From the NCBI RefSeq assembly GCF_900101865.1, contig NZ_FNAH01000007.1, positions 124,001 to 188,000 on the forward strand: DNA of 64,000 nucleotides, written 5' to 3'. The notes under the pieces are model-generated. The model did no database searches. It was not told where the DNA came from and worked only from the letters and a program-made list of their open reading frames with translations. Below, in pieces: positions 1 through 64,000 of this stretch. This stretch comes from Paracoccus isoporae (GTDB taxonomy: Bacteria; Pseudomonadota; Alphaproteobacteria; Rhodobacterales; Rhodobacteraceae). The number at the start of each line of letters is the position of its first letter. Positions within the stretch are counted from its first letter, which is position 1. A program made the position numbers and the translations under genes.

Positions 1-119
1 TTGTCACCGATCACCGCCAGCACCTCGCCGGGATAAAGGTCGAAATCCGCCCGGTCCAGGGCCGTCACCCGGCCATAGCGTTTCACCAGCCCGCGGGCCT
101 TGAGAAGAGGCGTGTTCAT
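1..119 (-). CDS. frcA: Sugar ABC transporter ATP-binding protein, N-terminal fragment (window edge)
   Basis: Only the first ~39 codons lie in the window; the rest continues past position 1. The visible start reads MNTPLLKARGLVKRYGRV and runs on as an ABC ATPase N-terminus up to just before the Walker A motif. It would energise import of a monosaccharide, probably fructose, at the inner membrane. Its ATG overlaps the stop of the permease gene frcC in an ATGA arrangement, so the two are probably translationally coupled. The symbol rests on the strongly FrcB-like binding protein upstream; the fragment alone only shows the ABC family. Confidence 0.8.
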   Translation of the reverse strand, partial: MNTPLLKARGLVKRYGRVTALDRADFDLYPGEVLAVIGD

Positions 120-1195
120 GCCGAGACCTTTCTGATCCACTGGTCGATGGCGACCGCGAGAATGATGAGCCAGCCGGTCGCGAAGACCTGCCACAGCACG
201 TCCACCCCGGCGAGGCGCAGCCCGGACTGGAACACGCCGACGATCAGCGCCCCGAACAGCGCGCCCAGGATCGAGCCGCGCCCGCCGAAAAGCGAGATCC
301 CCCCGATCACCACGGCGGTGATGGATTGCAGATTGCCTTCGTAGAAGCTCTGCGGCGAAATCGAGCCGACCCGGCCGATGGAGGCCCATCCGGCAATCGC
401 GCAGATCAGCCCGGCGAGGATATAGACCGAGCGCAGCACCTTGTCGGTCTTGATCCCGGCCAGTTCGGCGGCCTCCTTGTCGTCGCCCACCGCGTAGACA
501 TGGCGGCCCCAGGCGGTCTTGTTCAGCATCACCCACAGCACGATGAAGATCAGGATCATCAGCAGCGATCCCAGCGTGATCTGCGCCCCGCCGATGGGGA
601 TGGAGATGCCGAAGAATTTCAGGAACGGCGCGCTGGCGTCGATATCGGCGCCGCGGATCGATTGTGCGCCCGACAGCCACAGGATCAGCGCGTAGAACAC
701 GTTCCACGTTCCCAGCGTGGTGATGAAGGGCGGCAGCTTGACCAGCGTCACCAGCACGCCGTTGAGCCAGCCGCAGGCGGCGCCGAGCAGGAAGGAGACG
801 GGCAGGGCGATGACCGATGGCACGCCCATCGATACGGCGAGCTTGCCCGCCACGACTGAGCTGAGCACCATGATCGCCGCGACCGACAGATCGATCCCGG
901 CGGTGATGATGACCAGCGATTGCGCCGCCGCCAGCATGCCGATGATCGAGACCTGCTGCATGATCAGCGACAGGTTGAAGGCCGAGAAGAAGTTGTTGGC
1001 GATAAAGCCGAACACGATCAGCGACAGCACCAGCACGATTACCGGCACCATGGTCGGGTTGCCGTGCAGGAAATGCTGGGCACGGTCCATGAACCCGCCA
1101 TGGCTGCGCTCGAAACTGGCGACGCTGCGGTCGCTTTCGTCCAGTGAGTTCTCGAAGTCCTGACGCTTGGCGCGCGTCTCGTCGGTTTCGGTCAC
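116..1195 (-). CDS. frcC: Sugar ABC transporter permease, FrcC/RbsC family
   Basis: This 359-residue protein is a polytopic inner-membrane permease of the ribose/fructose (RbsC) family. A soluble N-terminus of ~45 residues precedes about eight to ten hydrophobic segments. The family signatures are visible: the GIDLSVAAIMVLSS stretch around residue 100 and the GRHVYAVGDDKEAAELAGI coupling loop around residue 230, which contacts the ATPase. It lies between frcB and frcA in one minus-strand operon, as expected for a three-part importer. Substrate assignment as fructose comes from the binding protein and is inference. Confidence 0.9.
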   Translation of the reverse strand: MTETDETRAKRQDFENSLDESDRSVASFERSHGGFMDRAQHFLHGNPTMVPVIVLVLSLIVFGFIANNFFSAFNLSLIMQQVSIIGMLAAAQSLVIITAGIDLSVAAIMVLSSVVAGKLAVSMGVPSVIALPVSFLLGAACGWLNGVLVTLVKLPPFITTLGTWNVFYALILWLSGAQSIRGADIDASAPFLKFFGISIPIGGAQITLGSLLMILIFIVLWVMLNKTAWGRHVYAVGDDKEAAELAGIKTDKVLRSVYILAGLICAIAGWASIGRVGSISPQSFYEGNLQSITAVVIGGISLFGGRGSILGALFGALIVGVFQSGLRLAGVDVLWQVFATGWLIILAVAIDQWIRKVSA

Positions 1196-1225
1196 CGCGT
1201 GTCCTCCTCCGCCTGATTGCGATGA

Positions 1226-1248
1226 ACCGGCGGCGCCGTGCCGCCGGT
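1226..1248 (-). other. Intra-operon hairpin after frcB
   Basis: A perfect inverted repeat (ACCGGCGGC, 5-nt loop, GCCGCCGGT) lies between frcB and frcC with no T-run after it. Such hairpins after binding-protein genes usually stabilise the upstream mRNA or thin out read-through, so binding protein exceeds permease. That role is inferred. Confidence 0.6.
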
Positions 1249-1273
1249 CTGCGATGTCATTCGCGGGGCGGGA

Positions 1274-2299
1274 TCAGCCCCAGCACTGCTCCAGAGCTTC
1301 CTCGGAGGTGATCGAGTCGATCCCCTGCACCGGGCTGTCCGTCACCAGCGTCACCCCGGTGTCGAAGAAATCGAGCCCTTCGGTGTTCTCGGGCAGGCTG
1401 CCGTCATCGGCATAGGCGCGGATCGCCTCGATCCCCTGTGATGCCATGTCCAGCGGGAACTGCATGGAGGTCGCGCCGATCACCCCGTCCTGCACGTTCT
1501 GCACGCCGGGGCAGCCGCCGTCGATCGACACGATGGTCGCCTGATCGGTCAGCCCGACAGCGTTCAGCGCCTCGTAAGCGCCGGCGGCGGCGGGTTCGTT
1601 GATCGTATAGACCAGGTTGATGCCCGGATCCTGCTGGAGCAGGTTTTCCATCGCCTGACGCCCGCCATCCTCGTTGCCGTCGGTGACGTCATGGCCGACG
1701 ATGCGCGGATCGTCCTCATCCCCGATCCGGGTCTCGTCATTCACCTCGATCCCGAAGCCCTGCATGAAGCCCTGGTTGCGCAGGTAATCGACCGAGACCT
1801 GCGACGGGTTCAGGTCGAGAAAGGCGATCTTCGCGTTCTCGGCCTCGTCGCCCATGGTCGCCGCCGCCCATTGGCCGATCAGTTCGCCCGCCCGGAAATT
1901 GTCTGTGGCGAAGGTGGCGTCGGCGGTGTCGGCCGGCTCGAACGGCGTGTCGAGCGCGATGACCAGCAGGTCGTTGTTGCGCGCCTGCTCGATCGCCGGG
2001 GCGAGCGCCCGGCTGTCGGAGGGCGTGATCAGGATGCCGCTGGCACCGGATGCGATGCAGGTCTCGATGGCTGCGACCTGGGTTTCGACATCGCCGTCGA
2101 TCTTGCCGGCATAGGTGGACAGCTCGATATTGTTCTCGGCCGCCGCCTCGGTCGCGCCCTCCTTCATCTTGGCGAAGAACGGGTTGGTGTCGGTCTTGGT
2201 GATCAGACAGGCCCCGACCATGTCCTGGGCCTGGGCGACGCCGCCGGCCGACAGCACCGCGACACTGGCGCAAAGCGCGATTTTCAACTGTGAACGCAT
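1274..2299 (-). CDS. frcB: Fructose-type ABC transporter substrate-binding protein
   Basis: This 341-residue protein has a signal peptide (cleavage likely after AQA, residues ~22-24) and a periplasmic-binding-protein type 1 fold. The segment after the signal ([58 protein letters not shown]) closely matches what I recall of rhizobial FrcB, which binds fructose and also ribose and mannose. It is the first gene of the minus-strand frcBCA operon. Transcription starts from the region shared with a divergent ROK repressor, which probably controls it. Confidence 0.92.
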
Positions 2300-2356
2300 G
2301 ACTTCCTCCCCATAAATTCACTGCATCAGACGATGCGGGTTGACGCGGCGTCTGTC

Positions 2357-2381
2357 AATAAATCATTTCAGTTGATTTATT
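2357..2381. promoter_or_regulatory. Candidate ROK-repressor operator
   Basis: A perfect 9-bp inverted repeat, AATAAATCA and TGATTTATT separated by 7 nt, lies in the AT-rich divergent region between frcB and the ROK regulator gene. It is the only AT-rich palindrome in a GC-rich neighbourhood and is placed to repress both genes. Assignment to the ROK protein is by position only. Confidence 0.65.
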
Positions 2382-2441
2382 CGACACTTGCGGCAGACTG
2401 GCCGTGTTGCGCCTTTCGCTGGCGCGCCGGAGGAGAGGATT

Positions 2442-3617
2442 TTGCCAGAATCAGAGGCGCTTGCCCTGCGCGGCGGCAATCAGAGCAGAACCCGCGCCCA
2501 TAATGAGCGGCTGGTCATCACGCTGCTTCACCGCAATGGCGCGCTGTCGCGGGCAGAGATCGCTTCGCGCAGCGGGCTGTCAGCGCAGGCGGTGTCGGTC
2601 CTGACCCGCAAGCTGGAGGCGGAAGGGCTGATCCTGGGCGGAGAGCCGGTCCGGGGCCGGGTCGGCCAGCCCTCGATCCCGTTTCGCCTGAACCCGGACG
2701 GGGCCAGCTTCATCGGCGTGCAGGTGGGCCGCCGCTCGGCGCAGGTGGTGCGCGGCGACATGACCGGGCGGATCCGTGACAAGGTGGCGCGCAGCTATGC
2801 CCATCCCGAGCCGGAGCTGGTGGCCGAGTTCGTCATGGATGCGGTGGCGGTGATCGCGGCGCGCGGCGATCTGCGCCCCGCGACCGGCATCGGCATCGCG
2901 ATCCCGTCCGAGATGTGGAACTGGGCCGGGCTGATCGGATTGCCCGAAGCGCGGATGCAGGGCTGGCGCGACATGCGGCTGGCCGAGCGCATCGCCGCTG
3001 AGACCGGCCTGCCGGTCTATACCCGCAACGACGCCACCGCGGCCTGCGGGGCGGAGCTGATGTTCGGCCGCGCCGATCTCCCGGCCGATTTCCTGCATCT
3101 CTATTTCGGATATTTCGTCGGCGGCGGGCTGGTGCTGGATCACCGCCTTTATGACGGGCCGACCGGCAATGCCGGGTCCATCGGGTCGATGCCCATCGGC
3201 TGGCAGGGCCGGCCGCGGCAGTTGATCGAGCTGGCCTCGATCCACGCGCTGGAACAATCTCTGCCGGATGGACGCGTCCTGACCGATGAGGGCGGCTGGG
3301 ACATGCCCGCGCCGCTGCTGGATCGCTGGCTGGCGCAGGCGGCGGGCAGCGCGGCCCATGCCATCGCCGCCTGCTGCGCGGTGCTGGACGTGGCCGCGGT
3401 GGTGATCGACGGATGGATGCCCGCAACGGTCCGCGCCTCGCTGGCTGGGCGGATCGAGGCGGCGCTGCCGGGGTTCGATTTCTCCGGCATGCGTCGGCCG
3501 CAGGTGATCGAGGGCACACTGGGCCGGGCCGCGCGGAGCATCGGGGCTGCCGCGATTCCCTTCGGCGCGCATTTCCTGGTCGATCAGGCGGAGCTGGTTC
3601 CGGCAGGCGCGGGGTGA
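2442..3617 (+). CDS. ROK-family transcriptional repressor
   Basis: This protein of about 391 residues has an N-terminal winged helix-turn-helix (NERLVITLLHRNGALSRAEIASRSGLSAQAVSVLTRKLEAEGLI) followed by a ROK (sugar kinase-like) domain. It probably senses a sugar or sugar phosphate and controls the divergent frc operon. I chose the TTG at 2442 because GGAGGAGAGG sits just upstream; an in-frame TTG at 2388 would add 18 residues but has no such ribosome site and abuts the palindrome. The ROK domain's zinc-binding cysteine cluster is not obvious, so it probably acts only as a regulator. Confidence 0.88.
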   Translation: MPESEALALRGGNQSRTRAHNERLVITLLHRNGALSRAEIASRSGLSAQAVSVLTRKLEAEGLILGGEPVRGRVGQPSIPFRLNPDGASFIGVQVGRRSAQVVRGDMTGRIRDKVARSYAHPEPELVAEFVMDAVAVIAARGDLRPATGIGIAIPSEMWNWAGLIGLPEARMQGWRDMRLAERIAAETGLPVYTRNDATAACGAELMFGRADLPADFLHLYFGYFVGGGLVLDHRLYDGPTGNAGSIGSMPIGWQGRPRQLIELASIHALEQSLPDGRVLTDEGGWDMPAPLLDRWLAQAAGSAAHAIAACCAVLDVAAVVIDGWMPATVRASLAGRIEAALPGFDFSGMRRPQVIEGTLGRAARSIGAAAIPFGAHFLVDQAELVPAGAG

Positions 3618-3805
3618 GCGGCCGCGATTCGCCGGGGCCGACATGACAGAGGTCATGGCTCTGCGGCGGGCCTCGCAGGCTCGTGTAAGAGCGGTGTGGC
3701 GCATGGCAGCCATGCCCTGTGCGGGCAGGCACATGCGCGTCGGCTTGCCATTGCCGCGGGAATCAGGCTAGGCCCCGCGGCGATTCAAGGAAATCCGCGC
3801 CCGTC

Positions 3806-4870
3806 ATGTCCCAGCCCGCCAACCCCACCGCCGCCGCCATCCGTTTCGATGCGGTCGAAAAAGCCCTCGCCGCGCAGGGCAAGGGCCGTGTCGTGGCGCT
3901 GCGCGACGTGACGCTGGAGGTGCCGCCGGGCGCGATCTGCGGGATCATCGGGCGGTCCGGCGCGGGCAAATCGACGCTGCTGCGCATGGTCAACGGGCTG
4001 GAACGCCCCAGTTCGGGGACCGTCACCGTCGCGGGGCATGATGTCGGCCGCGCCAAGGGGGCGGGCTTGCGCCGGATCCGGCGCGATGTCGGCATGATCT
4101 TTCAGCATTTCAACCTGCTGGCCTCTCGCACGGTCTATGGCAATATCGCCCTGCCGCTGGAAATTGCCGGTCTGCCGGCGGCGGAGATCCGGTCGCGCGT
4201 GTCCGACCTGATCGCGCGGGTCGGGCTGGAGGCGCAGGCCAAACGATACCCGGCGGAACTGTCGGGCGGGCAGAAACAGCGCGTCGGCATCGCCCGCGCG
4301 CTGGCAACGCGGCCCAAGGTGCTGCTCTCGGACGAGGCGACCTCGGCGCTCGATCCCGAAACCACCCAGACCGTGCTGGCGCTTCTGCGCGACATCAACC
4401 GCGATCTGGGGCTGACCATCCTGCTGATCACCCATGAGATGGGTGTGGTGCGCGACATCGCGAGCGACATGGCCGTGATCGACGCGGGCCGGATCGTCGA
4501 GGCGGGGCCGACCCATGACGTCTTTGTCAGCCCGCAACATCCGACCACGCGCAGCTTCCTGTCCGGCGTCACCGGCATCAACCTGCCCGGCTTCATCGCC
4601 GCGAGGATGCAGGACAGCCGTCCCGACGGCCCGGCGCAGGAGGTGATCCGCGTCACCTTCTCCGGCAGCCACGCCACCGATCCGATGCTGGCCCGGCTGG
4701 CCTCGGAGATGGGGACAGAGGCCAATATCCTTGCCGGCGCGGTGGAGGAAATCGGCACGAGGCCCTTCGGCAATCTGCTGATCTCCGTCGATGCCGCGAA
4801 GGGGGCGGCGGCGCGCGGCTTTCTGGACCGCCATGGGCTGATGACGGAGGTGATGGGCTATGTCCGCTAA
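3806..4870 (+). CDS. metN: Methionine ABC transporter ATP-binding protein
   Basis: This 354-residue ATPase powers D/L-methionine import with MetI and MetQ. Walker A (GRSGAGKST), the signature LSGGQ and Walker B ending in SDEATSALD are all present. The C-terminal ~80 residues form the NIL domain that binds methionine and trans-inhibits transport. The ATG at 3806 fits the domain start; an upstream in-frame start at 3719 would add a non-homologous arginine-rich leader. Its end overlaps metI by 11 nt. I found no recognisable SAM riboswitch in the ~190 nt upstream. Confidence 0.95.
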   Translation: MSQPANPTAAAIRFDAVEKALAAQGKGRVVALRDVTLEVPPGAICGIIGRSGAGKSTLLRMVNGLERPSSGTVTVAGHDVGRAKGAGLRRIRRDVGMIFQHFNLLASRTVYGNIALPLEIAGLPAAEIRSRVSDLIARVGLEAQAKRYPAELSGGQKQRVGIARALATRPKVLLSDEATSALDPETTQTVLALLRDINRDLGLTILLITHEMGVVRDIASDMAVIDAGRIVEAGPTHDVFVSPQHPTTRSFLSGVTGINLPGFIAARMQDSRPDGPAQEVIRVTFSGSHATDPMLARLASEMGTEANILAGAVEEIGTRPFGNLLISVDAAKGAAARGFLDRHGLMTEVMGYVR

Positions 4871-5534
4871 TCTGATCGGGCTGCTTTACGACGCCACGCT
4901 GCAGACGCTGTACATGGTGGCGGTCTCGGCCCTGCTCGGCACGCTGTTCGGCCTGCCGCTCGGCGTGTTCCTGGCCACCTCGCAGCGGGGCGAGCTGATG
5001 TCCGCGCCGTGGTGGAACACGGTGCTGGGGCTGGTGGTGAACGCCGCCCGTTCGATTCCGTTCATCATCTTGGTGGTGGCGATCATTCCGTTCACCCGCT
5101 GGGTAGCCGGCACCTCCATCGGGACCACGGCGGCGATCGTGCCGCTGACCCTTGCCGCCACGCCGTTCATTGCCCGGCTGGTCGAGAACGCCATCCGCGA
5201 GGTCGATGCCGGTCTGATCGAGGCCGCCCGCGCCATGGGCGCCACGCCGGTCCAGATCATCCGCAAGGTGCTGATCCCCGAGGCGCTGCCCGGCCTGGTG
5301 CTGGGGCTGACGCTGGCCGTGGTCAGCCTGATCGGCTATTCCGCCATGGTCGGCGCGGTCGGCGGCGAGGGTCTGGGCGATCTGGGCATCCGCTATGGCT
5401 ATCAGCGCTTCATGCCCGATGTGATGCTGGCCGTGGTGGTGATCCTGATCGTCATGGTCCAGCTTGTCCAATCCGCCGGCGAATGGATTGCCCGGCTGGT
5501 GGACAAGCGCGCGCCGCGCAATCGCGGCGGCTGA
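4860..5534 (+). CDS. metI: Methionine ABC transporter permease
   Basis: This 224-residue inner-membrane protein has five or so transmembrane segments and the EAA coupling loop (EAARAMGATPVQIIRKVLIPEALPG, about residues 120-145) typical of MetI. It starts inside the end of metN, so translation is coupled. With metN upstream and metQ 23 nt downstream it completes the methionine importer. Confidence 0.96.
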   Translation: MSANLIGLLYDATLQTLYMVAVSALLGTLFGLPLGVFLATSQRGELMSAPWWNTVLGLVVNAARSIPFIILVVAIIPFTRWVAGTSIGTTAAIVPLTLAATPFIARLVENAIREVDAGLIEAARAMGATPVQIIRKVLIPEALPGLVLGLTLAVVSLIGYSAMVGAVGGEGLGDLGIRYGYQRFMPDVMLAVVVILIVMVQLVQSAGEWIARLVDKRAPRNRGG

Positions 5535-5557
5535 ATTTGCAACGAAGAGAGGTCAAT

Positions 5558-6331
5558 ATGCTTCGTCTTACCGCTTTCATCTCCGCCCTGGCGCTGTCCG
5601 GCGCCGCTTTGGCCGAGGATATCCGCGTCGGCGTCTCGCCCGGCGAACATGCCGAGATCATGGAAGAGGTCGCCCGCATCGCCGAACCGCAGGGGCTGAA
5701 TATCGACGTGGTCGAATTCTCGGATTACGTGGTGCCGAACACCGCGCTCGCCGATGGCGATCTGCAGGCCAACAGCTTCCAGCACCGGCCCTATCTGGAA
5801 AACCAGATCCAGGATCGCGGCTTCGATCTGGTCGAGGTGGCGACGACGATCACCACCCCGATGGGGATCTATTCCGACCGGATCGAGGACATGGCCGATC
5901 TGCCCGAAGGCGCGCAGGTGGCGATCCCCAATGATCCGACCAATGGTGGCCGGGCGCTGCTGCTTCTGCAGGAGCTGGGGCTGATCGGACTCGCCGAGGA
6001 CACCGGGCTGGTGCCGAGCGTGCTCGACATCACCGAGAACGCGAAGGATCTGGAATTTCTGGAACTCGACGCCGCCCAGCTTCCCCGCGCGCTTGCCGAT
6101 GCCGATATCGCGATCATCAACACCAACTACGCGCTCGCCTCGGGTCTCAGCCCGAAGGGTGATTCCATCGCGATGGAGGCGGCCGACAGCCCGTATGTGA
6201 ACATCATCGTGGTCCGGGCCGAGGACGCGGAAGCGCCCTGGGTCGATCAGCTTGTCGCGGCCTATCACTCCGACGCGGTGAAGGCGTTCATCGACGAGAA
6301 ATATGAAGGCGCCGTGCTGACGAGCTGGTAA
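5558..6331 (+). CDS. metQ: Methionine-binding protein
   Basis: This 257-residue protein is a NLPA/MetQ periplasmic binding protein for methionine. The signal peptide (residues 1-19, ending in ALA) has no lipobox cysteine, so unlike E. coli MetQ it is probably a soluble periplasmic protein. Family motifs seen include NSFQHRPYLE, the PNDPTNGGRALLLLQ segment and INTNYA. The ATG at 5558 is preceded by AGAGAGG. A strong terminator follows 30 nt after the stop, ending the metNIQ operon. Confidence 0.95.
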   Translation: MLRLTAFISALALSGAALAEDIRVGVSPGEHAEIMEEVARIAEPQGLNIDVVEFSDYVVPNTALADGDLQANSFQHRPYLENQIQDRGFDLVEVATTITTPMGIYSDRIEDMADLPEGAQVAIPNDPTNGGRALLLLQELGLIGLAEDTGLVPSVLDITENAKDLEFLELDAAQLPRALADADIAIINTNYALASGLSPKGDSIAMEAADSPYVNIIVVRAEDAEAPWVDQLVAAYHSDAVKAFIDEKYEGAVLTSW

Positions 6332-6361
6332 GTCGCGGGCGTCGCTGGCGAAAACTTCGTG

Positions 6362-6390
6362 AAAGCCCCGGCAGGCCGCCGGGGCTTTTT
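6362..6390 (+). terminator. Rho-independent terminator of metNIQ
   Basis: AAGCCCCGGC and GCCGGGGCTT pair across a short loop and are followed by a T-run. It lies directly after metQ. Confidence 0.92.
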
Positions 6391-6511
6391 GCTGTCCGGC
6401 TGTCCCGTGCAGCCCCGGTGACCATGCGAGTTGCCGCGCAACCCTGCAGGCCAAGGTTGACTCTCGGCCTGTGTGCCCAAGACTGGCAGCCATTCAGGAG
6501 GAGGATTGACC

Positions 6512-8203
6512 ATGACGAAGCCAGTTATCATCGGCCTCGCGGCCGCGCTGATGTCCAGCGGGGCGGTGTTTGCGCAGCAGGACACGGCGGCGCAGCCGGA
6601 CAGCGCCGACCAGACCGGCCAGCAGAGCGCACCGGCCGACGCGCAGGCCGGGGCGGCAGGCGGGGATGCGGACCCGGCGCAGACCGAAATGCCGGATGCC
6701 GCCGAGGCGGACATCACTCCGCAGGATGTCGGGGTGGAAAGCACCGCGTCCGACAGCGATATGACAGAGATGTCCGCTGATACTGGCGCGGACGCGGCGG
6801 ATGGCGCCGATGCGGAGGAGGCATCCGGCACGACTGCGGCGGACACGACAGAGGCGGCGGACGCCTCGGGCAGCGATGCGGCCGAGATGCCGGAGACGCA
6901 GGGCGCGTCGGCGCAGATGGCGGATGGCGCGGCCGGGGAGGCCGGTCCGATGGTGATCGTTCATGCCGGCACGCTGCTGACCAATGCCGCCGAGGCGCCG
7001 CTGACCGAGCAGTCCATCGTCATTCGCGGCGACCGGATCGAGCGGATCGAGGCGGGCTATATCGAGGAGGACGGGGCCGAGATCATCGATCTCAGCGGCG
7101 GTTTCGTGATGCCGGGCATGATCGACAGCCATGTTCATATCACCTCGGAGCTGAACCCGCAGCAGCGCTTGCAGACCGTGGAGCGTGCGGATGGGGATTA
7201 TGCCCTTGCTGGCGCGGTGTTCGGCAAGCGCACGCTGGAGGCCGGGTTTACCACCGTGCAGGATGTGGGCGGGCGCGGGACGAGCGCAATCTATGCGCTG
7301 CGCGACGCCTCGCAGGACTACGATCTGCCGATCCCGCGGATCCGCGCCGCAGGCTGGTCCCTGTCGGTCACGGGCGGGCACGGCGATGGCCGTCAGGGCT
7401 ATAACGAGGATGTGGCCCATGTGCTGCACAAGGACTCGGTCTGCGACGGTGCCGATGACTGCCGCCGCGCCGTGCGCGACCAGATCCGCAAGGGGGCCGA
7501 TCTGATCAAGATCACGGCCACGGGCGGTGTGCTGTCGAACACGCTGGCCGGGGTGGAGCAGCAATTCACCGATGACGAACTGGCCGCCATCGTCGATGCC
7601 GCCGGGACCATGGGCCGCTATGTCACCGCCCATGCGCATGGCGTGAACGGCATCAACTCTGCGCTCGAGGCCGGGGTTCATTCGATCGAGCACGGCACCT
7701 ATCTGGACGAGGAGAGCATCGCGCTGTTCACCGAAAACGATGCGGTGCTGGTGCCCACGGTTGTGGCAGGTGATTTCGTCGCCCGCACGGCGCGGACCGC
7801 GACATGGATGACCGAGCCGCAGCGCATCAAGTCGCTTCAGGTCGGCCCGCAGATGCTCGACATGCTGCGTCGGGCGCATCAGGGCGGCGTGACCATCGCC
7901 TTCGGCACCGATTCCGGCGTCTCGCCGCATGGCGAAAACGCGCGCGAGCTGGAGTTAATGGTCGAGGCGGGCATGTCCGAACAGGAGGTGCTGGAAGCCG
8001 CCACCACCACCGCCGCCGAGCATATCCAGATGGCGGAGGATATCGGCACGCTCGAAGAGGGCAAATTCGCCGATCTGATCGCGGTGGGCGGCGATCCGCT
8101 GCAAAATATCTCGGAACTGCGCGACGTGGATTTCGTGATGAAGGGCGGGCGCGTCTTTAAGGAAGAGGATCTAGACGGCCCGGCTGCCGCTGGTGCCGAC
8201 TGA
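6512..8203 (+). CDS. Secreted metal-dependent amidohydrolase with acidic low-complexity linker
   Basis: This 563-residue protein has a signal peptide (1-21), then about 125 residues rich in Ala, Asp, Glu, Gln and Thr with no predicted fold, then an amidohydrolase domain (about 147-560). Metal-binding features are visible: the HVH pair in GMIDSHVHI, KITATGGVLSN (lysine probably bridging), HAHG, IEHGT and the FGTDSG aspartate. The domain resembles imidazolonepropionase-like and prolidase-type amidohydrolases of secondary metabolism, so a peptide or cyclic amide substrate in the periplasm is possible but unproven. The ATG has a strong GGAGGAGG site. Confidence 0.88.
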   Translation: MTKPVIIGLAAALMSSGAVFAQQDTAAQPDSADQTGQQSAPADAQAGAAGGDADPAQTEMPDAAEADITPQDVGVESTASDSDMTEMSADTGADAADGADAEEASGTTAADTTEAADASGSDAAEMPETQGASAQMADGAAGEAGPMVIVHAGTLLTNAAEAPLTEQSIVIRGDRIERIEAGYIEEDGAEIIDLSGGFVMPGMIDSHVHITSELNPQQRLQTVERADGDYALAGAVFGKRTLEAGFTTVQDVGGRGTSAIYALRDASQDYDLPIPRIRAAGWSLSVTGGHGDGRQGYNEDVAHVLHKDSVCDGADDCRRAVRDQIRKGADLIKITATGGVLSNTLAGVEQQFTDDELAAIVDAAGTMGRYVTAHAHGVNGINSALEAGVHSIEHGTYLDEESIALFTENDAVLVPTVVAGDFVARTARTATWMTEPQRIKSLQVGPQMLDMLRRAHQGGVTIAFGTDSGVSPHGENARELELMVEAGMSEQEVLEAATTTAAEHIQMAEDIGTLEEGKFADLIAVGGDPLQNISELRDVDFVMKGGRVFKEEDLDGPAAAGAD

Positions 8204-8252
8204 CCGATCCGGCAGAGCGGCGGCACCGACCCGCCCGCTGCCTGTCAGATCA

Positions 8253-8280
8253 GGCCCGCAGCGGTGATCCGCTGCGGGCC
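8253..8280 (+). terminator. Hairpin after the amidohydrolase gene
   Basis: A perfect 12-bp stem (GGCCCGCAGCGG, loop TGAT, CCGCTGCGGGCC) lies 50 nt past the stop. There is no T-run, so it may be a weak or factor-assisted terminator or an mRNA end-protecting structure. Confidence 0.6.
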
Positions 8281-8432
8281 GTCGCGATCCGGGCTGCGGG
8301 CATGGTCGCGATGCCTCAGATCATTTTTCATGCAAGATCTTGTTTTTCCGCAACCTGCCCCGGAAACTGACCGCGGCTGACCGGACGCGCCGGCGCGCGG
8401 CGGACGGGACACGTCCAACGGAAGGGAACAGC

Positions 8433-9368
8433 ATGGACAGACAGAATATCGCGATCCTCGGGGCCGGAACCATCGGGATGAGCTGGGCGGCCTTCTTCGC
8501 GGCGACCGGGCGCGAGGTGACGGTATTCGATCCCTCGCCGCAAACCCGGGACCGGCTTGACCGCGTGGTGGCGGAGGCCGCGCCCGCGCTTACGGCCCTG
8601 GGCTGGCAGCATGCCGGCGACAGCAGCCGGTTGCGGGTCGTGACCGATCCGGTCGAGGCCGTGAAGGGCGCCGATTTCATCCAGGAGAGCGTGCCGGAAC
8701 GCCTGCCGCTGAAACACGAACTCTACGCCAGGATCGAGGCGCATCTGAAGCCCGGTTGCATCATCGGCAGCTCGACCTCCGGGCTGAAGCTCAGTGAGTT
8801 GCAGGAAGGATTTGCCGCGCCCGGCCGGCTGATCCTGGCCCATCCGTTCAACCCGCCGCATCTGATCCCGCTGGTCGAGCTGATGGCGAATGAGCGGACC
8901 GATCCGGGCATTCTGGACAGCGCGACGGAATTCTATGAATCGCTCGGCAAGGTCTGCGTGCGGCTGAACCGCGAGATCCCCGGCCATATCGCCAACCGGC
9001 TTCAGGCCGCGATCTGGCGCGAGGCGATCCATCTGGCGGTGGAGGGGGTGGCCAGCGTCGGGGATATCGACAAGGCGGTGGCCTACGGACCCGGCCTGCG
9101 ATGGGCGGCAATGGGGCCGAACACGCTGTTCCATCTGGGCGGGGGAGAGGGTGGCATCCGCAGCTTTGCCGAACATCTGGGCGCGCCGTTCCAGTCCTGG
9201 TGGAACGATCTGGGACGGCCCGACCTGACGCCCGAAGTGGTGGACCAGTTGGAACGCGGCATGGCGGAGGCCAATCCCGGCATGAACATGCAGGATCTCG
9301 CCCGCCGCCGCGACGCGTTGGTGCTGCAATATGTGCTGGCCGCGACGGGGCGCGTGCCGCCTAGCTAA
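8433..9368 (+). CDS. 3-hydroxyacyl-CoA dehydrogenase-family NAD oxidoreductase, carnitine-dehydrogenase-like
   Basis: This 311-residue protein has an N-terminal Rossmann domain (ILGAGTIGMSWAAFFA) and a C-terminal helical 3HCDH domain with the HPFNPPHLIPLVELM and NRLQAAIWREA segments. Length and motifs fit the L-carnitine dehydrogenase / lambda-crystallin / L-gulonate 3-dehydrogenase group, which oxidises a 3-hydroxy acid with NAD. No carnitine genes adjoin it, so the substrate stays open. The ATG at 8433 follows GAAGGGAACAGC; the longer in-frame extension back to 8340 is arginine-rich and non-homologous. Confidence 0.85.
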   Translation: MDRQNIAILGAGTIGMSWAAFFAATGREVTVFDPSPQTRDRLDRVVAEAAPALTALGWQHAGDSSRLRVVTDPVEAVKGADFIQESVPERLPLKHELYARIEAHLKPGCIIGSSTSGLKLSELQEGFAAPGRLILAHPFNPPHLIPLVELMANERTDPGILDSATEFYESLGKVCVRLNREIPGHIANRLQAAIWREAIHLAVEGVASVGDIDKAVAYGPGLRWAAMGPNTLFHLGGGEGGIRSFAEHLGAPFQSWWNDLGRPDLTPEVVDQLERGMAEANPGMNMQDLARRRDALVLQYVLAATGRVPPS

Positions 9369-9443
9369 CCGCCATTCGGCCGGTTCAAGAAGGATTCCAA
9401 GAACGATCTGGGCGGGCGAGGCCAGACAGCGATCCTCTCATTT

Positions 9444-9457
9444 TATGTCTAGACATA
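9444..9457. promoter_or_regulatory. HutC-like operator palindrome
   Basis: TATGTCTAGACATA is a perfect 14-bp palindrome about 40 nt before hutI. Its position and form resemble GntR/HutC-type operators of histidine utilisation operons, where urocanate relieves repression. No hutC gene is in the window, so the regulator would have to act in trans. Confidence 0.65.
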
Positions 9458-9498
9458 TAAGCTGAATATGGCTAAACATAAATGGCAAGGAGGGTCCG

Positions 9499-10695
9499 AT
9501 GATTCGTTACGTTCTGCGCAATGCGCGACTGCTGAGCTGTGCCGACGGGGCTGACGGCTATATGCTGCAAACCGCCGATCTGGCCGTGGAGGGTGACCGG
9601 ATCGCGGCGATCGGCGATCTGCCCGCGTCGTTCCGGGACGCCGAACGGCGCGACATGGAGGGGCGGATCGTCACCCCGGCGCTGATCGACTGCCACACCC
9701 ATCTGGTGCATGGCGGCGACCGGGCGCGGGAATTCGAGATGCGGCTGGAGGGCGCGAGCTACGAGGAGATAGCGCGGGAAGGCGGCGGCATCCTGTCCAG
9801 CGTCATCGCCACGCGCGCGGCCGATGAAGACGCGCTCGTCGCCTCGGCGCTGCCACGGCTCGATGCGCTGCTGGCCGAAGGGGTCGGCACGGTCGAGGTC
9901 AAGTCGGGCTACGGGCTGACCATCGAGGGTGAGATCAAGATGCTGCGCGCGGCGCGGCGGCTGGAAAAGCTGCGCAAGGTCCGCATCGTGACAAGCTGGC
10001 TGGCCGCCCATGCCGTGCCCCCAGAATACAAGGACCGCCCCGACGCCTATATCGACGAGATAGCGATCCCCGGTCTGCGCGCCGCCCATGACGAGGGGCT
10101 GGTCGATGCGGTGGACGGGTTCTGCGAAGGCATCGCCTTTTTGGTGCCGCAGATCGCGCGGCTCTTCGATGCCGCGGCGGAGCTGGGCCTGCCGGTCAAG
10201 CTGCATGCCGAACAGCTCTCCCATCAGGGCGGGTCGAAGCGGGTCGCGGCGCAAGGCGGGCTGTCCGCCGATCATGTCGAATATGCGACCGAGGAGGATG
10301 CGCAAGCCATGGCGCAGGCGGGGACGGTGGCGACGCTGCTTCCCGGCGCGTTCTACACGCTGCGCGAAACGCAATTGCCGCCGATCGAGGCGTTCCGCGC
10401 CGCCGGCACGCGGATGGCGCTGGCGACCGACTGCAATCCGGGCACCGCGCCGATGACGTCGATTCTGCTGGCGATGAATATGGGGGCCACGCTGTTCCGC
10501 CTGACGCCCGAGGAATGCCTGCGCGGGGTCACGTGCCATGCCGCCGCAGCACTCGGGCTGGAAGATTGCGGCGTGCTGGCGCCCGGATGCCGCGCCGATC
10601 TGGCGGTCTGGAATATCGCGCACCCGGCCGAGCTGTCCTATCGCATCGGCTTCAACCCATTGCATGAACGCTATCACGGAGGTGTCAGATGCTGA
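9499..10695 (+). CDS. hutI: Imidazolonepropionase
   Basis: This 398-residue amidohydrolase hydrolyses 4-imidazolone-5-propionate to N-formimidoyl-L-glutamate, the third step of histidine degradation. The family's [19 protein letters not shown] metal/substrate segment, the VEVKSGYGL motif and the [10 protein letters not shown] metal-binding aspartate segment are intact. An AAGGAGGG ribosome site precedes the ATG. It is the first gene of hutIHU and overlaps hutH by 7 nt. Confidence 0.97.
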
Positions 10696-12209
10696 CGCTG
10701 GTTCCCGGCGAAGCCACGCTGGATCAACTCGAAACCATCTGGCGCAGCGACGCGCCCGCACGGCTGGACGACGGGGCGCGGGCGGGCATCCGCGCCTCCG
10801 CCGAACGGATCGCGGCGGCGGCGGCGGGCGATGCCGGGGTCTATGGCGTCAATACCGGATTCGGCAAGCTGGCCTCGGTCCGCATTGCCGCGGAGGATAC
10901 CGCCACGTTGCAGCGCAACCTGATCCTGTCGCATTGCTGCGGCGTGGGCGCGCCCCTGGATCTGCCCGCCGTGCGGCTGATGATGGCGCTGAAACTGCTG
11001 AGCCTGGGGCGCGGTGCCTCGGGCGTGCGCATCGAGATCGTCGAGCTGATCGAGGCGATGCTGGATCGCGGGGTGATGCCGGTCGTGCCCGAGCAGGGCA
11101 GCGTCGGGGCCTCGGGCGATCTGGCGCCGCTGGCGCATATGGCCGCGGTGATGCTGGGGCAGGGCGAAGCATTTTTCGACGGTGCGCGCCTGCCGGGGGC
11201 CGAGGCGCTGACCCGCGCCGGGCTGAGCCCGGTCGTGCTGGGTGCGAAGGAGGGTCTGGCGCTCATCAACGGCACGCAGTTTTCGACCGCGCTGGCGCTG
11301 ATCGGGCTGTTCCGGACCTGGGCCTGCGCGCGCGCCGCCCTGGTGACGAGTGCGATGTCCACCGATGCGATCATGGGCTCGACCGCGCCGATGCATCCCG
11401 AGATCCACGCGCTGCGCGGCCATGCCGGCCAGATCGAGGTGTCGGCGATCACCCGCGATCTGCTGGACGGCAGCGAGATCCGCGAAAGCCACCGCGACGA
11501 TGATTTGCGCGTGCAGGATCCCTATTGCATCCGCTGCCAGCCGCAGGTCACGGGCGCGGCCATCGATCTGCTGCGCTTTGCGGGCCGCACCCTGCTGACC
11601 GAGGCCAATGCGGTCACCGACAACCCGCTGGTGCTGTCGGATGGCCAGATCGTCTCGGGCGGGAATTTCCATGCCGAGCCGGTGTCCTTCGCCGCCGACC
11701 AGATCGCGCTCGCCGCCGCCGAGATCGGCGCCATCTCGCAGCGCCGCGTGGCGCTGATGGTCGATCCGGCGCTGAATTTCGGCCTGCCGCCCTTCCTGAC
11801 GCCGCAGCCCGGGCTGAACAGCGGGCTGATGATCGCCGAAGTCACCACCGCCGCGCTGATGAGCGAGAACAAGCATCTGGCCGCGCCGTGTTCGGTGGAC
11901 TCCACGCCGACCTCGGCCAACCAGGAGGATCACGTCAGCATGGCCGCGCATGGCGCACGGCGGCTTGGGCTGATGACCCGCAACCTGGCGGTGATCGTGG
12001 GAGTGGAGGCGATTTGCGCCGCGCAGGGGATCGAGTTCCGCGCGCCGCTGACAACCTCCGCGCCGCTGGCCCGCGTCATTGCCGCCATCCGCAAGAGTGT
12101 CGCGACCATGGGCGAGGACCGCTATCTCGCCCCCGATCTCGCCGCCGCACAGACCATGATCGAGGACGGCACGCTCTCCGATGCCGCCGGGATCGGCATC
12201 GAGATCTGA
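10689..12209 (+). CDS. hutH: Histidine ammonia-lyase
   Basis: This 506-residue enzyme deaminates L-histidine to trans-urocanate, the first step of the pathway. The Ala-Ser-Gly triad that cyclises to the MIO electrophile is at residues 141-143 within [20 protein letters not shown] near residue 54 and the [12 protein letters not shown] segment are also conserved. Its start lies inside the end of hutI, implying coupled translation. Confidence 0.97.
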
Positions 12210-12244
12210 GCCGGTCCGAACCAACGAAGATTGAGGAGCTTTCC

Positions 12245-13942
12245 ATGTCAACGAACCCCCGCCACAACGCCCGCGACGTTTATCCCGCCACCGGCACAGA
12301 GATCACCGCGAAAAGCTGGCTGACCGAGGCCCCGATGCGGATGCTGATGAACAACCTGCATCCCAACGTGGCCGAGAACCCGCATGAATTGGTCGTCTAT
12401 GGCGGCATCGGCCGCGCCGCCCGGACCTGGGCCGATTTCGACAAGATCGTCGCCGCGCTGAAGGATCTGGAGGCGGACGAGACGCTGGTGGTCCAGTCCG
12501 GCAAGCCCGTCGCCATCGTGCGCACCCATGCGGACGCGCCGCGCGTGCTGATCGCCAATTCCAACCTCGTGCCGCATTGGGCGAACTGGGATCACTTCAA
12601 CGAGCTGGATAAGAAGGGGCTGGCCATGTATGGCCAGATGACCGCCGGATCGTGGATCTATATCGGGTCGCAGGGCATCGTACAGGGCACCTATGAGACC
12701 TTTGCCGAGGCCGGGCGTCAGCACTATGACGGCGATCTGACCGGCAAATGGATCCTGACCGCGGGGCTTGGCGGGATGGGCGGCGCACAGCCCTTGGCCG
12801 CGGTGATGGCCGGGGCCTGCTGTCTGGCGGTCGAGTGCGACGAGACCCGCGCCGATTTCCGCATCCGCACCCGCTATTGCGACGAGAAGGCGCAGACGCT
12901 GGACGAGGCGCTGGCGATGATCGACCGCTGGACCAAGGCGGGCGAGGCGAAATCCGTGGCGCTGATCGGCAATGCGGCCGAGATCTTCCCCGAGATCCTG
13001 CGCCGGATGCAGGCGGGCGAGCCGATGCCGAATGGCCGCCCCGATATCGTGACCGACCAGACCTCGGCCCATGACCCGGTGCATGGCTACCTGCCCAAGG
13101 GCTGGAGCGTCGCGGAATGGCGCGCCAAGCAGGAGAGCGATCCGAAAGCGGTCGAAAAAGCCGCCCGCGCCGCGATGCGCGACCATGTCGAGGCGATGGT
13201 CGGGTTCTGGAATGCGGGCGTGCCGACGCTGGATTACGGCAACAATATCCGCCAGGTCGCCAAGGAGGAGGGGCTGGAGAACGCCTTTGCCTTCCCCGGC
13301 TTCGTGCCCGCCTATATCCGCCCGCTCTTCTGCCGCGGCATCGGCCCGTTTCGCTGGGCGGCGCTGTCGGGCGACCCGGAGGATATCTACAAGACCGATC
13401 AGGCGATGAAGGAGCTGTTCCCGGAAAACGAGGGGCTGCATCGCTGGCTGGACATGGCGCGCGACCGCATCGCGTTCCAGGGCCTGCCGGCGCGGATCTG
13501 CTGGATCGGGCTGGGCGACCGGCACCGGGCGGGGCTGAAATTCAACGAGATGGTCGCGAGTGGAGAGCTGAAAGCGCCGGTGGTGATCGGCCGCGACCAT
13601 CTGGACAGCGGCTCGGTCGCCTCGCCCAACCGCGAAACCGAGGCGATGATGGACGGCTCTGACGCGGTGTCGGACTGGCCGCTGCTGAATGCTCTGGTTA
13701 ATACCGCATCCGGGGCAACATGGGTCAGTCTGCATCACGGCGGCGGCGTCGGCATGGGGTTTTCCCAGCATTCGGGTGTGGTGATCTGCGCCGATGGCAC
13801 GCCGGAGGCGGCGAAGCGGCTGGAGCGGGTGCTGTGGAACGATCCCGCATCCGGGGTCTGGCGTCACGCCGATGCGGGCTACGACATCGCGCTCGACTGC
13901 GCCCGCGAGCACGGGCTGCGTCTGCCGGGGATTCTGGGTTGA
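12245..13942 (+). CDS. hutU: Urocanate hydratase
   Basis: This 565-residue NAD-dependent enzyme converts urocanate to imidazolonepropionate, the middle step between HutH and HutI. The glycine-rich [13 protein letters not shown]-site segment, the [15 protein letters not shown] region (here [11 protein letters not shown]) and the [16 protein letters not shown] segment with the active-site cysteine are visible. The ATG at 12245 follows GAGGAG. No hutF or hutG follows, so formimidoylglutamate must be processed by genes elsewhere. Confidence 0.97.
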
Positions 13943-14279
13943 GTGCTGTGGGTGCGGATCGCGTAAGCGGCCCGCCACCTACCAGAGAGAGTTCCTGCTT
14001 TCACATGACGTAACCCTGTGTTGCGCTCGGCGGGAAGCGTCCGCCTGGGGGCGGGCGGACGCGTGCCTGCCGCTGGCGCGGCAGGCGGGCTGAGCGGGGA
14101 CGATTCATGATTGTCCCCGTTGGCTCGGAGTTGGTGCCTCCGGTGACTGGCCGATGAATGGCGGGAGCGTCTTCAACGGCAGCCGCCCGCATTTTCAGAG
14201 ACGTATCTGACGACTGCGCGACAGACAGGCGGAGCGGAATCGTATCGGGCGGCAGGACAAACCCGCCGCCCGATGTGAC
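13943..14279. other. Gene-free stretch with three hairpins between hutU and the fad operon
   Basis: No convincing coding sequence is seen in these 337 nt between the convergent hutU and fadB. It contains three successive perfect inverted repeats: 14037-14062 (9-bp arms), 14065-14086 (9-bp arms, loop TGGC) and 14095-14119 (7-bp arms around an imperfect inner stem). A fourth GC-rich repeat, GGGCGG/CCGCCC near 14249-14273, lies just beyond the fadB stop. None has a clear T-run. Together they probably act as a two-way termination zone. Confidence 0.6.
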
Positions 14280-16466
14280 TTATGCGGCCTTCTTCTGGCT
14301 GCCGAAGCGGCCATAGAAGCTCTGATCCTTCTCGGCCATCTCTCGCAGCAGATCCGGCGCGGTGAAGCGCGCGCCATGTTCGGCGGAAAGCTGGTCGCAG
14401 ATCTCGACCGCGCGGGCCGCGCCCATCATGTCGAGCCAGGAGAACGGCCCGCCCGACCACGGCGCAAAGCCCCAGCCGAGGATCGCGCCGACATCGCCTT
14501 CGCGGATGTCTTCCAGCACGCCTTCCTCAAGCGCGCGGACGGCTTCCAGCACCTGCGCGAACATCAGCCGGTGCTGCACCTCCGTCAGTTCGGGCTGGTC
14601 GTCGGCTTCGGGGAATTGCGCGTCGAGCCCGTCCCAGAGCCCCTGACGCTTGCCCTTCTCGTCATAGGCGTAGAAGCCGGATTTCGACTTGCGGCCCATG
14701 CGGCCCTGATCGGCCATCCAGAACAGCACCTCATCGACCGCACCGTCCGGGTAGGCATCGCCCATCGCGGCCTTGGTGGCCTTGGCGATCTTCACACCCA
14801 GATCAATCGAGGTCTCATCGACCAGTTGCAGCGGACCCAGCGGCATCCCCATCATCTTGGCGGCATTCTCGATCAGCGTCGGATTCACACCCTCGGCCAG
14901 CATCCGCATCCCTTCGTTCAGATAGGGGATGATGCAGCGGTTCGCATAGAAGAAACGGGCATCATTCACCACGATCGGCGTCTTGCGGATCTGGCGCACG
15001 AAATCGAGCGCCTTGGCCACGGCCCGGTCGCCGGTTTCCTTGCCCTTGATGATCTCGACCAGCATCATCTTGTCCACCGGCGAGAAGAAATGGATGCCGA
15101 TGAACTGTTCGGGCCGCGAGGACGCCTTGGCCAGCTCCGTGATCGGCAGGGTCGAGGTGTTGGTCGCGAAGATCGCCGTGTCCGGGATCTTCGCCTCGGC
15201 CAGTTTCGTGACCTCGGCTTTGACGCCCGGATCTTCGAACACCGCCTCGACGATCAGGTCGCAGCCTTCGAGCGCCGCGTAATCCGTGGTCGCGGTGATC
15301 CGGCCCAGCACTTCGGCCCTCTTTTCCTCGGTGACCTTCTTGCGGCTGATGCCCTTATCCAGAATGCCCTCGGAATAGGCCTTGCCCTTATCCGCCGAGT
15401 CCTGCTTGGCGTCGATCAGCACCACCTCGATCCCGGCATTGGCGCTGACATAGGCAATGCCCGCCCCCATCATGCCCGCGCCGAGGATACCGACCTTCTT
15501 GACCTTCTCATCCGGCACGTCAGGACGGTTCGCGCCCTTCTCCAGAGCCTCCTTGTTGATGAACAGGCTGCGGATCATCGCGCCGCTGCTGGGGTTCATC
15601 AGCACATTGGTAAACCACCGCGCCTCGATCTTCAGCGCCGTGTCGAACGGCACCTGCGCGCCCTCATAAACCGCGCTCAGCAGCGCCTTGGCCGCCGGAT
15701 AGACGCCCATGGTCTTGCCATGCACCATGGCATTCGCGCCGACAAAGGTCATGAAGCCCGCCGGGTGGAACGGCTCGCCGCCGGGCATCTTGTAGCCCTT
15801 CTGGTCCCAGGGCTTCACGATATCGGCGTCCGAGGCGTTCAGCACCCAGTCGCGCGCGGCGGAGACGGGGTCGTCCACCACCTCATCGATGATCCCCGCG
15901 GACTTGGCCTTTTTCGGGTCGTTCAGCTTGCCTTCCAGCAACAGCGGCGCGGCGACCATCGCGCCCATCTTGCGCACCAGCCTTGTCGTGCCGCCCGCGC
16001 CGGGGAAGATGCCGACCATGATCTCCGGCAGGCCGATCTTGGCCTTGGGATTGTCGGCGGCAAAGATCCTGTGCGTGGCCAGCGGCAGTTCCAGCCCGAT
16101 GCCGAGCGCGGTGCCGGGCAGGGCGGCGGCAATCGGCTTGCCGCCCTTGTTGGTCTTGGGGTCCATCCCCGCCCGCTCAATCTTGCGCAGCATGCCGTGA
16201 AGCTGCATGACCAGATCGAAGATCGCCTGCGCGCCGCCGGCTTCCTTCATGGAACCCAGCACGTTCAGATCCATCCCGGCGGCGAAATCCGGCTTGCCGC
16301 TGGTGATGACGATGCCCTTGACTGCATCATCGGCAAGCGCGTCGTCGATATGGCCGTCCAGCTCGCGGATGCCGGCCTCCGACAGCACGTTCATCGACTT
16401 GCCCGGCACATCCCAGGTGATCGTGGCGACGCCGTCGGCGTCCTTGTTCATGGTGAATTCGGTCAT
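14280..16466 (-). CDS. fadB: Multifunctional fatty-acid oxidation enzyme (enoyl-CoA hydratase / 3-hydroxyacyl-CoA dehydrogenase)
   Basis: This 728-residue FadB/FadJ-type alpha subunit carries out hydration and NAD-dependent dehydrogenation in beta-oxidation. The N-terminal crotonase domain keeps the two catalytic glutamates (E126 in GLELPLATH and E148 in LPEIMVGIFPGAGGT). The Rossmann domain begins at GILGAGMMGAGIAYVSANAG near residue 330, and the 3HCDH domains follow with GIHFFSPVDKMMLVEI. It is the last gene of the minus-strand beta-oxidation operon and overlaps the preceding small gene by 4 nt. The symbol denotes the family; strict FadB versus FadJ cannot be decided here. Confidence 0.93.
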   Translation of the reverse strand: MTEFTMNKDADGVATITWDVPGKSMNVLSEAGIRELDGHIDDALADDAVKGIVITSGKPDFAAGMDLNVLGSMKEAGGAQAIFDLVMQLHGMLRKIERAGMDPKTNKGGKPIAAALPGTALGIGLELPLATHRIFAADNPKAKIGLPEIMVGIFPGAGGTTRLVRKMGAMVAAPLLLEGKLNDPKKAKSAGIIDEVVDDPVSAARDWVLNASDADIVKPWDQKGYKMPGGEPFHPAGFMTFVGANAMVHGKTMGVYPAAKALLSAVYEGAQVPFDTALKIEARWFTNVLMNPSSGAMIRSLFINKEALEKGANRPDVPDEKVKKVGILGAGMMGAGIAYVSANAGIEVVLIDAKQDSADKGKAYSEGILDKGISRKKVTEEKRAEVLGRITATTDYAALEGCDLIVEAVFEDPGVKAEVTKLAEAKIPDTAIFATNTSTLPITELAKASSRPEQFIGIHFFSPVDKMMLVEIIKGKETGDRAVAKALDFVRQIRKTPIVVNDARFFYANRCIIPYLNEGMRMLAEGVNPTLIENAAKMMGMPLGPLQLVDETSIDLGVKIAKATKAAMGDAYPDGAVDEVLFWMADQGRMGRKSKSGFYAYDEKGKRQGLWDGLDAQFPEADDQPELTEVQHRLMFAQVLEAVRALEEGVLEDIREGDVGAILGWGFAPWSGGPFSWLDMMGAARAVEICDQLSAEHGARFTAPDLLREMAEKDQSFYGRFGSQKKAA

Positions 16467-16792
16467 GTGTCGTCTCCCTCGAGCCGTTCCCGCGGCTCTG
16501 AAATGATCCTGAAACCCGGCTCCGTCCGGTCTTGATCCGCGGTCAGGCGGGCCTCGCGGATCCTCTGCAAGATCGCGTCGGTGCCCCGCGCGACTGTCTC
16601 ATCATCGACGCGACAAAAAGGCGCCCCCTCATCCGCGGCCCAGCGGTCGAAGATCGAGCCGTCTTCGCTGGCGATCAGCACCCATAATCCGGTCTCCCTG
16701 TCCCGAAGCCGCGTGGCCTTCCCTTCGCCGCCGCCAATCAGCTTGAGCGACGGGTCCGCTGCTGCGACCGCCTGGAATGGATGATCGGCCAT
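16463..16792 (-). CDS. Small hypothetical protein in the beta-oxidation operon
   Basis: This protein of about 109 residues has no domain I recognise. It is soluble and charged, without signal peptide or membrane segment, with a WVLIASEDGSIFDRW core and an acidic/arginine-rich tail. Its start is fused to the stop of the thiolase gene (TGATG) and its stop overlaps the fadB start (ATGA), so it is locked into the operon by translational coupling. That favours a real gene linked to thiolase/FadB function over a chance frame. GTG at 16795 is an alternative start one codon upstream. Confidence 0.7.
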   Translation of the reverse strand: MADHPFQAVAAADPSLKLIGGGEGKATRLRDRETGLWVLIASEDGSIFDRWAADEGAPFCRVDDETVARGTDAILQRIREARLTADQDRTEPGFRIISEPRERLEGDDT

Positions 16793-18003
16793 CACACGCG
16801 CTCGATGATGGTGGCGGCACCCATGCCCGACGCGATGCAGAGCGTGGCGAGGCCGGTTGTCTTGTCCTGCCGCTCCAGCTCATCCAGCAGCGTGCCGATG
16901 ATGATGGCCCCGGTGGCGCCAAGCGGATGCCCCATGGCGATGGAGCCGCCATTGACATTGACGCGAGCCGGATCGACCTGGAACGCCTGCATGAAGCGCA
17001 GCACGACGCTGGCAAATGCCTCGTTCACCTCGAACAGGTCGATATCGCCGATGGACATGCCGCTATCCGACAGGATCTTTTCGGTGACGGGCACCGGGCC
17101 GGTCAGCATGATCGTCGGATCGGTGCCGATCTTGGCGGTGGCGCGGATCCGGGCGCGGGGCGTCAGCCCGTTGGCCTTGCCGAATTCCTCGTTGCCGATC
17201 AGCACGGCGGCGGCCCCGTCCACGATGCCCGAGGAATTCCCGGCATGGTGGATATGGTTGATATGGTCGAGATGCGGGTATTTCAGCATCGCCACCTTGT
17301 CGAAGCCGGGCATGATCTCGCCCATCTCCTGAAAGCTGGCCTTCAGCTTGCCCAGATCTTCGGTGGTGGTGCCGGGGCGCATATATTCGTCGCGGTCCAG
17401 AATGGTCAGCCCGTTCTGATCCTTGACCGGCACGATGGATTTATCGAACCGGCCTTCTTCCCAGGCCTTGGCGGCGCGTTTCTGCGACTCGACGGCCAGC
17501 GCATCGGCCTCCTCGCGGGTGAATCCGTATTCCGTGGCGATGATATCGGCGCTGATGCCTTGCGGCACGAAATAGCTCTTCATCGCCAGGCTCGGATCGA
17601 CGGCAATCGCCGCGCCATCGCTGCCCATGGCCACCCGGCCCATCATCTCGACCCCGCCGGCCAGATAGCCATTCCCGGCCCCGCCCTGGATCTGATTGGC
17701 GGCGAGGTTCACTGCCTCCATCCCGGACGCGCAGAACCGGTTGATCGAGAGGCCGGGGATCGATTCATCGAGATCCGAGGCCAGCACGGCCGAGCGCGCC
17801 AGGCAGCCGCCCTGTTCCTTGACCTGGGTGACATTGCCCCAGATCAGATCCTCGACCGCGTGGCCTTCAAGCCCGTTGCGCTCCTTCATGGCGTTCAGCA
17901 GCCCGGCGGACAGGGTGAGCGATGTCACCTCGTGCAGGCTGCCATCCTTGCGGCCCTTGCCGCGCGGCGTGCGGGCGGCGTCATAGATGAAAGCGTCGGT
18001 CAT
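16792..18003 (-). CDS. fadA: Acetyl-CoA C-acyltransferase (thiolase)
   Basis: This 403-residue thiolase performs the final thiolytic step of beta-oxidation with the FadB-type partner. The nucleophilic cysteine is C91 in NRFCASG, the catalytic histidine is H359 in GGSIAMGHPLGATGA and the second cysteine is C389 in CIASGMGA. The ATG at 18003 is preceded by AGGAGG; a longer in-frame reading to 18114 lies inside the GST gene and is not needed. The start overlaps the GST stop by 4 nt. Confidence 0.93.
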   Translation of the reverse strand: MTDAFIYDAARTPRGKGRKDGSLHEVTSLTLSAGLLNAMKERNGLEGHAVEDLIWGNVTQVKEQGGCLARSAVLASDLDESIPGLSINRFCASGMEAVNLAANQIQGGAGNGYLAGGVEMMGRVAMGSDGAAIAVDPSLAMKSYFVPQGISADIIATEYGFTREEADALAVESQKRAAKAWEEGRFDKSIVPVKDQNGLTILDRDEYMRPGTTTEDLGKLKASFQEMGEIMPGFDKVAMLKYPHLDHINHIHHAGNSSGIVDGAAAVLIGNEEFGKANGLTPRARIRATAKIGTDPTIMLTGPVPVTEKILSDSGMSIGDIDLFEVNEAFASVVLRFMQAFQVDPARVNVNGGSIAMGHPLGATGAIIIGTLLDELERQDKTTGLATLCIASGMGAATIIERV

Positions 18004-18641
18004 GAGTCCTCCTGTTGCACCCGGTCGGCAGGGCTGCCGGGCATCAGATCGTAAGGGTGTTTCCAGCCGGGCAGGGCGGCGATGCCGTCCAGCCAGCGAT
18101 CGATATGGGGCCATTCGGCGCGATCGAAGCCGAAGGGTTCGTCATAGAACAGGTAGCCGCAGCAGGCCGCATCCGCGATGGTAAACGTGGCGTCAGCGAC
18201 CCAGTCACGTTCCGTCAGATGCGTGTCGAGGATCTGATACGTGGCTTTCAGCCGGCCCTTCAGATAGTCGATCGCGCCTTGCGGGCGTTTCGAGGCGGGG
18301 ATGAAATTCTGCAGGAACCGCGCCGGGCCGGCCTGGCCCGACAGTTTGTGATTGTCGAACATCAGCCAGCGCAGAATCTCGTTGCGGTCGCTGCCAAGAA
18401 ATTTCCCGGTCCGATCGGCAATGTGGAGCTGAATCACCGCCGACTGGCTAAGCGTCAGATCGCCCTCGCGAAACACCGGCACCTCGCCCATCTCGTTGAG
18501 CGCGCGGAATTCGGCGCCGCGCGCCTCGCCGCCGAAGAAATCGACCCAGACCGGCTGCCAGTCATAGCCGGCCAACTCCATCGTCAGCGCCGCCTTGTAG
18601 GCATTGCCGGATTCGCCGAAACACCAGAGCTGTGCGGTCAT
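18000..18641 (-). CDS. Glutathione S-transferase family protein
   Basis: This 213-residue protein has an N-terminal thioredoxin-like domain (LWCFGESGNAYKAALTMELAGYDW) with a serine where GSTs place the catalytic Ser/Tyr, the EVPVFREGDLTLSQSAVI glutathione-binding segment, and a C-terminal helical domain. It probably conjugates glutathione to an electrophile. Its location inside the beta-oxidation operon, overlapping the thiolase start, suggests detoxification of an enal or epoxide formed from acyl-CoAs; that is inference. The start at 18641 has AGGAGGAAAG upstream. Confidence 0.85.
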   Translation of the reverse strand: MTAQLWCFGESGNAYKAALTMELAGYDWQPVWVDFFGGEARGAEFRALNEMGEVPVFREGDLTLSQSAVIQLHIADRTGKFLGSDRNEILRWLMFDNHKLSGQAGPARFLQNFIPASKRPQGAIDYLKGRLKATYQILDTHLTERDWVADATFTIADAACCGYLFYDEPFGFDRAEWPHIDRWLDGIAALPGWKHPYDLMPGSPADRVQQEDS

Positions 18642-18682
18642 GCCTCTTTCCTCCTGCCTGCCGGGGGCTGCCCGCCCCCGGA

Positions 18683-18871
18683 CCCCGCGGGGTATTTCCG
18701 TGAAGAAGAAAGCCACCCCTTAGGGAAATCGCAACCTTCTCCGGCTAGTTCGTTCGGCGCGGTACAGGCTGGGGAGCCGATGACCGCTGAAGGAGAAAGC
18801 CCCGGCCCGCGCCCTGGCATGCCGCCCGGTTCGGGCCGGGGCCGTTTCTTCTTCATTCAAATACCCGCGCC
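18683..18871. repeat. Inverted pair of GGGTATTT...GAAGAAGAAA motifs
   Basis: At 18683-18712 the plus strand reads CCCCGCGGGGTATTT, six nt, then AAGAAGAAAG. At 18844-18871 the same motif occurs in the opposite orientation. The ~130 nt between them contain a long GC-rich hairpin (GCCCCGGCCCG pairing with CGGGCCGGGGC). The pair sits between the acyl-CoA dehydrogenase and GST genes and may be a dispersed intergenic repeat; copy number elsewhere cannot be judged from this window. Confidence 0.55.
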
Positions 18872-18923
18872 GCAGGCATCGCGCGATGCCGATTGAGCGG
18901 CGCGGGCGATGATCTCCACCGGC

Positions 18924-20699
18924 TCAGAACGCCTCGGCTGCCAGATCCATCACCGGCTCGGCGCCGGATTCGATCCGCGCCAGATGGGTCGCGGTCATCG
19001 GCAATTGCCGCTTCATGTAATAGCGCCCGGTGGCCAGCTTGGTTTCATAGAATTCCGTGTCGCCCGTGCCCTCATCCAGCGCCTTCTGTGCGGCCACCGC
19101 CATGCGCGACCACATCAGCCCGAGCGCCACATGGCCGAAGAGATGCATGAAATCATAGGAGCCGGCCAGCGCGTGATTGGGGTTCTTCATGCCGTTATTC
19201 ATGAAGAACATCCCCGCTGCCTGCAGATCCTTCGAGGCGGCCTTGAGCGGCTCGAGGAAGTCGGCCTTCAGACCCATATTCTGCTCGTTTTCCTTGATGA
19301 AGCTCTTCACCGTCTCGAAGAACGCCATCACATGCTTGCCGCCATCCTGGGCCAGCTTGCGGCCGACCAGATCCAGCGCCTGGATGCCATTGGCGCCTTC
19401 ATAGATCATGGTGATGCGGGCGTCGCGGACGAACTGGCTCATGCCATGTTCCTCGATATAGCCATGCCCGCCATAGACCTGCTGGGCCAGCACCGTCGTC
19501 TCGAACCCCTTGTCGGTCAGGAAGCCCTTGATGACCGGGGTGAGCAGCGACACCGCGCCCTCGGCCTCGTCATCGCCGGCCTTGGCCTTGTCGATCTGGT
19601 GCGCGCCCCAGAAGGACAGCATCCGCGCCCCTTCGAGGAAGCTTTTCTGATCCATCAGCGAGCGGCGGATATCGGGATGCACCATCAGCGGATCGGCGGG
19701 TTTTTCCGGCGCCTCGGCCCCGGTCACGGCGCGGCCCTGAAGCCGGTCCTTGGCGTATTCCACCGCGTTCTGATAGGCGGCCTCGGCCACGGCGTAGCCT
19801 TGCAGGCCGACGCCGATCCGGGCTTCGTTCATCATGGTGAACATGGCCCGCATGCCCTTGTGCAGATCGCCGAGCAGCCAGCCCTTCGCCGCGTCGTAAT
19901 TCATCACGCAGGTGGCGTTGCCGTGGATCCCCATCTTCTCTTCGAGATTGCCGACGCTGACCCCGTTGCGCTCGCCCAGCGAGCCATCTTCGTTGACCAG
20001 GAATTTCGGCACGATGAACAGGCTGATCCCCTTGGTGCCCTCGCCGCCGCCCGGCGCTTTGGCGAGCACCATATGGATCACGTTCTCGGCCATGTCGTGA
20101 TCGCCGGCGGAGATGAAGATCTTCTGCCCGGTGATGAGATAGGAGCCGTCATCCTGCGGCTCTGCCTTGGTGCGCAGCATGCCCAGATCGGTGCCGGCAT
20201 GGGGCTCGGTCAGGTTCATCGTGCCGGTCCAGTCGCAGGAGACCATCTTGGGCAGATAGGTCTGCTTCTGCGCGTCGGAGCCGTGGGTGTGGATCGCCGA
20301 ATAGGCGCCGTGCGTCAGGCCCTGATACATGTTGAAGGCCATGTTGGCCGACACGAACAACTCGCCCGTGGCCAGACCCAGCACATAGGGCATGCCCTGG
20401 CCGCCATATTCCGGGTCGCAATCAAGCGCGGTCCAGCCGCCCTCCTTCATCGCCTCGAAGGCCGCGTCGAAGCCCTTGGGCGTGCGCACCACGCCGTTTT
20501 CCAGCACGCAGCCTTCGCGGTCGCCCACGACATTCAGCGGCAGCAGCATGTCGGTGGCCAGCTTGCCGGCGGCTTCCAGCACCGCATCGGTGAAATCCCG
20601 GTCCAGCTCGTCATGGCTGGGCAGGCCGGAGGCGGAGACGTCCAGCACGTCGTGAAGGATGAACTGCATGTCGCGGACGGGGGCATTGTAGATGGGCAT
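18924..20699 (-). CDS. Acyl-CoA dehydrogenase, long form with C-terminal extension
   Basis: This 591-residue flavoprotein starts beta-oxidation by alpha,beta-dehydrogenation of an acyl-CoA. The FAD/substrate segments [13 protein letters not shown] (about 161-173) and [10 protein letters not shown] (193-202) are present, and E434 in [10 protein letters not shown] is the likely catalytic base. The ~130 residues after the core match the extended family that also includes DmdC, so 3-methylthiopropionyl-CoA is one possible substrate among many. It is the second gene of the operon, after the MerR regulator at 20776-21162. Confidence 0.92.
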
Positions 20700-20775
20700 A
20701 ATCGGTCCTGTCGTGAATGGGGCGGCGCCGTCCCTCGGGCGGCGTCGCGTTATGGTTGGATTGGTCGGGTGCGGG

Positions 20776-21162
20776 TCAGCCCCGGCGCCGGTCTTCCAGC
20801 ATCCGTTCGGCGTTCCCGATCCGCTGGCGCAGCTCGTCGATGGCCACGGTCAGCTCTTCCTGCTGCCGGGTCATGTCCGCCAGCCGCTGGCGCGAGGCCT
20901 CGATGGTGGCGGCGATCTGCGTCACGTTGTTCTCGCGCGGATCGTAAAGCTCCAGAAGCTGGCGGATATCCTCCAGGCTGAAGCCGAAGCGCTTGCCTTG
21001 CAGGATCAGCTTCAGCCGCGCCCGGTCGCGCCGGTTATAGAGCCGGTGCTGACCGCGCCGTTCCGGCGAGATCAACTCCCGCGATTCGTAGAAGCGCAAG
21101 GTGCGCGGCGTCACATCAAACAATTCACACATCTGGCGGATGGTCATCAGATCTTCCGTCAA
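20776..21162 (-). CDS. MerR-family regulator, first gene of the beta-oxidation operon
   Basis: This 128-residue protein has an N-terminal MerR winged helix-turn-helix ([26 protein letters not shown]) and a C-terminal dimerisation coiled coil from about residue 75. No metal-binding cysteines are present, so it is not a metal sensor. Similar MerR proteins (LiuR group) control branched-chain amino acid and fatty acid breakdown. It lies 76 nt upstream of the acyl-CoA dehydrogenase on the same strand, and a LiuR-like site lies 64 nt upstream of its own start, suggesting self-regulation. Confidence 0.88.
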
Positions 21163-21225
21163 ACCCAGCCCTCCTTCTGGTCAGGCGGATCACCCCGCCT
21201 CGTGATAACAAGAACATCGCAAAAG

Positions 21226-21241
21226 TTGACGCGAACGTAAA
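21226..21241. promoter_or_regulatory. LiuR-like MerR operator
   Basis: TTGACGCGAACGTAAA is an imperfect palindrome with TTGACG and CGTAAA arms, resembling the consensus I recall for LiuR-type MerR regulators of acyl-CoA degradation. It lies upstream of the MerR gene at 20776-21162. The match was made by eye. Confidence 0.55.
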
Positions 21242-21329
21242 GCAAAACGCTGCGTCACGACTGTGGACCGACAGCTTCGATTTTACGCCAATAACCGGAA
21301 ATGAATTAAGAAACAGATAGCCGGAGGGG

Positions 21330-21710
21330 TCAGCCCATCCGGCGCAGCTCTTCGGCCGTCTCATCGCGAAGCTGGCGCAGATCCTCCATCGCGGTCTCGA
21401 TGTCGCGCTTCTGCTCGGCCAGAACGTCAAGCTGACGATTGGCCTTGTCGATCCAGACCTCGAATTGCTCGCGATTGCCCTTGTTGTCGTAGATTTCCAG
21501 CCATTGCCGGATTTCCTCGAGGCTGAAGCCGAAGCGGCGGCCGCGCAGGATCAGCGTCATCCGGGCCACTTCGCGCGCGCCGTAGAAGCGGGCGCGGCCT
21601 TCCTTGCGGGGGCGCAGCAGCTCGATATATTCGTAGTAACGCAGCGTCCGGGGCGTCACTTCGAAACGCGCGCACATATCCTTGAAGTTAAGTTCTTCTG
21701 AACCCGGCAT
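21330..21710 (-). CDS. Second MerR-family regulator
   Basis: This 126-residue protein is clearly a paralogue of the adjacent MerR protein: DMCARFEVTPRTLRYYEYIELL and RRFGFSLEEIRQWLEIYDN align with the neighbour's equivalents. It also lacks sensor cysteines and ends in a coiled coil. The ATG at 21710 begins just before the helix-turn-helix; the longer open frame to 22130 is antisense to the thioesterase gene and not credible. It probably arose by duplication and may bind related sites. Confidence 0.85.
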   Translation of the reverse strand: MPGSEELNFKDMCARFEVTPRTLRYYEYIELLRPRKEGRARFYGAREVARMTLILRGRRFGFSLEEIRQWLEIYDNKGNREQFEVWIDKANRQLDVLAEQKRDIETAMEDLRQLRDETAEELRRMG

Positions 21711-21849
21711 GGAACCCTGCCTTTTCGTCCCTTTCCGCAACGCTAGCCCGGAACCCACGCGCCCGCAACCTTGACGGGCGCGGCAGACGGCTATTGCCGT
21801 CCCGGTGCCCGCGGCGCTAACTGCGGGGGCGAGACAGGAAGGGACGGTC

Positions 21850-22290
21850 ATGGCGACAGACGACACGGTATCTTCGGCGACGCGGGACCGCATTGCCCAG
21901 CAATTCATCGAGGCGCTGCCCTTCGCCCGCGCGCTCGGGATGCGGCTGGACCGGCTGGACAATGGCGAGGCCGAGATCTCGATGGGCTGGAACGAGGAGT
22001 TCATCGGCGATCCGCGCAGCGGGGTGATCCATGGCGGAGTGATCTCGGCGCTGATGGACACCTGCAGCGGGGCGGCGGTGCTGTCGCACGCGACCGCGCC
22101 GAAATCGACGGCGACGATCGATTTGCGCATCGATTACATGCGCGGGGCCACGCCGGGCCAGCGGCTGACGGCGACGGCACGGTGCTATCACGTCACCCGC
22201 TCGGTGGCCTTCGTGCGCACCCAGGCCTTCGACGACGACCGCGACCAGCCCGTGGCGACCGCCACCGGCGCCTTCACGCTGGAGCGCTGA
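21850..22290 (+). CDS. PaaI-like hot-dog thioesterase, copy 1
   Basis: This 146-residue single hot-dog-fold protein has the HGGVISALMDTCSGAAV active-site helix of the PaaI/YigI thioesterases, which hydrolyse acyl- or aryl-CoA. It is divergent from the MerR gene and one nucleotide upstream of a second family member, with which it probably forms an operon or a heteromer. The ATG follows GGAAGGGAC. Confidence 0.85.
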   Translation: MATDDTVSSATRDRIAQQFIEALPFARALGMRLDRLDNGEAEISMGWNEEFIGDPRSGVIHGGVISALMDTCSGAAVLSHATAPKSTATIDLRIDYMRGATPGQRLTATARCYHVTRSVAFVRTQAFDDDRDQPVATATGAFTLER

Positions 22291-22291
22291 G

Positions 22292-22792
22292 ATGGCCGAT
22301 CGCAACGAACCGCTCCAGCAGGTCAAGCTGCGCCGGGACACGGCGCTGAAGGCGTTAGTCGATGGCGTCCCCTATATCCGCTGGATGGGCATCCGCTTCG
22401 ACCGCCGCGGCGACGAGCTGACCGCGATCATGCCCTTCGACGAGAAGCTGATCGGCAACCCGTTCCTGCCCGCGATCCATGGCGGGGCGACTGCGGCCTT
22501 CCTGGAAATCGCGGCCATTGTCGAGATGTCCTGGGTGGCGATGTGGGAAGACCTCGAATCCGGGCGCATCGCGCCGGATGCGGCGATCCCCGACACCACG
22601 CCGCGCCTGCCCAAGACCATCGATTTCACCGTGGATTACCTGCGCTCGGGCCTGCCGCGCGACGCGTATGCGCGGGCGCGGGTGGTGCGCTCGGGCCGGC
22701 GCTATGCGTCAGTGCATGTCGAGGCCTGGCAGGACAACCGGGCCAAGCTGTTTGCACAGGCGACCGCGCATTTCCTGATGCCGCAGGGCTGA
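22292..22792 (+). CDS. PaaI-like hot-dog thioesterase, copy 2
   Basis: This 166-residue hot-dog protein has the related motif HGGATAAFLEIAAIVEM. Sequence divergence from copy 1 is large, so they are not a recent duplication. Both probably act on acyl-CoAs made or consumed by the nearby beta-oxidation enzymes. The gene begins one nucleotide after the stop of copy 1. Confidence 0.83.
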   Translation: MADRNEPLQQVKLRRDTALKALVDGVPYIRWMGIRFDRRGDELTAIMPFDEKLIGNPFLPAIHGGATAAFLEIAAIVEMSWVAMWEDLESGRIAPDAAIPDTTPRLPKTIDFTVDYLRSGLPRDAYARARVVRSGRRYASVHVEAWQDNRAKLFAQATAHFLMPQG

Positions 22793-22797
22793 TCCTT

Positions 22798-24120
22798 GTG
22801 AGCCGGCGCGACATCGTGACCCATCGCCGGGTGTTGGCGATTGCCCTGCCGATCGTGCTGTCCAATGCCACCATCCCGTTGCTGGGGGCGGTCGATACCG
22901 GGGTGATCGGCCAGCTCGGTCGCGCCGCGCCGATCGGGGCGGTGGGGATCGGCGCGGTGATCCTGACCTCGATCTACTGGATCTTCGGCTTTCTGCGCAT
23001 GGGCACGTCCGGGCTGGTGGCGCAGTCCCACGGCGCCGGGGACCGGGCCGGGACGGGCGCCCATCTGATCCGTGCGCTGGCGATTGCCGCATTGGCCGGC
23101 ACGGCGCTGATCCTGCTGCATCCGCTGCTGTTTGCCGGCGCGTTCCGCCTCGCCCCGGCCAGCGACGAGGTCGAGCGGCTGGCGCGGCACTATCTGGCGA
23201 TCCGCATCTGGGGCGCGCCCGCCACGATTGCGCTTTACGCGCTGAATGGCTGGCTGATCGCGATGGAGCGCACCCGGCATGTGCTGGTCCTGCAACTGGT
23301 GCAGAACGGGCTGAACGTGGCGCTCGACCTGCTCTTCGTGATCGGGTTCGGCTTCGGGGTCGGCGGGATCGCGGCCGCGACGCTGATCGCAGAGATATGC
23401 GGGCTGGCGCTCGGGCTGTGGTTCTGCCGCAGCGCGCTCTCGGCCGCACGCGGTCAGGCGGGGATGTTTGCGCGCGCGCCGATGATGCGCTTCCTGCGGG
23501 TGAACTCGGACATCATGCTGCGCTCGGTGCTGCTGCAGGCGGCCTTCACCAGCTTCATGTTTCTCTCGGCCGGGCAGGGTGACGTGGCGCTTGCCGCCAA
23601 CCAGGTGCTGCTGCAATTCCTTCAGATCACCGCCTATGCGCTCGACGGGTTCGCCTTCGCGGCCGAGGCGCTGGTGGGGCAGGCAGTGGGCGCCGCCCGG
23701 CCGGGCGCGGTGCGCCGCGCCGCCATCCGCAGTTCGCAATGGGGCGGCGCGGGGGCGGCGCTGATGGGGGTGGTGTTCCTCGTTGCGGGACCGGCGATCA
23801 TTGATGTGCTGACCACCGCACCGGGGGTGCGCGCGGCGGCGCGGGACTACCTGCCCTGGCTGGTCGTGGCGCCGGTCCTGGGCATTGCAAGCTGGATGCT
23901 CGACGGTGTCTTCATCGGCGCCACGCTGACAGCCCGGATGCGCCGCGCCATGATCGAGGCGGTGGCGGTCTATGTCGCGGCGCTGCTGATCCTGCCGCAG
24001 CTCTGGGGCAATCACGGGCTGTGGGCGGCGCTGATGGTGCTGAATGTCACCCGGGCCCTGACCATGGCGCGGTTCTATCCCGAGGCGGAGGCCGAGGCCG
24101 CAGCCCCGCGCGCCGCCTAG
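22798..24120 (+). CDS. MATE-family efflux transporter, DinF type
   Basis: This protein of about 440 residues has roughly twelve transmembrane segments and belongs to the MATE family, exporting drugs or metabolites by Na+ or H+ antiport. PIVLSNATIPLLGAVDTGVIGQLG at the N-terminus and GVIAATLIAE-like repeats (GVGGIAAATLIAE) in the middle are typical of the DinF branch. The GTG at 22798 is favoured; the upstream in-frame extension lies inside the thioesterase gene. Its stop is 2 nt from the stop of the convergent hemF. Confidence 0.88.
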   Translation: MSRRDIVTHRRVLAIALPIVLSNATIPLLGAVDTGVIGQLGRAAPIGAVGIGAVILTSIYWIFGFLRMGTSGLVAQSHGAGDRAGTGAHLIRALAIAALAGTALILLHPLLFAGAFRLAPASDEVERLARHYLAIRIWGAPATIALYALNGWLIAMERTRHVLVLQLVQNGLNVALDLLFVIGFGFGVGGIAAATLIAEICGLALGLWFCRSALSAARGQAGMFARAPMMRFLRVNSDIMLRSVLLQAAFTSFMFLSAGQGDVALAANQVLLQFLQITAYALDGFAFAAEALVGQAVGAARPGAVRRAAIRSSQWGGAGAALMGVVFLVAGPAIIDVLTTAPGVRAAARDYLPWLVVAPVLGIASWMLDGVFIGATLTARMRRAMIEAVAVYVAALLILPQLWGNHGLWAALMVLNVTRALTMARFYPEAEAEAAAPRAA

Positions 24121-24121
24121 A

Positions 24122-24985
24122 TCAGACCCATTTCGCCAGAGGCGGCAGGCTCATCAGCACGGCATCGGCATTATGCCCGGTTTCCAGCCCGAATTTCGTG
24201 CCGCGGTCATAGACGAGGTTATACTCGGCGTAGAGCCCGCGATGGACAAGCTGCGCCTCCTTGTCCGCGTCGTCCCAGCCCTGCGTGCAGCGCGCCTCGG
24301 CCAGCGGCAGGAAGGCGGGCAGAAAGGCCTCGCCCACGGCGCGGGTAAAGGCGAAATCCGCCTGCCAGTCGCCGCTGTTGAGATCGTCGAAGAAGATCCC
24401 GCCCACGCCGCGCGCCCGCCCGCGATGGGGGATGAAGAAATACTCGTCCGCCCAATCCTTGAAGCGCGGGTAATACGCGGCGTCATGCGCCGCGCAGGCC
24501 GCCTGCATCGTGGCATGGAAATGTGCGGTGTCCTCGGGGTATTCGATGCAGGGGTTCAGATCCGCCCCGCCGCCGAACCACCACGCGCCGGGCGTCCAGA
24601 ACATGCGGGTGTTCATATGCACCGCGGGCGCGTGCGGGTTCTGCATATGTGCCACCAGGCTGATGCCCGAGGCCCAGAAGCGCGGATCATCCTGCATCCC
24701 CGGCACGCCGCGCGCAGCCATCGCCGCCTGCGCCTTGGGCGACAGATTGCCATGCACCTCGGACCAGTTCACGCCGACCTTCTCGAAGACCCGGCCGCCG
24801 CGCATCACCGACATGATCCCGCCGCCGCCATTCTCCGCCCGCTCGGTCGGCGTCACCTCGAACCGGCCCGGCGCGTCGTCGCCCGGCCCGCGATCCTCGA
24901 GCGCCTCGAAGGCGGCGGTAATGCGGTCGCGCAGCTCGCGGAACCAGTGTGCGGCCTGCTGCCGCGCGTCAGCCATGTCGTTCAT
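24122..24985 (-). CDS. hemF: Oxygen-dependent coproporphyrinogen III oxidase
   Basis: This 287-residue enzyme oxidatively decarboxylates coproporphyrinogen III to protoporphyrinogen IX in heme synthesis under air. Strong family motifs are visible: GGGIMSVMRGGRVFEKVGVNWSEV, HMNTRMFWTPGAWWFGGGADL, GVGGIFFDDLN and EYNLVYDRGTKFGLETG. It is transcribed convergently with the MATE gene. No FNR/FnrL-type site is evident near the start. Confidence 0.97.
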   Translation of the reverse strand: MNDMADARQQAAHWFRELRDRITAAFEALEDRGPGDDAPGRFEVTPTERAENGGGGIMSVMRGGRVFEKVGVNWSEVHGNLSPKAQAAMAARGVPGMQDDPRFWASGISLVAHMQNPHAPAVHMNTRMFWTPGAWWFGGGADLNPCIEYPEDTAHFHATMQAACAAHDAAYYPRFKDWADEYFFIPHRGRARGVGGIFFDDLNSGDWQADFAFTRAVGEAFLPAFLPLAEARCTQGWDDADKEAQLVHRGLYAEYNLVYDRGTKFGLETGHNADAVLMSLPPLAKWV

Positions 24986-25158
24986 CTTGCTCCCTCAGAG
25001 ATCCGGGTCGCGCATTTCCATGTCCTGCCACGCGCATAAGCCCCCGACGGCGCTGCCGCAACTGCGTCCGATCCGCGCAGCCGTGGCGGAAAGTTGATTT
25101 GCCGGGGCGCAGGGCGCTGGCTAGTCTGGCCGCTCACACGCGCCACGGAGACCGCGCC

Positions 25159-25575
25159 ATGTTCCGACGCCTGACCCTTGCCCTTCTGCCGCTGGCCATC
25201 CTTGCCGGCTGTGGCACGCCGCAGGAACGCTGCATCCGCGGCAATACCAGAGAATACCGCGCGCTGAGCCGCCTGCTGGCAGAGACCGAGGCCAATCTCG
25301 CGCGGGGCTATGCCTGGCAGGAACGCGACGTGGTGCGCACGCGCATCACGATCTGCCAGCGCCCGGTGCGCGACAAGGATGGCGAGATCCGATATGTCAG
25401 CGAAAGCTGCTGGCGCGACTACGTGGATACCGAACGCTACCGTGTGCCGATCGATCCGGCCGCCGAACGGCGCGTGCGCGACAATCTGGCCGCCAAGCTG
25501 GAGGTGCAGGAGGCCCGCGCCCGCCAGGTCGTCAGCCAGTGCCGCGCCGCCTATCCCGAAGAGGCGGCGGCCTAG
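25159..25575 (+). CDS. Small lipoprotein of unknown function
   Basis: This 138-residue protein has a lipoprotein signal peptide with lipobox LAGC (C18). The mature part is charged, with several cysteines (C24 and others) and a C-terminal helical, coiled-coil-like region rich in Arg and Glu. I do not recognise a domain. It is divergent from hemF, and its last 4 nt overlap the convergent SDR gene. Confidence 0.75.
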   Translation: MFRRLTLALLPLAILAGCGTPQERCIRGNTREYRALSRLLAETEANLARGYAWQERDVVRTRITICQRPVRDKDGEIRYVSESCWRDYVDTERYRVPIDPAAERRVRDNLAAKLEVQEARARQVVSQCRAAYPEEAAA

Positions 25576-26375
25576 AACATCGCCGCCTGCACCGGGTCCA
25601 GCAGGCTGCGCCCGCCATCGACATTGATGATCTGGCCGGTCACGAAGCCGGCGCCGTCGCCGACCAGATACATGACCGCATCGGCCAGCTCCTCGGATTC
25701 CGCGATCCGGCCCATCGGGGTGCCCTTGATGATCCCTTCGCGCAGCTCCGGGTTTTCCTTCAGCGTCTGCTTCAGCTCCGTCGTCATCACTGATCCGAAG
25801 GCCACGGAGTTCACCCGGATCCGCTTCGGCGCCAGGGCGAGCGCCAAGGCCCGCGTGGCCTGATCCTGCGCGGCCGAGGCGATGGAATAGGCCAGAAGCT
25901 CGGGATGGGGGCGCTGCGCGGCCAGGGTGGTCAGGTTCACGATGGCCCCCGCCATGCGCTGATCGTCGGCCCCTTCGGCCTGCGCGATCATCCGCTTCGC
26001 GACGATCTTGGACATGCGCAGCCCGGCCAGCAGGTTCTGGCGCAGCATCTCCTCCAGATCTGCCTCGCCGCCCTCCAGCGGATCGCTGGGCTTCACCAGC
26101 CGATGCGCGTTGACGAGGATATCCACCCGCTCGAACGCGTCGATCGTGGCCGAGAGCAGGTTCGCCATGGACAGGCGCTGCGACATGTCGGCGCTGAAGC
26201 TGCGGGCGCGGGGATCGTCTCCGAACCGCGCCATCTCCTGCGCCAGCACGGCATCGTTGCAATCGGCGAACATCACCTGCGCGCCGTGATTGAACAGTTG
26301 CCGGGCGATGGCCAGCCCGATGCCGCGCCCGGCGCCGGTGACGATCGCGGTCTTTCCTTCGACGGAATTGCTCAT
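25572..26375 (-). CDS. SDR-family protein with altered catalytic motif
   Basis: This 267-residue protein has the SDR nucleotide-binding motif (TGAGRGIG, residues 13-20). In the active site the YxxxK motif reads Y163-S-I-A-S167, so the catalytic lysine is replaced by serine; the usual catalytic serine position reads NLTT and the NNAG motif is VNAH. The C-terminal GAGFVTGQIINVDGG is normal. It may have lost reductase activity or have a regulatory role. It is translationally coupled to the methyltransferase gene (ATGA) and preceded by an AGGAGA site. Confidence 0.82.
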   Translation of the reverse strand: MSNSVEGKTAIVTGAGRGIGLAIARQLFNHGAQVMFADCNDAVLAQEMARFGDDPRARSFSADMSQRLSMANLLSATIDAFERVDILVNAHRLVKPSDPLEGGEADLEEMLRQNLLAGLRMSKIVAKRMIAQAEGADDQRMAGAIVNLTTLAAQRPHPELLAYSIASAAQDQATRALALALAPKRIRVNSVAFGSVMTTELKQTLKENPELREGIIKGTPMGRIAESEELADAVMYLVGDGAGFVTGQIINVDGGRSLLDPVQAAMF

Positions 26376-27394
26376 CTGCGTCTCCTGTTGCGGGCCCCGG
26401 CGCCGGTGGCGCTGAGGATCTTGAAACGGGTATCGCCGCCGATCTCGGACACGTCGGAGAAATGTTTGGCCAGTTCGGCCTCGTAGGGCAGGTGGCGATT
26501 GGCGACCATCCACAGCCGCCCGGCGCCGGTCAGAAGCCCGGCAGCCGCGCCTATAAAGGCCGCGCCCAGCCCGGGATCGGCAGCACGGCCCTGGTGAAAG
26601 GGCGGGTTCATGATGACCCCGTTCACCGGATCGGGCAGGCGAAACTGGCGGGCATCCTGCCAGTGGAACTGGGCGCGGGGATCGGTCACGTTTATCCGCG
26701 CGCAGGACAGCGCGACATGATCCGCCTCAACCAGGTGCAGCGTCTCGACGCCCGGATGCTGCAGGATCTGCGCCGACAGCCAGCCCCAGCCCGCGCCCAG
26801 ATCGACGATGCGCGTCGGCAGTTTCTGCGGCAGCGCCGCGGCGAGCGCCGCCGATCCGGGATCGACCGCCTCGGCCGAGAACAGGCCGGGCCGGGTGGTG
26901 AAGCCGGGCGCGGGCGACAGCGCCGCGCCGGTCCAGCCGGGCGGGATCGCGCCGGGATCTGCGAGACGCGCGATCTTGCCATGCGCCTTGGAATGCAGCT
27001 CGGCAATGCCGGTCATCCCGCGCATCTCCTTCAGCAGCGACTCGATCCCGTCCGTCTTCTGCCCGTCGATCCACAGCATGCCATCGGGGGCCAGCCGTGC
27101 CGCGGCCGACGCGATGCGGGCGCGGGCCGCGTTGCGGGACCGGGGCAGGGTGACGAGCGCGGTGTCGAACGGGGCCGGGGCGCCGCCCGCGCCATCAGGG
27201 CCGGTCTCGGGGATCTCGGTCGCCAGCGAGAAGCCGCGGGCCTTTAGTGCGGCATGGTGATGCGCCATCGTCTCGACGACCAGGGTGCGGGCGGGATCGA
27301 ACACGGACAGATCCTCGCCACCCTCGGCGCCGATCAGCAAGGTCCGGCCCGGTGCGCCGTCCGGGAAGGCAAGCGCCAGTCTTGCGGAACGCAT
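26372..27394 (-). CDS. RsmC-like rRNA methyltransferase
   Basis: This 340-residue SAM-dependent methyltransferase has the duplicated layout of RsmC: a degenerate N-terminal half and a catalytic C-terminal half with VDLGAGWGWLS (SAM site) and the MNPPFHQG motif typical of exocyclic-N methylation of guanine or adenine. It probably modifies 16S rRNA at a guanine. It lies 5 nt downstream of clpS on the minus strand, upstream of the SDR gene. Confidence 0.82.
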   Translation of the reverse strand: MRSARLALAFPDGAPGRTLLIGAEGGEDLSVFDPARTLVVETMAHHHAALKARGFSLATEIPETGPDGAGGAPAPFDTALVTLPRSRNAARARIASAAARLAPDGMLWIDGQKTDGIESLLKEMRGMTGIAELHSKAHGKIARLADPGAIPPGWTGAALSPAPGFTTRPGLFSAEAVDPGSAALAAALPQKLPTRIVDLGAGWGWLSAQILQHPGVETLHLVEADHVALSCARINVTDPRAQFHWQDARQFRLPDPVNGVIMNPPFHQGRAADPGLGAAFIGAAAGLLTGAGRLWMVANRHLPYEAELAKHFSDVSEIGGDTRFKILSATGAGARNRRRR

Positions 27395-27398
27395 GATC

Positions 27399-27716
27399 TT
27401 ATTCTTTTTCCATCGTGCATTGCAGCGGGTGCTGCTGACGCCGCGCAAGTTCCATCACCTGCGCGACCTTGGTCTCCGCGATTTCATGCGAGAACACGCC
27501 GACCACCGCCACGCCCCGGCGATGCACGGTCAGCATGATCTCGATCGCCTGGGCATGCGACATCGCGAACAGCCGCTCCAGCACATGCACCACGAATTCC
27601 ATCGGGGTGAAGTCGTCATTCAGCAGCAGCACCTTGTACATGGGCGGGCGCTGTGTCTTGGCACGCGGTTTGACGGCGAGGTCGGTCTCATCGCGATGGC
27701 CGGGATCCTGAGGCAT
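27399..27716 (-). CDS. clpS: ATP-dependent Clp protease adaptor
   Basis: This 105-residue N-degron adaptor binds ClpA and delivers substrates with bulky N-terminal residues. The core [24 protein letters not shown] and the [19 protein letters not shown] segment are diagnostic. It is the first gene of a minus-strand group with the methyltransferase and SDR genes. clpA is not in the window. Confidence 0.96.
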
Positions 27717-27941
27717 TGCGGGTCAATCATGGGGTAAGGAATGGATTTGGCCAAATATAGGCCGCTTTCGCCGCATTGAAACCCCGTCGCAGCGGGCGGT
27801 GTCCGGCCGGCCGGTTCGCGGTAAAGTGAAAATCGCTCAAATGCAAGGTTTCCGCACGAATCATGCTGTGCTATGGTCAGTCTATTAACGACGGCCCCGT
27901 AAAAATCAGCAGGCCGCACACAGGCAAAAGAGATCGAGACA

Positions 27942-29621
27942 GTGACCAGATTCAGCACGACGTTCCGCGCAGGATTGCTGACGCTATTGGCGTTCCTGAT
28001 TCCCTTGGCCGCGATTCCGAAAGCCGCACAGGCCGCGCCGTTTGCGGCCTTTGTCATGGATGGGCGAACCGGCAAGCAGATCCACGCGCAGAACGCGGAT
28101 ACGCGGCTGCATCCGGCATCGCTGACCAAGATGATGACGCTCTACATGGCGTTCACCGCGATCGAGCGGGGGCAGGTCCGGCTGGACACCAAGTTCACCA
28201 TCTCGACCAATGCCGCGAACGAGGTGCCGTCGCGCCTCGGCCTGCGCGCCGGTCAGCGGATCGAGCTGCGCTACCTGATCCGCGCCGCCGCGATCAAGTC
28301 GGCCAATGACGCCGCCACCGCCATCGGCGAGAACCTGGCCGGGTCGGAGGATCGTTTCGCCGCGCAGATGACCGGCATGGCCAAGGCGCTCGGGATGAAC
28401 AACACCCAGTTCCGCAACGCCAACGGGCTGACCCAGTCCGGCCATTTCTCGACCGCGCGCGACATGACCACGCTGGGACGGCGGCTGTTCTATGATTTCC
28501 CGCAATATTACTCGATCTTCTCGCGCCGCTCGGCGGATGCGGGGATCGCCACGGTGCGGTCGACCAACCGCACCTTCCTGGATAACTACTCCGGCGCGGA
28601 CGGGATCAAGACCGGCTATACCCGCGCCGCCGGATTCAACCTGACCGCCTCGGCGCAGCGCGGATCGAAGCGGATCATCGCCACCGTCCTGGGCGGCACC
28701 TCCACCGCGCAGCGCAACGCGACGATGGCCAAGCTGCTGGATATGGGCTTCGGCCGCGCGCCGACACGCGTGCGCGAGATCAAGCCGGAGCCGCCGCAAT
28801 ATATCGTCAGCCGCAAATCCAGCCGCAAGGTGGCGGAGGCGGTGAAGAAATCGGCCGCACCCGCCGCGCGCCCCGCCTCGCTTGCGGCGGCCACCGCGGC
28901 GCAGGCCTCGGTCCGCACGGAGAGCCTGAACTCGGCGCTGAACGCGGCGATGGCGCAGGCCGCGAGCCAGCCGCCCAAACCGCAGCCCCAGCAACAAGGC
29001 AATGCGCGCAAGGGCCCGGCCCGGCTGGCCAGCAGTGCCCGCCCGCCCGCGCGTCCCGGCGGCGCGCGGCAGGTCGCGCAGGGCGCGGCGACCGATGCGG
29101 CGGTGCAGGCGGCGATGGCCGAAACCGGCGCCGCCGCCGGTGCCGTGCTGACCGCCTCGGCCCGCCCGGTGCCATCCCCGCGCCGCGAGGCCACGCCGCG
29201 CGCCGTGGCGGCGGCGAGCACGGCGAATGTGGTGCCGGCGGCGGCGTCGCAGACCGATCTGACGCTGAACTCCTCGCCCAAGCCGGAGCGGCGGTCCGAT
29301 ACCGTCATCATCTCCTCGGGCGGCAGCGCCAATGGCGCGCCCGAACCCAAGCCCAGCGAAAAGATCTCTCGCGCCTCCTCCTCGGGCGGGCAGGCCTGGG
29401 GGGTCTCTCTCGGCCGCTTCAAGAGCCGGGAACAGGCCGATGCGCGGCTGATCCAGGTCGCGATGCAGGAAAGCGCGCGGCTGCAGAACGCGCTGCGCCA
29501 TGTGCGCGAAAGCTCGAAGGGATACGAGGCGACGCTGGTGGGGCTGTCAAAGGTCGATGCCAGCGCCACCTGCGCCAGCCTGTCCTCCCAGCAGATGCGC
29601 TGCGATGTGACCGCGCCCTGA
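27942..29621 (+). CDS. D-alanyl-D-alanine carboxypeptidase with C-terminal SPOR domain
   Basis: This 559-residue penicillin-binding protein trims peptidoglycan pentapeptides in the periplasm. After a signal peptide (about 1-31) come the serine motifs S60-xx-K63 (ASLTK), S120-A-N122 and K223-T-G225. A Pro/Ala/Arg/Gln-rich linker of about 180 residues leads to a C-terminal SPOR-like domain (AWGVSLGRFKSREQADARL onwards), which usually targets proteins to denuded glycan at the septum. The GTG start is the only one that keeps the full signal peptide. Confidence 0.9.
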   Translation: MTRFSTTFRAGLLTLLAFLIPLAAIPKAAQAAPFAAFVMDGRTGKQIHAQNADTRLHPASLTKMMTLYMAFTAIERGQVRLDTKFTISTNAANEVPSRLGLRAGQRIELRYLIRAAAIKSANDAATAIGENLAGSEDRFAAQMTGMAKALGMNNTQFRNANGLTQSGHFSTARDMTTLGRRLFYDFPQYYSIFSRRSADAGIATVRSTNRTFLDNYSGADGIKTGYTRAAGFNLTASAQRGSKRIIATVLGGTSTAQRNATMAKLLDMGFGRAPTRVREIKPEPPQYIVSRKSSRKVAEAVKKSAAPAARPASLAAATAAQASVRTESLNSALNAAMAQAASQPPKPQPQQQGNARKGPARLASSARPPARPGGARQVAQGAATDAAVQAAMAETGAAAGAVLTASARPVPSPRREATPRAVAAASTANVVPAAASQTDLTLNSSPKPERRSDTVIISSGGSANGAPEPKPSEKISRASSSGGQAWGVSLGRFKSREQADARLIQVAMQESARLQNALRHVRESSKGYEATLVGLSKVDASATCASLSSQQMRCDVTAP

Positions 29622-29687
29622 TCCCGGGCCGCCCCGGCCCGTGACGATCGGTCGGGATCATGGGAAAGGCCGAACCTGTTTCCCCCG

Positions 29688-29715
29688 AAGGCCGCGCCTG
29701 TCTGGCGCGGCCTTT
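29688..29715 (+). terminator. Terminator after the carboxypeptidase gene
   Basis: AAGGCCGCGCC and GGCGCGGCCTT form an 11-bp stem with a 5-nt loop followed by a short T-run, 66 nt after the stop. Confidence 0.8.
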
Positions 29716-29850
29716 CGCATTCCGAAGTGCCGGTGCGGCGGGGGCGCCGGGGTGCCGGATGGCTCAGCGGGTCTCACGCCGACCGGGTTGCGCAGCGTGG
29801 GGGCTGTCGCACGAAGGCGCAGCCGACGAAGATTGGCGCGCGCGGCGCTG

Positions 29851-30843
29851 TCAGATCGTCCAGGGCTGGATCAGATCGGGCGGCGTCTCGCCCGCGGCGT
29901 AGGCGGCGATGTTGCGGATCACCTTCTCGCCCATCTCGATCCGGCCCTCCACCGTGGCGCTGCCCATATGCGGCAGCAGCACGACATTGGAGAGGTTGCG
30001 CAGCCGCGGATTGGCCTCGTGACCGTGCTCATACACATCCAGCCCCGCCCCCGCGATCTCGCCCGCGCGCAGCATCCGGGTCAGCGCATTCTCGTCGATG
30101 ACCTCGCCGCGCGAGGTGTTGATGACCACCGCCGAGGGCTTGAGCAGCTTCAGCCGCCGCGCCGAGAGCAGATGGAAAGTCGCCGGGGTATGCGCCACAT
30201 GGACGCTGATGACATCGGTGCGGGCGAGCATCTGGTCCAGGCTGTCCCACCAGGTCAGCCCCAGCTTTGCCTCGCAATCGGCGGGCAGGCGGGTGCGGTT
30301 GTGATAATGCACCTCCATCCCGAAGGCGGCCGCCCGCCGCGCCACTGCCTGACCGATCCGGCCCATGCCGAGAATGCCCAGCTTGCGCCCGCCGATCCGC
30401 CCACCCAGAAACGCGTTGGGCGACCAGCCATCCCATTGCCCGGCCTGCATCACCGCCAGACCCTCGGTCAGTCGGCGCGTCACGGCGATGATCAGCGCCA
30501 TGGTCATGTCGGCGGTATCCTCGGTCAGCACGCCGGGGGTGTTGGTGACATGGATCCCGCGCTCGGCGGCGGCGGCGACGTTGATGTGATCCACCCCCGC
30601 GCCGTAATTGGCGATCAGCTTCAGCCGCGGCCCGGCCTCGGCCAGAAGATCGGCGTCTATGCGGTCCGACAGCGCCGGGACCAGCACGTCGCTGCGCTGC
30701 ATCAGCGCGACCAGATCACCCCGGTCCAGCCGCCGGTCCTGCGGGTTCAGCTCCGCGTCGAACTGCGCCGCCATGCGGGATTGCACCGGATCGGGCAGGC
30801 GTCGCGTAACGGCCACATGTGGCCGGGAATTCCCTTCGCCCAT
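29851..30843 (-). CDS. D-2-hydroxyacid dehydrogenase (glyoxylate/hydroxypyruvate reductase-like)
   Basis: This 330-residue NAD(P)-dependent dehydrogenase of the D-isomer family has the Rossmann motif GILGMGRIGQAVARR, the substrate arginine in NTSRGEV, a catalytic glutamate and the histidine in LLPHMGSAT. It fits GhrB/glyoxylate reductase-type enzymes, reducing glyoxylate or hydroxypyruvate. The ATG at 30843 is followed by MGEGNSRPHVAV; the longer frame to 30945 is arginine-rich and unsupported. Confidence 0.9.
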   Translation of the reverse strand: MGEGNSRPHVAVTRRLPDPVQSRMAAQFDAELNPQDRRLDRGDLVALMQRSDVLVPALSDRIDADLLAEAGPRLKLIANYGAGVDHINVAAAAERGIHVTNTPGVLTEDTADMTMALIIAVTRRLTEGLAVMQAGQWDGWSPNAFLGGRIGGRKLGILGMGRIGQAVARRAAAFGMEVHYHNRTRLPADCEAKLGLTWWDSLDQMLARTDVISVHVAHTPATFHLLSARRLKLLKPSAVVINTSRGEVIDENALTRMLRAGEIAGAGLDVYEHGHEANPRLRNLSNVVLLPHMGSATVEGRIEMGEKVIRNIAAYAAGETPPDLIQPWTI

Positions 30844-31014
30844 GAATTCATCCCTTTCAACCTGAACCGGCTTGCGGCAAACTGCACTTGATCGGGGCGC
30901 AGGCACAAGACCCCGAAAGCCGCGCGACAGATGCGGCAGACGCAAGAGGCATCGCGGCGCAGGTCGCGGAACAATGATGCGGCCCCGCGCCGCGCAGAGG
31001 GCAGGTTAGGAGAG

Positions 31015-31806
31015 ATGGCGCATATCACCCCATCGGTCCGCCGGGCGTATCGCTCGGCGAAACGGCAAGGATTCGGCCAGTCCGCCACCGGGCGCGGCCT
31101 CGGGCTGGCCTGGCAGGCCCTGGGTTGGCCCGGGCGGCTGGTGCTGGGCGGGGCTGCGGTCGCGCTTGCGCTGTCCGTGCTGGCCCCGGCCCATGCCCGC
31201 AACAACGAGGATGAACCGGCGCGGCTAAGCGCGGCGCAGGCCGGGGCGCAGGTCGCCCCTTCTACATCATCCGAGGCGCGAGCGGCCGCGCCCGTGGCCG
31301 CGCCGCGCCCCGCTGCCCGGCCCGAACGGCTGGCGGCGGTCCAGCCCACCGTCGCGACCCGGCCGGCCCCCGAGATCAAGCGCGGCCCGGTCACGCGTCT
31401 GCCGATCCCGCGCTATGTCTCGCTGAAGGGCGACGAGGGCAATGTCCGGCGCGGCCCGTCGCTCTCGCACCGCATCGACTGGGTGTTCCGCCATTCCGGC
31501 ATGCCTTTGCGCGTGGTCGGAGAGTTCGGCCATTGGCGCCGGGTCGAGGATCGCGACGGGGCTGGCGGCTGGGTGCATTTCCGGCTGCTTTCCGGCGTGC
31601 GCACCGCGATCGTCCAGCAGGAGATGGTCGAGCTGCGCTCGCGCCCGGATCTGAATGCGGGGGTCATCGCGCGGGCCGAGGGCGGGGCGATCGTCCGTCT
31701 GGGCGAGTGCCAGCCCGACTGGTGCCGCATCTCCGGTTCCGGGGCGAAGGGCTGGGTGCGCAAGGCGGCGATCTGGGGCGTCGATCCGCAGGAAATCCGC
31801 GACTGA
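31015..31806 (+). CDS. SH3-domain envelope protein
   Basis: This 263-residue protein has a basic cytoplasmic start, one hydrophobic segment (about residues 43-62, ending in AHA, signal anchor or signal peptide), an Ala/Pro-rich linker, and two consecutive bacterial SH3-like repeats (YVSLKGDEGNVRRGPSLSHRIDWVF and VELRSRPDLNAGVIARAEGGAIV), the SH3_4 type common in alphaproteobacteria. It is likely periplasmic and may bind cell-wall material. An AGGAGAG site precedes the ATG. Confidence 0.82.
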   Translation: MAHITPSVRRAYRSAKRQGFGQSATGRGLGLAWQALGWPGRLVLGGAAVALALSVLAPAHARNNEDEPARLSAAQAGAQVAPSTSSEARAAAPVAAPRPAARPERLAAVQPTVATRPAPEIKRGPVTRLPIPRYVSLKGDEGNVRRGPSLSHRIDWVFRHSGMPLRVVGEFGHWRRVEDRDGAGGWVHFRLLSGVRTAIVQQEMVELRSRPDLNAGVIARAEGGAIVRLGECQPDWCRISGSGAKGWVRKAAIWGVDPQEIRD

Positions 31807-32027
31807 TCCCGGCGCCGGGCGCGACCCGACCCGTTCGCCGGCCGGGATATCCGACCGTTCTCTGCCGCGCCCTGCCTGAGCCGCGCCCGGTGGATCCGCC
31901 GCGCCGCGGACCACGCGATCCCGCGGCCCCCGAAATCATGCCACGGCCATGAATTTCTTGCCGCGCCCCCTTGCGCCGTCACGCCGCCTCGTCTAAATCG
32001 CGCCTCACGGTCGCAAGACCACCCGGC

Positions 32028-32102
<75 letters not shown>

Positions 32103-32261
32103 GAAAATCCCGTCCGCCTCGTGTCCTTTGCGCCGGTTTGCAGCCTGTCGGCCGGGCTGTGCGCACCGATTTTCGGATCGCGCAGCTTATCCGCGACAAA
32201 CGACCAACGCCGCCCGTTTGGGCGGCGCGATCAGCCTGTCGGAACCGCGCAAGGACGACGG

Positions 32262-33086
32262 TCAGCGCATGTCCTTCGGCTCGACGAAATCCATGTCGGT
32301 ATAGTCGATATTGTCGCCCGCCATCGCCCAGATGAAGGTATAGGCCCCGATGCCGGCGCCCGAATGGATCGACCATGTGGGAGAGATCACCGCCTGCTCA
32401 TTCGCCACGAAAAGATGCCGCGTCTCCTGCGGCTGGCCCATCAGATGCAGCACGCGCGCATCCGCGTCCATGCCGTGATAGAGATACGCCTCCATCCGCC
32501 GGTCATGGTGATGGCTGGGGATGGTGTTCCAGACCGATCCGTCCTCCAGCGAGGTGTAACCCAGGACAAGCTGGCAGCTTTCCATCACCAGCGGGTGGAT
32601 GAACTGGCGGATGGTGCGCTTGTTGCTGGTCTCCACCGCGCCCAGCTTGACCTCCTTGGCCTCGTCCACCGTCACCAGCCGGCAGGGAAGGGCACGATGT
32701 GCGGGGGCGGAGACGATATAGAAGCGACCCTCGCCGGAGAACGTCACCGCGCCCGATCCCATGCCCAGATAGAGCACGTCGCCGGTTTTCATGTCCCAGC
32801 TGTCGCCCGCGGCCGCGACGGTGCCGGTGCCGCCGATATTGACGATGCCCATCTCGCGGCGCTCAAGGAAGGTCTCGGTCCGTGTCTCGTCGATCCTGTC
32901 GAGCGTCAGCTCTTCGCCCGCCGGCACCGCCGCGCCCAGGGTGAAGCGGTCGTAATGGGTATAGACCAGGCGGATCTCGCCCTCCGCGAACAGACCCTCG
33001 GCCAGGAAGTGGCGCCGGAGCTCGGCGGTGTCCATCGCCCTGGCGTGGTCGGGATGAATGGCGTGGCGGGTTTCGACATGGGTCAT
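32262..33086 (-). CDS. kduI: 5-dehydro-4-deoxy-D-glucuronate isomerase
   Basis: This 274-residue cupin-fold enzyme isomerises 5-keto-4-deoxyuronate (from unsaturated uronates of pectin or similar polymers) to 3-deoxy-D-glycero-2,5-hexodiulosonate. The zinc-site segment PSHHHDRRMEAYLY and the later SPTWSIHSG are conserved. Its start overlaps the end of kdgF by 4 nt, and it is the last gene of the minus-strand uronate operon. Confidence 0.96.
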   Translation of the reverse strand: MTHVETRHAIHPDHARAMDTAELRRHFLAEGLFAEGEIRLVYTHYDRFTLGAAVPAGEELTLDRIDETRTETFLERREMGIVNIGGTGTVAAAGDSWDMKTGDVLYLGMGSGAVTFSGEGRFYIVSAPAHRALPCRLVTVDEAKEVKLGAVETSNKRTIRQFIHPLVMESCQLVLGYTSLEDGSVWNTIPSHHHDRRMEAYLYHGMDADARVLHLMGQPQETRHLFVANEQAVISPTWSIHSGAGIGAYTFIWAMAGDNIDYTDMDFVEPKDMR

Positions 33087-33379
33087 GGGGTCTCCTGTTG
33101 CAGAAAATCATCGCGGCGCGGGGTGAAGCTGTCGATCAACTCGCCCGACTCCAGGCAGACACAGCCATGCTCTGCCGCGGAGGGAATCACGAATGCATCG
33201 CCCGGCCCGACCTCGAAACTGTCACCATCGAGCGTGAACCGGAACCGTCCCGCCTGCACATAGGTCGATTGCACATGCGCATGGCTGTGCAGCGCACCCT
33301 CGTCGCCGGTCTGGAAGCGGAACCGGACCACCATCAGATCGGGGTGATGGGCCAGAACCTCGCGGGTGGGGTCGGGCAT
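33083..33379 (-). CDS. kdgF: Cupin protein, KdgF-type unsaturated uronate linearising enzyme
   Basis: This 98-residue single-domain cupin has the metal motif HSHAHVQSTYV, then GRFRFTLDGDSFEVGPGDAFVIPSAAEHG and a C-terminal FTPRRDDFL, the layout of KdgF. KdgF converts 4,5-unsaturated galacturonate to its linear keto form, the substrate of KduI, whose gene is directly coupled. The start ATG at 33379 follows AGGAGATC. Confidence 0.88.
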   Translation of the reverse strand: MPDPTREVLAHHPDLMVVRFRFQTGDEGALHSHAHVQSTYVQAGRFRFTLDGDSFEVGPGDAFVIPSAAEHGCVCLESGELIDSFTPRRDDFLQQETP

Positions 33380-33390
33380 GGCAGATCTCC

Positions 33391-34671
33391 TCAGCGGAAC
33401 AGCGACGGCAGCCAGAGCGACAGCGCCGGGACATAGGTGACCAGAAGCAGCGCCGCGAAGGCCGCACCGTAGAACGGCCAGATCGTGCGCATCGCCTGCC
33501 AGATGCTGATCCGCCCGACCGCGCAGCCGACGAACAGCACCGCACCCACCGGGGGGGTGCACAGCCCGATGCCCAGATTGAGGATCAGGATCACCCCGAA
33601 ATGCACCGGATCGACGCCGAAGGCCTGCGCAACCGGCAGGAAGATCGGCGTGGTGATGACGATCAGCGGCGACATGTCCATGAACGTGCCCAGCACCAGC
33701 AGCATGAGGTTCATCAGAAGCAGGATCACCAGCGGGTTGTCGGACACGTTCTGCAGGAACTCGACCAATTGCGCGGGCACCCGAAGATAGGCCAAGAGCC
33801 AGCCGAAACAGGCCGCGCAGCCGATCACCAGCAGCACCATCGAGGTGGTGCGCACCGCCGCCTTCGTGGCTTCGACGAACTCGCCCCAGGGCAGGCTGCG
33901 ATAGACCACCGCCGTCACCAAGAGCGCATACACCACCGCGATGTTGGAGCTTTCCGAGGCGGTGAAGATGCCCGACCGCACCCCGCCGAAGATGATCGCG
34001 ATCAGGATCAGCCCCGGCACGGCCGAAATGAACAGGCTGCCCATCATCCGCAGACCGGGGAAGGCCTCGGTCGGATAGCCCTTCTTGCGGGCCACATACC
34101 ACGCCGCCAGCATCAGCAGCAGCGCCAGCAGCAGGCCCGGCACGATCCCGGCGGTGAACAGATCCGCAATGGACAGCCGCCCGCCTGCGGCGATGGAATA
34201 GATGATCATGTTGTGGCTGGGCGGCAGCAAGAGCGCGATGATCGAGGAGGTGACGGTGATGTTCACCGCGTAATCGACATCGTAACCTCGCTCTTTCATC
34301 TGCGGCACCATCAGCCCGCCCACGGCACTCGCATCCGCGGCGGCCGAGCCGGAAACCCCGCCGAACATCAGCGAGGCCATGATGTTGACCTGCCCCAGCC
34401 CGCCGCGCAGATGCCCGACAAGAGCGCCGGCAAGCGCCACCAGCCTGCGCGCGATATCGCCGCGCACCATCAGATCGCCGGAATAGATGAAGAACGGGAT
34501 CGCCATCAGCGCAAAGACCGAGATCCCCGAATTCAGCCGCTGGAACACCACCACTGGCGGCAGACCCAGATACAGAACGGTGAAAAAGCTCGACGCGCCG
34601 AGGCAGAAGGCCACCGGGGTGCCGATCAGCAGAAGCGTGACGAAGCTGCCGAACAGGATCCAGTATTCCAT
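33391..34671 (-). CDS. TRAP transporter large permease (DctM family)
   Basis: This 426-residue membrane protein has about twelve transmembrane segments and the DctM signatures FGGVSGSAAADASAVGGLMVPQM and TPPVGAVLFVG. It uses an ion gradient to import an organic acid delivered by the binding protein, here probably a uronate or oligouronide given the neighbours. It lies directly after the small permease gene and 11 nt before kdgF. Confidence 0.93.
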   Translation of the reverse strand: MEYWILFGSFVTLLLIGTPVAFCLGASSFFTVLYLGLPPVVVFQRLNSGISVFALMAIPFFIYSGDLMVRGDIARRLVALAGALVGHLRGGLGQVNIMASLMFGGVSGSAAADASAVGGLMVPQMKERGYDVDYAVNITVTSSIIALLLPPSHNMIIYSIAAGGRLSIADLFTAGIVPGLLLALLLMLAAWYVARKKGYPTEAFPGLRMMGSLFISAVPGLILIAIIFGGVRSGIFTASESSNIAVVYALLVTAVVYRSLPWGEFVEATKAAVRTTSMVLLVIGCAACFGWLLAYLRVPAQLVEFLQNVSDNPLVILLLMNLMLLVLGTFMDMSPLIVITTPIFLPVAQAFGVDPVHFGVILILNLGIGLCTPPVGAVLFVGCAVGRISIWQAMRTIWPFYGAAFAALLLVTYVPALSLWLPSLFR

Positions 34672-34672
34672 C

Positions 34673-35272
34673 TCAGCGCCCCCCGCCGCGATGCGTGTCC
34701 TGCAACGCGTCTCCGGCTTGTCCGCCCGCGCCGTGCCCGTCGATCTCGCCATCGGCGGCATCGTCCATCTCGCCGAAGCGCGAGGTGTGCAGACCGGCCG
34801 CGCGGCGCAGGATGCGTTCGACCGAGAACAGCACCAGCAGCACGCCGCCCCCGATCAGCGGCGCGAAATCCCAGATGCGCGAGATATTCAGCCCCGGAAT
34901 GACACCGCTTGCGGCTTTCGCGGCCAGTTGCCAGCCGAAAAAGCTCATGCCCGAGCCGAAGGCCACGACCACCAGGTCGGAGGCACTGTGAAACCAGGGC
35001 CGCCATGGGGCGGGCATCATCATCAGCCCGACATCAAAGGACAGGTGATAGCCTTCCTTCACGCCGACCGCGGCCCCCAGAAAGATGAACCAGCCCATCA
35101 GCATGACGCTGGCCGGTTCGGCCCAGAACAGGCTGGAGCCGATCACGTAGCGGTAAAAGACCTGTGCAAAGACGAACGCCGTCATCAGCACCAGGCCAAT
35201 TCCGGCAACCCAGAGCCCCAGCCGCGCGATGACGCCGGTGAGGCGTGCCATTTGTCCCATCACGTCACGCAT
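34673..35272 (-). CDS. TRAP transporter small permease (DctQ family)
   Basis: This 199-residue protein has four hydrophobic segments and a DctQ core (YVIGSSLFWAEPASVMLMGWFIFLGAAVGVKEGYHLSFDV). It works with the adjacent DctM. The C-terminal ~40 residues are hydrophilic, Asp/Gly-rich and longer than usual. Confidence 0.9.
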   Translation of the reverse strand: MRDVMGQMARLTGVIARLGLWVAGIGLVLMTAFVFAQVFYRYVIGSSLFWAEPASVMLMGWFIFLGAAVGVKEGYHLSFDVGLMMMPAPWRPWFHSASDLVVVAFGSGMSFFGWQLAAKAASGVIPGLNISRIWDFAPLIGGGVLLVLFSVERILRRAAGLHTSRFGEMDDAADGEIDGHGAGGQAGDALQDTHRGGGR

Positions 35273-35300
35273 GACCTGCCCTCCCGCGCAGGCGAGGAAA

Positions 35301-35329
35301 GGGCCGCCCGCAATCGCCGCGGGCGGCCC
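35301..35329 (-). other. Intra-operon hairpin between TRAP binding-protein and small-permease genes
   Basis: A perfect 11-bp stem (GGGCCGCCCGC and GCGGGCGGCCC, 7-nt loop) without T-run lies 13 nt downstream of the DctP stop. It probably raises binding-protein mRNA over permease mRNA. Confidence 0.65.
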
Positions 35330-35341
35330 TGATCCTGTCGT

Positions 35342-36328
35342 TTATTCGGTCTCCTGGATCCGCTTGATCAGATCCTGCGCCTCGGGCGTGGTGGCGTATT
35401 TTTCATAGACCGGGGCCATGGCATCGATAAAGGGCTGCTTGTCGATCCCTTCGATGATCTCGGCGCCGCCCGCCTCGACCGCCTCTTTCGACGCGGTTTC
35501 CTGCTCGGCCCACAACTCGCGCTCCAGCGTTTCGGAGTTCTCGGCCGCGGTGCGGATGATCTCCTGATCCTCGGGCGACAGGCTCTCCCAGGCCTGTTTC
35601 GACATGGCGACGATCTCCGGCACCATCAGATGCTGGTCGAGCGTGAAATACTGCGCCACTTCCGAATGGCCCGAGCTGTCATAGCTGGGATAGTTGTTCT
35701 CCGCCCCGTCGATCACCCCGGTCTGGATGGCCGAATAGACCTCGCCATAGGGCATCGGCGTGGCGTTGGCACCCAGCGCATCCATCATGTCAACGAACAC
35801 GTCGTTCTGCATGACGCGGAACTTCATGCCCGACAGATCGTCGATGGATTCGATGGGTTTCTGCGAGTTGTAGAAGCTGCGCGCCCCGGCATCGTAATAG
35901 GCCAGGGTAATCAGATCATGCTCGGCAATCGCCTCGGCCAGCTCATCCCCGATCGGGCCGTCAACCACGTTGTACATATGCTGCTGATCGCGGAACAGAT
36001 AGGGCAGCGAAAAGAGCTGCGTTTCCGGCACGATATCGTTGAACGTGCCCAGCGTCGCACGGACCATGTCGATGACGCCAAATTGGGTCTGCTCGATCGT
36101 GTCCTTTTCCTCGCCGAGCTGCGACGACGGAAAGACCTCGATGCAGATGCGGCCATCGGTGTTTTCACGGACCTCCTCGGCCATCGCCTTCACCGCCTCG
36201 ACCGTCGGATAGCCTTCGGGATGGGTGTCCGAGGAGCGCAGCGTGGTCTCGCATTCCTGCGCTGCTGCGGCGGTGGTCATCGCGGCCGTCATCATCAGGC
36301 CAGCAAGGGTCGTCTTGAACAGCTTCAT
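35342..36328 (-). CDS. TRAP transporter substrate-binding protein (DctP family)
   Basis: This 328-residue periplasmic protein has a signal peptide (1-23, AAA-Q) and the DctP fold. The arginine in [43 protein letters not shown] is the conserved carboxylate-binding residue of TRAP binding proteins. The uronate gene context suggests a hexuronate or unsaturated galacturonate ligand. It is followed by a strong hairpin, then the permeases. Confidence 0.93.
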
Positions 36329-36351
36329 GTTAATTCCTCCCTGAATGAAGC

Positions 36352-37758
36352 TCAGAATTTATAGGTCGTCTTGGCCAGGCCATAGGTCAGCTCATGGGCC
36401 AGCTCATGCGCCTCGTCCTCCCGCAGCCGCCCGGTGGCGACCAGCGTTCCCAGATAGGCGCAATCGACCCGCCGCGCGACGTCGTGGCGCGCCGGGATCG
36501 AACAGAAGGCGCGGGTGTCGTCGTTGAAGCCGACCGTGTTGTAGAAGCCGGCCGATTCCGTGGTCATCTCGCGATAGCGGCGCATCCCCTCGGGGCTGTC
36601 ATGGAACCACCAGGCCGGGCCAAGCCGCAGGCAGGGCCAGACCCCGGCCATCGGCGCCAGCTCGCGCGCATAGGTCGATTCGTCCAGCGTGAACAGAACC
36701 ACGGTCAGCGACGGCTCCAAGCCGACCGCGTTGAGCAAGGGCGCCAGCGCATCGACGTAATCGGTGCGGCGCGGGATGTCGAACCCCTTGTCGCGCCCGA
36801 ACCGGGCCAGCACCCGGTCCGACTGGCTGCGTTCGCAGCCCGGATGGATCTGCATCACCAGCCCGTCATCGAGGCTCATCCGCGCCATCTCGGTCAGCAT
36901 CTGGCCGCGAAACGCATCCGCCTCCTCGGCCGTGCAGTCCCCCTTCAGGGCCCTGTCGAACAGGGCGCGCGCATCATCGGGGCCGAGATCCTCCGTCCGC
37001 GCCGAGAGATGGCCGTGATCGGTCGAGGTCGCGCCGAATTCCTTGAAATATGCGCGCCGGGCGCGATGCGCATCCAGATATCCCGCCCAGCTTGATGTAT
37101 CAAAGCCGGTCTGCTCGCCCATCAGCGCGACATTCTGCGCGAAACCCGCAGCCTCCGGGTCCACCACGCCATCGGGGCGGTAGGCGGTGACGACATTGCC
37201 GTTCCAATCGGACTCGCGGATCATCCGGTGCCATTTCAGATCGTCCGTCGCCGGCTCGGTCGTGGCGATGGCCTCGATGTTGAAGGAATCGAACAGGGCG
37301 CGCGGCCGGAACTCGGGCCGGGACAGGCAGTCGGCGATGTGGTCGTAATACCAGTCCGCGGTCTCGGCGCTCAGCGCGCGGTCGATCCCGAAGACGTGCT
37401 GAAAGCTGTAATCCAGCCAAAGCCGCGACGGGGTGGCGCGGAACAGGTGGTAGTTCCCGGCAAACAGCCGCCAGATCTTGCGCGGATCCTGTTCCACCGG
37501 CCCGCCATCCTCGCGCGGCACGCCCAGATCTTCCAGCGCGATGTCCTGAGAGACAAGCATCCGGAACACGTAGTGATCCGGGGTGACGAACAGCCGGGCG
37601 GGGTCGGGGAAGGCCGCATCCTCCGCGAACCAGCGCGGGTCGGTATGGCCGTGCGGGCTGATGATCGGCAGATCGCGGATGTCGTCGTACAGTGCGCGAG
37701 AGATGGCGCGGACGCCGGGATCGGTCGGCAGAAGCCGGTCCTCATCGAGTAGCGCCAT
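36352..37758 (-). CDS. uxaC: Glucuronate (uronate) isomerase
   Basis: This 468-residue enzyme interconverts glucuronate with fructuronate and galacturonate with tagaturonate. The N-terminal [18 protein letters not shown] and the conserved segments [23 protein letters not shown] and a C-terminal GLAKTTYKF fit UxaC. It is the first gene of the minus-strand uronate operon, whose promoter lies in the region shared with the divergent GntR regulator. The next enzymes (tagaturonate or fructuronate reductase, dehydratase) are absent from the window. Confidence 0.95.
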
Positions 37759-37780
37759 TCCAATCCTCCCCGAATCAGCT

Positions 37781-37810
37781 TGCTAGGCGTCTAATCATCT
37801 AATATGCTAG
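37781..37810. promoter_or_regulatory. Candidate GntR control site of the uronate locus
   Basis: The AT-rich divergent region holds TGCTAG at both ends (37781-37786 and 37805-37810) flanking a direct repeat of TCTAAT with 8-bp period (37790-37803). It sits where the GntR protein encoded next would repress both directions. Evidence is positional only. Confidence 0.4.
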
Positions 37811-37842
37811 TGGGCAGGGACGGTCAATGCGAAGGCATCTTC

Positions 37843-38550
37843 ATGTCACAGGCGGAGGAGTTTCGGGGGGCGACATTGCCGGTGCTGGACGAAATCCGGC
37901 CACCGACGATCACCGATCAGATCTATGATCTGCTGTATGAGCGGGTCATCAACCTGACGCTGCCGCCCGGCACGAAACTGTCCGAGGCCGAGGTCGCGGC
38001 CCAGATGGGGGTCTCGCGCCAGCCGGTGCGCGACGCGTTCTATCGCCTGTCTCAGCAGGGATTCATCAATATCCGCCCGCAGCGCGCGACCACGGTGACG
38101 CGGATCTCCGAAGCCGCGATCCTGCAGGCGCATTTCCTGCGCCTGGCGCTGGAAACCGCCTGCATGCGGCGCGCGGCCGAGGTGCTGACGCCGGATCAGC
38201 ACGATGCGGTGGGCCAGGTGGTGCGGATGCAAAAGGCGGCGCTGGATGCGGGGAATCGCGGGCTGTTCCACCGGCTGGACGAGCAGTTCCACCACGACAT
38301 CTACGCCTATGCCGGGCTGGATTTCGTCTGGACGCTGATCCGCGACAACAAGGGGCACATGGACCGCGCCCGCTTCACCTCGCTGTCCTATAATGCCGAG
38401 AATGTCATCACCGAACATCTGGCGATCTTGGTCGCGCTGCGGGCGCGCGATGCTGACGCGGCCATCGCCGCACTGGACACGCATCTGTCGCGCATCCACG
38501 ACACGCTGGAGCGACTGCGCAAGGAGCAGCCGGAGATATTGGGGCGCTAG
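37843..38550 (+). CDS. GntR-family regulator with FCD domain
   Basis: This 235-residue regulator has an N-terminal GntR winged helix (LPPGTKLSEAEVAAQMGVSRQPVRDAFYRLSQQGFINIRPQRATTV) and a C-terminal all-helical FCD domain with metal-binding-type histidines (EQFHHDIY, ITEHLAILVALRARDA). FCD regulators of this kind (UxuR/ExuR group) respond to uronates. The gene is divergent from uxaC. The ATG at 37843 follows GAAGG; an ATG at 37804 would extend into the operator region. Confidence 0.87.
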   Translation: MSQAEEFRGATLPVLDEIRPPTITDQIYDLLYERVINLTLPPGTKLSEAEVAAQMGVSRQPVRDAFYRLSQQGFINIRPQRATTVTRISEAAILQAHFLRLALETACMRRAAEVLTPDQHDAVGQVVRMQKAALDAGNRGLFHRLDEQFHHDIYAYAGLDFVWTLIRDNKGHMDRARFTSLSYNAENVITEHLAILVALRARDADAAIAALDTHLSRIHDTLERLRKEQPEILGR

Positions 38551-38611
38551 CAATGCGATGCAGCCGGAGCGGATCACAGGCCATCGCCGCGCCGCGAGAG
38601 TTGGAGGAAAC

Positions 38612-38905
38612 ATGAGTTTTGTCGTCCTGCCGAGTTTCGAGGTCGAGGCGGAACATCTCGACGCCTTTCTTGAGGAGGCGCGCGCGGATGCGACCCAATC
38701 GCTCGCGACCGAGCCGGGATGCCGGCAATTCGATGTGATCGTCGATCGGCAGGCCACCCCGATCCGCGTCCTGTTCTACGAGGTCTATGACGACCGGGCC
38801 GCGTTCGAGCGGCATCTGCAAACCCCGCATCTGGCCCGGTTCCGCGCCAGCCTGCATCTGTGCCGGCCGGGCCCGGTGCAGCATCTCGAAAGGATCCTGC
38901 CATGA
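38612..38905 (+). CDS. ABM-domain (YgiN-like) monooxygenase-fold protein
   Basis: This 97-residue ferredoxin-like dimeric alpha-beta barrel protein matches the antibiotic-biosynthesis-monooxygenase/YgiN group (SLATEPGCRQFDVIVD, LFYEVYDDRAAFERHLQTPHLARF). Such proteins often sit with sugar-acid operons with unknown roles. The ATG has a GGAGGAAA site, and the stop overlaps the next gene (ATGA). Confidence 0.83.
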   Translation: MSFVVLPSFEVEAEHLDAFLEEARADATQSLATEPGCRQFDVIVDRQATPIRVLFYEVYDDRAAFERHLQTPHLARFRASLHLCRPGPVQHLERILP

Positions 38906-39819
38906 TCGGACCCGTCGCATTTCTGGGCACCGGGCTGATGGGCGGGCCGATGTGCCGCAATCTGGCCCGCGCCGGGGCAGAGATCCGGGCCTGGAACCGC
39001 AGCCCCGAAAAGGCGCAGGCGATCGGGGAGGGGGTCGCAGTCGCCACCTCTCCCGCCGCGGCGGCGCAAGACGCCGCGGCCTGCATCGTGATGCTGTCCG
39101 ACGGGCCGACCTGCCGCAAGATTTTGATCGACGATGGCGCGGCGGCGGCTTTGGCGCCCGGTGCGCTGCTGATCGTGATGTCCTCCATCGGACATCAGGA
39201 GGCGGTGGACCTCGCGGCCGAGGCATCGGGGATGGGGCTGCGCTGGATCGACGCGCCGGTCTCGGGCGGGACGCCTGCGGCGGCTGCGGGAACCCTGTCG
39301 ATCATGGCGGGCGGCAGGGCGGATGATCTGGACGCGGCCGCGCCGCTGCTGACGCCGATGGGCAATGTCGTCCATATCGGGCCGGCCGGGACCGGGGCGC
39401 TGACCAAGCTCATCAACCAGATCACGGTTGCCTCGACCATCGCGACCGTGGCCGAGGCGATGCTGCTGGCCGAGCAGGGCGGGGCTGATCCGCGCAAGGT
39501 GCGCGAGGCGCTGATGGGCGGTTTTGCCGCCTCACGCATCCTGGATCTGCATGGGCAGCGCATGATCGAGGGTGATTTCGAGCCCGGCGGCCCGGCACGC
39601 TATCAGCTCAAGGACACGCGGGCGGCGCGGGACGTGGCGAAGAGCCTGGGGCTGGACCTGCCAGTGCTCGACCTGGTGGACGGGCTGTTCGACGACCTCG
39701 TCGCGCAGGGCGGCGGCGGGCTGGACCATGCCGCGCTGCTGCTGGAGCTGCGCCGGCGCAACGGCCTGGCACAGGGCGTCGAGGCGCTGTCGGGCGGCGC
39801 GGCAACCGCGCAGGACTGA
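38902..39819 (+). CDS. NAD(P)-dependent oxidoreductase, GarR/3-hydroxyisobutyrate dehydrogenase family
   Basis: This 305-residue protein has the N-terminal FLGTGLMGGPMCRNL cofactor motif, the DAPVSGGTPAAAAGTLSIMAGG substrate motif and the catalytic lysine in GALTKLINQI. It may reduce tartronate semialdehyde to glycerate or oxidise a related beta-hydroxyacid. Being downstream of the uronate GntR gene and coupled to the ABM gene, a role in sugar-acid breakdown is likely. Confidence 0.87.
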   Translation: MIGPVAFLGTGLMGGPMCRNLARAGAEIRAWNRSPEKAQAIGEGVAVATSPAAAAQDAAACIVMLSDGPTCRKILIDDGAAAALAPGALLIVMSSIGHQEAVDLAAEASGMGLRWIDAPVSGGTPAAAAGTLSIMAGGRADDLDAAAPLLTPMGNVVHIGPAGTGALTKLINQITVASTIATVAEAMLLAEQGGADPRKVREALMGGFAASRILDLHGQRMIEGDFEPGGPARYQLKDTRAARDVAKSLGLDLPVLDLVDGLFDDLVAQGGGGLDHAALLLELRRRNGLAQGVEALSGGAATAQD

Positions 39820-39930
39820 TCCCGCCGCGCGCCGCCTCTATCGCCCGATCCGCGCTGACCCGGCGGCAGGCTGTCAGAATTCTGTCAGGCCATAGCTTTA
39901 CAACGCAATAGGAACTGGGGCAGGTTAGGG

Positions 39931-39970
39931 GCGGTCTCGGCGGCAACCCTCTGGGTTGCGCGGAGACCGC
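39931..39970 (+). promoter_or_regulatory. Structured leader upstream of proV
   Basis: A long two-part stem-loop lies 80 nt before proV. GCGGTCTC (39931-39938) pairs with GAGACCGC (39963-39970); after a small internal loop GCAACCC (39943-39949) pairs with GGGTTGC (39953-39959) around TCT. There is no T-run. It could be a regulatory leader or the end of an upstream transcript; it matches no riboswitch class I know. Confidence 0.55.
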
Positions 39971-40049
39971 AGGAGTTGAGTGGCTGCATCGCTGGCCGCC
40001 TCCCATCGGCGCGTGTCGCGCCCGGAATGAAAAATCGAAAGGGGCAGTT

Positions 40050-41252
40050 TTGGACGCAGATGCCGCGCTGTCAGTCAGAGACTTGTTCAAGGTATTCGGC
40101 GATCGGCCGGACCAGGCCATCAAGCTTTACCGCGACGGGCTGGAGAAGGACGAGGTGTTTGAACGCACCGGCATGACGATCGGTGTCTGCGACGCCAGTT
40201 TCGACGTGCGCGAGGGCGAGATCTTCGTGGTGATGGGCCTGTCTGGCTCGGGCAAATCGACGCTGGTGCGGATGCTGAACCGGCTGATCGACCCCTCGGA
40301 CGGGGCCATCGTCGTCAAGGGGCAGGACATCGCCCGGATGTCGGACAAGGATCTGAACAACTTCCGCCGCAAGCATATCTCGATGGTGTTCCAGTCCTTC
40401 GCGCTGATGCCGCATATGACCGTGTTGCAGAATGCGGCCTTCGGGCTGGAGCTTTCCGGCGTGCCGCAGGCCGAGCGCGAGACGCGGGCGCAGGCGGCGC
40501 TGGAACAGGTCGGTCTGGGCCAGCATCCGAAAAGCTATCCCAACGAGCTGTCGGGCGGCATGCAGCAGCGCGTGGGTCTCGCGCGGGCGCTGGCGAATGA
40601 TCCCTCGATCCTCCTGATGGACGAGGCGTTCTCCGCGCTCGACCCGCTGATCCGCACCGAGATGCAGGACGAGCTTCTGGAATTGCAGGAGAAGGAGAAG
40701 CGCACCATCATCTTCATCTCGCATGATCTGGACGAGGCGATGCGCATCGGGGATCGGATTGCCATCATGGAAGGCGGCAAGGTGGTGCAGGTCGGCCGGC
40801 CGGACGAGATCCTGAACAATCCGGCGAATGATTATGTCCGCTCCTTCTTCCGCGGGGTGGATATTACCGGGGTGATCTCTGTGGGCGACATCGCGCAGAA
40901 AAAGCAGGTGACGGTGATTGACGGGCAGGGCAAGGTCCATGCCGCGCGCGAGCGCATCGCCGCAGCGGACCGCAATTTCGCCTATGTGGTGGATGCCGCG
41001 CAGCGGTTTCGCGGCGTCGTCTCCGCCGACAGTCTGAAGGCCGAGATGAAAACCGAGGATCCGCAGATCGCGCGCGCGATCCTTCCCGATATCCGCCCGC
41101 TTTCGGCGGATGAGCGGATCGGGGACGTGATCGGCGCGGTGAATGCGGCACCTTGCGGCCTGCCGGTGGTGGACGCGGACGGGCGCTATCGCGGCGTGGT
41201 GTCGCGGGCGATCCTGCTGGGTGCGCTGGAACGGGAGAGCGAAGATGTCTGA
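40050..41252 (+). CDS. proV: Glycine betaine/proline ABC transporter ATP-binding protein
   Basis: This 400-residue ATPase energises osmoprotectant uptake. Walker A (GLSGSGKST), ELSGGM signature and [11 protein letters not shown] are present, and two CBS-like motifs follow after about residue 280, which in this family sense ionic strength. The N-terminal [18 protein letters not shown] extension is typical of ProV/OpuAA. Translation starts at a TTG after GAAAGGGG. It overlaps proW by 8 nt. Confidence 0.94.
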
Positions 41253-42447
41253 TGCCGCAAGCGACAAGACGATCATTCTGGCCCAGGCCGAAACCGGGGC
41301 GGCCGAGGATCCCTGGGGGCAGGGCGGCGCCAGCTCCCAAGCCGCACCGGGCGAGGCTCCGGCCGGAGCCGAGGCCGGCATGGCGGGCGACGCGGCCTCC
41401 GCCGCGGCCGATGCCGACAATCCCTGGGGCGCGAGTTCAGGCGGCGGCGATGCCACGCCGGACTGGCTGGCCGGTTCCGCCGAGGAGCGCAGCTTCGACA
41501 TTCTCAATCCGTTCGACCACGCGGTGATCCCGCTGGAAAGCTGGGTGGAAAGCGCGCTCGATTTCGTGGTGTCGAATTTCCGCCCGATCTTCCAGGCCAT
41601 CCGCTGGCCGGTGGACGGGGTGCTGACCGCGATCGAGACCGCGCTGCTCGGCGTGCCCTCGATGCTGATGGTCGCGCTGATAGGTCTTCTGGCCTGGCAG
41701 GCCTCGGGGCCGCGGCTGGGGATCGGGGCGGTGCTGTCCTTTGTGTTCATCGGGCTGATCGGGGCCTGGGACGAGGCGATGGTGACGCTGGCCCTGGTGT
41801 TCACTTCGGTGTTCTTCTGCATCCTGATCGGGCTGCCGACGGGGATCTGGCTGGCGCGCAACGACCGCGCGGCCAAGATCATGCGCCCGGTTCTCGACGC
41901 GATGCAGACCACCCCCGCCTTCGTCTATCTGGTGCCCATCGTGATGCTCTTCGGCATCGGCAATGTGCCCGGCGTCGTCGTGACCATCATCTTCGCCCTG
42001 CCGCCGCTGATCCGGCTGACCAATCTGGGCATCCGCCAGGTGCCCGCCGACCTGATCGAGGCGGCGAAAAGCTTCGGCGCCTCCGACAGCCAGATGTTGC
42101 GCAAGGTGCAACTGCCCGTCGCCATGCCGACGATCATGGCAGGCGTCAACCAGACGCTGATGCTGGCGCTGTCGATGGTGGTCATCGCCTCGATGATCGC
42201 CGTGGGCGGGCTGGGCCAGATGGTGCTGCGCGGCATCGGGCGGCTGGATATGGGGCTGGCCACGGTGGGCGGGCTGGGCATCGTGCTTCTGGCCATCATC
42301 ATCGACCGCATGACCCAGTCCATGGGCGTGTCGAAACGCGAGCGCGGCAATGTCGCCTGGAACGAGCGCGGCCCGGTGGGCCATGCCCGGCGGCTTCTAG
42401 GTCGCAGCGACAGGCAGCGGGAAGGCCAGACCAACCCGGCCGAATAG
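41245..42447 (+). CDS. proW: Glycine betaine/proline ABC transporter permease with disordered N-terminus
   Basis: This 400-residue permease has a hydrophilic N-terminus of about 90 residues rich in Ala, Gly and Asp, containing two xPWG motifs (DPWG at 22-25 and NPWG at 59-62), then the usual ProW membrane domain with the coupling loop [24 protein letters not shown]. ProW proteins commonly have a long N-terminal tail, but the duplicated motif is unusual to my knowledge. The C-terminus is basic and hydrophilic. Confidence 0.93.
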
Positions 42448-42520
42448 ATCGCTCCCCCCGCATGGCGCGGGGGCGCAGACCGGAAAACCCTAATCGACTG
42501 TTTCAACGGAGGAACGACAT

Positions 42521-43537
42521 ATGCTCGACAGATTCACACGCAGCAGCATCGCGGCGCTGACCGCCGCCGGGATCGGCCTGATCGCGGGCGGGGCCGCGCT
42601 GGCTCAGGACATGCCGGGCGAGGGGGTCACGGTCACGCCGCTGAAATCCTCCATCGCCGAGGAAACCTTCCAGACCATGCTGGTGATGAAGGCGCTCGAA
42701 GAACTGGGCTACGACGTCGAGGATATCCGCGAACTGGAATATGCCGCGGCCCATGTGGCCATCGCGAATGGCGACGGCACCTTCCTGGCCGATCACTGGG
42801 ATCCGCTGCATATCGACTTCTTCAACCAGGCCGGCGGCGATGAGAAGATCTATCGCGAAGGGACCTATTCGCCCGGCGCGCTTCAGGGCTATCTGATCGA
42901 CAAGGCCACGGCGGATGAATACGGCATCACCAATATCGAGCAGATGCAGGATCCCGAGATCGCGGCGCTGTTCGACAACAACGACGACGGCAAGGCCGAC
43001 CTGACCGGCTGCACCCCCGGCTGGGGCTGCGAGCAGGTGATCGAGCATCAACTCGACGCGTTCGAGCTGCGCGACACGGTCACCCACAACCAGGGCTCCT
43101 ATTCCGCGATCATCGCCGACACCATCACCCGTTACGAGAATGGCGAGCCGATCTTCTACTACACCTGGACGCCCTACTGGATCTCGGGCGTGCTGGTGCC
43201 GGGCGAGGATGTGGTCTGGCTGGAAGTGCCGTTCTCCTCGCTTCCGGGCGAGCGGGCGGATGTCGACACGACTCTGCCCAACGGCAAGAATTACGGCTTC
43301 CAGGCCAACACCCAGCACATCATCGCCAACCGTGAATGGGCAGAGGCGAACCCGGCTGCGGCCAAGCTGTTTGCGATCATGGAACTGCCGTCCAACGACA
43401 TCAGCGCCCAGAACCTGCTGATGCAGGAAGGCCAGGATTCCGAGGCGGATATCGAGCGTCACACCGATGGCTGGATCGAGGCCAATCGCGAGACCTTCGA
43501 CGGCTGGCTGGAAGAGGCGCGCGCCGCCGCACAGTAA
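42521..43537 (+). CDS. proX: Glycine betaine/proline-binding protein
   Basis: This 338-residue periplasmic protein has a signal peptide (about 1-29) and the OpuAC fold. Conserved aromatic segments ([53 protein letters not shown]) form the aromatic cage that binds quaternary ammonium compounds. It ends the proVWX operon and is followed by a strong terminator. Confidence 0.95.
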
Positions 43538-43562
43538 GAGCAGACCCTCGGATGAGAGCAGC

Positions 43563-43590
43563 AATGCCGGCCTTCGGGCCGGCATTTTTA
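43563..43590 (+). terminator. Rho-independent terminator of proVWX
   Basis: AATGCCGGCC and GGCCGGCATT pair around a TTCG tetraloop and are followed by a T-run, 25 nt after proX. Confidence 0.95.
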
Positions 43591-43795
43591 TTGTGATGTG
43601 ACGCGGCTGTTCAAGAAAAGGCCGACATGGAACGGGCGGCGCGGGTCGCACGTTGGGCGGTCCGAACGCTCAGCAGGTAAATCTCGGGCTCGGGGTCACG
43701 CAATATGCGTATCGGTTTCTCGCAATCACAGCGCCCGCTCGTCGGCCGGTGACCTCCCTTTGCACGGTGTCCACGCAGCGTCTCCCCCGACGCCC

Positions 43796-45292
43796 TCAGA
43801 CGGCGGCGCAATCCGCGCCGGTCACCGGGCGCAGCTTCATCCGGCGGCGCAGATGGCGCGAGATGGCGTCGATCCCGGCACTCAGCAGGGCGATCACGAC
43901 CAGCATCACTACGGAGCGGTCGATGCGCAATTCGGCAAGCGCGCTGTCGATGAAGAATCCCAGCGTGGCGATGCCAAGAATGCCCATCACCGCGGTCTCG
44001 CGCAGGATGATCTCCCAGCGATAGAGGCACAGCGCCAGGAACCGGCCGAACAGCCGCGGCACCAGCTCCCACCCCCAGAGCGACCATCCGCGCGGCGCGT
44101 CGGCGCGCAGGACGGGGGTCACGGCGGCGGCCTCGCGGCCCAGAAGATGGGCGATGATGGCGCCGTTATGCAGCCCGAGCGCCAGGATCGCCGGCAAGAG
44201 CGACGGGCCGAGGATCTGCAGGAACAGATAGGCCAGCATGTATTCGGGCAGGCTGCGCAGCACCACCAGCCCCAGATGCCCGGCCAGACGTCCGACGCGG
44301 CCCGTGACTGCAGCCACAGTCAGCCCGAACCCCAGAAACGCGATGGCCCCGGTCAGCACGAGCGCGATCTGCGTGGCGATGAGCGTGTTCCACAGCCCCG
44401 GCAGGATCTCCGTCAGCGTCATCTCGCGCAGCCAGGGGATCAGGCCGGCCAGCCCCTCGCCCGCGCGCAGTGGCGCCGGGATCATGTCCTCGCTCAGCAG
44501 CCGCCACACCGCCCCCTCGCCCATCGGCGGGGCGTCGATCCGGGCCAGCAGCACCACCGACAGCGCCAGCCACAGCGGCGCCAGTTTCGGCCGCATCCAC
44601 AGCCGGATCGTGGCGATCAGCACCACATAGCAGATCAGGATGGCCGAGGCGGCGCCGTAATCGCCCTTGCGAAAGAAGCTGTCGAGCTGGAACCCCAGCG
44701 TCGGCAGCCCGATGAAGCCGATCACCACGCTGGCCCGCATCCCGCATTCTAGCCGATAGAGCGTGTATCCCGCCATCGGCGCGCGGATCAGCGGCAGGCA
44801 GGCATAGAGATAGCGCGAGATCGCATCGGTGCCGGGCGGCAGCGCATGGCGCGGGCGCGGATCGGCCTCCTCGATCTGCTCGGCATAGATCTTGGCGAAG
44901 ATCCCGGCATAGGGCAGGGCGAGCGCCAGCACCCCTGCCGGCGCGCCGATCCCGATCGCCTGGATCAGCAGCAGCGCCCAGAAGATCTCGTGAATGGACC
45001 GCAGCGCGATGCACAGTGCGCGCACCGGCCAGCGGTCATAAAACGGCGCCATCGCGAAACCCGCAGCCGCGCCGAGCGCCACGGCCGCCACGGCAAAGGC
45101 CACGGTCAGGGACAGCGCATGGGCCAGCGTCTCGACCGCGGCGAAATCCGGCCGGGCAAACCCCGCGAGCATCCGGCCCAGAAGCGGCCAGGGATCATGC
45201 CCGGCGGTGGACAGATCGGCCACCGGCAGCAGGATCAGCGCCAGCGCCACAAACAGCGTCGTGACCCGCATGGGAGAGAGGCGATCAGCCAT
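43796..45292 (-). CDS. Fused PhnE-type ABC permease (two permease domains in one chain)
   Basis: This 498-residue protein has two tandem binding-protein-dependent permease halves, each with about six transmembrane segments. Both halves keep a coupling-type motif (RLECGMRASVVIGFIGLPTLGFQLDSFF in the first, YRWEIILRETAVMGILGIATLGFFIDSAL in the second), typical of PhnE. In many phosphonate importers PhnE is one or two separate proteins; here it is one chain. It works with the ATPase and binding protein encoded just upstream, overlapping the ATPase gene by 8 nt. Confidence 0.87.
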   Translation of the reverse strand: MADRLSPMRVTTLFVALALILLPVADLSTAGHDPWPLLGRMLAGFARPDFAAVETLAHALSLTVAFAVAAVALGAAAGFAMAPFYDRWPVRALCIALRSIHEIFWALLLIQAIGIGAPAGVLALALPYAGIFAKIYAEQIEEADPRPRHALPPGTDAISRYLYACLPLIRAPMAGYTLYRLECGMRASVVIGFIGLPTLGFQLDSFFRKGDYGAASAILICYVVLIATIRLWMRPKLAPLWLALSVVLLARIDAPPMGEGAVWRLLSEDMIPAPLRAGEGLAGLIPWLREMTLTEILPGLWNTLIATQIALVLTGAIAFLGFGLTVAAVTGRVGRLAGHLGLVVLRSLPEYMLAYLFLQILGPSLLPAILALGLHNGAIIAHLLGREAAAVTPVLRADAPRGWSLWGWELVPRLFGRFLALCLYRWEIILRETAVMGILGIATLGFFIDSALAELRIDRSVVMLVVIALLSAGIDAISRHLRRRMKLRPVTGADCAAV

Positions 45293-45944
45293 AAAGCCGG
45301 GCGATCTGGGCATCGGTGACGCGGTCTGCCGCCGCGTCGAAGCGGATGCGGCCGTCACGCAGCCCGATGATCCGCGTGGCGAAGCTGCGGGCGAGCGCCA
45401 CGTCATGCAGCGCGATCATCGCCGTCGTGAAGCGCGCGGACAGCAGCGCCATGATCTCCGCAGCCTGCATCGCATCGACGGCCGAGACCGGCTCGTCCGC
45501 AATCAGCATCCCGCCGCCGCGAAACAGCGCCCGCGCCAGGGCAGTGCGCTGCCGCTGGCCGCCCGACAGCGCCTCGACCGGGCTTGTGGCGTGATCCGAA
45601 AGTCCGAGCGGGGCGAGCACCGCCGCGATCTGGTCGCGCAGCCCCCGCGGCAGATAGATCAGCCGCGCGAGATTCCGCACCGCCCCGTGATCGTCCAGCC
45701 GGCCCATATACACATTTCGCCTGAGCGACATTTGCGGCACCAGCCCGTGATCCTGCGGCACAAGGGCCACGCGCTCGTCCCGCGCGATCAACTGGGCGTG
45801 GATCGCCGCCAGCAGCGTCGTCTTGCCCGCGCCCGACGGGCCGAGCAGCACCACGCGCTCTCCCTCCTGCAAGGTCAGGCTGACATCGCGCAGCACCGTC
45901 GCCGCGCCGTAGCCCAGCTCCGCCCCGTCGAGCCGCGCCTTCAT
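45285..45944 (-). CDS. PhnC-type ABC ATP-binding protein
   Basis: This 219-residue ATPase has Walker A (GPSGAGKTT), VEALSGGQRQR and Walker B with IADEPVSAVD. It is shorter than most PhnC proteins. It lies between the binding protein and fused permease genes with overlapping ends, forming a three-gene importer operon. Confidence 0.87.
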   Translation of the reverse strand: MKARLDGAELGYGAATVLRDVSLTLQEGERVVLLGPSGAGKTTLLAAIHAQLIARDERVALVPQDHGLVPQMSLRRNVYMGRLDDHGAVRNLARLIYLPRGLRDQIAAVLAPLGLSDHATSPVEALSGGQRQRTALARALFRGGGMLIADEPVSAVDAMQAAEIMALLSARFTTAMIALHDVALARSFATRIIGLRDGRIRFDAAADRVTDAQIARLYG

Positions 45945-46798
45945 TCCAGCAGGCCCAGCTCCTTGCCGACAGCCTCGATCGGGGCATAGTCGTCATTGTC
46001 GGCGGGAATGAAGCCCGAGCGCGGGAAGCTGGCCAGCAGATCGGGGTCGTCCATGCCGATCAGCGCATCCTGCACCCGGTCGGTGAACCCGTCTCCGAAC
46101 CGCGCATCCACGTCGCCGCGAATGGTCCAGTTGTAATCGGGATAGGGCGGGGTCTTCCAGATGATCCGGGCGGTCTCGACCTCCGGCAGCGCCTCGTCCG
46201 CCGCCTTGTCATAGACCGAGAAATTCAGCGCCCCGATCTCGTAGGCGCCGGTCGAGACCAGCCGCAGGGTCTGGCTGTGATCGCCGGAAAACCCGACGCG
46301 CGAGAAGAATGCGTCCGGCGCCTGCCCGGTCGCCTCGCGGATATGGTATTCGGGCATCAGCCGCCCGGAGGTCGAGGTCTTGGCCCCGAAGGTGAAGCTG
46401 TGGCCCGCCATCTCCATCGGGAAGGTATCGGACCCGGTCAGCCCGGTCTCGGCATTGGCGATGAAATAGGTGACGAACTCGCGGTCCTCCACCCCCTGCG
46501 CGATGGCCGTGGCGCCGGGCGAGACCATGCGCGCCTGCACCCCGGTCAGCCCGCCGAACCAGGCAAGCTGGATCTGGTCGTTGCGAAACGCGGTGACCGA
46601 GGCCGCGTAGCTCTTGACCGGCACGAAGGCGACATCCACGCCCAGCTCGTCCGCCAGATACGCCGCCACCTTGTCGAAGCGCGCCTTCAGCGCCGTATCG
46701 TCCTCATCCGGGATGGCGGAGAAATACAGCGTCTCGGCCTGCGCCGAGGACAGGCCAGCCATCAGGAACGCGGCGGAGAGGAGGGTGCGTAGCGACAT
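45941..46798 (-). CDS. PhnD-like binding protein, putative selenate/oxyanion type
   Basis: This 285-residue periplasmic protein has a signal peptide (1-21) and the phosphonate-binding PhnD fold. FSAIPDEDDTALKARFDKVAAYLADELG and LAWFGGLTGVQARMVSPGATAIAQGVEDREFVTYFIAN match the branch I recall being annotated as a putative selenate ABC transporter binding protein. No selenium genes are visible next to it, so phosphonate, phosphite or another oxyanion remains possible. It begins the operon. Confidence 0.82.
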   Translation of the reverse strand: MSLRTLLSAAFLMAGLSSAQAETLYFSAIPDEDDTALKARFDKVAAYLADELGVDVAFVPVKSYAASVTAFRNDQIQLAWFGGLTGVQARMVSPGATAIAQGVEDREFVTYFIANAETGLTGSDTFPMEMAGHSFTFGAKTSTSGRLMPEYHIREATGQAPDAFFSRVGFSGDHSQTLRLVSTGAYEIGALNFSVYDKAADEALPEVETARIIWKTPPYPDYNWTIRGDVDARFGDGFTDRVQDALIGMDDPDLLASFPRSGFIPADNDDYAPIEAVGKELGLLE

Positions 46799-47088
46799 GA
46801 GGTTTCAGGCTCCAATGGTTAAGACGACGCGCCGGACGATCCGGCAGGGCCGGCAATAAGCACCGCCCGCCGGGCAGGCCAGCGGAATCTGCGCAGGTGC
46901 GGTCGGATTGGACTGATGGGAGCGCAGTTCCGGGACGAGTGCAAGGCCGGGGTGGCGATACCCGGTTAACCAAAACTGTGTTTGCTCCCTTGCCGCATCC
47001 CGGCACTGGTCGGCACTCTGTGGGCGGGCGGCCATGACTGACGCTTCGCAGCCGGCCTGCCAGTGTAATGATTGACGGAGGACTGACC

Positions 47089-47490
47089 ATGAAGACCATC
47101 CTCGCCCTCGGTTTCGTCGCCGCTGCAACGGCGGCATCGGCAGATGGCTACGGATTCCGCACCCCATCGGGCAATATCTACTGCAACGGGTCGGTGGAAG
47201 CGGATGAAATCCTTTGCAGCATCGTCGAACGCAGCGGTCCGCCCGCCGCGCCGGACAGCGGCGCCTGCCCGGCGGTCTGGGGCCATCACGTCCGGCTTGA
47301 CCGCAACGGACCCGCGCAGATCATCTGCGGCCCGCCACCGCGGAAATCCAGCTACAGCGATGTCGCAGATTACGGCGTGTCGGCCCGCTTCGGCCAGATC
47401 GCCTGCCGCTCCGAAAAGACAGGGCTGCAATGCGAAAACCCGGCAGGCCACGGCTTTCTTCTGTCCCGCGCCGCGCAGCGCATCTGGTAG
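47089..47490 (+). CDS. Small secreted cysteine-rich protein (DUF6636-like)
   Basis: This 133-residue protein has a signal peptide (about 1-19) and a mature domain with six spaced cysteines probably forming disulfides. YGFRTPSGNIYCNG and the ARFGQIACRSEKTGLQCENPAGHGFLLSRA tail resemble the DUF6636 domain of alphaproteobacteria; function unknown. The ATG at 47089 follows ACGGAGGACTG. It lies between the divergent oxyanion importer and the convergent aldolase gene. Confidence 0.78.
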   Translation: MKTILALGFVAAATAASADGYGFRTPSGNIYCNGSVEADEILCSIVERSGPPAAPDSGACPAVWGHHVRLDRNGPAQIICGPPPRKSSYSDVADYGVSARFGQIACRSEKTGLQCENPAGHGFLLSRAAQRIW

Positions 47491-47499
47491 CGGGCTGCC

Positions 47500-49560
47500 T
47501 CAGCGCAGGGCGGCCTCGATATTGCCACCATCGACGGTCATGACATGGGCCGTGGTGCGCGGCGCGCGGGCGAGCATCACGAAAGCCTGCGCCACGTGCC
47601 CCGCCTCGACCTCGCGGCCCAGCAGATTGCCCGCCATATAGCGCGTCTCGTCCAGCCCGCGCGCGGCCGAACGGGTGCGGATCATCTCGTCGGTCAGCAG
47701 CCCCGAGCGGATCCGGTCGGCATTGACGCCGTTGACCCTGATCCCCTCCGGCCCGAGTTCAAGAGCAAGCTGGCGGAGCAGAAAGAACGTCGCGGCTTTC
47801 GGCAGGCCGTAGGCTCCGAAATTCCGGCCCGGATTCACCGCCTGTTTCGAGACGTTGAACAGGATCTGCCCGGCATCCCGCTCACCGCGCGTCCCACGCC
47901 CTTCGGTATGGCGGCGGAACACGGCGGTGGCCGCCTGCGCGATGGCCTGGTGAGCGAAGAAATTCAGCTCGAAACTCTGCCGCAGCGTCTCGTCCGCCAG
48001 GGTCGCGATCTCGCCGCCTGTCGCCGCCCCGGCATTGGAGACGAGAATATCCAGCCCGCCGAAACGCGCGACGCAGGCCGCCACCGCCTGCGCCGCCGCG
48101 CCATCGGCGGTGATGTCGCAGTGATGGGTTGCGTGGTCGCGGCCAAGCTCGGCGGCGGCGGAGGACAGCGCCTCCGCGTCGCGATCGACGAGGAACAGCG
48201 CAGCCCCCTCCGCCGCGAAGGCCCTGGCAGTGGCCAGCCCGATGGCGCCCGCACCGCCCGTCACCAGCACGATGCGACCGCGAAAACCTGGTACTGCGCC
48301 CCGGCCCAGCTTCGCCTGTTCCAGTGACCAGTATTCCATGTCGAACAGATCGGCCTCGCCAATCGGCCGGAACTCGCCCGCCGCTTCGCCGTCGGACATG
48401 ACCCGCGCGGTCTGGCAGCCGATATCGGCGGCGATGCGGGCTGCGGCGGCATTTGCGCCCACGCCGACGATGCCGCGCCCCGCGATCCAGACCAGGCCGG
48501 GTATGGGCGGCAGCATCGTCTTTGGACTGGCCGCGTTTGGTGCATTGCGCTCGAAATACGTGGTGTAATCGGTTGCAAAATCTGCCACCGCCTTGCGCAT
48601 CGCCCCGGGTCCAGCCTGCTGGATCTCATTTGTGATCACAAGCGGATGCCCCTTGGTGCGGATGACATGGTCGGGCGTTGCCACGCCGCGCCCTGCAAGC
48701 TCCGCCAGATCATCGCGGCAGGTGAAGCCGCGCATCGCCGCATCGTCACGCAGATCCAGCACCGGCAGTGCCGCGCCCTCCGGCAGGCAGGAGGCGAGCG
48801 CGCCCCGCAGCCCCGACAGATCGGGCGGCGGGCCAACAGAGGCCGCCGGGTAAAGCGGCGCCTTGCGCCGCGCGGCCAGCCAGGCCTCGACCTCGTTTGT
48901 CTGCGCCACCAGCCGGTCATAGGATGATTTCGCGTCTGGCCCCCAGGTGAAATGCCCGTGATTGACCAGCAGCAGACCCTCCGCATCGGGGTTGGCCGCA
49001 TAGGCGTCGGCGGCCGCCTTGGCCAGGGCGAAACCCGGCATGATATAGGGCACCAGTGTCAGCCGGTCGCCAAAGATCTCGCGCGTCGCCTCGGCCACTT
49101 CGGGCAGGTTGGCGAGCGTCAGGAAGGCGGTGGCATGGGTGTGATCGACATAGCGATGCGGCAGCCAGGCGTGCAGCAGCGTCTCCACCGAGGGGTTCGG
49201 CGCCGCGCTGTCGAGCAGGTTCGCGCGCTGCACATTCACCATCGCCTCGTCCGACAGCTCGGCAAGCCCGCGCAAACGCGCCAGCGGGGCCATGCGCACG
49301 GCGGGCAGGCCGGCCGCCTCGATCGTCTCCAGATCCCAGCCGGAGCCCTTGATATGCAGCACATCCACCAGATCGCCATAGACATCCCGCGCCTGCGCCT
49401 TCAGCGAGGTGTTGCCGCCGCCATGCATGACCAGATCGGGATCACGACCGATCAGCCGGGAGGAATAGACGCGCAGCGCAAGCTCGCGCGCGGCAGGGTC
49501 GGGACCGGCCCGGTCCTGAAGCTCGCGCGCCTCGTCCTCGTTCCAGCGGTTCTCGATCAT
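47500..49560 (-). CDS. Bifunctional class II sugar-phosphate aldolase / short-chain dehydrogenase (RhaD-ADH type)
   Basis: This 686-residue fusion has an N-terminal class II (zinc) aldolase domain with the MHGGGNTS phosphate motif (45-52) and zinc histidines H140/H142 and H201/H203 regions (HTHATAF, NHGHFTW). A C-terminal SDR domain has TGGAGAIG (434-441), Ser571, Tyr584 and Lys588. In rhamnose operons such fusions cleave rhamnulose-1-phosphate and act on lactaldehyde. Here it is divergent from the SorC gene and near mtnA/mtnK, so a 5-deoxy- or 5-methylthio-ribulose-1-phosphate aldolase with coupled aldehyde oxidation or reduction is a good inference. Confidence 0.88.
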   Translation of the reverse strand: MIENRWNEDEARELQDRAGPDPAARELALRVYSSRLIGRDPDLVMHGGGNTSLKAQARDVYGDLVDVLHIKGSGWDLETIEAAGLPAVRMAPLARLRGLAELSDEAMVNVQRANLLDSAAPNPSVETLLHAWLPHRYVDHTHATAFLTLANLPEVAEATREIFGDRLTLVPYIMPGFALAKAAADAYAANPDAEGLLLVNHGHFTWGPDAKSSYDRLVAQTNEVEAWLAARRKAPLYPAASVGPPPDLSGLRGALASCLPEGAALPVLDLRDDAAMRGFTCRDDLAELAGRGVATPDHVIRTKGHPLVITNEIQQAGPGAMRKAVADFATDYTTYFERNAPNAASPKTMLPPIPGLVWIAGRGIVGVGANAAAARIAADIGCQTARVMSDGEAAGEFRPIGEADLFDMEYWSLEQAKLGRGAVPGFRGRIVLVTGGAGAIGLATARAFAAEGAALFLVDRDAEALSSAAAELGRDHATHHCDITADGAAAQAVAACVARFGGLDILVSNAGAATGGEIATLADETLRQSFELNFFAHQAIAQAATAVFRRHTEGRGTRGERDAGQILFNVSKQAVNPGRNFGAYGLPKAATFFLLRQLALELGPEGIRVNGVNADRIRSGLLTDEMIRTRSAARGLDETRYMAGNLLGREVEAGHVAQAFVMLARAPRTTAHVMTVDGGNIEAALR

Positions 49561-49626
49561 CGGGGCGGGTTCCCTGTGCTGATATCCGTCGGGGCTTGCC
49601 CATCGGCTGGCCAGTGCTATTATTTA

Positions 49627-49650
49627 CAAATGTCAAATATGTCTGTCAAA
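49627..49650. promoter_or_regulatory. Candidate SorC operator 1
   Basis: The half-site CAAATGTCAA (49627-49636) is followed by a second TGTCAAA (49644-49650) in direct orientation. It lies between the divergent aldolase and SorC genes and is identical, over 10 nt, to each arm of the palindrome at 53119-53144. Confidence 0.7.
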
Positions 49651-49667
49651 CGTAGAACAGCCTTGCG

Positions 49668-50642
49668 ATGAACCAGCTCAGCAAGCGCCGGACGATGGGA
49701 CGGGTCAGCGGCGAGAACGCCGTGATCGAGGTCGCATGGCTGTATTACCATGACGGGCTGAACCAGAAGGACATTGCCGAGGCGTTCGGCATCTCCCGCG
49801 CGACCGTGGTGAATTATCTTCAGGAGGCGCGCGAGAAGGGGCTGATCCGCATCACCCTGGCCGCGCCGGCCTTCACCACCCATCGTCTTGCCGCCGAGCT
49901 TTGCCGGAGATTCGGGCTGACCGCCGCCTATGTGGTGCCGGATGAGGGCACGACGCAGGAACAGCAATTCATGCGGGTGGTGCGCGGGGCGGCGCTGTGG
50001 CTGCCGGAATTGCTGGCGCCGGGCGACAGGCTGGGCGTGGCCTGGGGGCGCACCGTGTTCGATCTGGCGGCGGCGCTGGAACGCCACGACATTGCGGACA
50101 TGACCGTGCTGCAGCTTGTCGGCTCGATGGCGACGCCCTACGGGTTCACGGCCGAGGCCTGCTCGACCAGGCTGGCGCAGCGGCTTGGCGCGCGCTGCCT
50201 GAACCTGCACGCGCCGGCCATCCTGTCGTCGGCGGATCTCGCCGCCGCGCTGCGCGCCGAGCCGATCATCTCGCGCCAGCTCGCCGGGATCGAGACGCTG
50301 AACAAGCTGCTGTTCTCGGTCGGCACCATCCTGCCCGACAGCCATATCATGTCCGCCGGGCTGGCGACGCAGGCGGATCTGGATCATTACGTCGCCGCGG
50401 GTGCCGCGGGGGTGATCTGCGGCCGCTTCGTCGATGCCGGGGGCCGCGCCATTCCCGGCCCGATGGAGGCGCGCATGATCGGCATCCCGATGGAGCGTCT
50501 GACCGGCCTGCCGATGGGCATTCTGGTCACGCCGGGGAAGGACAAGGTCGAGGCCAGCATGGCCGCGATCCGGGGCGGCTACGTCACCCATCTTGTGACC
50601 TGCACCACCGTGGCCGAGGCGCTGCTGAGCGCGGCGGGCTGA
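49668..50642 (+). CDS. SorC-family transcriptional regulator
   Basis: This 324-residue protein has an N-terminal helix-turn-helix (WLYYHDGLNQKDIAEAFGISRATVVNYLQEAREKGLI) and a C-terminal SorC/DeoR sugar-phosphate-binding domain. Members such as LsrR and DeoR-type SorC proteins sense phosphorylated sugars. It is divergent from the aldolase gene and convergent with mtnA, in the middle of the pentose locus, so a ketose- or aldose-1-phosphate is a likely effector. Confidence 0.88.
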   Translation: MNQLSKRRTMGRVSGENAVIEVAWLYYHDGLNQKDIAEAFGISRATVVNYLQEAREKGLIRITLAAPAFTTHRLAAELCRRFGLTAAYVVPDEGTTQEQQFMRVVRGAALWLPELLAPGDRLGVAWGRTVFDLAAALERHDIADMTVLQLVGSMATPYGFTAEACSTRLAQRLGARCLNLHAPAILSSADLAAALRAEPIISRQLAGIETLNKLLFSVGTILPDSHIMSAGLATQADLDHYVAAGAAGVICGRFVDAGGRAIPGPMEARMIGIPMERLTGLPMGILVTPGKDKVEASMAAIRGGYVTHLVTCTTVAEALLSAAG

Positions 50643-50660
50643 TGGCGGATCAGCCGCCAT
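50642..50660. terminator. Convergent-end hairpin between the SorC and mtnA genes
   Basis: ATGGCGG and CCGCCAT pair perfectly around ATCAG at the junction of the two convergent genes. No T-run follows, so termination strength is uncertain. Confidence 0.45.
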
Positions 50661-51771
50661 GCCTGCGGTCCTGCGCGGCGTTCTTCAGATCCCCGAACAT
50701 CTGCGCCATGGCGTCGGCATTGGCCGAGCAGATGCCGCGCTCGGTAATCAGCCCCGTCACCAGCTCGGCCGGGGTCACGTCGAAGGCCGGGTTGCGCCCT
50801 TCCGTCCCGTCGGGGCTGATCTGCACGGTGGTGATGCGGCCCTGATCGTCGCGGCCCTGGACATGGGTGATCTCTGCCCCGTCGCGCTCCTCGATCGGGA
50901 TCTCGCGCAGGCCGTCCGTCACCGTCCAGTCGATGGTGGGCGAGGGCAGGGCGACATAGAAGGGCACGTCATTGGCCTTGGCGGCGAGCGCCTTGAGATA
51001 GGTGCCGATCTTGTTGCAGACATCGCCGCGCGCCGTCGTCCGGTCGGTGCCGACGATGACCAGATCCACCTCGCCATGCTGCATCAGATGGCCGCCGGCA
51101 TTGTCCACGATCAGTGAATGCGGCACCCCGGCGCTGTTCAGCTCCCACGCGGTCAGCTGCGCGCCCTGGTTGCGGGGGCGGGTCTCGTCCACGAAGACAT
51201 GGACGGCGATGCCGGCCTCCATCGCGTGGTAGATGGGCGAGGTGGCGGTGCCCCAATCCACCGTGGCGGGCCAGCCGGCATTGCAATGGGTCAGGATATT
51301 GACCGGCGCGCCATCGGGCTTGGCCGCGGCGATCTCGCGGATCAGCGCCAGCCCGTTCTCACCGATGCGGCGGTTGATCTCCACATCTTCCTCGGCGATC
51401 TCGTCGGCGCGGCGAAAGGCGGCCGCGGCGCGGTCGCCGGGCGGCAGCGGGCGCAGCACCCGGTCCATCTCGTCAAGCGCCCAACGCAGGTTGATGGCGG
51501 TCGGCCGCGTCGCGTGCAGGATCTCCCATGTCTCGGAGAGCGCCGCGTCCGACGCATCGCGCCGCATCTGGCAGGCCACGCCGTAGGCCGCCGTCGCCCC
51601 GATCAGCGGCGCGCCGCGCACCCACATGTCGCGGATGGCGGTGGCGAAATCTTCGCGGCTGTCCAGCGGGACGATGCGCAGCTCATGCGGCAGCCAGCGT
51701 TGATCGATGATCCGCACCTCGCCCGCATCGTCGCGCCAGATGGATCGGAAAGGCTTGCCGTCGATCTTCAC
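50650..51771 (-). CDS. mtnA: S-methyl-5-thioribose-1-phosphate isomerase
   Basis: This 373-residue enzyme of the eIF2B-like family converts 5-methylthioribose-1-phosphate (or 5-deoxyribose-1-phosphate) to the ribulose-1-phosphate form. The catalytic pair is present: Cys163 in [12 protein letters not shown] and Asp243 in [24 protein letters not shown]. The RGAPLIG and [17 protein letters not shown] segments are also typical of MtnA. Its start overlaps the mtnK stop by 4 nt, so it is made together with the kinase. Confidence 0.93.
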
Positions 51772-53036
51772 AGGTGATCCTCCGTTCCGGTTCTGCGCGC
51801 CAGTTCCAGCAATGCGCCCATGTCGCTGATGCTGTCGCGGCCGTGGATGGCGGCGGTGCCGAGCGCCAGGGCGCGCGCCTCGCAGGTGGCGCGCCTTGCC
51901 TCGTCAGAGATGGTCTCGAAATCCGCGTTATGGGCCAGCCCGAGGATGCGGCGGTGCATCTCTACCCCGCAAAATCCGAGCGCGTCGCGCCAGATCGCGT
52001 CAAGCCGCCGTGCCAGCGCGACATCGGCCGCCTGGTGATGGCCCTGATCCTCGTAGAGCGTCGCCTGGTAGAGGATGCCGCGGCGCTCCTCGTGCCAGAG
52101 GCGCGAGAACGCCTCGGCGAAGGCCGACCAGATGTCGTCGGTCGCGGCCAGCAGCCAGTCCTGGTAGGTGGCGCGATCCCCCGGTTCGCTCTCATGTCCG
52201 GGCTGTGACATATAGGCCATGAGGAAATTCGAGATCAGCATGCCGATATCGAACCCCATCGGCCCGTAAAAGGCGAATTCCGGGTCGATGACACGGTAAT
52301 CGCCGTCATCCGCGACCATGACCGAGCCGGTATGCAGATCGCCATGCAGCAGCGTCTCGGCGCGGGTGGTGAAGTCCAGCTTCAGCTCCTGCGCCGCGAC
52401 CTTCAGCGCAAGATCGGCGCGCAGCCGCGCCACCGCGGCGTCCAGCCCGGCAGTATGGCGGTTCATCTCGGCATCGAAATACGGGTCGGAGAAGATCAGG
52501 TTCTCGGTGATGTCGCACAGCTCGACATTGCCGCAGAACAGGGCCACATCGGCCTTCTTCTCGGGCGCCTTCATCGACAGATCGGAGCCGCGGAACAGCG
52601 TGCGCGCGCAGAACCGGCCCAGCATCCGGCCCAGCCCGTCATAGCGCCGGGCCTGGATCAGACCCTGGCGCAGGATGATGTGGCGGTCGAGATATTCCAT
52701 CACGATCAGCGCCTGGTCCTCGTCAAAATGGAAGACCTCGGGGACCGCGCCGGGATCGCGCGCCTCCTCCCGGATCAGCGCGTGATATTCGAAGAAGCTG
52801 CGTTTCAGCGGCAGCGGCCAGGATTCTCCGACCAGCCGGACATAGGGCAGGGCCTGCTTGACCACGGCCGCGCCCGCATCGCCGCGCACGATGAAGACAA
52901 GGTTCAGATTTCCGTCGCCCACCTCGGTCACGTCCCAGCCATCGGGCGGGCCGACCCGGTCGGTGAGCGCCGGCAGCGTGCCAAGCCTTTGTGGCAGGGT
53001 GCGGGGTGTCAGCGCCTCATAGGCGGGTTTGGTCAT
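51768..53036 (-). CDS. mtnK: S-methyl-5-thioribose kinase
   Basis: This 422-residue kinase of the aminoglycoside-phosphotransferase/choline-kinase fold phosphorylates 5-methylthioribose at C1. Its features are strongly MtnK-like: the nucleotide loop [11 protein letters not shown] (38-48), KQALPYVR (60-67), the [11 protein letters not shown] catalytic segment, and the metal-binding [16 protein letters not shown] segment. Known MtnK enzymes also take 5-deoxyribose. The ATG at 53036 begins MTKPAYE; the extension to 53141 runs into the operator. It is first in the minus-strand mtnK-mtnA pair. Confidence 0.93.
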
Positions 53037-53118
53037 GTCTCGCCTCCCTCCGGGTGGAGCGCGTCGCGCCGCACCCGTCCTTCGTCGTCGGACAGGGGCA
53101 GGATTTCCGCTCTGAAAG

Positions 53119-53144
53119 CAAATGTCAAACATTATTGACATTTG
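53119..53144. promoter_or_regulatory. SorC-type operator 2, perfect palindrome
   Basis: CAAATGTCAA and TTGACATTTG form a perfect 10-bp inverted repeat with a 6-nt spacer. It lies in the divergent region between mtnK and the sugar ABC ATPase and can control both directions. The arm is repeated in the aldolase/SorC control region, which ties both halves of the locus to one regulator. Confidence 0.8.
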
Positions 53145-53186
53145 TGGAAGCGCGGCGTTAGCGTCGGGACAGAAGGGGGAGATGCC

Positions 53187-54719
53187 GTGCCCGCGAATGC
53201 CATCGCCATTGCCGGTCTGACCAAGTCATTTGCCCGCAACCGGGTGTTGCGCGGCATCGACCTGACCCTGCCCGCCGGTCAGGTGACGGTGCTGATGGGG
53301 GCCAATGGCGCCGGGAAATCCACCCTGGTGAAAATCCTCTGCGGGGTGTTCCGGCCCGATGGCGGCAGCGTCATGCTGGGCGGGCGTCCCTTTGCGCCTG
53401 CCGCGCCGGTCGATGCGCTGCGGGCGGGCGTGGTGACGGTGCATCAGAACATCAACGAAGGCGTCGCGCCCGATCTCGACGTGGCCTCGAACCTGCTGCT
53501 CGACGATCTCGCCTCCGGCTCGGGCTTCTTCCTCAATCGCCGCCGGATGCGGGAGGAGGGGCGGCGGATCGCGGATGCGGTCGGGCTGGATGTCGCGATG
53601 GGGCGCGAGGTGGCGAGCCTCAGCCTCGCCGACCGGCAACTCGTCTCCATCGCGCGGGCCATGGCGCACCGGCCGCGCCTGATGATCCTGGACGAGCCGA
53701 CATCGTCGCTGTCGGCGGCGGAGACCGAGCGGCTTTTCGCGCTGATCGAGCAGTTGAAGGCGGAGGGCGTGGCGATCCTGTATATTTCGCACCGCATGTC
53801 GGATATCCGGCGTCTTGCCGACCGGATCGTGTCGATGCGCGACGGGCAGATATCCGGCACGTTCGAGGGGCGGGATCTGGATTACGCGGGCGCGGTGCGC
53901 GCCATGCTGGGCCATGAGATCACCGAGGTCGATATCCGCATTCCCGACGCCGGAGGCGCGGTGATCGAGGCGGCCGGGATGCGGCTGCGCGAGGGGGCGC
54001 GCCCCTTCGATCTGACGCTGCGCGAGAACGAGGTCGTCGCGGTCGCAGGGCTGGTCGGCTCGGGCAAATCGGCGCTGGCAGAGGCGCTGTTCGGCGTCTC
54101 GGCGCCGGTATCCGGAGAGATGTCGCTGGACGGCAAGCCCTTCCGCCCGAAATCGCCGGGCGATGCGGTGCGGCAGGGCGTGTTCCACCTGTCGAAGGAC
54201 CGGCTGCGCAATGCCGTGATCCCGGATTTCGATATTGCGCGCAACATCACGCTGCCCTTCCTGTCGCGGCATCAGGGGGCGCTTTCGATCATGCGGCGCG
54301 GTTCGGAGCGGGCAACCGCCGCGCGGATGATCGACATGATGGGCGTTGTCTGCCAGGGGCCGCGCGACGAGATCCTGACCCTGTCGGGCGGCAATCAGCA
54401 GAAGGTGGTGGTGGCGCGCTGGCTGGCCGAGCCGTGCCGTCTGCTGATCCTCGACGAGCCGTTCCAGGGCGTCGATATCGAGGCGCGCCGCGATATCGGC
54501 CGCCGCATCCGGGACAGCGCCGCTGACCGCGCGACGCTGGTGCTCTGCGCCGAGATCGACGAGGCGCTGGAGATCGCGGACCGCATCCTGGTGATGAGCG
54601 AGCATTCCATCGCCGGTGCGCACCGCAATGCCGAGATCGACCTCGACCTGCTGATGGCGCAGGTGACCGACACCGCCCCGCCGCCGTCCGGGGGTGCGCA
54701 GCTGGGGGTTGGAACATGA
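53187..54719 (+). CDS. Ribose-type sugar ABC transporter ATP-binding protein (two ABC domains)
   Basis: This 510-residue RbsA/MglA-type ATPase has two fused nucleotide-binding domains. The first has Walker A GANGAGKST and VASLSLADRQLVSIARAMAHRPRLMILDEPTSSLS; the second has the degenerate GLVGSGKSALAEALFG and a TLSGGNQQKVVVARWL signature. It imports a pentose or related sugar with the next two genes. The GTG at 53187 has GGGGGAG five nt upstream; the apparent TTG at 53142 lies within the operator. Confidence 0.92.
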   Translation: MPANAIAIAGLTKSFARNRVLRGIDLTLPAGQVTVLMGANGAGKSTLVKILCGVFRPDGGSVMLGGRPFAPAAPVDALRAGVVTVHQNINEGVAPDLDVASNLLLDDLASGSGFFLNRRRMREEGRRIADAVGLDVAMGREVASLSLADRQLVSIARAMAHRPRLMILDEPTSSLSAAETERLFALIEQLKAEGVAILYISHRMSDIRRLADRIVSMRDGQISGTFEGRDLDYAGAVRAMLGHEITEVDIRIPDAGGAVIEAAGMRLREGARPFDLTLRENEVVAVAGLVGSGKSALAEALFGVSAPVSGEMSLDGKPFRPKSPGDAVRQGVFHLSKDRLRNAVIPDFDIARNITLPFLSRHQGALSIMRRGSERATAARMIDMMGVVCQGPRDEILTLSGGNQQKVVVARWLAEPCRLLILDEPFQGVDIEARRDIGRRIRDSAADRATLVLCAEIDEALEIADRILVMSEHSIAGAHRNAEIDLDLLMAQVTDTAPPPSGGAQLGVGT

Positions 54720-55732
54720 GCAGGGGGTTCGATCCGGTCGAATTCGGCATCCGCTACGGCTTCCTGTTGCTGATGGCGGGGCTGATCGTCGGATTTTCCG
54801 TGGCACAACCGGCCTTCATGTCGGCGCGCAGCGCGGTGTTCATCTTCCAGTCGGTGGCGATCACCGGCATTCTGGCGCTTGGCGTCACCGCGACGCTGGT
54901 GGTCGGCGGGTTCGATCTGTCCATCGGCGCGGTCGCCACCTCATCGATGATGCTTGCTGCCTATGCGCAGGTGATCTGGCAACTCGGCGCCATCGAGGCG
55001 GTGGCGCTGTGCCTGCTGATGGGGGCGGCGGTCGGCTATATCAACGGCGTCCTGATCGTGAAGATGCGGGTGCCCGACCTGCTGGCGACGCTGGGGATGA
55101 TGTTCCTGCTGATGGGACTGCAGCGCATCCCGACCGAGGGGAATTCGATCTCGACCGGCATGGCGCTGCCGGATGGCAGCAACGCCACCGGCACCTTCTC
55201 GCCCTCATTCCTGATGCTGGGCCGTCACCGGCTGGATGTCGTGATCGAGAATCTGCTGCCGCTGTCGGTGGTGTTCCTGATCGCCATTGCCGTGCTGATC
55301 TGGATCTTTCTGGAAATGACCCGGCACGGGCGGATCATGTATGCGATCGGATCGAACGACCGGGCCGCGGCCCTGGCCGGGATCGACGTGAATGGCTATC
55401 GCATCCTGGCCTATGTGATCTCCGGCACGCTGGCCTCTTTCGGGGGGATATTGCTGGCCGCGCGGCTGGGACGCGGCGATGTCGCCTCGGGCAACAACCT
55501 GTTGCTGGACGCGGTCGCGGCGGCGCTGATCGGGTTCGCGGTTCTGGGCGCGGCCAAGCCCAACGCCTTCGGCACCGCCATCGGCGCGCTGTTCGTCGGC
55601 ATCCTGCTGCAGGGGCTGACGATGCTGAACGCGCCCTATTACACGCAGGATTTCATCAAGGGCGCGGTCCTGGTCATTGCGCTCGTCTTTACCTTCGCGC
55701 TGTCCGGCCGTCGCGGCCGGGCGCGGCACTGA
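54716..55732 (+). CDS. Ribose-type sugar ABC transporter permease
   Basis: This 338-residue RbsC-family permease has about ten transmembrane segments and the family signatures GVTATLVVGGFDLSIGAVATSS and GRIMYAIGSNDRAAALAGIDV. It overlaps the ATPase gene by 4 nt (ATGA). It is the only permease of this importer, so it probably works as a homodimer. Confidence 0.92.
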   Translation: MSRGFDPVEFGIRYGFLLLMAGLIVGFSVAQPAFMSARSAVFIFQSVAITGILALGVTATLVVGGFDLSIGAVATSSMMLAAYAQVIWQLGAIEAVALCLLMGAAVGYINGVLIVKMRVPDLLATLGMMFLLMGLQRIPTEGNSISTGMALPDGSNATGTFSPSFLMLGRHRLDVVIENLLPLSVVFLIAIAVLIWIFLEMTRHGRIMYAIGSNDRAAALAGIDVNGYRILAYVISGTLASFGGILLAARLGRGDVASGNNLLLDAVAAALIGFAVLGAAKPNAFGTAIGALFVGILLQGLTMLNAPYYTQDFIKGAVLVIALVFTFALSGRRGRARH

Positions 55733-55758
55733 ACTTCGGGATAACAAGGGAGGAAGCC

Positions 55759-56799
55759 ATGATTTCCAGAAGAACACTGATCGGACTGATGGGCGGCGCG
55801 GCCATGTGGCCCGGGCTGGTGCTGGCGCAGGATGGCGCGCCCGCGCCCTTCGACAATCCGGGCGATGTCAGGATCGCGCTCGTCCGCTATCTGTCCACCG
55901 GCGATTTCTTCCAGGCCTATCTTTCGGGCGTGGAGAAACAGGCTGAGGCGCTCGGCGTGGAATTGCAGGTCTTCGACAGCAGGCAGGACGCGGCGCTACA
56001 GGCCGATATGGTCGATCAGGCCATCGCGCTTGGCGTGGACGGGATCATCATCCAGCACGGGCTGACCGAATCGATGAAGGAGGCCGCGCAGCGCGCCGTC
56101 GATGCGGGCATCAAGGTCGTGGCCTTCGACGTGAATGTCGAGAACGAGGCGATCCCGCAGATCGAGCAGTCCGACCGGGATCTCGCCCGGCTGGCACTGG
56201 AACAGGCGATCGAAGACAATGGCGAGGAGTGGGTCGCGGGCTATGTCTATGTCCCCGGCATCGCACCGCTAGACCGGCGCAACGAGACCTGGGTGGAATT
56301 CAAGGAGACCTATCCCGGCATCACCGAGAAAGCCGCCTTCGGCACGATGGACAACCCCATCGCCAATTCGGTCGCCAATCAGGCGCGTTCTGTCCTGTCG
56401 GCCAATCCCGACATCACGGTGATGTTCGCGCCTTACGACGAATTCGCCAAGGGCGTGAAGATCGCCGTGGACGAGGCCGGGCTGTCGCAGGATGTCTCGA
56501 TCTACTCGGCGGATATCTCCACCGCGGATATCGCGCTGATGCGCGAGGCGGATTCGTCCTGGAAGGCCACGGCCGCGACCAACCCGGCGGTGGTGGGCGA
56601 GGTGTCGGTGCGCACGCTGGCGCAGTATCTCGCCGGTGAAGAGGTCGCCCCGCAGGTCATCGTGCCGCCGACGCTGATTACCCAGGACCAACTCAACGAG
56701 CTGGAGATCACCAATATGGAGGAGCTGGGCGCCAAGCTGCCCGAGTTTGTCCATGCCGACGTGTCGGTGTCGGACTGGATGACACTGCCCGAACGCTGA
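55759..56799 (+). CDS. Sugar ABC transporter binding protein with Tat-like signal
   Basis: This 346-residue type-1 periplasmic binding protein (RbsB-like) carries a signal peptide with a twin-arginine motif (ISRRTLIGLMGG) and a cleavage site near VLAQ, so Tat export is possible. Ligand-pocket segments include DIALVRYLSTGDFFQAY-like start (RIALVRYLSTGDFFQAY) and VAFDVNVENEAIPQ. The gene context points to a pentose such as 5-methylthioribose or 5-deoxyribose. A GGGAGGAAG site precedes the ATG. Confidence 0.9.
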   Translation: MISRRTLIGLMGGAAMWPGLVLAQDGAPAPFDNPGDVRIALVRYLSTGDFFQAYLSGVEKQAEALGVELQVFDSRQDAALQADMVDQAIALGVDGIIIQHGLTESMKEAAQRAVDAGIKVVAFDVNVENEAIPQIEQSDRDLARLALEQAIEDNGEEWVAGYVYVPGIAPLDRRNETWVEFKETYPGITEKAAFGTMDNPIANSVANQARSVLSANPDITVMFAPYDEFAKGVKIAVDEAGLSQDVSIYSADISTADIALMREADSSWKATAATNPAVVGEVSVRTLAQYLAGEEVAPQVIVPPTLITQDQLNELEITNMEELGAKLPEFVHADVSVSDWMTLPER

Positions 56800-56808
56800 T
56801 TGCAACCT

Positions 56809-56830
56809 GCGGGGGCCTGCGGGCCCCCGC
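56809..56830 (+). other. Intra-operon hairpin after the sugar-binding-protein gene
   Basis: GCGGGGGCC and GGCCCCCGC form a perfect 9-bp stem with a 4-nt loop, no T-run, between the binding protein and the split transketolase. It probably separates the expression level of the importer from that of the enzymes. Confidence 0.65.
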
Positions 56831-56850
56831 TCATCCGAACGAGGTCATCC

Positions 56851-57780
56851 TTGCGCAACTCCCGCTCGACCGAAGACATCGCCCTGGGCATCCGTCGCCG
56901 CGTGTTCGAGCATGCGATGCGCAACAATGGCGGCTATCTCAGCCAGGCCTGTTCGGCGGCTGAACAACTGGCGTTTCTGTATAATGAGGCGCTCAATCTC
57001 GGCCCCTCGACCATGCCGATGGTGCCCGAGCCCTTCGGCGGCGTGCCGTCGGCGGAGAACCGGGATTACCGCACCGGGGCCGGATATAACGGCCCCTTCG
57101 ATGCGGTCCATGACCGGCTGTTCATCGCGCCGGCGCATTACGCGCTTGTCGCCTATGCCTGCCTGATCGAGACCGGGCGCATGGCGGCGGAAGGGCTGGA
57201 GATGTTCAACCGCGACGGATCATCCGTCGAGATGATCGGGGCGGAGCATTCGCCGGGCATGGAGGTGCATAACGGCACGCTCGGGATCGGCCTGTCCACC
57301 GGGGCGGGGCTCGCCTACGGGCGCAAGCGGCGCGGTGAGACCGGCGAGGTCTGCGTGTTCATGTCCGACGGCGAGGTGCAGGAAGGCCAGACCTGGGAGG
57401 CGGTGCAGGCCGCCGCCCATCACCGCATCGACAATCTCTGGGCGCTGATGGATGTGAACCGCCAGCAATGCGACGGTGCCATGGACAGCGTTATGGAGGT
57501 GGGCGACATCGCCACGAAGTTCCGCGATTTCGGCGCGGTGGTAGCCGAGGTGGACGCCCATGACCTGGACGCGCTGCGCGAGGCGCGGACCACCCCGCAT
57601 GAGGGCCGGCCGCTGATCGTGCTGGCCCATTCCAGCCCCACCCAGGGCATGGATTTCCTGATGCGGCGTTTCCCGCGCCTGCATTACGTGCGCTTCAAGA
57701 CCGCCGAGGAGCGCGCCGAGATGAACGAGGCCATTGCGGCAGAGCTGGGCATCCCGCCCGTCGAGCTGGAGGCGCATTGA
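56851..57780 (+). CDS. Transketolase, N-terminal (thiamine-diphosphate-binding) subunit
   Basis: This protein of about 309 residues is a stand-alone transketolase N-domain. The ThDP/metal motif appears as FMSDGEVQEGQTWEAVQAA (about 170-188) followed by the paired asparagine near DVNRQQCDG. Catalytic-site histidines in APAHYALVAY and GAEHSPGMEVHNGTLGIGLSTGAGLAYG are visible. Two-chain transketolases are known, including D-apulose-4-phosphate transketolase. The TTG at 56851 is preferred (AACGAGG upstream) over the TTG at 56800, which abuts the hairpin. It is coupled to the C-terminal subunit one nucleotide later. Confidence 0.88.
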   Translation: MRNSRSTEDIALGIRRRVFEHAMRNNGGYLSQACSAAEQLAFLYNEALNLGPSTMPMVPEPFGGVPSAENRDYRTGAGYNGPFDAVHDRLFIAPAHYALVAYACLIETGRMAAEGLEMFNRDGSSVEMIGAEHSPGMEVHNGTLGIGLSTGAGLAYGRKRRGETGEVCVFMSDGEVQEGQTWEAVQAAAHHRIDNLWALMDVNRQQCDGAMDSVMEVGDIATKFRDFGAVVAEVDAHDLDALREARTTPHEGRPLIVLAHSSPTQGMDFLMRRFPRLHYVRFKTAEERAEMNEAIAAELGIPPVELEAH

Positions 57781-57781
57781 G

Positions 57782-58783
57782 ATGGAGATGGTCAACCGCC
57801 CCTATGCCGCCGCCTTCGAGGCCCATGCCGTGGCCAATCCCGACGTGCTGTGCCTGTCCGCCGACCTGACTTCGAGCTGCGAGATCGACGGGTTCCGCGA
57901 CAGGCATCCTGAACAATTCCTTTCGCTGGGCATGGCAGAGCAGAACATGCTCTCCTTTGCCGGCGGACTTGGGCTGGCCGGGTATCGGCCGTTTTTACAC
58001 AGTTTCGGTGTTTTTTTGTACCGCCGACCCTATGACCAGCTCATGGCCTCGATCGCTTATCCGCGCCGCAAGGTGCGGCTGATGGGTTTCCTGCCGGGCG
58101 TGACCACGCCGGGCGGCATGACCCATCAGGCGATCGAGGATCTTTCTGTCATGCGCACCATCCCCAATATGACCGTGCTGGAATCGGGCGACGCGACAGA
58201 GGTGGAAAGCATTGTCGCCGCCGCCGACAGCGTCGATGGCCCGGTCTATTGCCGGGTTCTGCGCGGGTCGGTCCCGCGTCTGTTCGACACGCCGCTGGAA
58301 ATCGGCCGGATGCGGGTGCTGTCCGAAGGCCGCGACGTGCTGGTGGTGACGGCGGGGATCACCACGGAGGAAGCGATCCGGGCACGCGGCGCGCTCGACG
58401 CGGCCGGGGTCTCGGTGCGCCATCTGCATCTGAACACGCTGAAGCCCTTCGACGCGGCGCAGATCGTCGATCATGCATCCTCGGTGCGCCACGGCGTGGT
58501 GACGCTGGAAAACCACCTGGTCACCGGCGGGATCGGCTCGATGGTGGCCGAGGCATTGGCCGAGGCGGGGCTGGGCCGCCGCCTGATCCGGCTGGGGCTT
58601 CAGGACAGCTATGCGCATGGCGGATCGCGCCCCTATCTGATGAAATATTACGGCATGGATGCGCTGACGCTGGTGCGCGCCATCGAGCGGCTGACCGGCG
58701 AGGAGAGCGGCATCGACGAGGATGCGCTCGGCGCGGTGCGGCTGGACGCGGTCCATTCGGCGGTGAAGGCCGAGGCGCTGTGA
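57782..58783 (+). CDS. Transketolase, C-terminal (pyrimidine-binding) subunit
   Basis: This 333-residue protein is the second half of a split transketolase. It has the catalytic glutamate in SLGMAEQNMLSFAGG, the PGGMTHQAIEDLSVMRTIPNM segment, and the C-terminal regulatory domain ending around LENHLVTGGIGSMVAEALAEAG. With the preceding gene it should form a heterotetramer moving two-carbon units between sugar phosphates. The stop overlaps the RuBisCO-like gene start (GTGA). Confidence 0.88.
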   Translation: MEMVNRPYAAAFEAHAVANPDVLCLSADLTSSCEIDGFRDRHPEQFLSLGMAEQNMLSFAGGLGLAGYRPFLHSFGVFLYRRPYDQLMASIAYPRRKVRLMGFLPGVTTPGGMTHQAIEDLSVMRTIPNMTVLESGDATEVESIVAAADSVDGPVYCRVLRGSVPRLFDTPLEIGRMRVLSEGRDVLVVTAGITTEEAIRARGALDAAGVSVRHLHLNTLKPFDAAQIVDHASSVRHGVVTLENHLVTGGIGSMVAEALAEAGLGRRLIRLGLQDSYAHGGSRPYLMKYYGMDALTLVRAIERLTGEESGIDEDALGAVRLDAVHSAVKAEAL

Positions 58784-59910
58784 GCCGGTTTTCCGTCACC
58801 TACGGGATCCGTGCGTCGGATCCGGCTGATGCGCGCGCGCGGGCCGAGGCGATTGCCCTGGAACAGACCGTCGAAGTGCCGCGCGCCGTGGTGCCGGAGG
58901 GCCATATCGCCGATGAGATCGTCGGCCGCATCGAGGAAATCGGCAGCGCGGGCGCGGGTGTGTATCACGCCACGATCAGCTATGCGCCCGACAGCGCGGG
59001 CGACGAGATCACGCAGTTTCTCAACGTGATCTTCGGCAACAGCTCGATCCAGCAGGGCATAAGGGTCATCGCGATTGATCCGGGCGATGAGATGGCCCGG
59101 CGCTTCCCCGGCCCGCGCTTTGGCATCGCGGGGCTGCGCCGGCTGACCGGACGCCGGTCCGGCGGCATGATCTCCCCGGTGCTCAAGCCGATGGGGCTGT
59201 CACCGGGGGCGTTCGCCGAACTCGCCGCCGGTTGCGTGCGGGGCGGCGCGGACATCGTGAAGGAGGATCACGGGCTGGCCGGTCAGCCGACCGCGCCGTT
59301 CCGACCGCGCGTGGAGGCGGTGGCGGAGGCGGTGCGCAAGGCGAATGCGGCGGAGGGCCGATCGGCGCTGTATTTTCCCAACCTCTCCGGCCGGGTGGAT
59401 GAGATCTCCGAAAATCTGCGCTTTGCCAAACAGGCCGGGGCAGGGGGGATCCTTGTCATGCCGGGCCTTTACGGTTTCGGGGTGGTGGACCGCATCGCCC
59501 GCGACGCAGAATTTGACCTGCCGGTGATGACCCATCCCGCCTTTCTCGGACCCTATGTGCTGGCGGCGGACACAGGGATCGCCCATGGTGTCATGTTCGG
59601 CACGATCCAGCGGCTCGCCGGGGCCGATATCTCGGTCTTTCCGAATGTCGGCGGCCGGTTCGGCTTCAGCGCCGGCGAGTGCCACGAGATTGCCGATCAC
59701 TGCCGCGACGCGGGCGGGCCGGGGCGGCCGATCCTGCCCAGCCCCGGCGGGGGGATGAGCGTGGACCGGGCCGCCGACATGGTCCGCATGTATGGCCCGG
59801 ACGTGGTCTATCTGCTTGGCGGCAGCCTGCTTGCCGATCCGCCGCGGATCGACCGCGCGGTGGCTGCGATGCGCCGCGCCGTCGATGCCGCGGATGCGGC
59901 GGGGGCCTGA
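58780..59910 (+). CDS. RuBisCO-like protein (form IV), sugar-phosphate enolisation enzyme
   Basis: This 376-residue protein is a RuBisCO large-subunit relative without carboxylase signatures. The loop-2 metal site reads K161-E-D163-H164 (carbamylatable Lys and Asp kept, Glu replaced by His). K136 in PVLKPMGLSP matches the active-site lysine but the next KPK lysine is missing. Loop 6 reads GGRFGFS with arginine in place of the carboxylase lysine. Phosphate-binding SPGGGMS (321-327) and LLGGSLLAD are kept. Form IV relatives isomerise methylthioribulose-1-phosphate or decarboxylate 3-oxo-isoapionate-4-phosphate. The GTG start is coupled to the transketolase stop. Confidence 0.93.
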   Translation: MSRFSVTYGIRASDPADARARAEAIALEQTVEVPRAVVPEGHIADEIVGRIEEIGSAGAGVYHATISYAPDSAGDEITQFLNVIFGNSSIQQGIRVIAIDPGDEMARRFPGPRFGIAGLRRLTGRRSGGMISPVLKPMGLSPGAFAELAAGCVRGGADIVKEDHGLAGQPTAPFRPRVEAVAEAVRKANAAEGRSALYFPNLSGRVDEISENLRFAKQAGAGGILVMPGLYGFGVVDRIARDAEFDLPVMTHPAFLGPYVLAADTGIAHGVMFGTIQRLAGADISVFPNVGGRFGFSAGECHEIADHCRDAGGPGRPILPSPGGGMSVDRAADMVRMYGPDVVYLLGGSLLADPPRIDRAVAAMRRAVDAADAAGA

Positions 59911-60051
59911 GGCAGCGGGATCGCTGCGCCTCTGCCAGCCAGCCTGACCGGCGACCATCTCCCTGCACGTCGTCTCCAGACTCCGTGACCGGCTCTGCCG
60001 CTCGAGGCCGCGTGGCACGACCTGCGGAGCGGCACGTCATGCGCCACAGGA

Positions 60052-60092
60052 AACTATGTCCGACATAGTTGTTGATTTTGTCAGACATAGTT
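60052..60092. promoter_or_regulatory. Tandem GntR operators
   Basis: AACTATGTC-C-GACATAGTT (60052-60070) is a 9-bp inverted repeat with one central base. A second copy, TTGTC-A-GACATAGTTGT, follows at 60078-60092. The two sites lie just upstream of the GntR gene and probably mediate autoregulation of the GntR-PLP-ABC operon. Confidence 0.7.
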
Positions 60093-60127
60093 GTAACCTG
60101 CCAGAAGCAGGGAGGAAAACGCCGCCA

Positions 60128-60859
60128 ATGGCCGACATCTCGACATCCGCCGATGCCATGTTGCAGCACGCGAGGCGCATCGAGACCGGGCGCGACATGC
60201 TGGAGACGCTGGCCGGGCTGGTCGAACTGGCCGGGCTGAAGGTCGGGGATCGTCTGCCGCCGGAGATCGAGCTGGCGCGGCGGTTGGGGGTCAGCCGCTC
60301 GAAGGTGCGCGAGGCGCTGATGTCCTGGCAGAAGATGGGCATCGTCACCCGCAACAAGGGGGCCGGCACGGTGCTGGCCGCCGAGGTGACGAGCGGTTCG
60401 ATCCACCTGCCGCTGCATCTCAAGATCGAGGCGGAGAGCCTGCTGCGCACCCATGCCGTGCGCCGCCCGCTGGAGATCGAGGCCGCGCGGCTGGCGGCGG
60501 AACATGCCACACCGCAGCAGCGGCGCGAGATCAGGGCGCGCATGACCGAATTGCTGGCGGTGTATGAGGCGGGCGAGGATTGGCGCGACAGCGACCACCG
60601 CTTTCACAACGCGATCCACGCCGCCAGCGGCAACCCGCTGTTCGGGCAGTTCATCACCCAGATCCAGCGGGCCTTTGACAGCGTCTATACCGCGCCGCTC
60701 GGCAAGCCGCAGCTTGGACAGGCGACGATCCCGATGCACCGCCCGCTGGCCGAGGCGATCGTGTCCGGCGACGCGCCGCGCGCCTCCCGGATCATGGCCG
60801 CGATCCTCGACCATGTGGCGGAGGATGTGGCTCGCGAAATGGAGGCCGCGCGTGGATAA
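60128..60859 (+). CDS. GntR-family regulator with FCD domain
   Basis: This 243-residue regulator has a GntR winged helix (LPPEIELARRLGVSRSKVREALMSWQKMGIVTRNKGAGTVL) and a C-terminal FCD helical domain (DHRFHNAIHAASGNPLF, IPMHRPLAEAIVSGDAPRA) for an acidic or small-molecule effector. It heads an operon with a PLP enzyme and a sugar importer. The ATG at 60128 is 12 nt beyond GGAGG, a somewhat long spacing. Overlaps the next gene by 8 nt. Confidence 0.87.
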   Translation: MADISTSADAMLQHARRIETGRDMLETLAGLVELAGLKVGDRLPPEIELARRLGVSRSKVREALMSWQKMGIVTRNKGAGTVLAAEVTSGSIHLPLHLKIEAESLLRTHAVRRPLEIEAARLAAEHATPQQRREIRARMTELLAVYEAGEDWRDSDHRFHNAIHAASGNPLFGQFITQIQRAFDSVYTAPLGKPQLGQATIPMHRPLAEAIVSGDAPRASRIMAAILDHVAEDVAREMEAARG

Positions 60860-62024
60860 CCCGACCACCCCCACCGATCCGCGCATCGCCACGCTGCTGG
60901 CCGAACCCCACCGCCCGGATGGCGGCATCGACGCGGCGGTGCCGCCCATCGTTCAGACCTCGCTCTTCACCTTCGCCGATTACGTCGCCTTCGAGGCGCG
61001 CATGTCCGGGCAGAGCGACAGCCCGATCTACACCCGCGTCCAGAACCCGACCGTCGCGGCGTTCGAGGATCTGATGGCGCGCGCCGAGCGGGCAGAGGCC
61101 GCGATCGGATTCGCCTCGGGCATGGCGGCGATTTCGGCCACGCTTCTGTCGCTGTTGCGGCCGGGGGACCGGCTGGCCTGCGTCACCCATGTCTATTCCG
61201 ACGCGTTCCGGCTGATGGAGACGCATCTGCGGCCCTTCGGCATCGAGATCAGCTATCACGATCCCTGCGCCTTCGCGGATGACCCCGAACTTCTGTCCGG
61301 CGTGCAGCTGGCCTATCTGGAAAGCCCCGGCTCGATGATGATGCGGATGATGGATCTGCCCAGGATCGCGCGTCACGCCCGGCGGCACGGCACCATCACG
61401 GTGATCGACAACACCTGGGCGACGCCGGTGCTTCAGCAGCCAATCACCCATGGCATCGACGTCTCGCTTCATTCGGCCTCGAAATATATCGGCGGGCATT
61501 CCGATACGGTGGCGGGCGTGGTCTGCACCAGTGCAGAGATCGCGGCGCGGATCCGCAGCCACGCGCTGACGCTGTTCGGGGCCAAGCTGGCGCCGTTCGA
61601 GGCGTTCCTGCTGACCCGCGGATTGCGCAGCCTGGACGCGCGGATGCGCCAGCATCAGCGCAGCGCCGCGCAGTTCGTGGCGGGGCTGGAGACGCGGCCC
61701 GAGGTCACGGCGATCCACGCGCCGGGGCCGGCGCCGGAGATGGGGCTGAATGGCCGGTCCGGCCTGCTCTCCATCGAGTTGCGCGAGGCGGTGGATATTC
61801 CGCGCTTCGCGGATGCGCTGAAGCTGTTCCGGCTCGGGGTGAGCTGGGGCGGCTTCGAGAGCCTGATCCTGCCGGCCGGGGTCGGGCTGGCGCAGGCTGC
61901 GGACCCCAATCCGATGCGCCATTTCGGCGTGCCGCCGCGCCTCGTCCGGCTGAGCCTCGGGCTGGAGGACCCAGACGATCTCTGGCGCGATTTCTGTGCC
62001 GCGCTGGATGCGGCCCGGACCTGA
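60852..62024 (+). CDS. PLP-dependent cystathionine-lyase/synthase-family enzyme
   Basis: This 390-residue enzyme belongs to the Cys/Met metabolism PLP family (cystathionine beta-lyase, gamma-synthase, methionine gamma-lyase). The PLP lysine is in SLHSASKYIGGHSDTVAGVV, the cofactor-binding segments FASGMAAISATLLSLL and the substrate segment YTRVQNPTVAAFEDLMARAE are intact. It starts with GTG inside the GntR gene end. Its association with a sugar importer is unusual; a C-S or C-O lyase acting on an imported conjugate is one possibility. Confidence 0.88.
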   Translation: MDNPTTPTDPRIATLLAEPHRPDGGIDAAVPPIVQTSLFTFADYVAFEARMSGQSDSPIYTRVQNPTVAAFEDLMARAERAEAAIGFASGMAAISATLLSLLRPGDRLACVTHVYSDAFRLMETHLRPFGIEISYHDPCAFADDPELLSGVQLAYLESPGSMMMRMMDLPRIARHARRHGTITVIDNTWATPVLQQPITHGIDVSLHSASKYIGGHSDTVAGVVCTSAEIAARIRSHALTLFGAKLAPFEAFLLTRGLRSLDARMRQHQRSAAQFVAGLETRPEVTAIHAPGPAPEMGLNGRSGLLSIELREAVDIPRFADALKLFRLGVSWGGFESLILPAGVGLAQAADPNPMRHFGVPPRLVRLSLGLEDPDDLWRDFCAALDAART

Positions 62025-62054
62025 GAAAATACATAATCAAAGGGAGGAAACACC

Positions 62055-63314
62055 ATGAAACATCTCGCAATCTCCGCCGCAATGGCGACGATCCTGATGG
62101 GATCGGCGGCCGCGGCCCAGACCAGCCTGAAACTCGTCGAGGTGATTACCAGCCCCGAACGCACCGAGGTGCTTCAGCAGATGGTCGATGAATTCGAGGC
62201 CGCCAATGACGGCGTCGAGGTCGAGATCGTCTCGCTGCCCTGGGGGCAGGCTTTCGAGAAGCTGGCGACGATGGTGTCGGGCGGCGATATTCCCGACGTG
62301 GTCGAGATGCCCGAACGCTGGCTGTCGCTCTATGCCGGCTCCGACATGCTGGTCAATCTCGAGGATCGGATCGCGGGGTGGGAGCATGGCGACACGCTGT
62401 CGGCCAAGACGATGGACATGGCGCGCTACGCGGGCGGCCAGGCCTATATGCTGCCTTACGGCTTCTATCTGAGGGCGATGTTCTACAACAAGAGGCTGCT
62501 GGAAGAGGCGGGGGTCGCGCCGCCGAAGACGATGGAGGAGTTCAAGGCCGCCGCCGCTGCCGTGTCGGAACTGGACGGCAAATCCGGCTATTGCCTGCGC
62601 GGCGGACCGGGCGGGCTGAACGCCTGGGTGATGATGGCCGCGGCGATGAACGGCACCAACGAATTCTTCACCGAGGACGGGCAGAGCCGCATCAACGAGC
62701 CCGGCTCGGTCGAGGGGCTGCAATTCCTGATCGACATGTATCAGGAAGGCTATGCGCCGCGCGACAGCGTGAACTGGGGCTTCAACGAGATCGTCGCGGG
62801 GTTCTATTCCGGCACCTGCGCGTTTCTGGACCAGGATCCCGACGCGCTGATCGCGGTGGCGGAGCGGATGCCGGCCGAGGATTTCGCCGTGATCCCGATG
62901 CCGGTCGGGCCGGGCGGCAAGGCCTATCCGACGATGGGCTTCGTCGGCTGGTCGATCTTCGAGACCTCCGAGCACAAGGACGAGGCCTTCGATCTGATCG
63001 CCCATCTCTCGACGCCGGAGTCGAACGCCACCTGGACCAAGCGCGTCGGCGTCATCCCGATCCATGAGGGCGCCGACGAGGATCCGCATTTCAGGACCGA
63101 TCAGTTCGCCGGCTGGTTCGAGACGATGGAAAGCCCGGATTACGTGCCGACGATCATGCCCAGCTATCTGGAGCAGTTCGGCTATTTCGCCGACAGCATC
63201 GTGCCGGAAACCAGCCAGCAGGCGCTTCTGGGCGATCGCAGTGCGCAGGATCTGGCCGATGAATGGGCGGCGTTCCTGACCGAACAATACGGCGAGTGGA
63301 AAGCCGGGGAATGA
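62055..63314 (+). CDS. Family 1 extracellular sugar-binding protein
   Basis: This 419-residue protein has a signal peptide (about 1-22, AAA-Q) and the family 1 solute-binding fold (LKLVEVITSPERTEVLQQMVDEFEAANDGVEVEIVSLPWGQAFEKLATMVSGGDIPDVVE-type N-terminus, aromatic-rich core). It should bind a sugar, polyol or glycerophosphodiester in the periplasm. It lies 31 nt after the PLP gene with a GGAGGAAAC site, and its stop overlaps the permease start (ATGA). Confidence 0.92.
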   Translation: MKHLAISAAMATILMGSAAAAQTSLKLVEVITSPERTEVLQQMVDEFEAANDGVEVEIVSLPWGQAFEKLATMVSGGDIPDVVEMPERWLSLYAGSDMLVNLEDRIAGWEHGDTLSAKTMDMARYAGGQAYMLPYGFYLRAMFYNKRLLEEAGVAPPKTMEEFKAAAAAVSELDGKSGYCLRGGPGGLNAWVMMAAAMNGTNEFFTEDGQSRINEPGSVEGLQFLIDMYQEGYAPRDSVNWGFNEIVAGFYSGTCAFLDQDPDALIAVAERMPAEDFAVIPMPVGPGGKAYPTMGFVGWSIFETSEHKDEAFDLIAHLSTPESNATWTKRVGVIPIHEGADEDPHFRTDQFAGWFETMESPDYVPTIMPSYLEQFGYFADSIVPETSQQALLGDRSAQDLADEWAAFLTEQYGEWKAGE

Positions 63315-64000
63315 GATCAGCCCGCAAAAATGTCGTGCCCGGTGCGGACCGGGCACGGCGCTCCTTCTACCTGCGCTATCTGCTGGAGCCGTATCTCTAT
63401 GTCGGTCCGGCGCTTGTCCTGATCGGCGCAGTCATCCTGTTCCCGCTGATCCTGGGCATCTCCTATTCCTTCCAGTCCATTGCGCTGCTGAAGCCGTTCG
63501 AGACCGGCTGGGTCGGGTTCGAGAACTACGCCGCGCTGTGGCAGGACGACAAGTTCTGGACCGCGATCGGCAACACCGCGCTGTGGACCTGCGGGTCGCT
63601 GTTCTTCCAGTTCTTCCTCGGCCTCGGTCTGGCACTGCTGCTGAACACCTCGTTTCGCGGCAAGCGGCTGTTCCAGGCGCTCGTGTTCCTGCCCTGGGCG
63701 GTGCCGACCTTCCTGACCGCACTGACCTTCGCCTGGCTGTTCAACCCGGTGATCGGGCCGTTCCCGCACTGGCTGGCCGGGCTGGGGCTGATCGACGAGC
63801 CCTATAACATCCTCGGAGACCCGGATCTGGCCATGTGGGGGCCGATCCTGGCCAATATCTGGTTCGGGGTGCCGTTCTTTGCCATCACCCTGCTGGCCGC
63901 GCTGCAATCCATTCCATCCGAGCTCTACGAGGCGGCCGAGATCGACGGCGCCAGCGACTGGCAGCGTTTCAGCAAGATCACCCTGCCATTCCTTGCGCCG
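63311..64000 (+). CDS. Sugar ABC transporter permease, MalF/UgpA family (window edge)
   Basis: The reading frame is open to the window end, giving at least 230 residues. It starts ATGAGATCAGCCCGC, overlapping the stop of the binding protein gene. A basic N-terminus leads into transmembrane segments (LYVGPALVLIGAVILFPLILGISYSF, FQFFLGLGLALLLNT), and the EAA coupling loop AAEIDGASDWQRFSKITLPFLAP begins just before the edge. It is the first permease of a family 1 importer; a second permease and ATPase should lie beyond. Confidence 0.9.
   Translation, partial: MRSARKNVVPGADRARRSFYLRYLLEPYLYVGPALVLIGAVILFPLILGISYSFQSIALLKPFETGWVGFENYAALWQDDKFWTAIGNTALWTCGSLFFQFFLGLGLALLLNTSFRGKRLFQALVFLPWAVPTFLTALTFAWLFNPVIGPFPHWLAGLGLIDEPYNILGDPDLAMWGPILANIWFGVPFFAITLLAALQSIPSELYEAAEIDGASDWQRFSKITLPFLAP

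Follow-up and report, generated by a model that had tools for sequence, protein, structure and literature searches.

We find that a ten-gene locus in Paracoccus isoporae is most likely a regulon for the import and catabolism of a 5-substituted ribose, 5-methylthioribose (MTR) and/or 5-deoxyribose. On balance, it appears to join a dihydroxyacetone phosphate (DHAP) shunt to a second branch, in which a RuBisCO-like protein (RLP) would supply a 1-substituted xylulose-5-phosphate to a dedicated transketolase (TK) that replaces the cupin of the methylthioadenosine (MTA)-isoprenoid shunt. Our search of the open-access literature returned no report of an RLP-transketolase branch of this kind. Methylthioadenosine is made by cells in general and 5-deoxyadenosine by many; bacteria excrete sugars derived from them, whose users and routes are partly known. 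Within the window, by which we mean the whole 64,000-nt stretch of DNA analysed, the locus comprises the following features:

47500..49560, minus strand: bifunctional class II aldolase/short-chain dehydrogenase (SDR), predicted DHAP-shunt branch (NF006192, 841.5 bits, cut-off 639; PF00596 and PF00106)
49628..49651, no strand: weaker copy of the predicted operator, aldolase/SorC intergenic region (15.8 bits)
49668..50642, plus strand: SorC/DeoR-type sugar-binding transcriptional regulator (PF04198, 184.7 bits, cut-off 27)
50650..51771, minus strand: MtnA, 5-methylthioribose-1-phosphate isomerase family (TIGR00512, 425.7 bits, cut-off 279)
51768..53039, minus strand: MtnK, 5-methylthioribose kinase family (TIGR01767, 482.7 bits, cut-off 275)
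53120..53143, no strand: predicted palindromic operator AAATGTCAA-N6-TTGACATTT between mtnK and the importer (41.6 bits, the better of two window sites)
53187..54719, plus strand: sugar ABC transporter ATPase (PF00005; top NCBIfam models of AraG/YtfR type, all under cut-off; start inferred)
54716..55732, plus strand: sugar ABC transporter permease (PF02653, 135.8 bits)
55759..56799, plus strand: the importer's sugar-binding protein (PDB 4ry8, 1.3e-59 by sequence and 1.2e-28 by fold)
56851..57780, plus strand: TKN, N-terminal half of a split transketolase (PF00456, 57.8 bits; top solved relative 6yak; start inferred)
57782..58783, plus strand: TKC, C-terminal half of the split transketolase (PF02779 and PF02780; top solved relative 6yaj)
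58780..59910, plus strand: RLP, proposed pentulose-1-phosphate 1,3-isomerase (PF00016, 77.0 bits, cut-off 30.1; 3qfw top relative by sequence and fold; in a clade with cupin-associated RLPs)

Every gene named in a sequence-only reading of this DNA is present where that reading placed it, start corrections aside, and family models identify MtnK, MtnA, the aldolase/SDR fusion, the SorC-type regulator, the ABC importer, TKN/TKC and the RLP. The MtnK start was corrected to 53039; the most likely starts of the ATPase and TKN are a GTG at 53187 and a TTG at 56851. That the ten genes form one unit is well supported.

In the pathway we propose, the ABC importer would take the sugar in, as its relatives suggest; MtnK would add a phosphate at C1, and MtnA would isomerise the product to a ribulose-1-phosphate, both as expected of their families. 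From there, the aldolase/SDR fusion would yield DHAP and an aldehyde that its SDR half would oxidise or reduce, which is the DHAP shunt. Alternatively, a carbonyl shift (1,3-isomerisation) by the RLP, suggested by its clade and residues, would give 1-methylthio- or 1-deoxy-xylulose-5-phosphate. At this point the MTA-isoprenoid shunt uses a cupin methylsulfurylase; here, we conjecture, the split transketolase would instead break the C2-C3 bond of this xylulose-5-phosphate (X5P) analogue, releasing glyceraldehyde-3-phosphate and leaving two carbons bound to thiamine diphosphate.

Our results favour the DHAP-shunt assignment of MtnK, MtnA and the aldolase made in the sequence-only reading, as well as its view of the RLP and transketolase as a further branch. 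TIGR01767 and TIGR00512 both score above cut-off, MtnA is single-copy in the genome, MtnK has solved relatives (2pyw, 2olc), and a class II aldolase domain is present, fused to the SDR, with cleavage to DHAP predicted. The DHAP shunt and 5-deoxyribose disposal systems are built from these three enzyme types (kinase, MtnK or DrdK; isomerase, MtnA or DrdI; class II aldolase, Ald2 or DrdA). Unlike in those systems, the aldolase here is fused to an SDR, and an RLP and split transketolase are added that have no counterpart in the portions of the published DHAP-shunt accounts available to us. Import of a 5-substituted ribose, as previously proposed, is likewise suggested by the binding protein, whose nearest relative by both sequence and fold, 4ry8, is titled a 5-methylthioribose transporter binding protein. 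Sugar transporters are reported in DHAP-shunt clusters (PMC6079011), and the E. coli 5-deoxyribose operon is under a DeoR-family repressor (PMC12632272). The regulator's top NCBIfam model here is DeoR (182.7, under cut-off). The earlier label "RhaD-type" for the fusion proved too specific, as the model for the rhamnose enzyme RhaD_aldol-ADH falls below its cut-off (TIGR02632, 419.3 against 567.75).

The local absence of mtnB, mtnC and mtnD noted earlier extends to the whole genome, where the MtnB, MtnC and MtnD models matched nothing, and we rejected a complete methionine salvage pathway as the setting of MtnK/MtnA. Salvage with MtnW shares MtnK and MtnA with this locus, and MtnW is also an RLP, but those three enzymes are missing here and the RLP differs from Bacillus MtnW in having H164 and R293 in place of E and S. 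Other contigs encode three members of the phosphorylase superfamily: an MTA/SAH nucleosidase (312.1 with TIGR01705, whose cut-off is 152.2), a purine-nucleoside phosphorylase and an AMP nucleosidase. No MtnP cut-off is reached by any of them.

The nearest solved relative of the RLP, 3qfw, is a Rhodopseudomonas palustris RLP and, by elimination, R. palustris RLP1, which is reported to make 1-(methylthio)xylulose-5-phosphate (PMC5893883); the identity to 3qfw, at just 37-38%, tells against our reading. In our tree the RLP falls in one clade with cupin-associated RLPs (support 100/96), with which it shares six identical active-site residues. Clade and residues place it with RLPs of the MTRu-1-P isomerase type, with function assigned by inheritance, and we infer a 1,3-isomerisation to 1-substituted xylulose-5-phosphate. 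Judged by these features, it is not MtnW but the kind that adjoins a cupin in the MTA-isoprenoid shunt. Scores for MtnW (DK-MTP-1-P enolase; TIGR03332, 135.4 against 513.6) and for the D-apionate enzyme OiaX (NF042437, 77.3 against 700) fall below cut-off. True RuBisCO, an identity we also rejected, has the metal site K-D-D-E and a recognisable N-terminal domain; the site here reads K161-E-D163-H164, and the genome has no PF02788 match.

The MTA-isoprenoid shunt of Rhodospirillum rubrum and R. palustris (MtnP, MtnA, RLP, cupin) resembles this locus in that MtnA leads to an RLP, one from this clade and with identical active-site residues. It differs in that no 1-(methylthio)xylulose-5-phosphate methylsulfurylase cupin was matched in this genome, by a query that does match beside 13 class-sample RLPs; here a split transketolase adjoins the RLP, and entry would be by import and MtnK, not MtnP. 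Among the other 16 class-sample RLPs, 13 have a cupin neighbour and 2 a transketolase neighbour, and no locus has matches to both TKC and the methylsulfurylase cupin.

PF00456, PF02779 and PF02780 all score above cut-off in the transketolase halves, which keep D155, N185, E411, H66 and H473, residues we take to form the thiamine diphosphate site, as well as H261, R358, S385 and R520. By contrast, the E. coli TktA pocket positions H26, H100, H461 and D469, presumably substrate residues, are Y, I, F and G here, so that binding of an X5P-like donor may depart from the usual mode; at the H461/D469 positions, the 6yaj alignment reads L and G here against H and D. We dropped the idea that the missing H461 points to a donor lacking the C1 hydroxyl, because H100 is also lost in other split transketolases and H461 of TktA presumably binds phosphate. 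TKC is not a DXP synthase by its model (TIGR00204, 150.8, cut-off 465.95). The Carboxydothermus hydrogenoformans split transketolase (6yaj/6yak), the top solved relative of both halves, is likewise encoded by two genes but in a different gene context. The transketolase tree was a quick one with long branches.

The RLP-transketolase pairing recurs in many Alphaproteobacteria. TKC lies within 100 bases of the RLP in 77 of 80 named loci, which also hold MtnA (69/80) and MtnK (65/80), and TKN-TKC-RLP are adjacent in 19/19 sampled relatives with an RLP of this type, which argues against chance; the 80 named and 19 unnamed loci overlap, partly on the same contigs. In the remaining three genomes TKN-TKC are sited away from the RLP, in one (L188) beside a gene fragment of an S/N-oxide reductase, so that the transketolase there may serve another pathway. 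Most named loci span about 10 kb each side of the RLP (at least 9 kb on both sides in 58/80), and an aldolase counted as missing may therefore sit just outside. In L099 and L110, where MtnK gives way to a deaminase and a phosphorylase, the RLP-transketolase pair stays downstream of MtnA. Transketolases of the same type with no RLP nearby are accompanied by a xylulokinase-type kinase, which would put the phosphate at C5 directly; co-occurrence of such kinases with the RLP-transketolase pair in Vibrio nigripulchritudo weakens this argument.

The predicted operator also suggests a link between the two parts. Only two sites of at least 8 bits occur in the whole window, at the locus's two divergent promoters. 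Exact GTCAA-N6-TTGAC is found in 53 of 62 mtnK/importer regions, the window included, a circular count since 36 distinct sites from such regions served to train the matrix; the actual test lies in the TKN and aldolase regions. Upstream of separate TK-RLP units, this palindrome occurs in 21/39 cases, compared with 9/553 random windows and 2/780 shuffles, while in 18/39 regions upstream of a separate TKN nothing reaches the 12-bit threshold, which was our choice. The loci compared are not independent, being related by descent or transfer to one another. A first dyad count (62/78) mixed two overlapping locus sets.

Unrelated expression of the two halves, named earlier as what would refute a single system, is not what we see at the sequence level: the palindrome is common to both, and mtnK-mtnA-TKN-TKC-RLP form a single run in two Rhizobiaceae plasmids. 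This run, the conserved linkage and the shared palindrome make it very improbable that the DHAP shunt with importer and the RLP-transketolase operon are unrelated modules, neighbours by chance or shared transfer, even though the pair is in its own unit or on the opposite strand in at least 19 relatives and the locus is patchy (1/20 sampled same-genus genomes). D-apiose/D-apionate pathways also use split transketolases. In D-apiose catabolism, 3-oxo-isoapionate-4-phosphate is a substrate of RLPs (PMC6302742), and MtnK is absent from 7/9 chosen genomes with the pair, as expected if the pair and MtnK/MtnA had different substrates, the pair's being for example a branched or oxidised pentose. We consider this improbable given the OiaX score, the single run in the two plasmids and the several MtnK-less genomes that have MtnA with a phosphorylase.

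A different role for the transketolase, using 5-deoxyribose as acceptor instead of cleaving the RLP product, would suit the altered TKN/TKC pocket and recalls the promiscuous Synechococcus elongatus enzyme that extends 5-deoxyribose to 7-deoxysedoheptulose (PMC8102628). We regard it as unlikely, as the halves lie directly 5′ of the RLP (TKC in 77/80) and never share a locus with the cupin for which the RLP product is the substrate. Cleavage of the RLP product remains our preferred role, as a conjecture. Only tentatively do we suggest a new kind of thiamine enzyme, which would cleave 1-methylthioxylulose-5-phosphate and then, by beta-elimination, expel methanethiol from the two carbons still bound, converting MTR to glyceraldehyde-3-phosphate, an acetyl unit and methanethiol with neither oxygen nor cupin. 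Such eliminations have parallels in phosphoketolase, which expels water, and sulfoacetaldehyde acetyltransferase, which expels sulfite. No conserved neighbour able to take up the two-carbon unit was found among the relatives' loci, and a lyase-like gene downstream (60864-62024), considered for methanethiol use, was set aside, with a match in 1/80 loci (L110).

If the proposed branch is real, the RLP-transketolase pair would be a third route onward from MtnA, alongside those by aldolase and cupin. A large set of RLPs and split transketolases now lacking an assignment would gain a function, and methanethiol would perhaps have another source. The branch would also be relevant to how the MTA-isoprenoid shunt arose, as the RLPs of that shunt branch among transketolase-associated RLPs in our tree.

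The locus, its conservation, the type of its importer and a common predicted operator are all well supported. In the open-access literature searched, no report joining these genes was found, and their combination is novel relative to that literature. Family-model searches recovered the whole gene set that the sequence-only reading had described at 47500-59910. MtnK and MtnA, of the 5-methylthioribose (MTR) kinase and MTR-1-phosphate isomerase families, score well above curated cut-offs, and MtnA is the single copy in this 99.99% complete genome. The RuBisCO-like protein (RLP) matches PF00016, and PF02788 has no match anywhere in the genome. A RhaD-type aldolase fused to a dehydrogenase had also been proposed: the fusion stands, passing NF006192 "bifunctional aldolase/short-chain dehydrogenase" (841.5, cut-off 639), but its rhamnulose-type assignment does not (419.3, cut-off 567.75). 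Models for mtnB, mtnC and mtnD are without match across the genome, so their claimed absence extends genome-wide. No cupin of the MTA-isoprenoid shunt type was found in the genome either, the control being 13 cupin matches obtained with another program beside RLPs of a class-wide sample.

The neighborhood is strongly conserved. RLP matches at E <= 1e-20 were obtained in 41 of 292 genomes from the order; 20 of these genomes, counting the window's, form a close group (identity at least 51%), whose neighborhoods we inspected in stretches of 14-20 kb. The genes for the N- and C-terminal transketolase halves (TKN, TKC) and RLP are contiguous in all 19 other genomes; MtnK and MtnA are nearby in 17/19 and the importer's sugar-binding protein in 16/19. 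The two close-group members with no MtnK nearby, G020 and G023, lack it genome-wide. In a scan of named genomes, from which the best 80 of 254 relatives were retained, TKC lies on the same strand within 100 bases of RLP at 77 of the 80 loci, with MtnA at 69, MtnK at 65 and an aldolase of either kind at 56. Where at least 9 kb is available on both sides (58 loci), the counts are 55 for TKC, 55 for MtnA, 52 for MtnK, 51 for the binding protein, 50 for a SorC-type regulator and 43 for an aldolase. At L081, L092 and L097, TKN-TKC is found elsewhere in the genome rather than beside RLP (TKC 76-77% identical). Pararhizobium qamdonense and NT-25 carry mtnK, mtnA, TKN, TKC and RLP consecutively on a single strand. 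Among 20 sampled same-genus genomes only the window's has a close RLP, indicating a patchy distribution; the matches in three others are remote (26-27%).

The RLP likely acts as a 1,3-isomerase. By sequence and by predicted fold (mean pLDDT 90.2), its nearest relative is 3qfw, titled as a Rhodopseudomonas palustris RLP. According to PMC5893883, this organism has RLP1 and RLP2; from 5-(methylthio)ribulose-1-P, RLP1 forms 1-(methylthio)xylulose-5-P and 1-(methylthio)ribulose-5-P (3:1), and a cupin is the next enzyme. Because 2qyg is titled rlp2, we infer by elimination that 3qfw is RLP1. Residues K136, K161, D163, H164, H252 and R293 are conserved in 34 or 35 of 35 transketolase-type RLPs, in 14/14 cupin-type RLPs and in 3qfw. 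The H164 and R293 positions are occupied by E and S in Bacillus MtnW. In a 66-row tree, transketolase-type and cupin-type RLPs fall on one side, separate from MtnW and other RLPs (100/96), although the long branches of MtnW and the Vibrio nigripulchritudo sequence make deep joins uncertain. The sister of the cupin clade consists of three transketolase-type RLPs, two from Rhizobiaceae (98/89). Among 385 genomes of the class, 16 others carry an RLP at E <= 1e-30, 13 of them beside a cupin, two beside the transketolase and one at a contig end; cupin and TKC never shared a locus in the 14 cupin loci checked.

It is plausible, and we lean modestly towards this reading, that the transketolase acts on the RLP's product. 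Both halves best match the split transketolase 6yak/6yaj. Aligned with E. coli TktA, they retain H66, D155, N185, H261, R358, S385, E411, H473 and R520, from which cofactor use is expected; H26, H100, H461 and D469 are replaced by Y, I, F and G, respectively, and the substrate pocket is, as judged from this alignment, altered. In a quick tree, transketolases without a nearby RLP (Marinovum, Paracoccus seriniphilus and the sampled relative G021; 76-77% identical) are nested within those that accompany an RLP. Neighbors of the Marinovum and P. seriniphilus genes (the latter by the record's annotation) are an FGGY kinase, a dehydrogenase, a class II aldolase, a molybdopterin oxidoreductase and a sulfatase; the best models in Marinovum are xylulokinase and S/N-oxide reductase (bisC_fam), each under cut-off. 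A xylulokinase-type kinase would phosphorylate C5 directly, making RLP unnecessary at such loci and agreeing with a pentulose-5-phosphate as transketolase substrate. This argument is weakened, however, by a Vibrio nigripulchritudo plasmid (L132, 4296-17667), where two such kinases accompany a diverged TKN-TKC-RLP (RLP 33%, TKC 51.5%), a short-chain dehydrogenase and a sugar importer, with neither MtnK nor MtnA near.

G021 also has an S/N-oxide reductase near its transketolase. Full or fragmentary bisC-type reductases adjoin the transketolase at L130 (4831-15002), L131 (7423-16701), L177 (4801-10149) and L188, the unlinked transketolase of one of the L081/L092/L097 genomes, where the gene is partial, and adjoin RLP-transketolase at L106 (681-11131). 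L130, L131 and L106 have sulfatases as well. These neighbors are a hint that related sugars in sulfoxide or sulfate-ester form may be involved.

The importer is likely of MTR-type specificity: the best PDB match of its binding protein, at 36-37% identity, is 4ry8 (1.3e-59), titled "5-methylthioribose transporter solute binding protein TLET_1677 from Thermotoga lettingae TMO". Next come 5ulb (6.8e-40), a Yersinia enterocolitica sugar transporter with no named ligand, and a ribose-binding protein (6e-19); the predicted fold (eight-sequence input, mean pLDDT 79.7) ranks structures in the same order. An RbsD/FucU-type mutarotase gene at 21 of the best 80 of 254 named loci is consistent with a free sugar as substrate, and PMC6079011 describes one 5-deoxyribose cluster that contains a fucose-mutarotase homologue. 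An MTA/SAH nucleosidase gene on a different contig means that MTR can also be generated intracellularly.

Other loci suggest other entry routes. L099 and L110, from genomes lacking MtnK, combine TKN-TKC-RLP with a SorC-type regulator, MtnA (family model run on L099), a phosphorylase above the purine-nucleoside phosphorylase cut-off and a TRZ/ATZ-type deaminase. For this deaminase every best-scoring model, including 5'-deoxyadenosine deaminase, stays under cut-off. Such a set suggests a route from a nucleoside by way of ribose-1-phosphate and MtnA to RLP-transketolase. The same kind of deaminase and phosphorylase lies immediately upstream of RLP at L081 and L092, and L106 has a phosphorylase and MtnA. 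The RLP-transketolase pair thus accompanies MtnA regardless of the ribose-1-phosphate source. MtnK is absent from 7/9 genomes picked for having none seen near RLP. At L110, a 779-aa AceE/transketolase-like protein (8308-10647) immediately follows RLP and might process the two-carbon unit further.

Of 62 regions separating mtnK from the importer, window counted, 53 contain the palindrome GTCAA-N6-TTGAC. With a matrix built from these sites, the whole 64-kb window contains only two sites of at least 8 bits:

53120, between mtnK and the importer, 41.6 bits
49628, aldolase/SorC intergenic region, palindrome copy, 15.8 bits

In relatives, sites of at least 12 bits occur in 35/48 aldolase/SorC regions (random windows 9/813, shuffles 2/960) and 21/39 separate TKN upstream regions (9/553 and 2/780). 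In the window, TKN-TKC-RLP lies downstream of the importer and shares its strand; with the common palindrome, this makes the two halves of the locus look like one regulon. Unrelated expression of the halves, which the sequence-only reading had named as telling against it, is made less likely at sequence level by this predicted operator. We infer that the SorC-type protein binds the palindrome. Between the binding-protein gene and TKN, a perfect 9-bp GC-rich hairpin (56809-56830; loop of 4, no T run) could set the importer-to-enzyme transcript ratio.

Flanking the locus are PhnCDE-like ABC genes (43796-46798), whose binding protein passes TIGR04553 "putative selenate ABC transporter" (368.0, cut-off 250), and, downstream of RLP (60056-63314), a FadR-type regulator, a PLP enzyme and a sugar-binding protein. 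The PLP enzyme belongs to the methionine gamma-lyase/cystathionine lyase group (NF004627, 514.8, cut-off 508) and is matched in 1/80 related loci.
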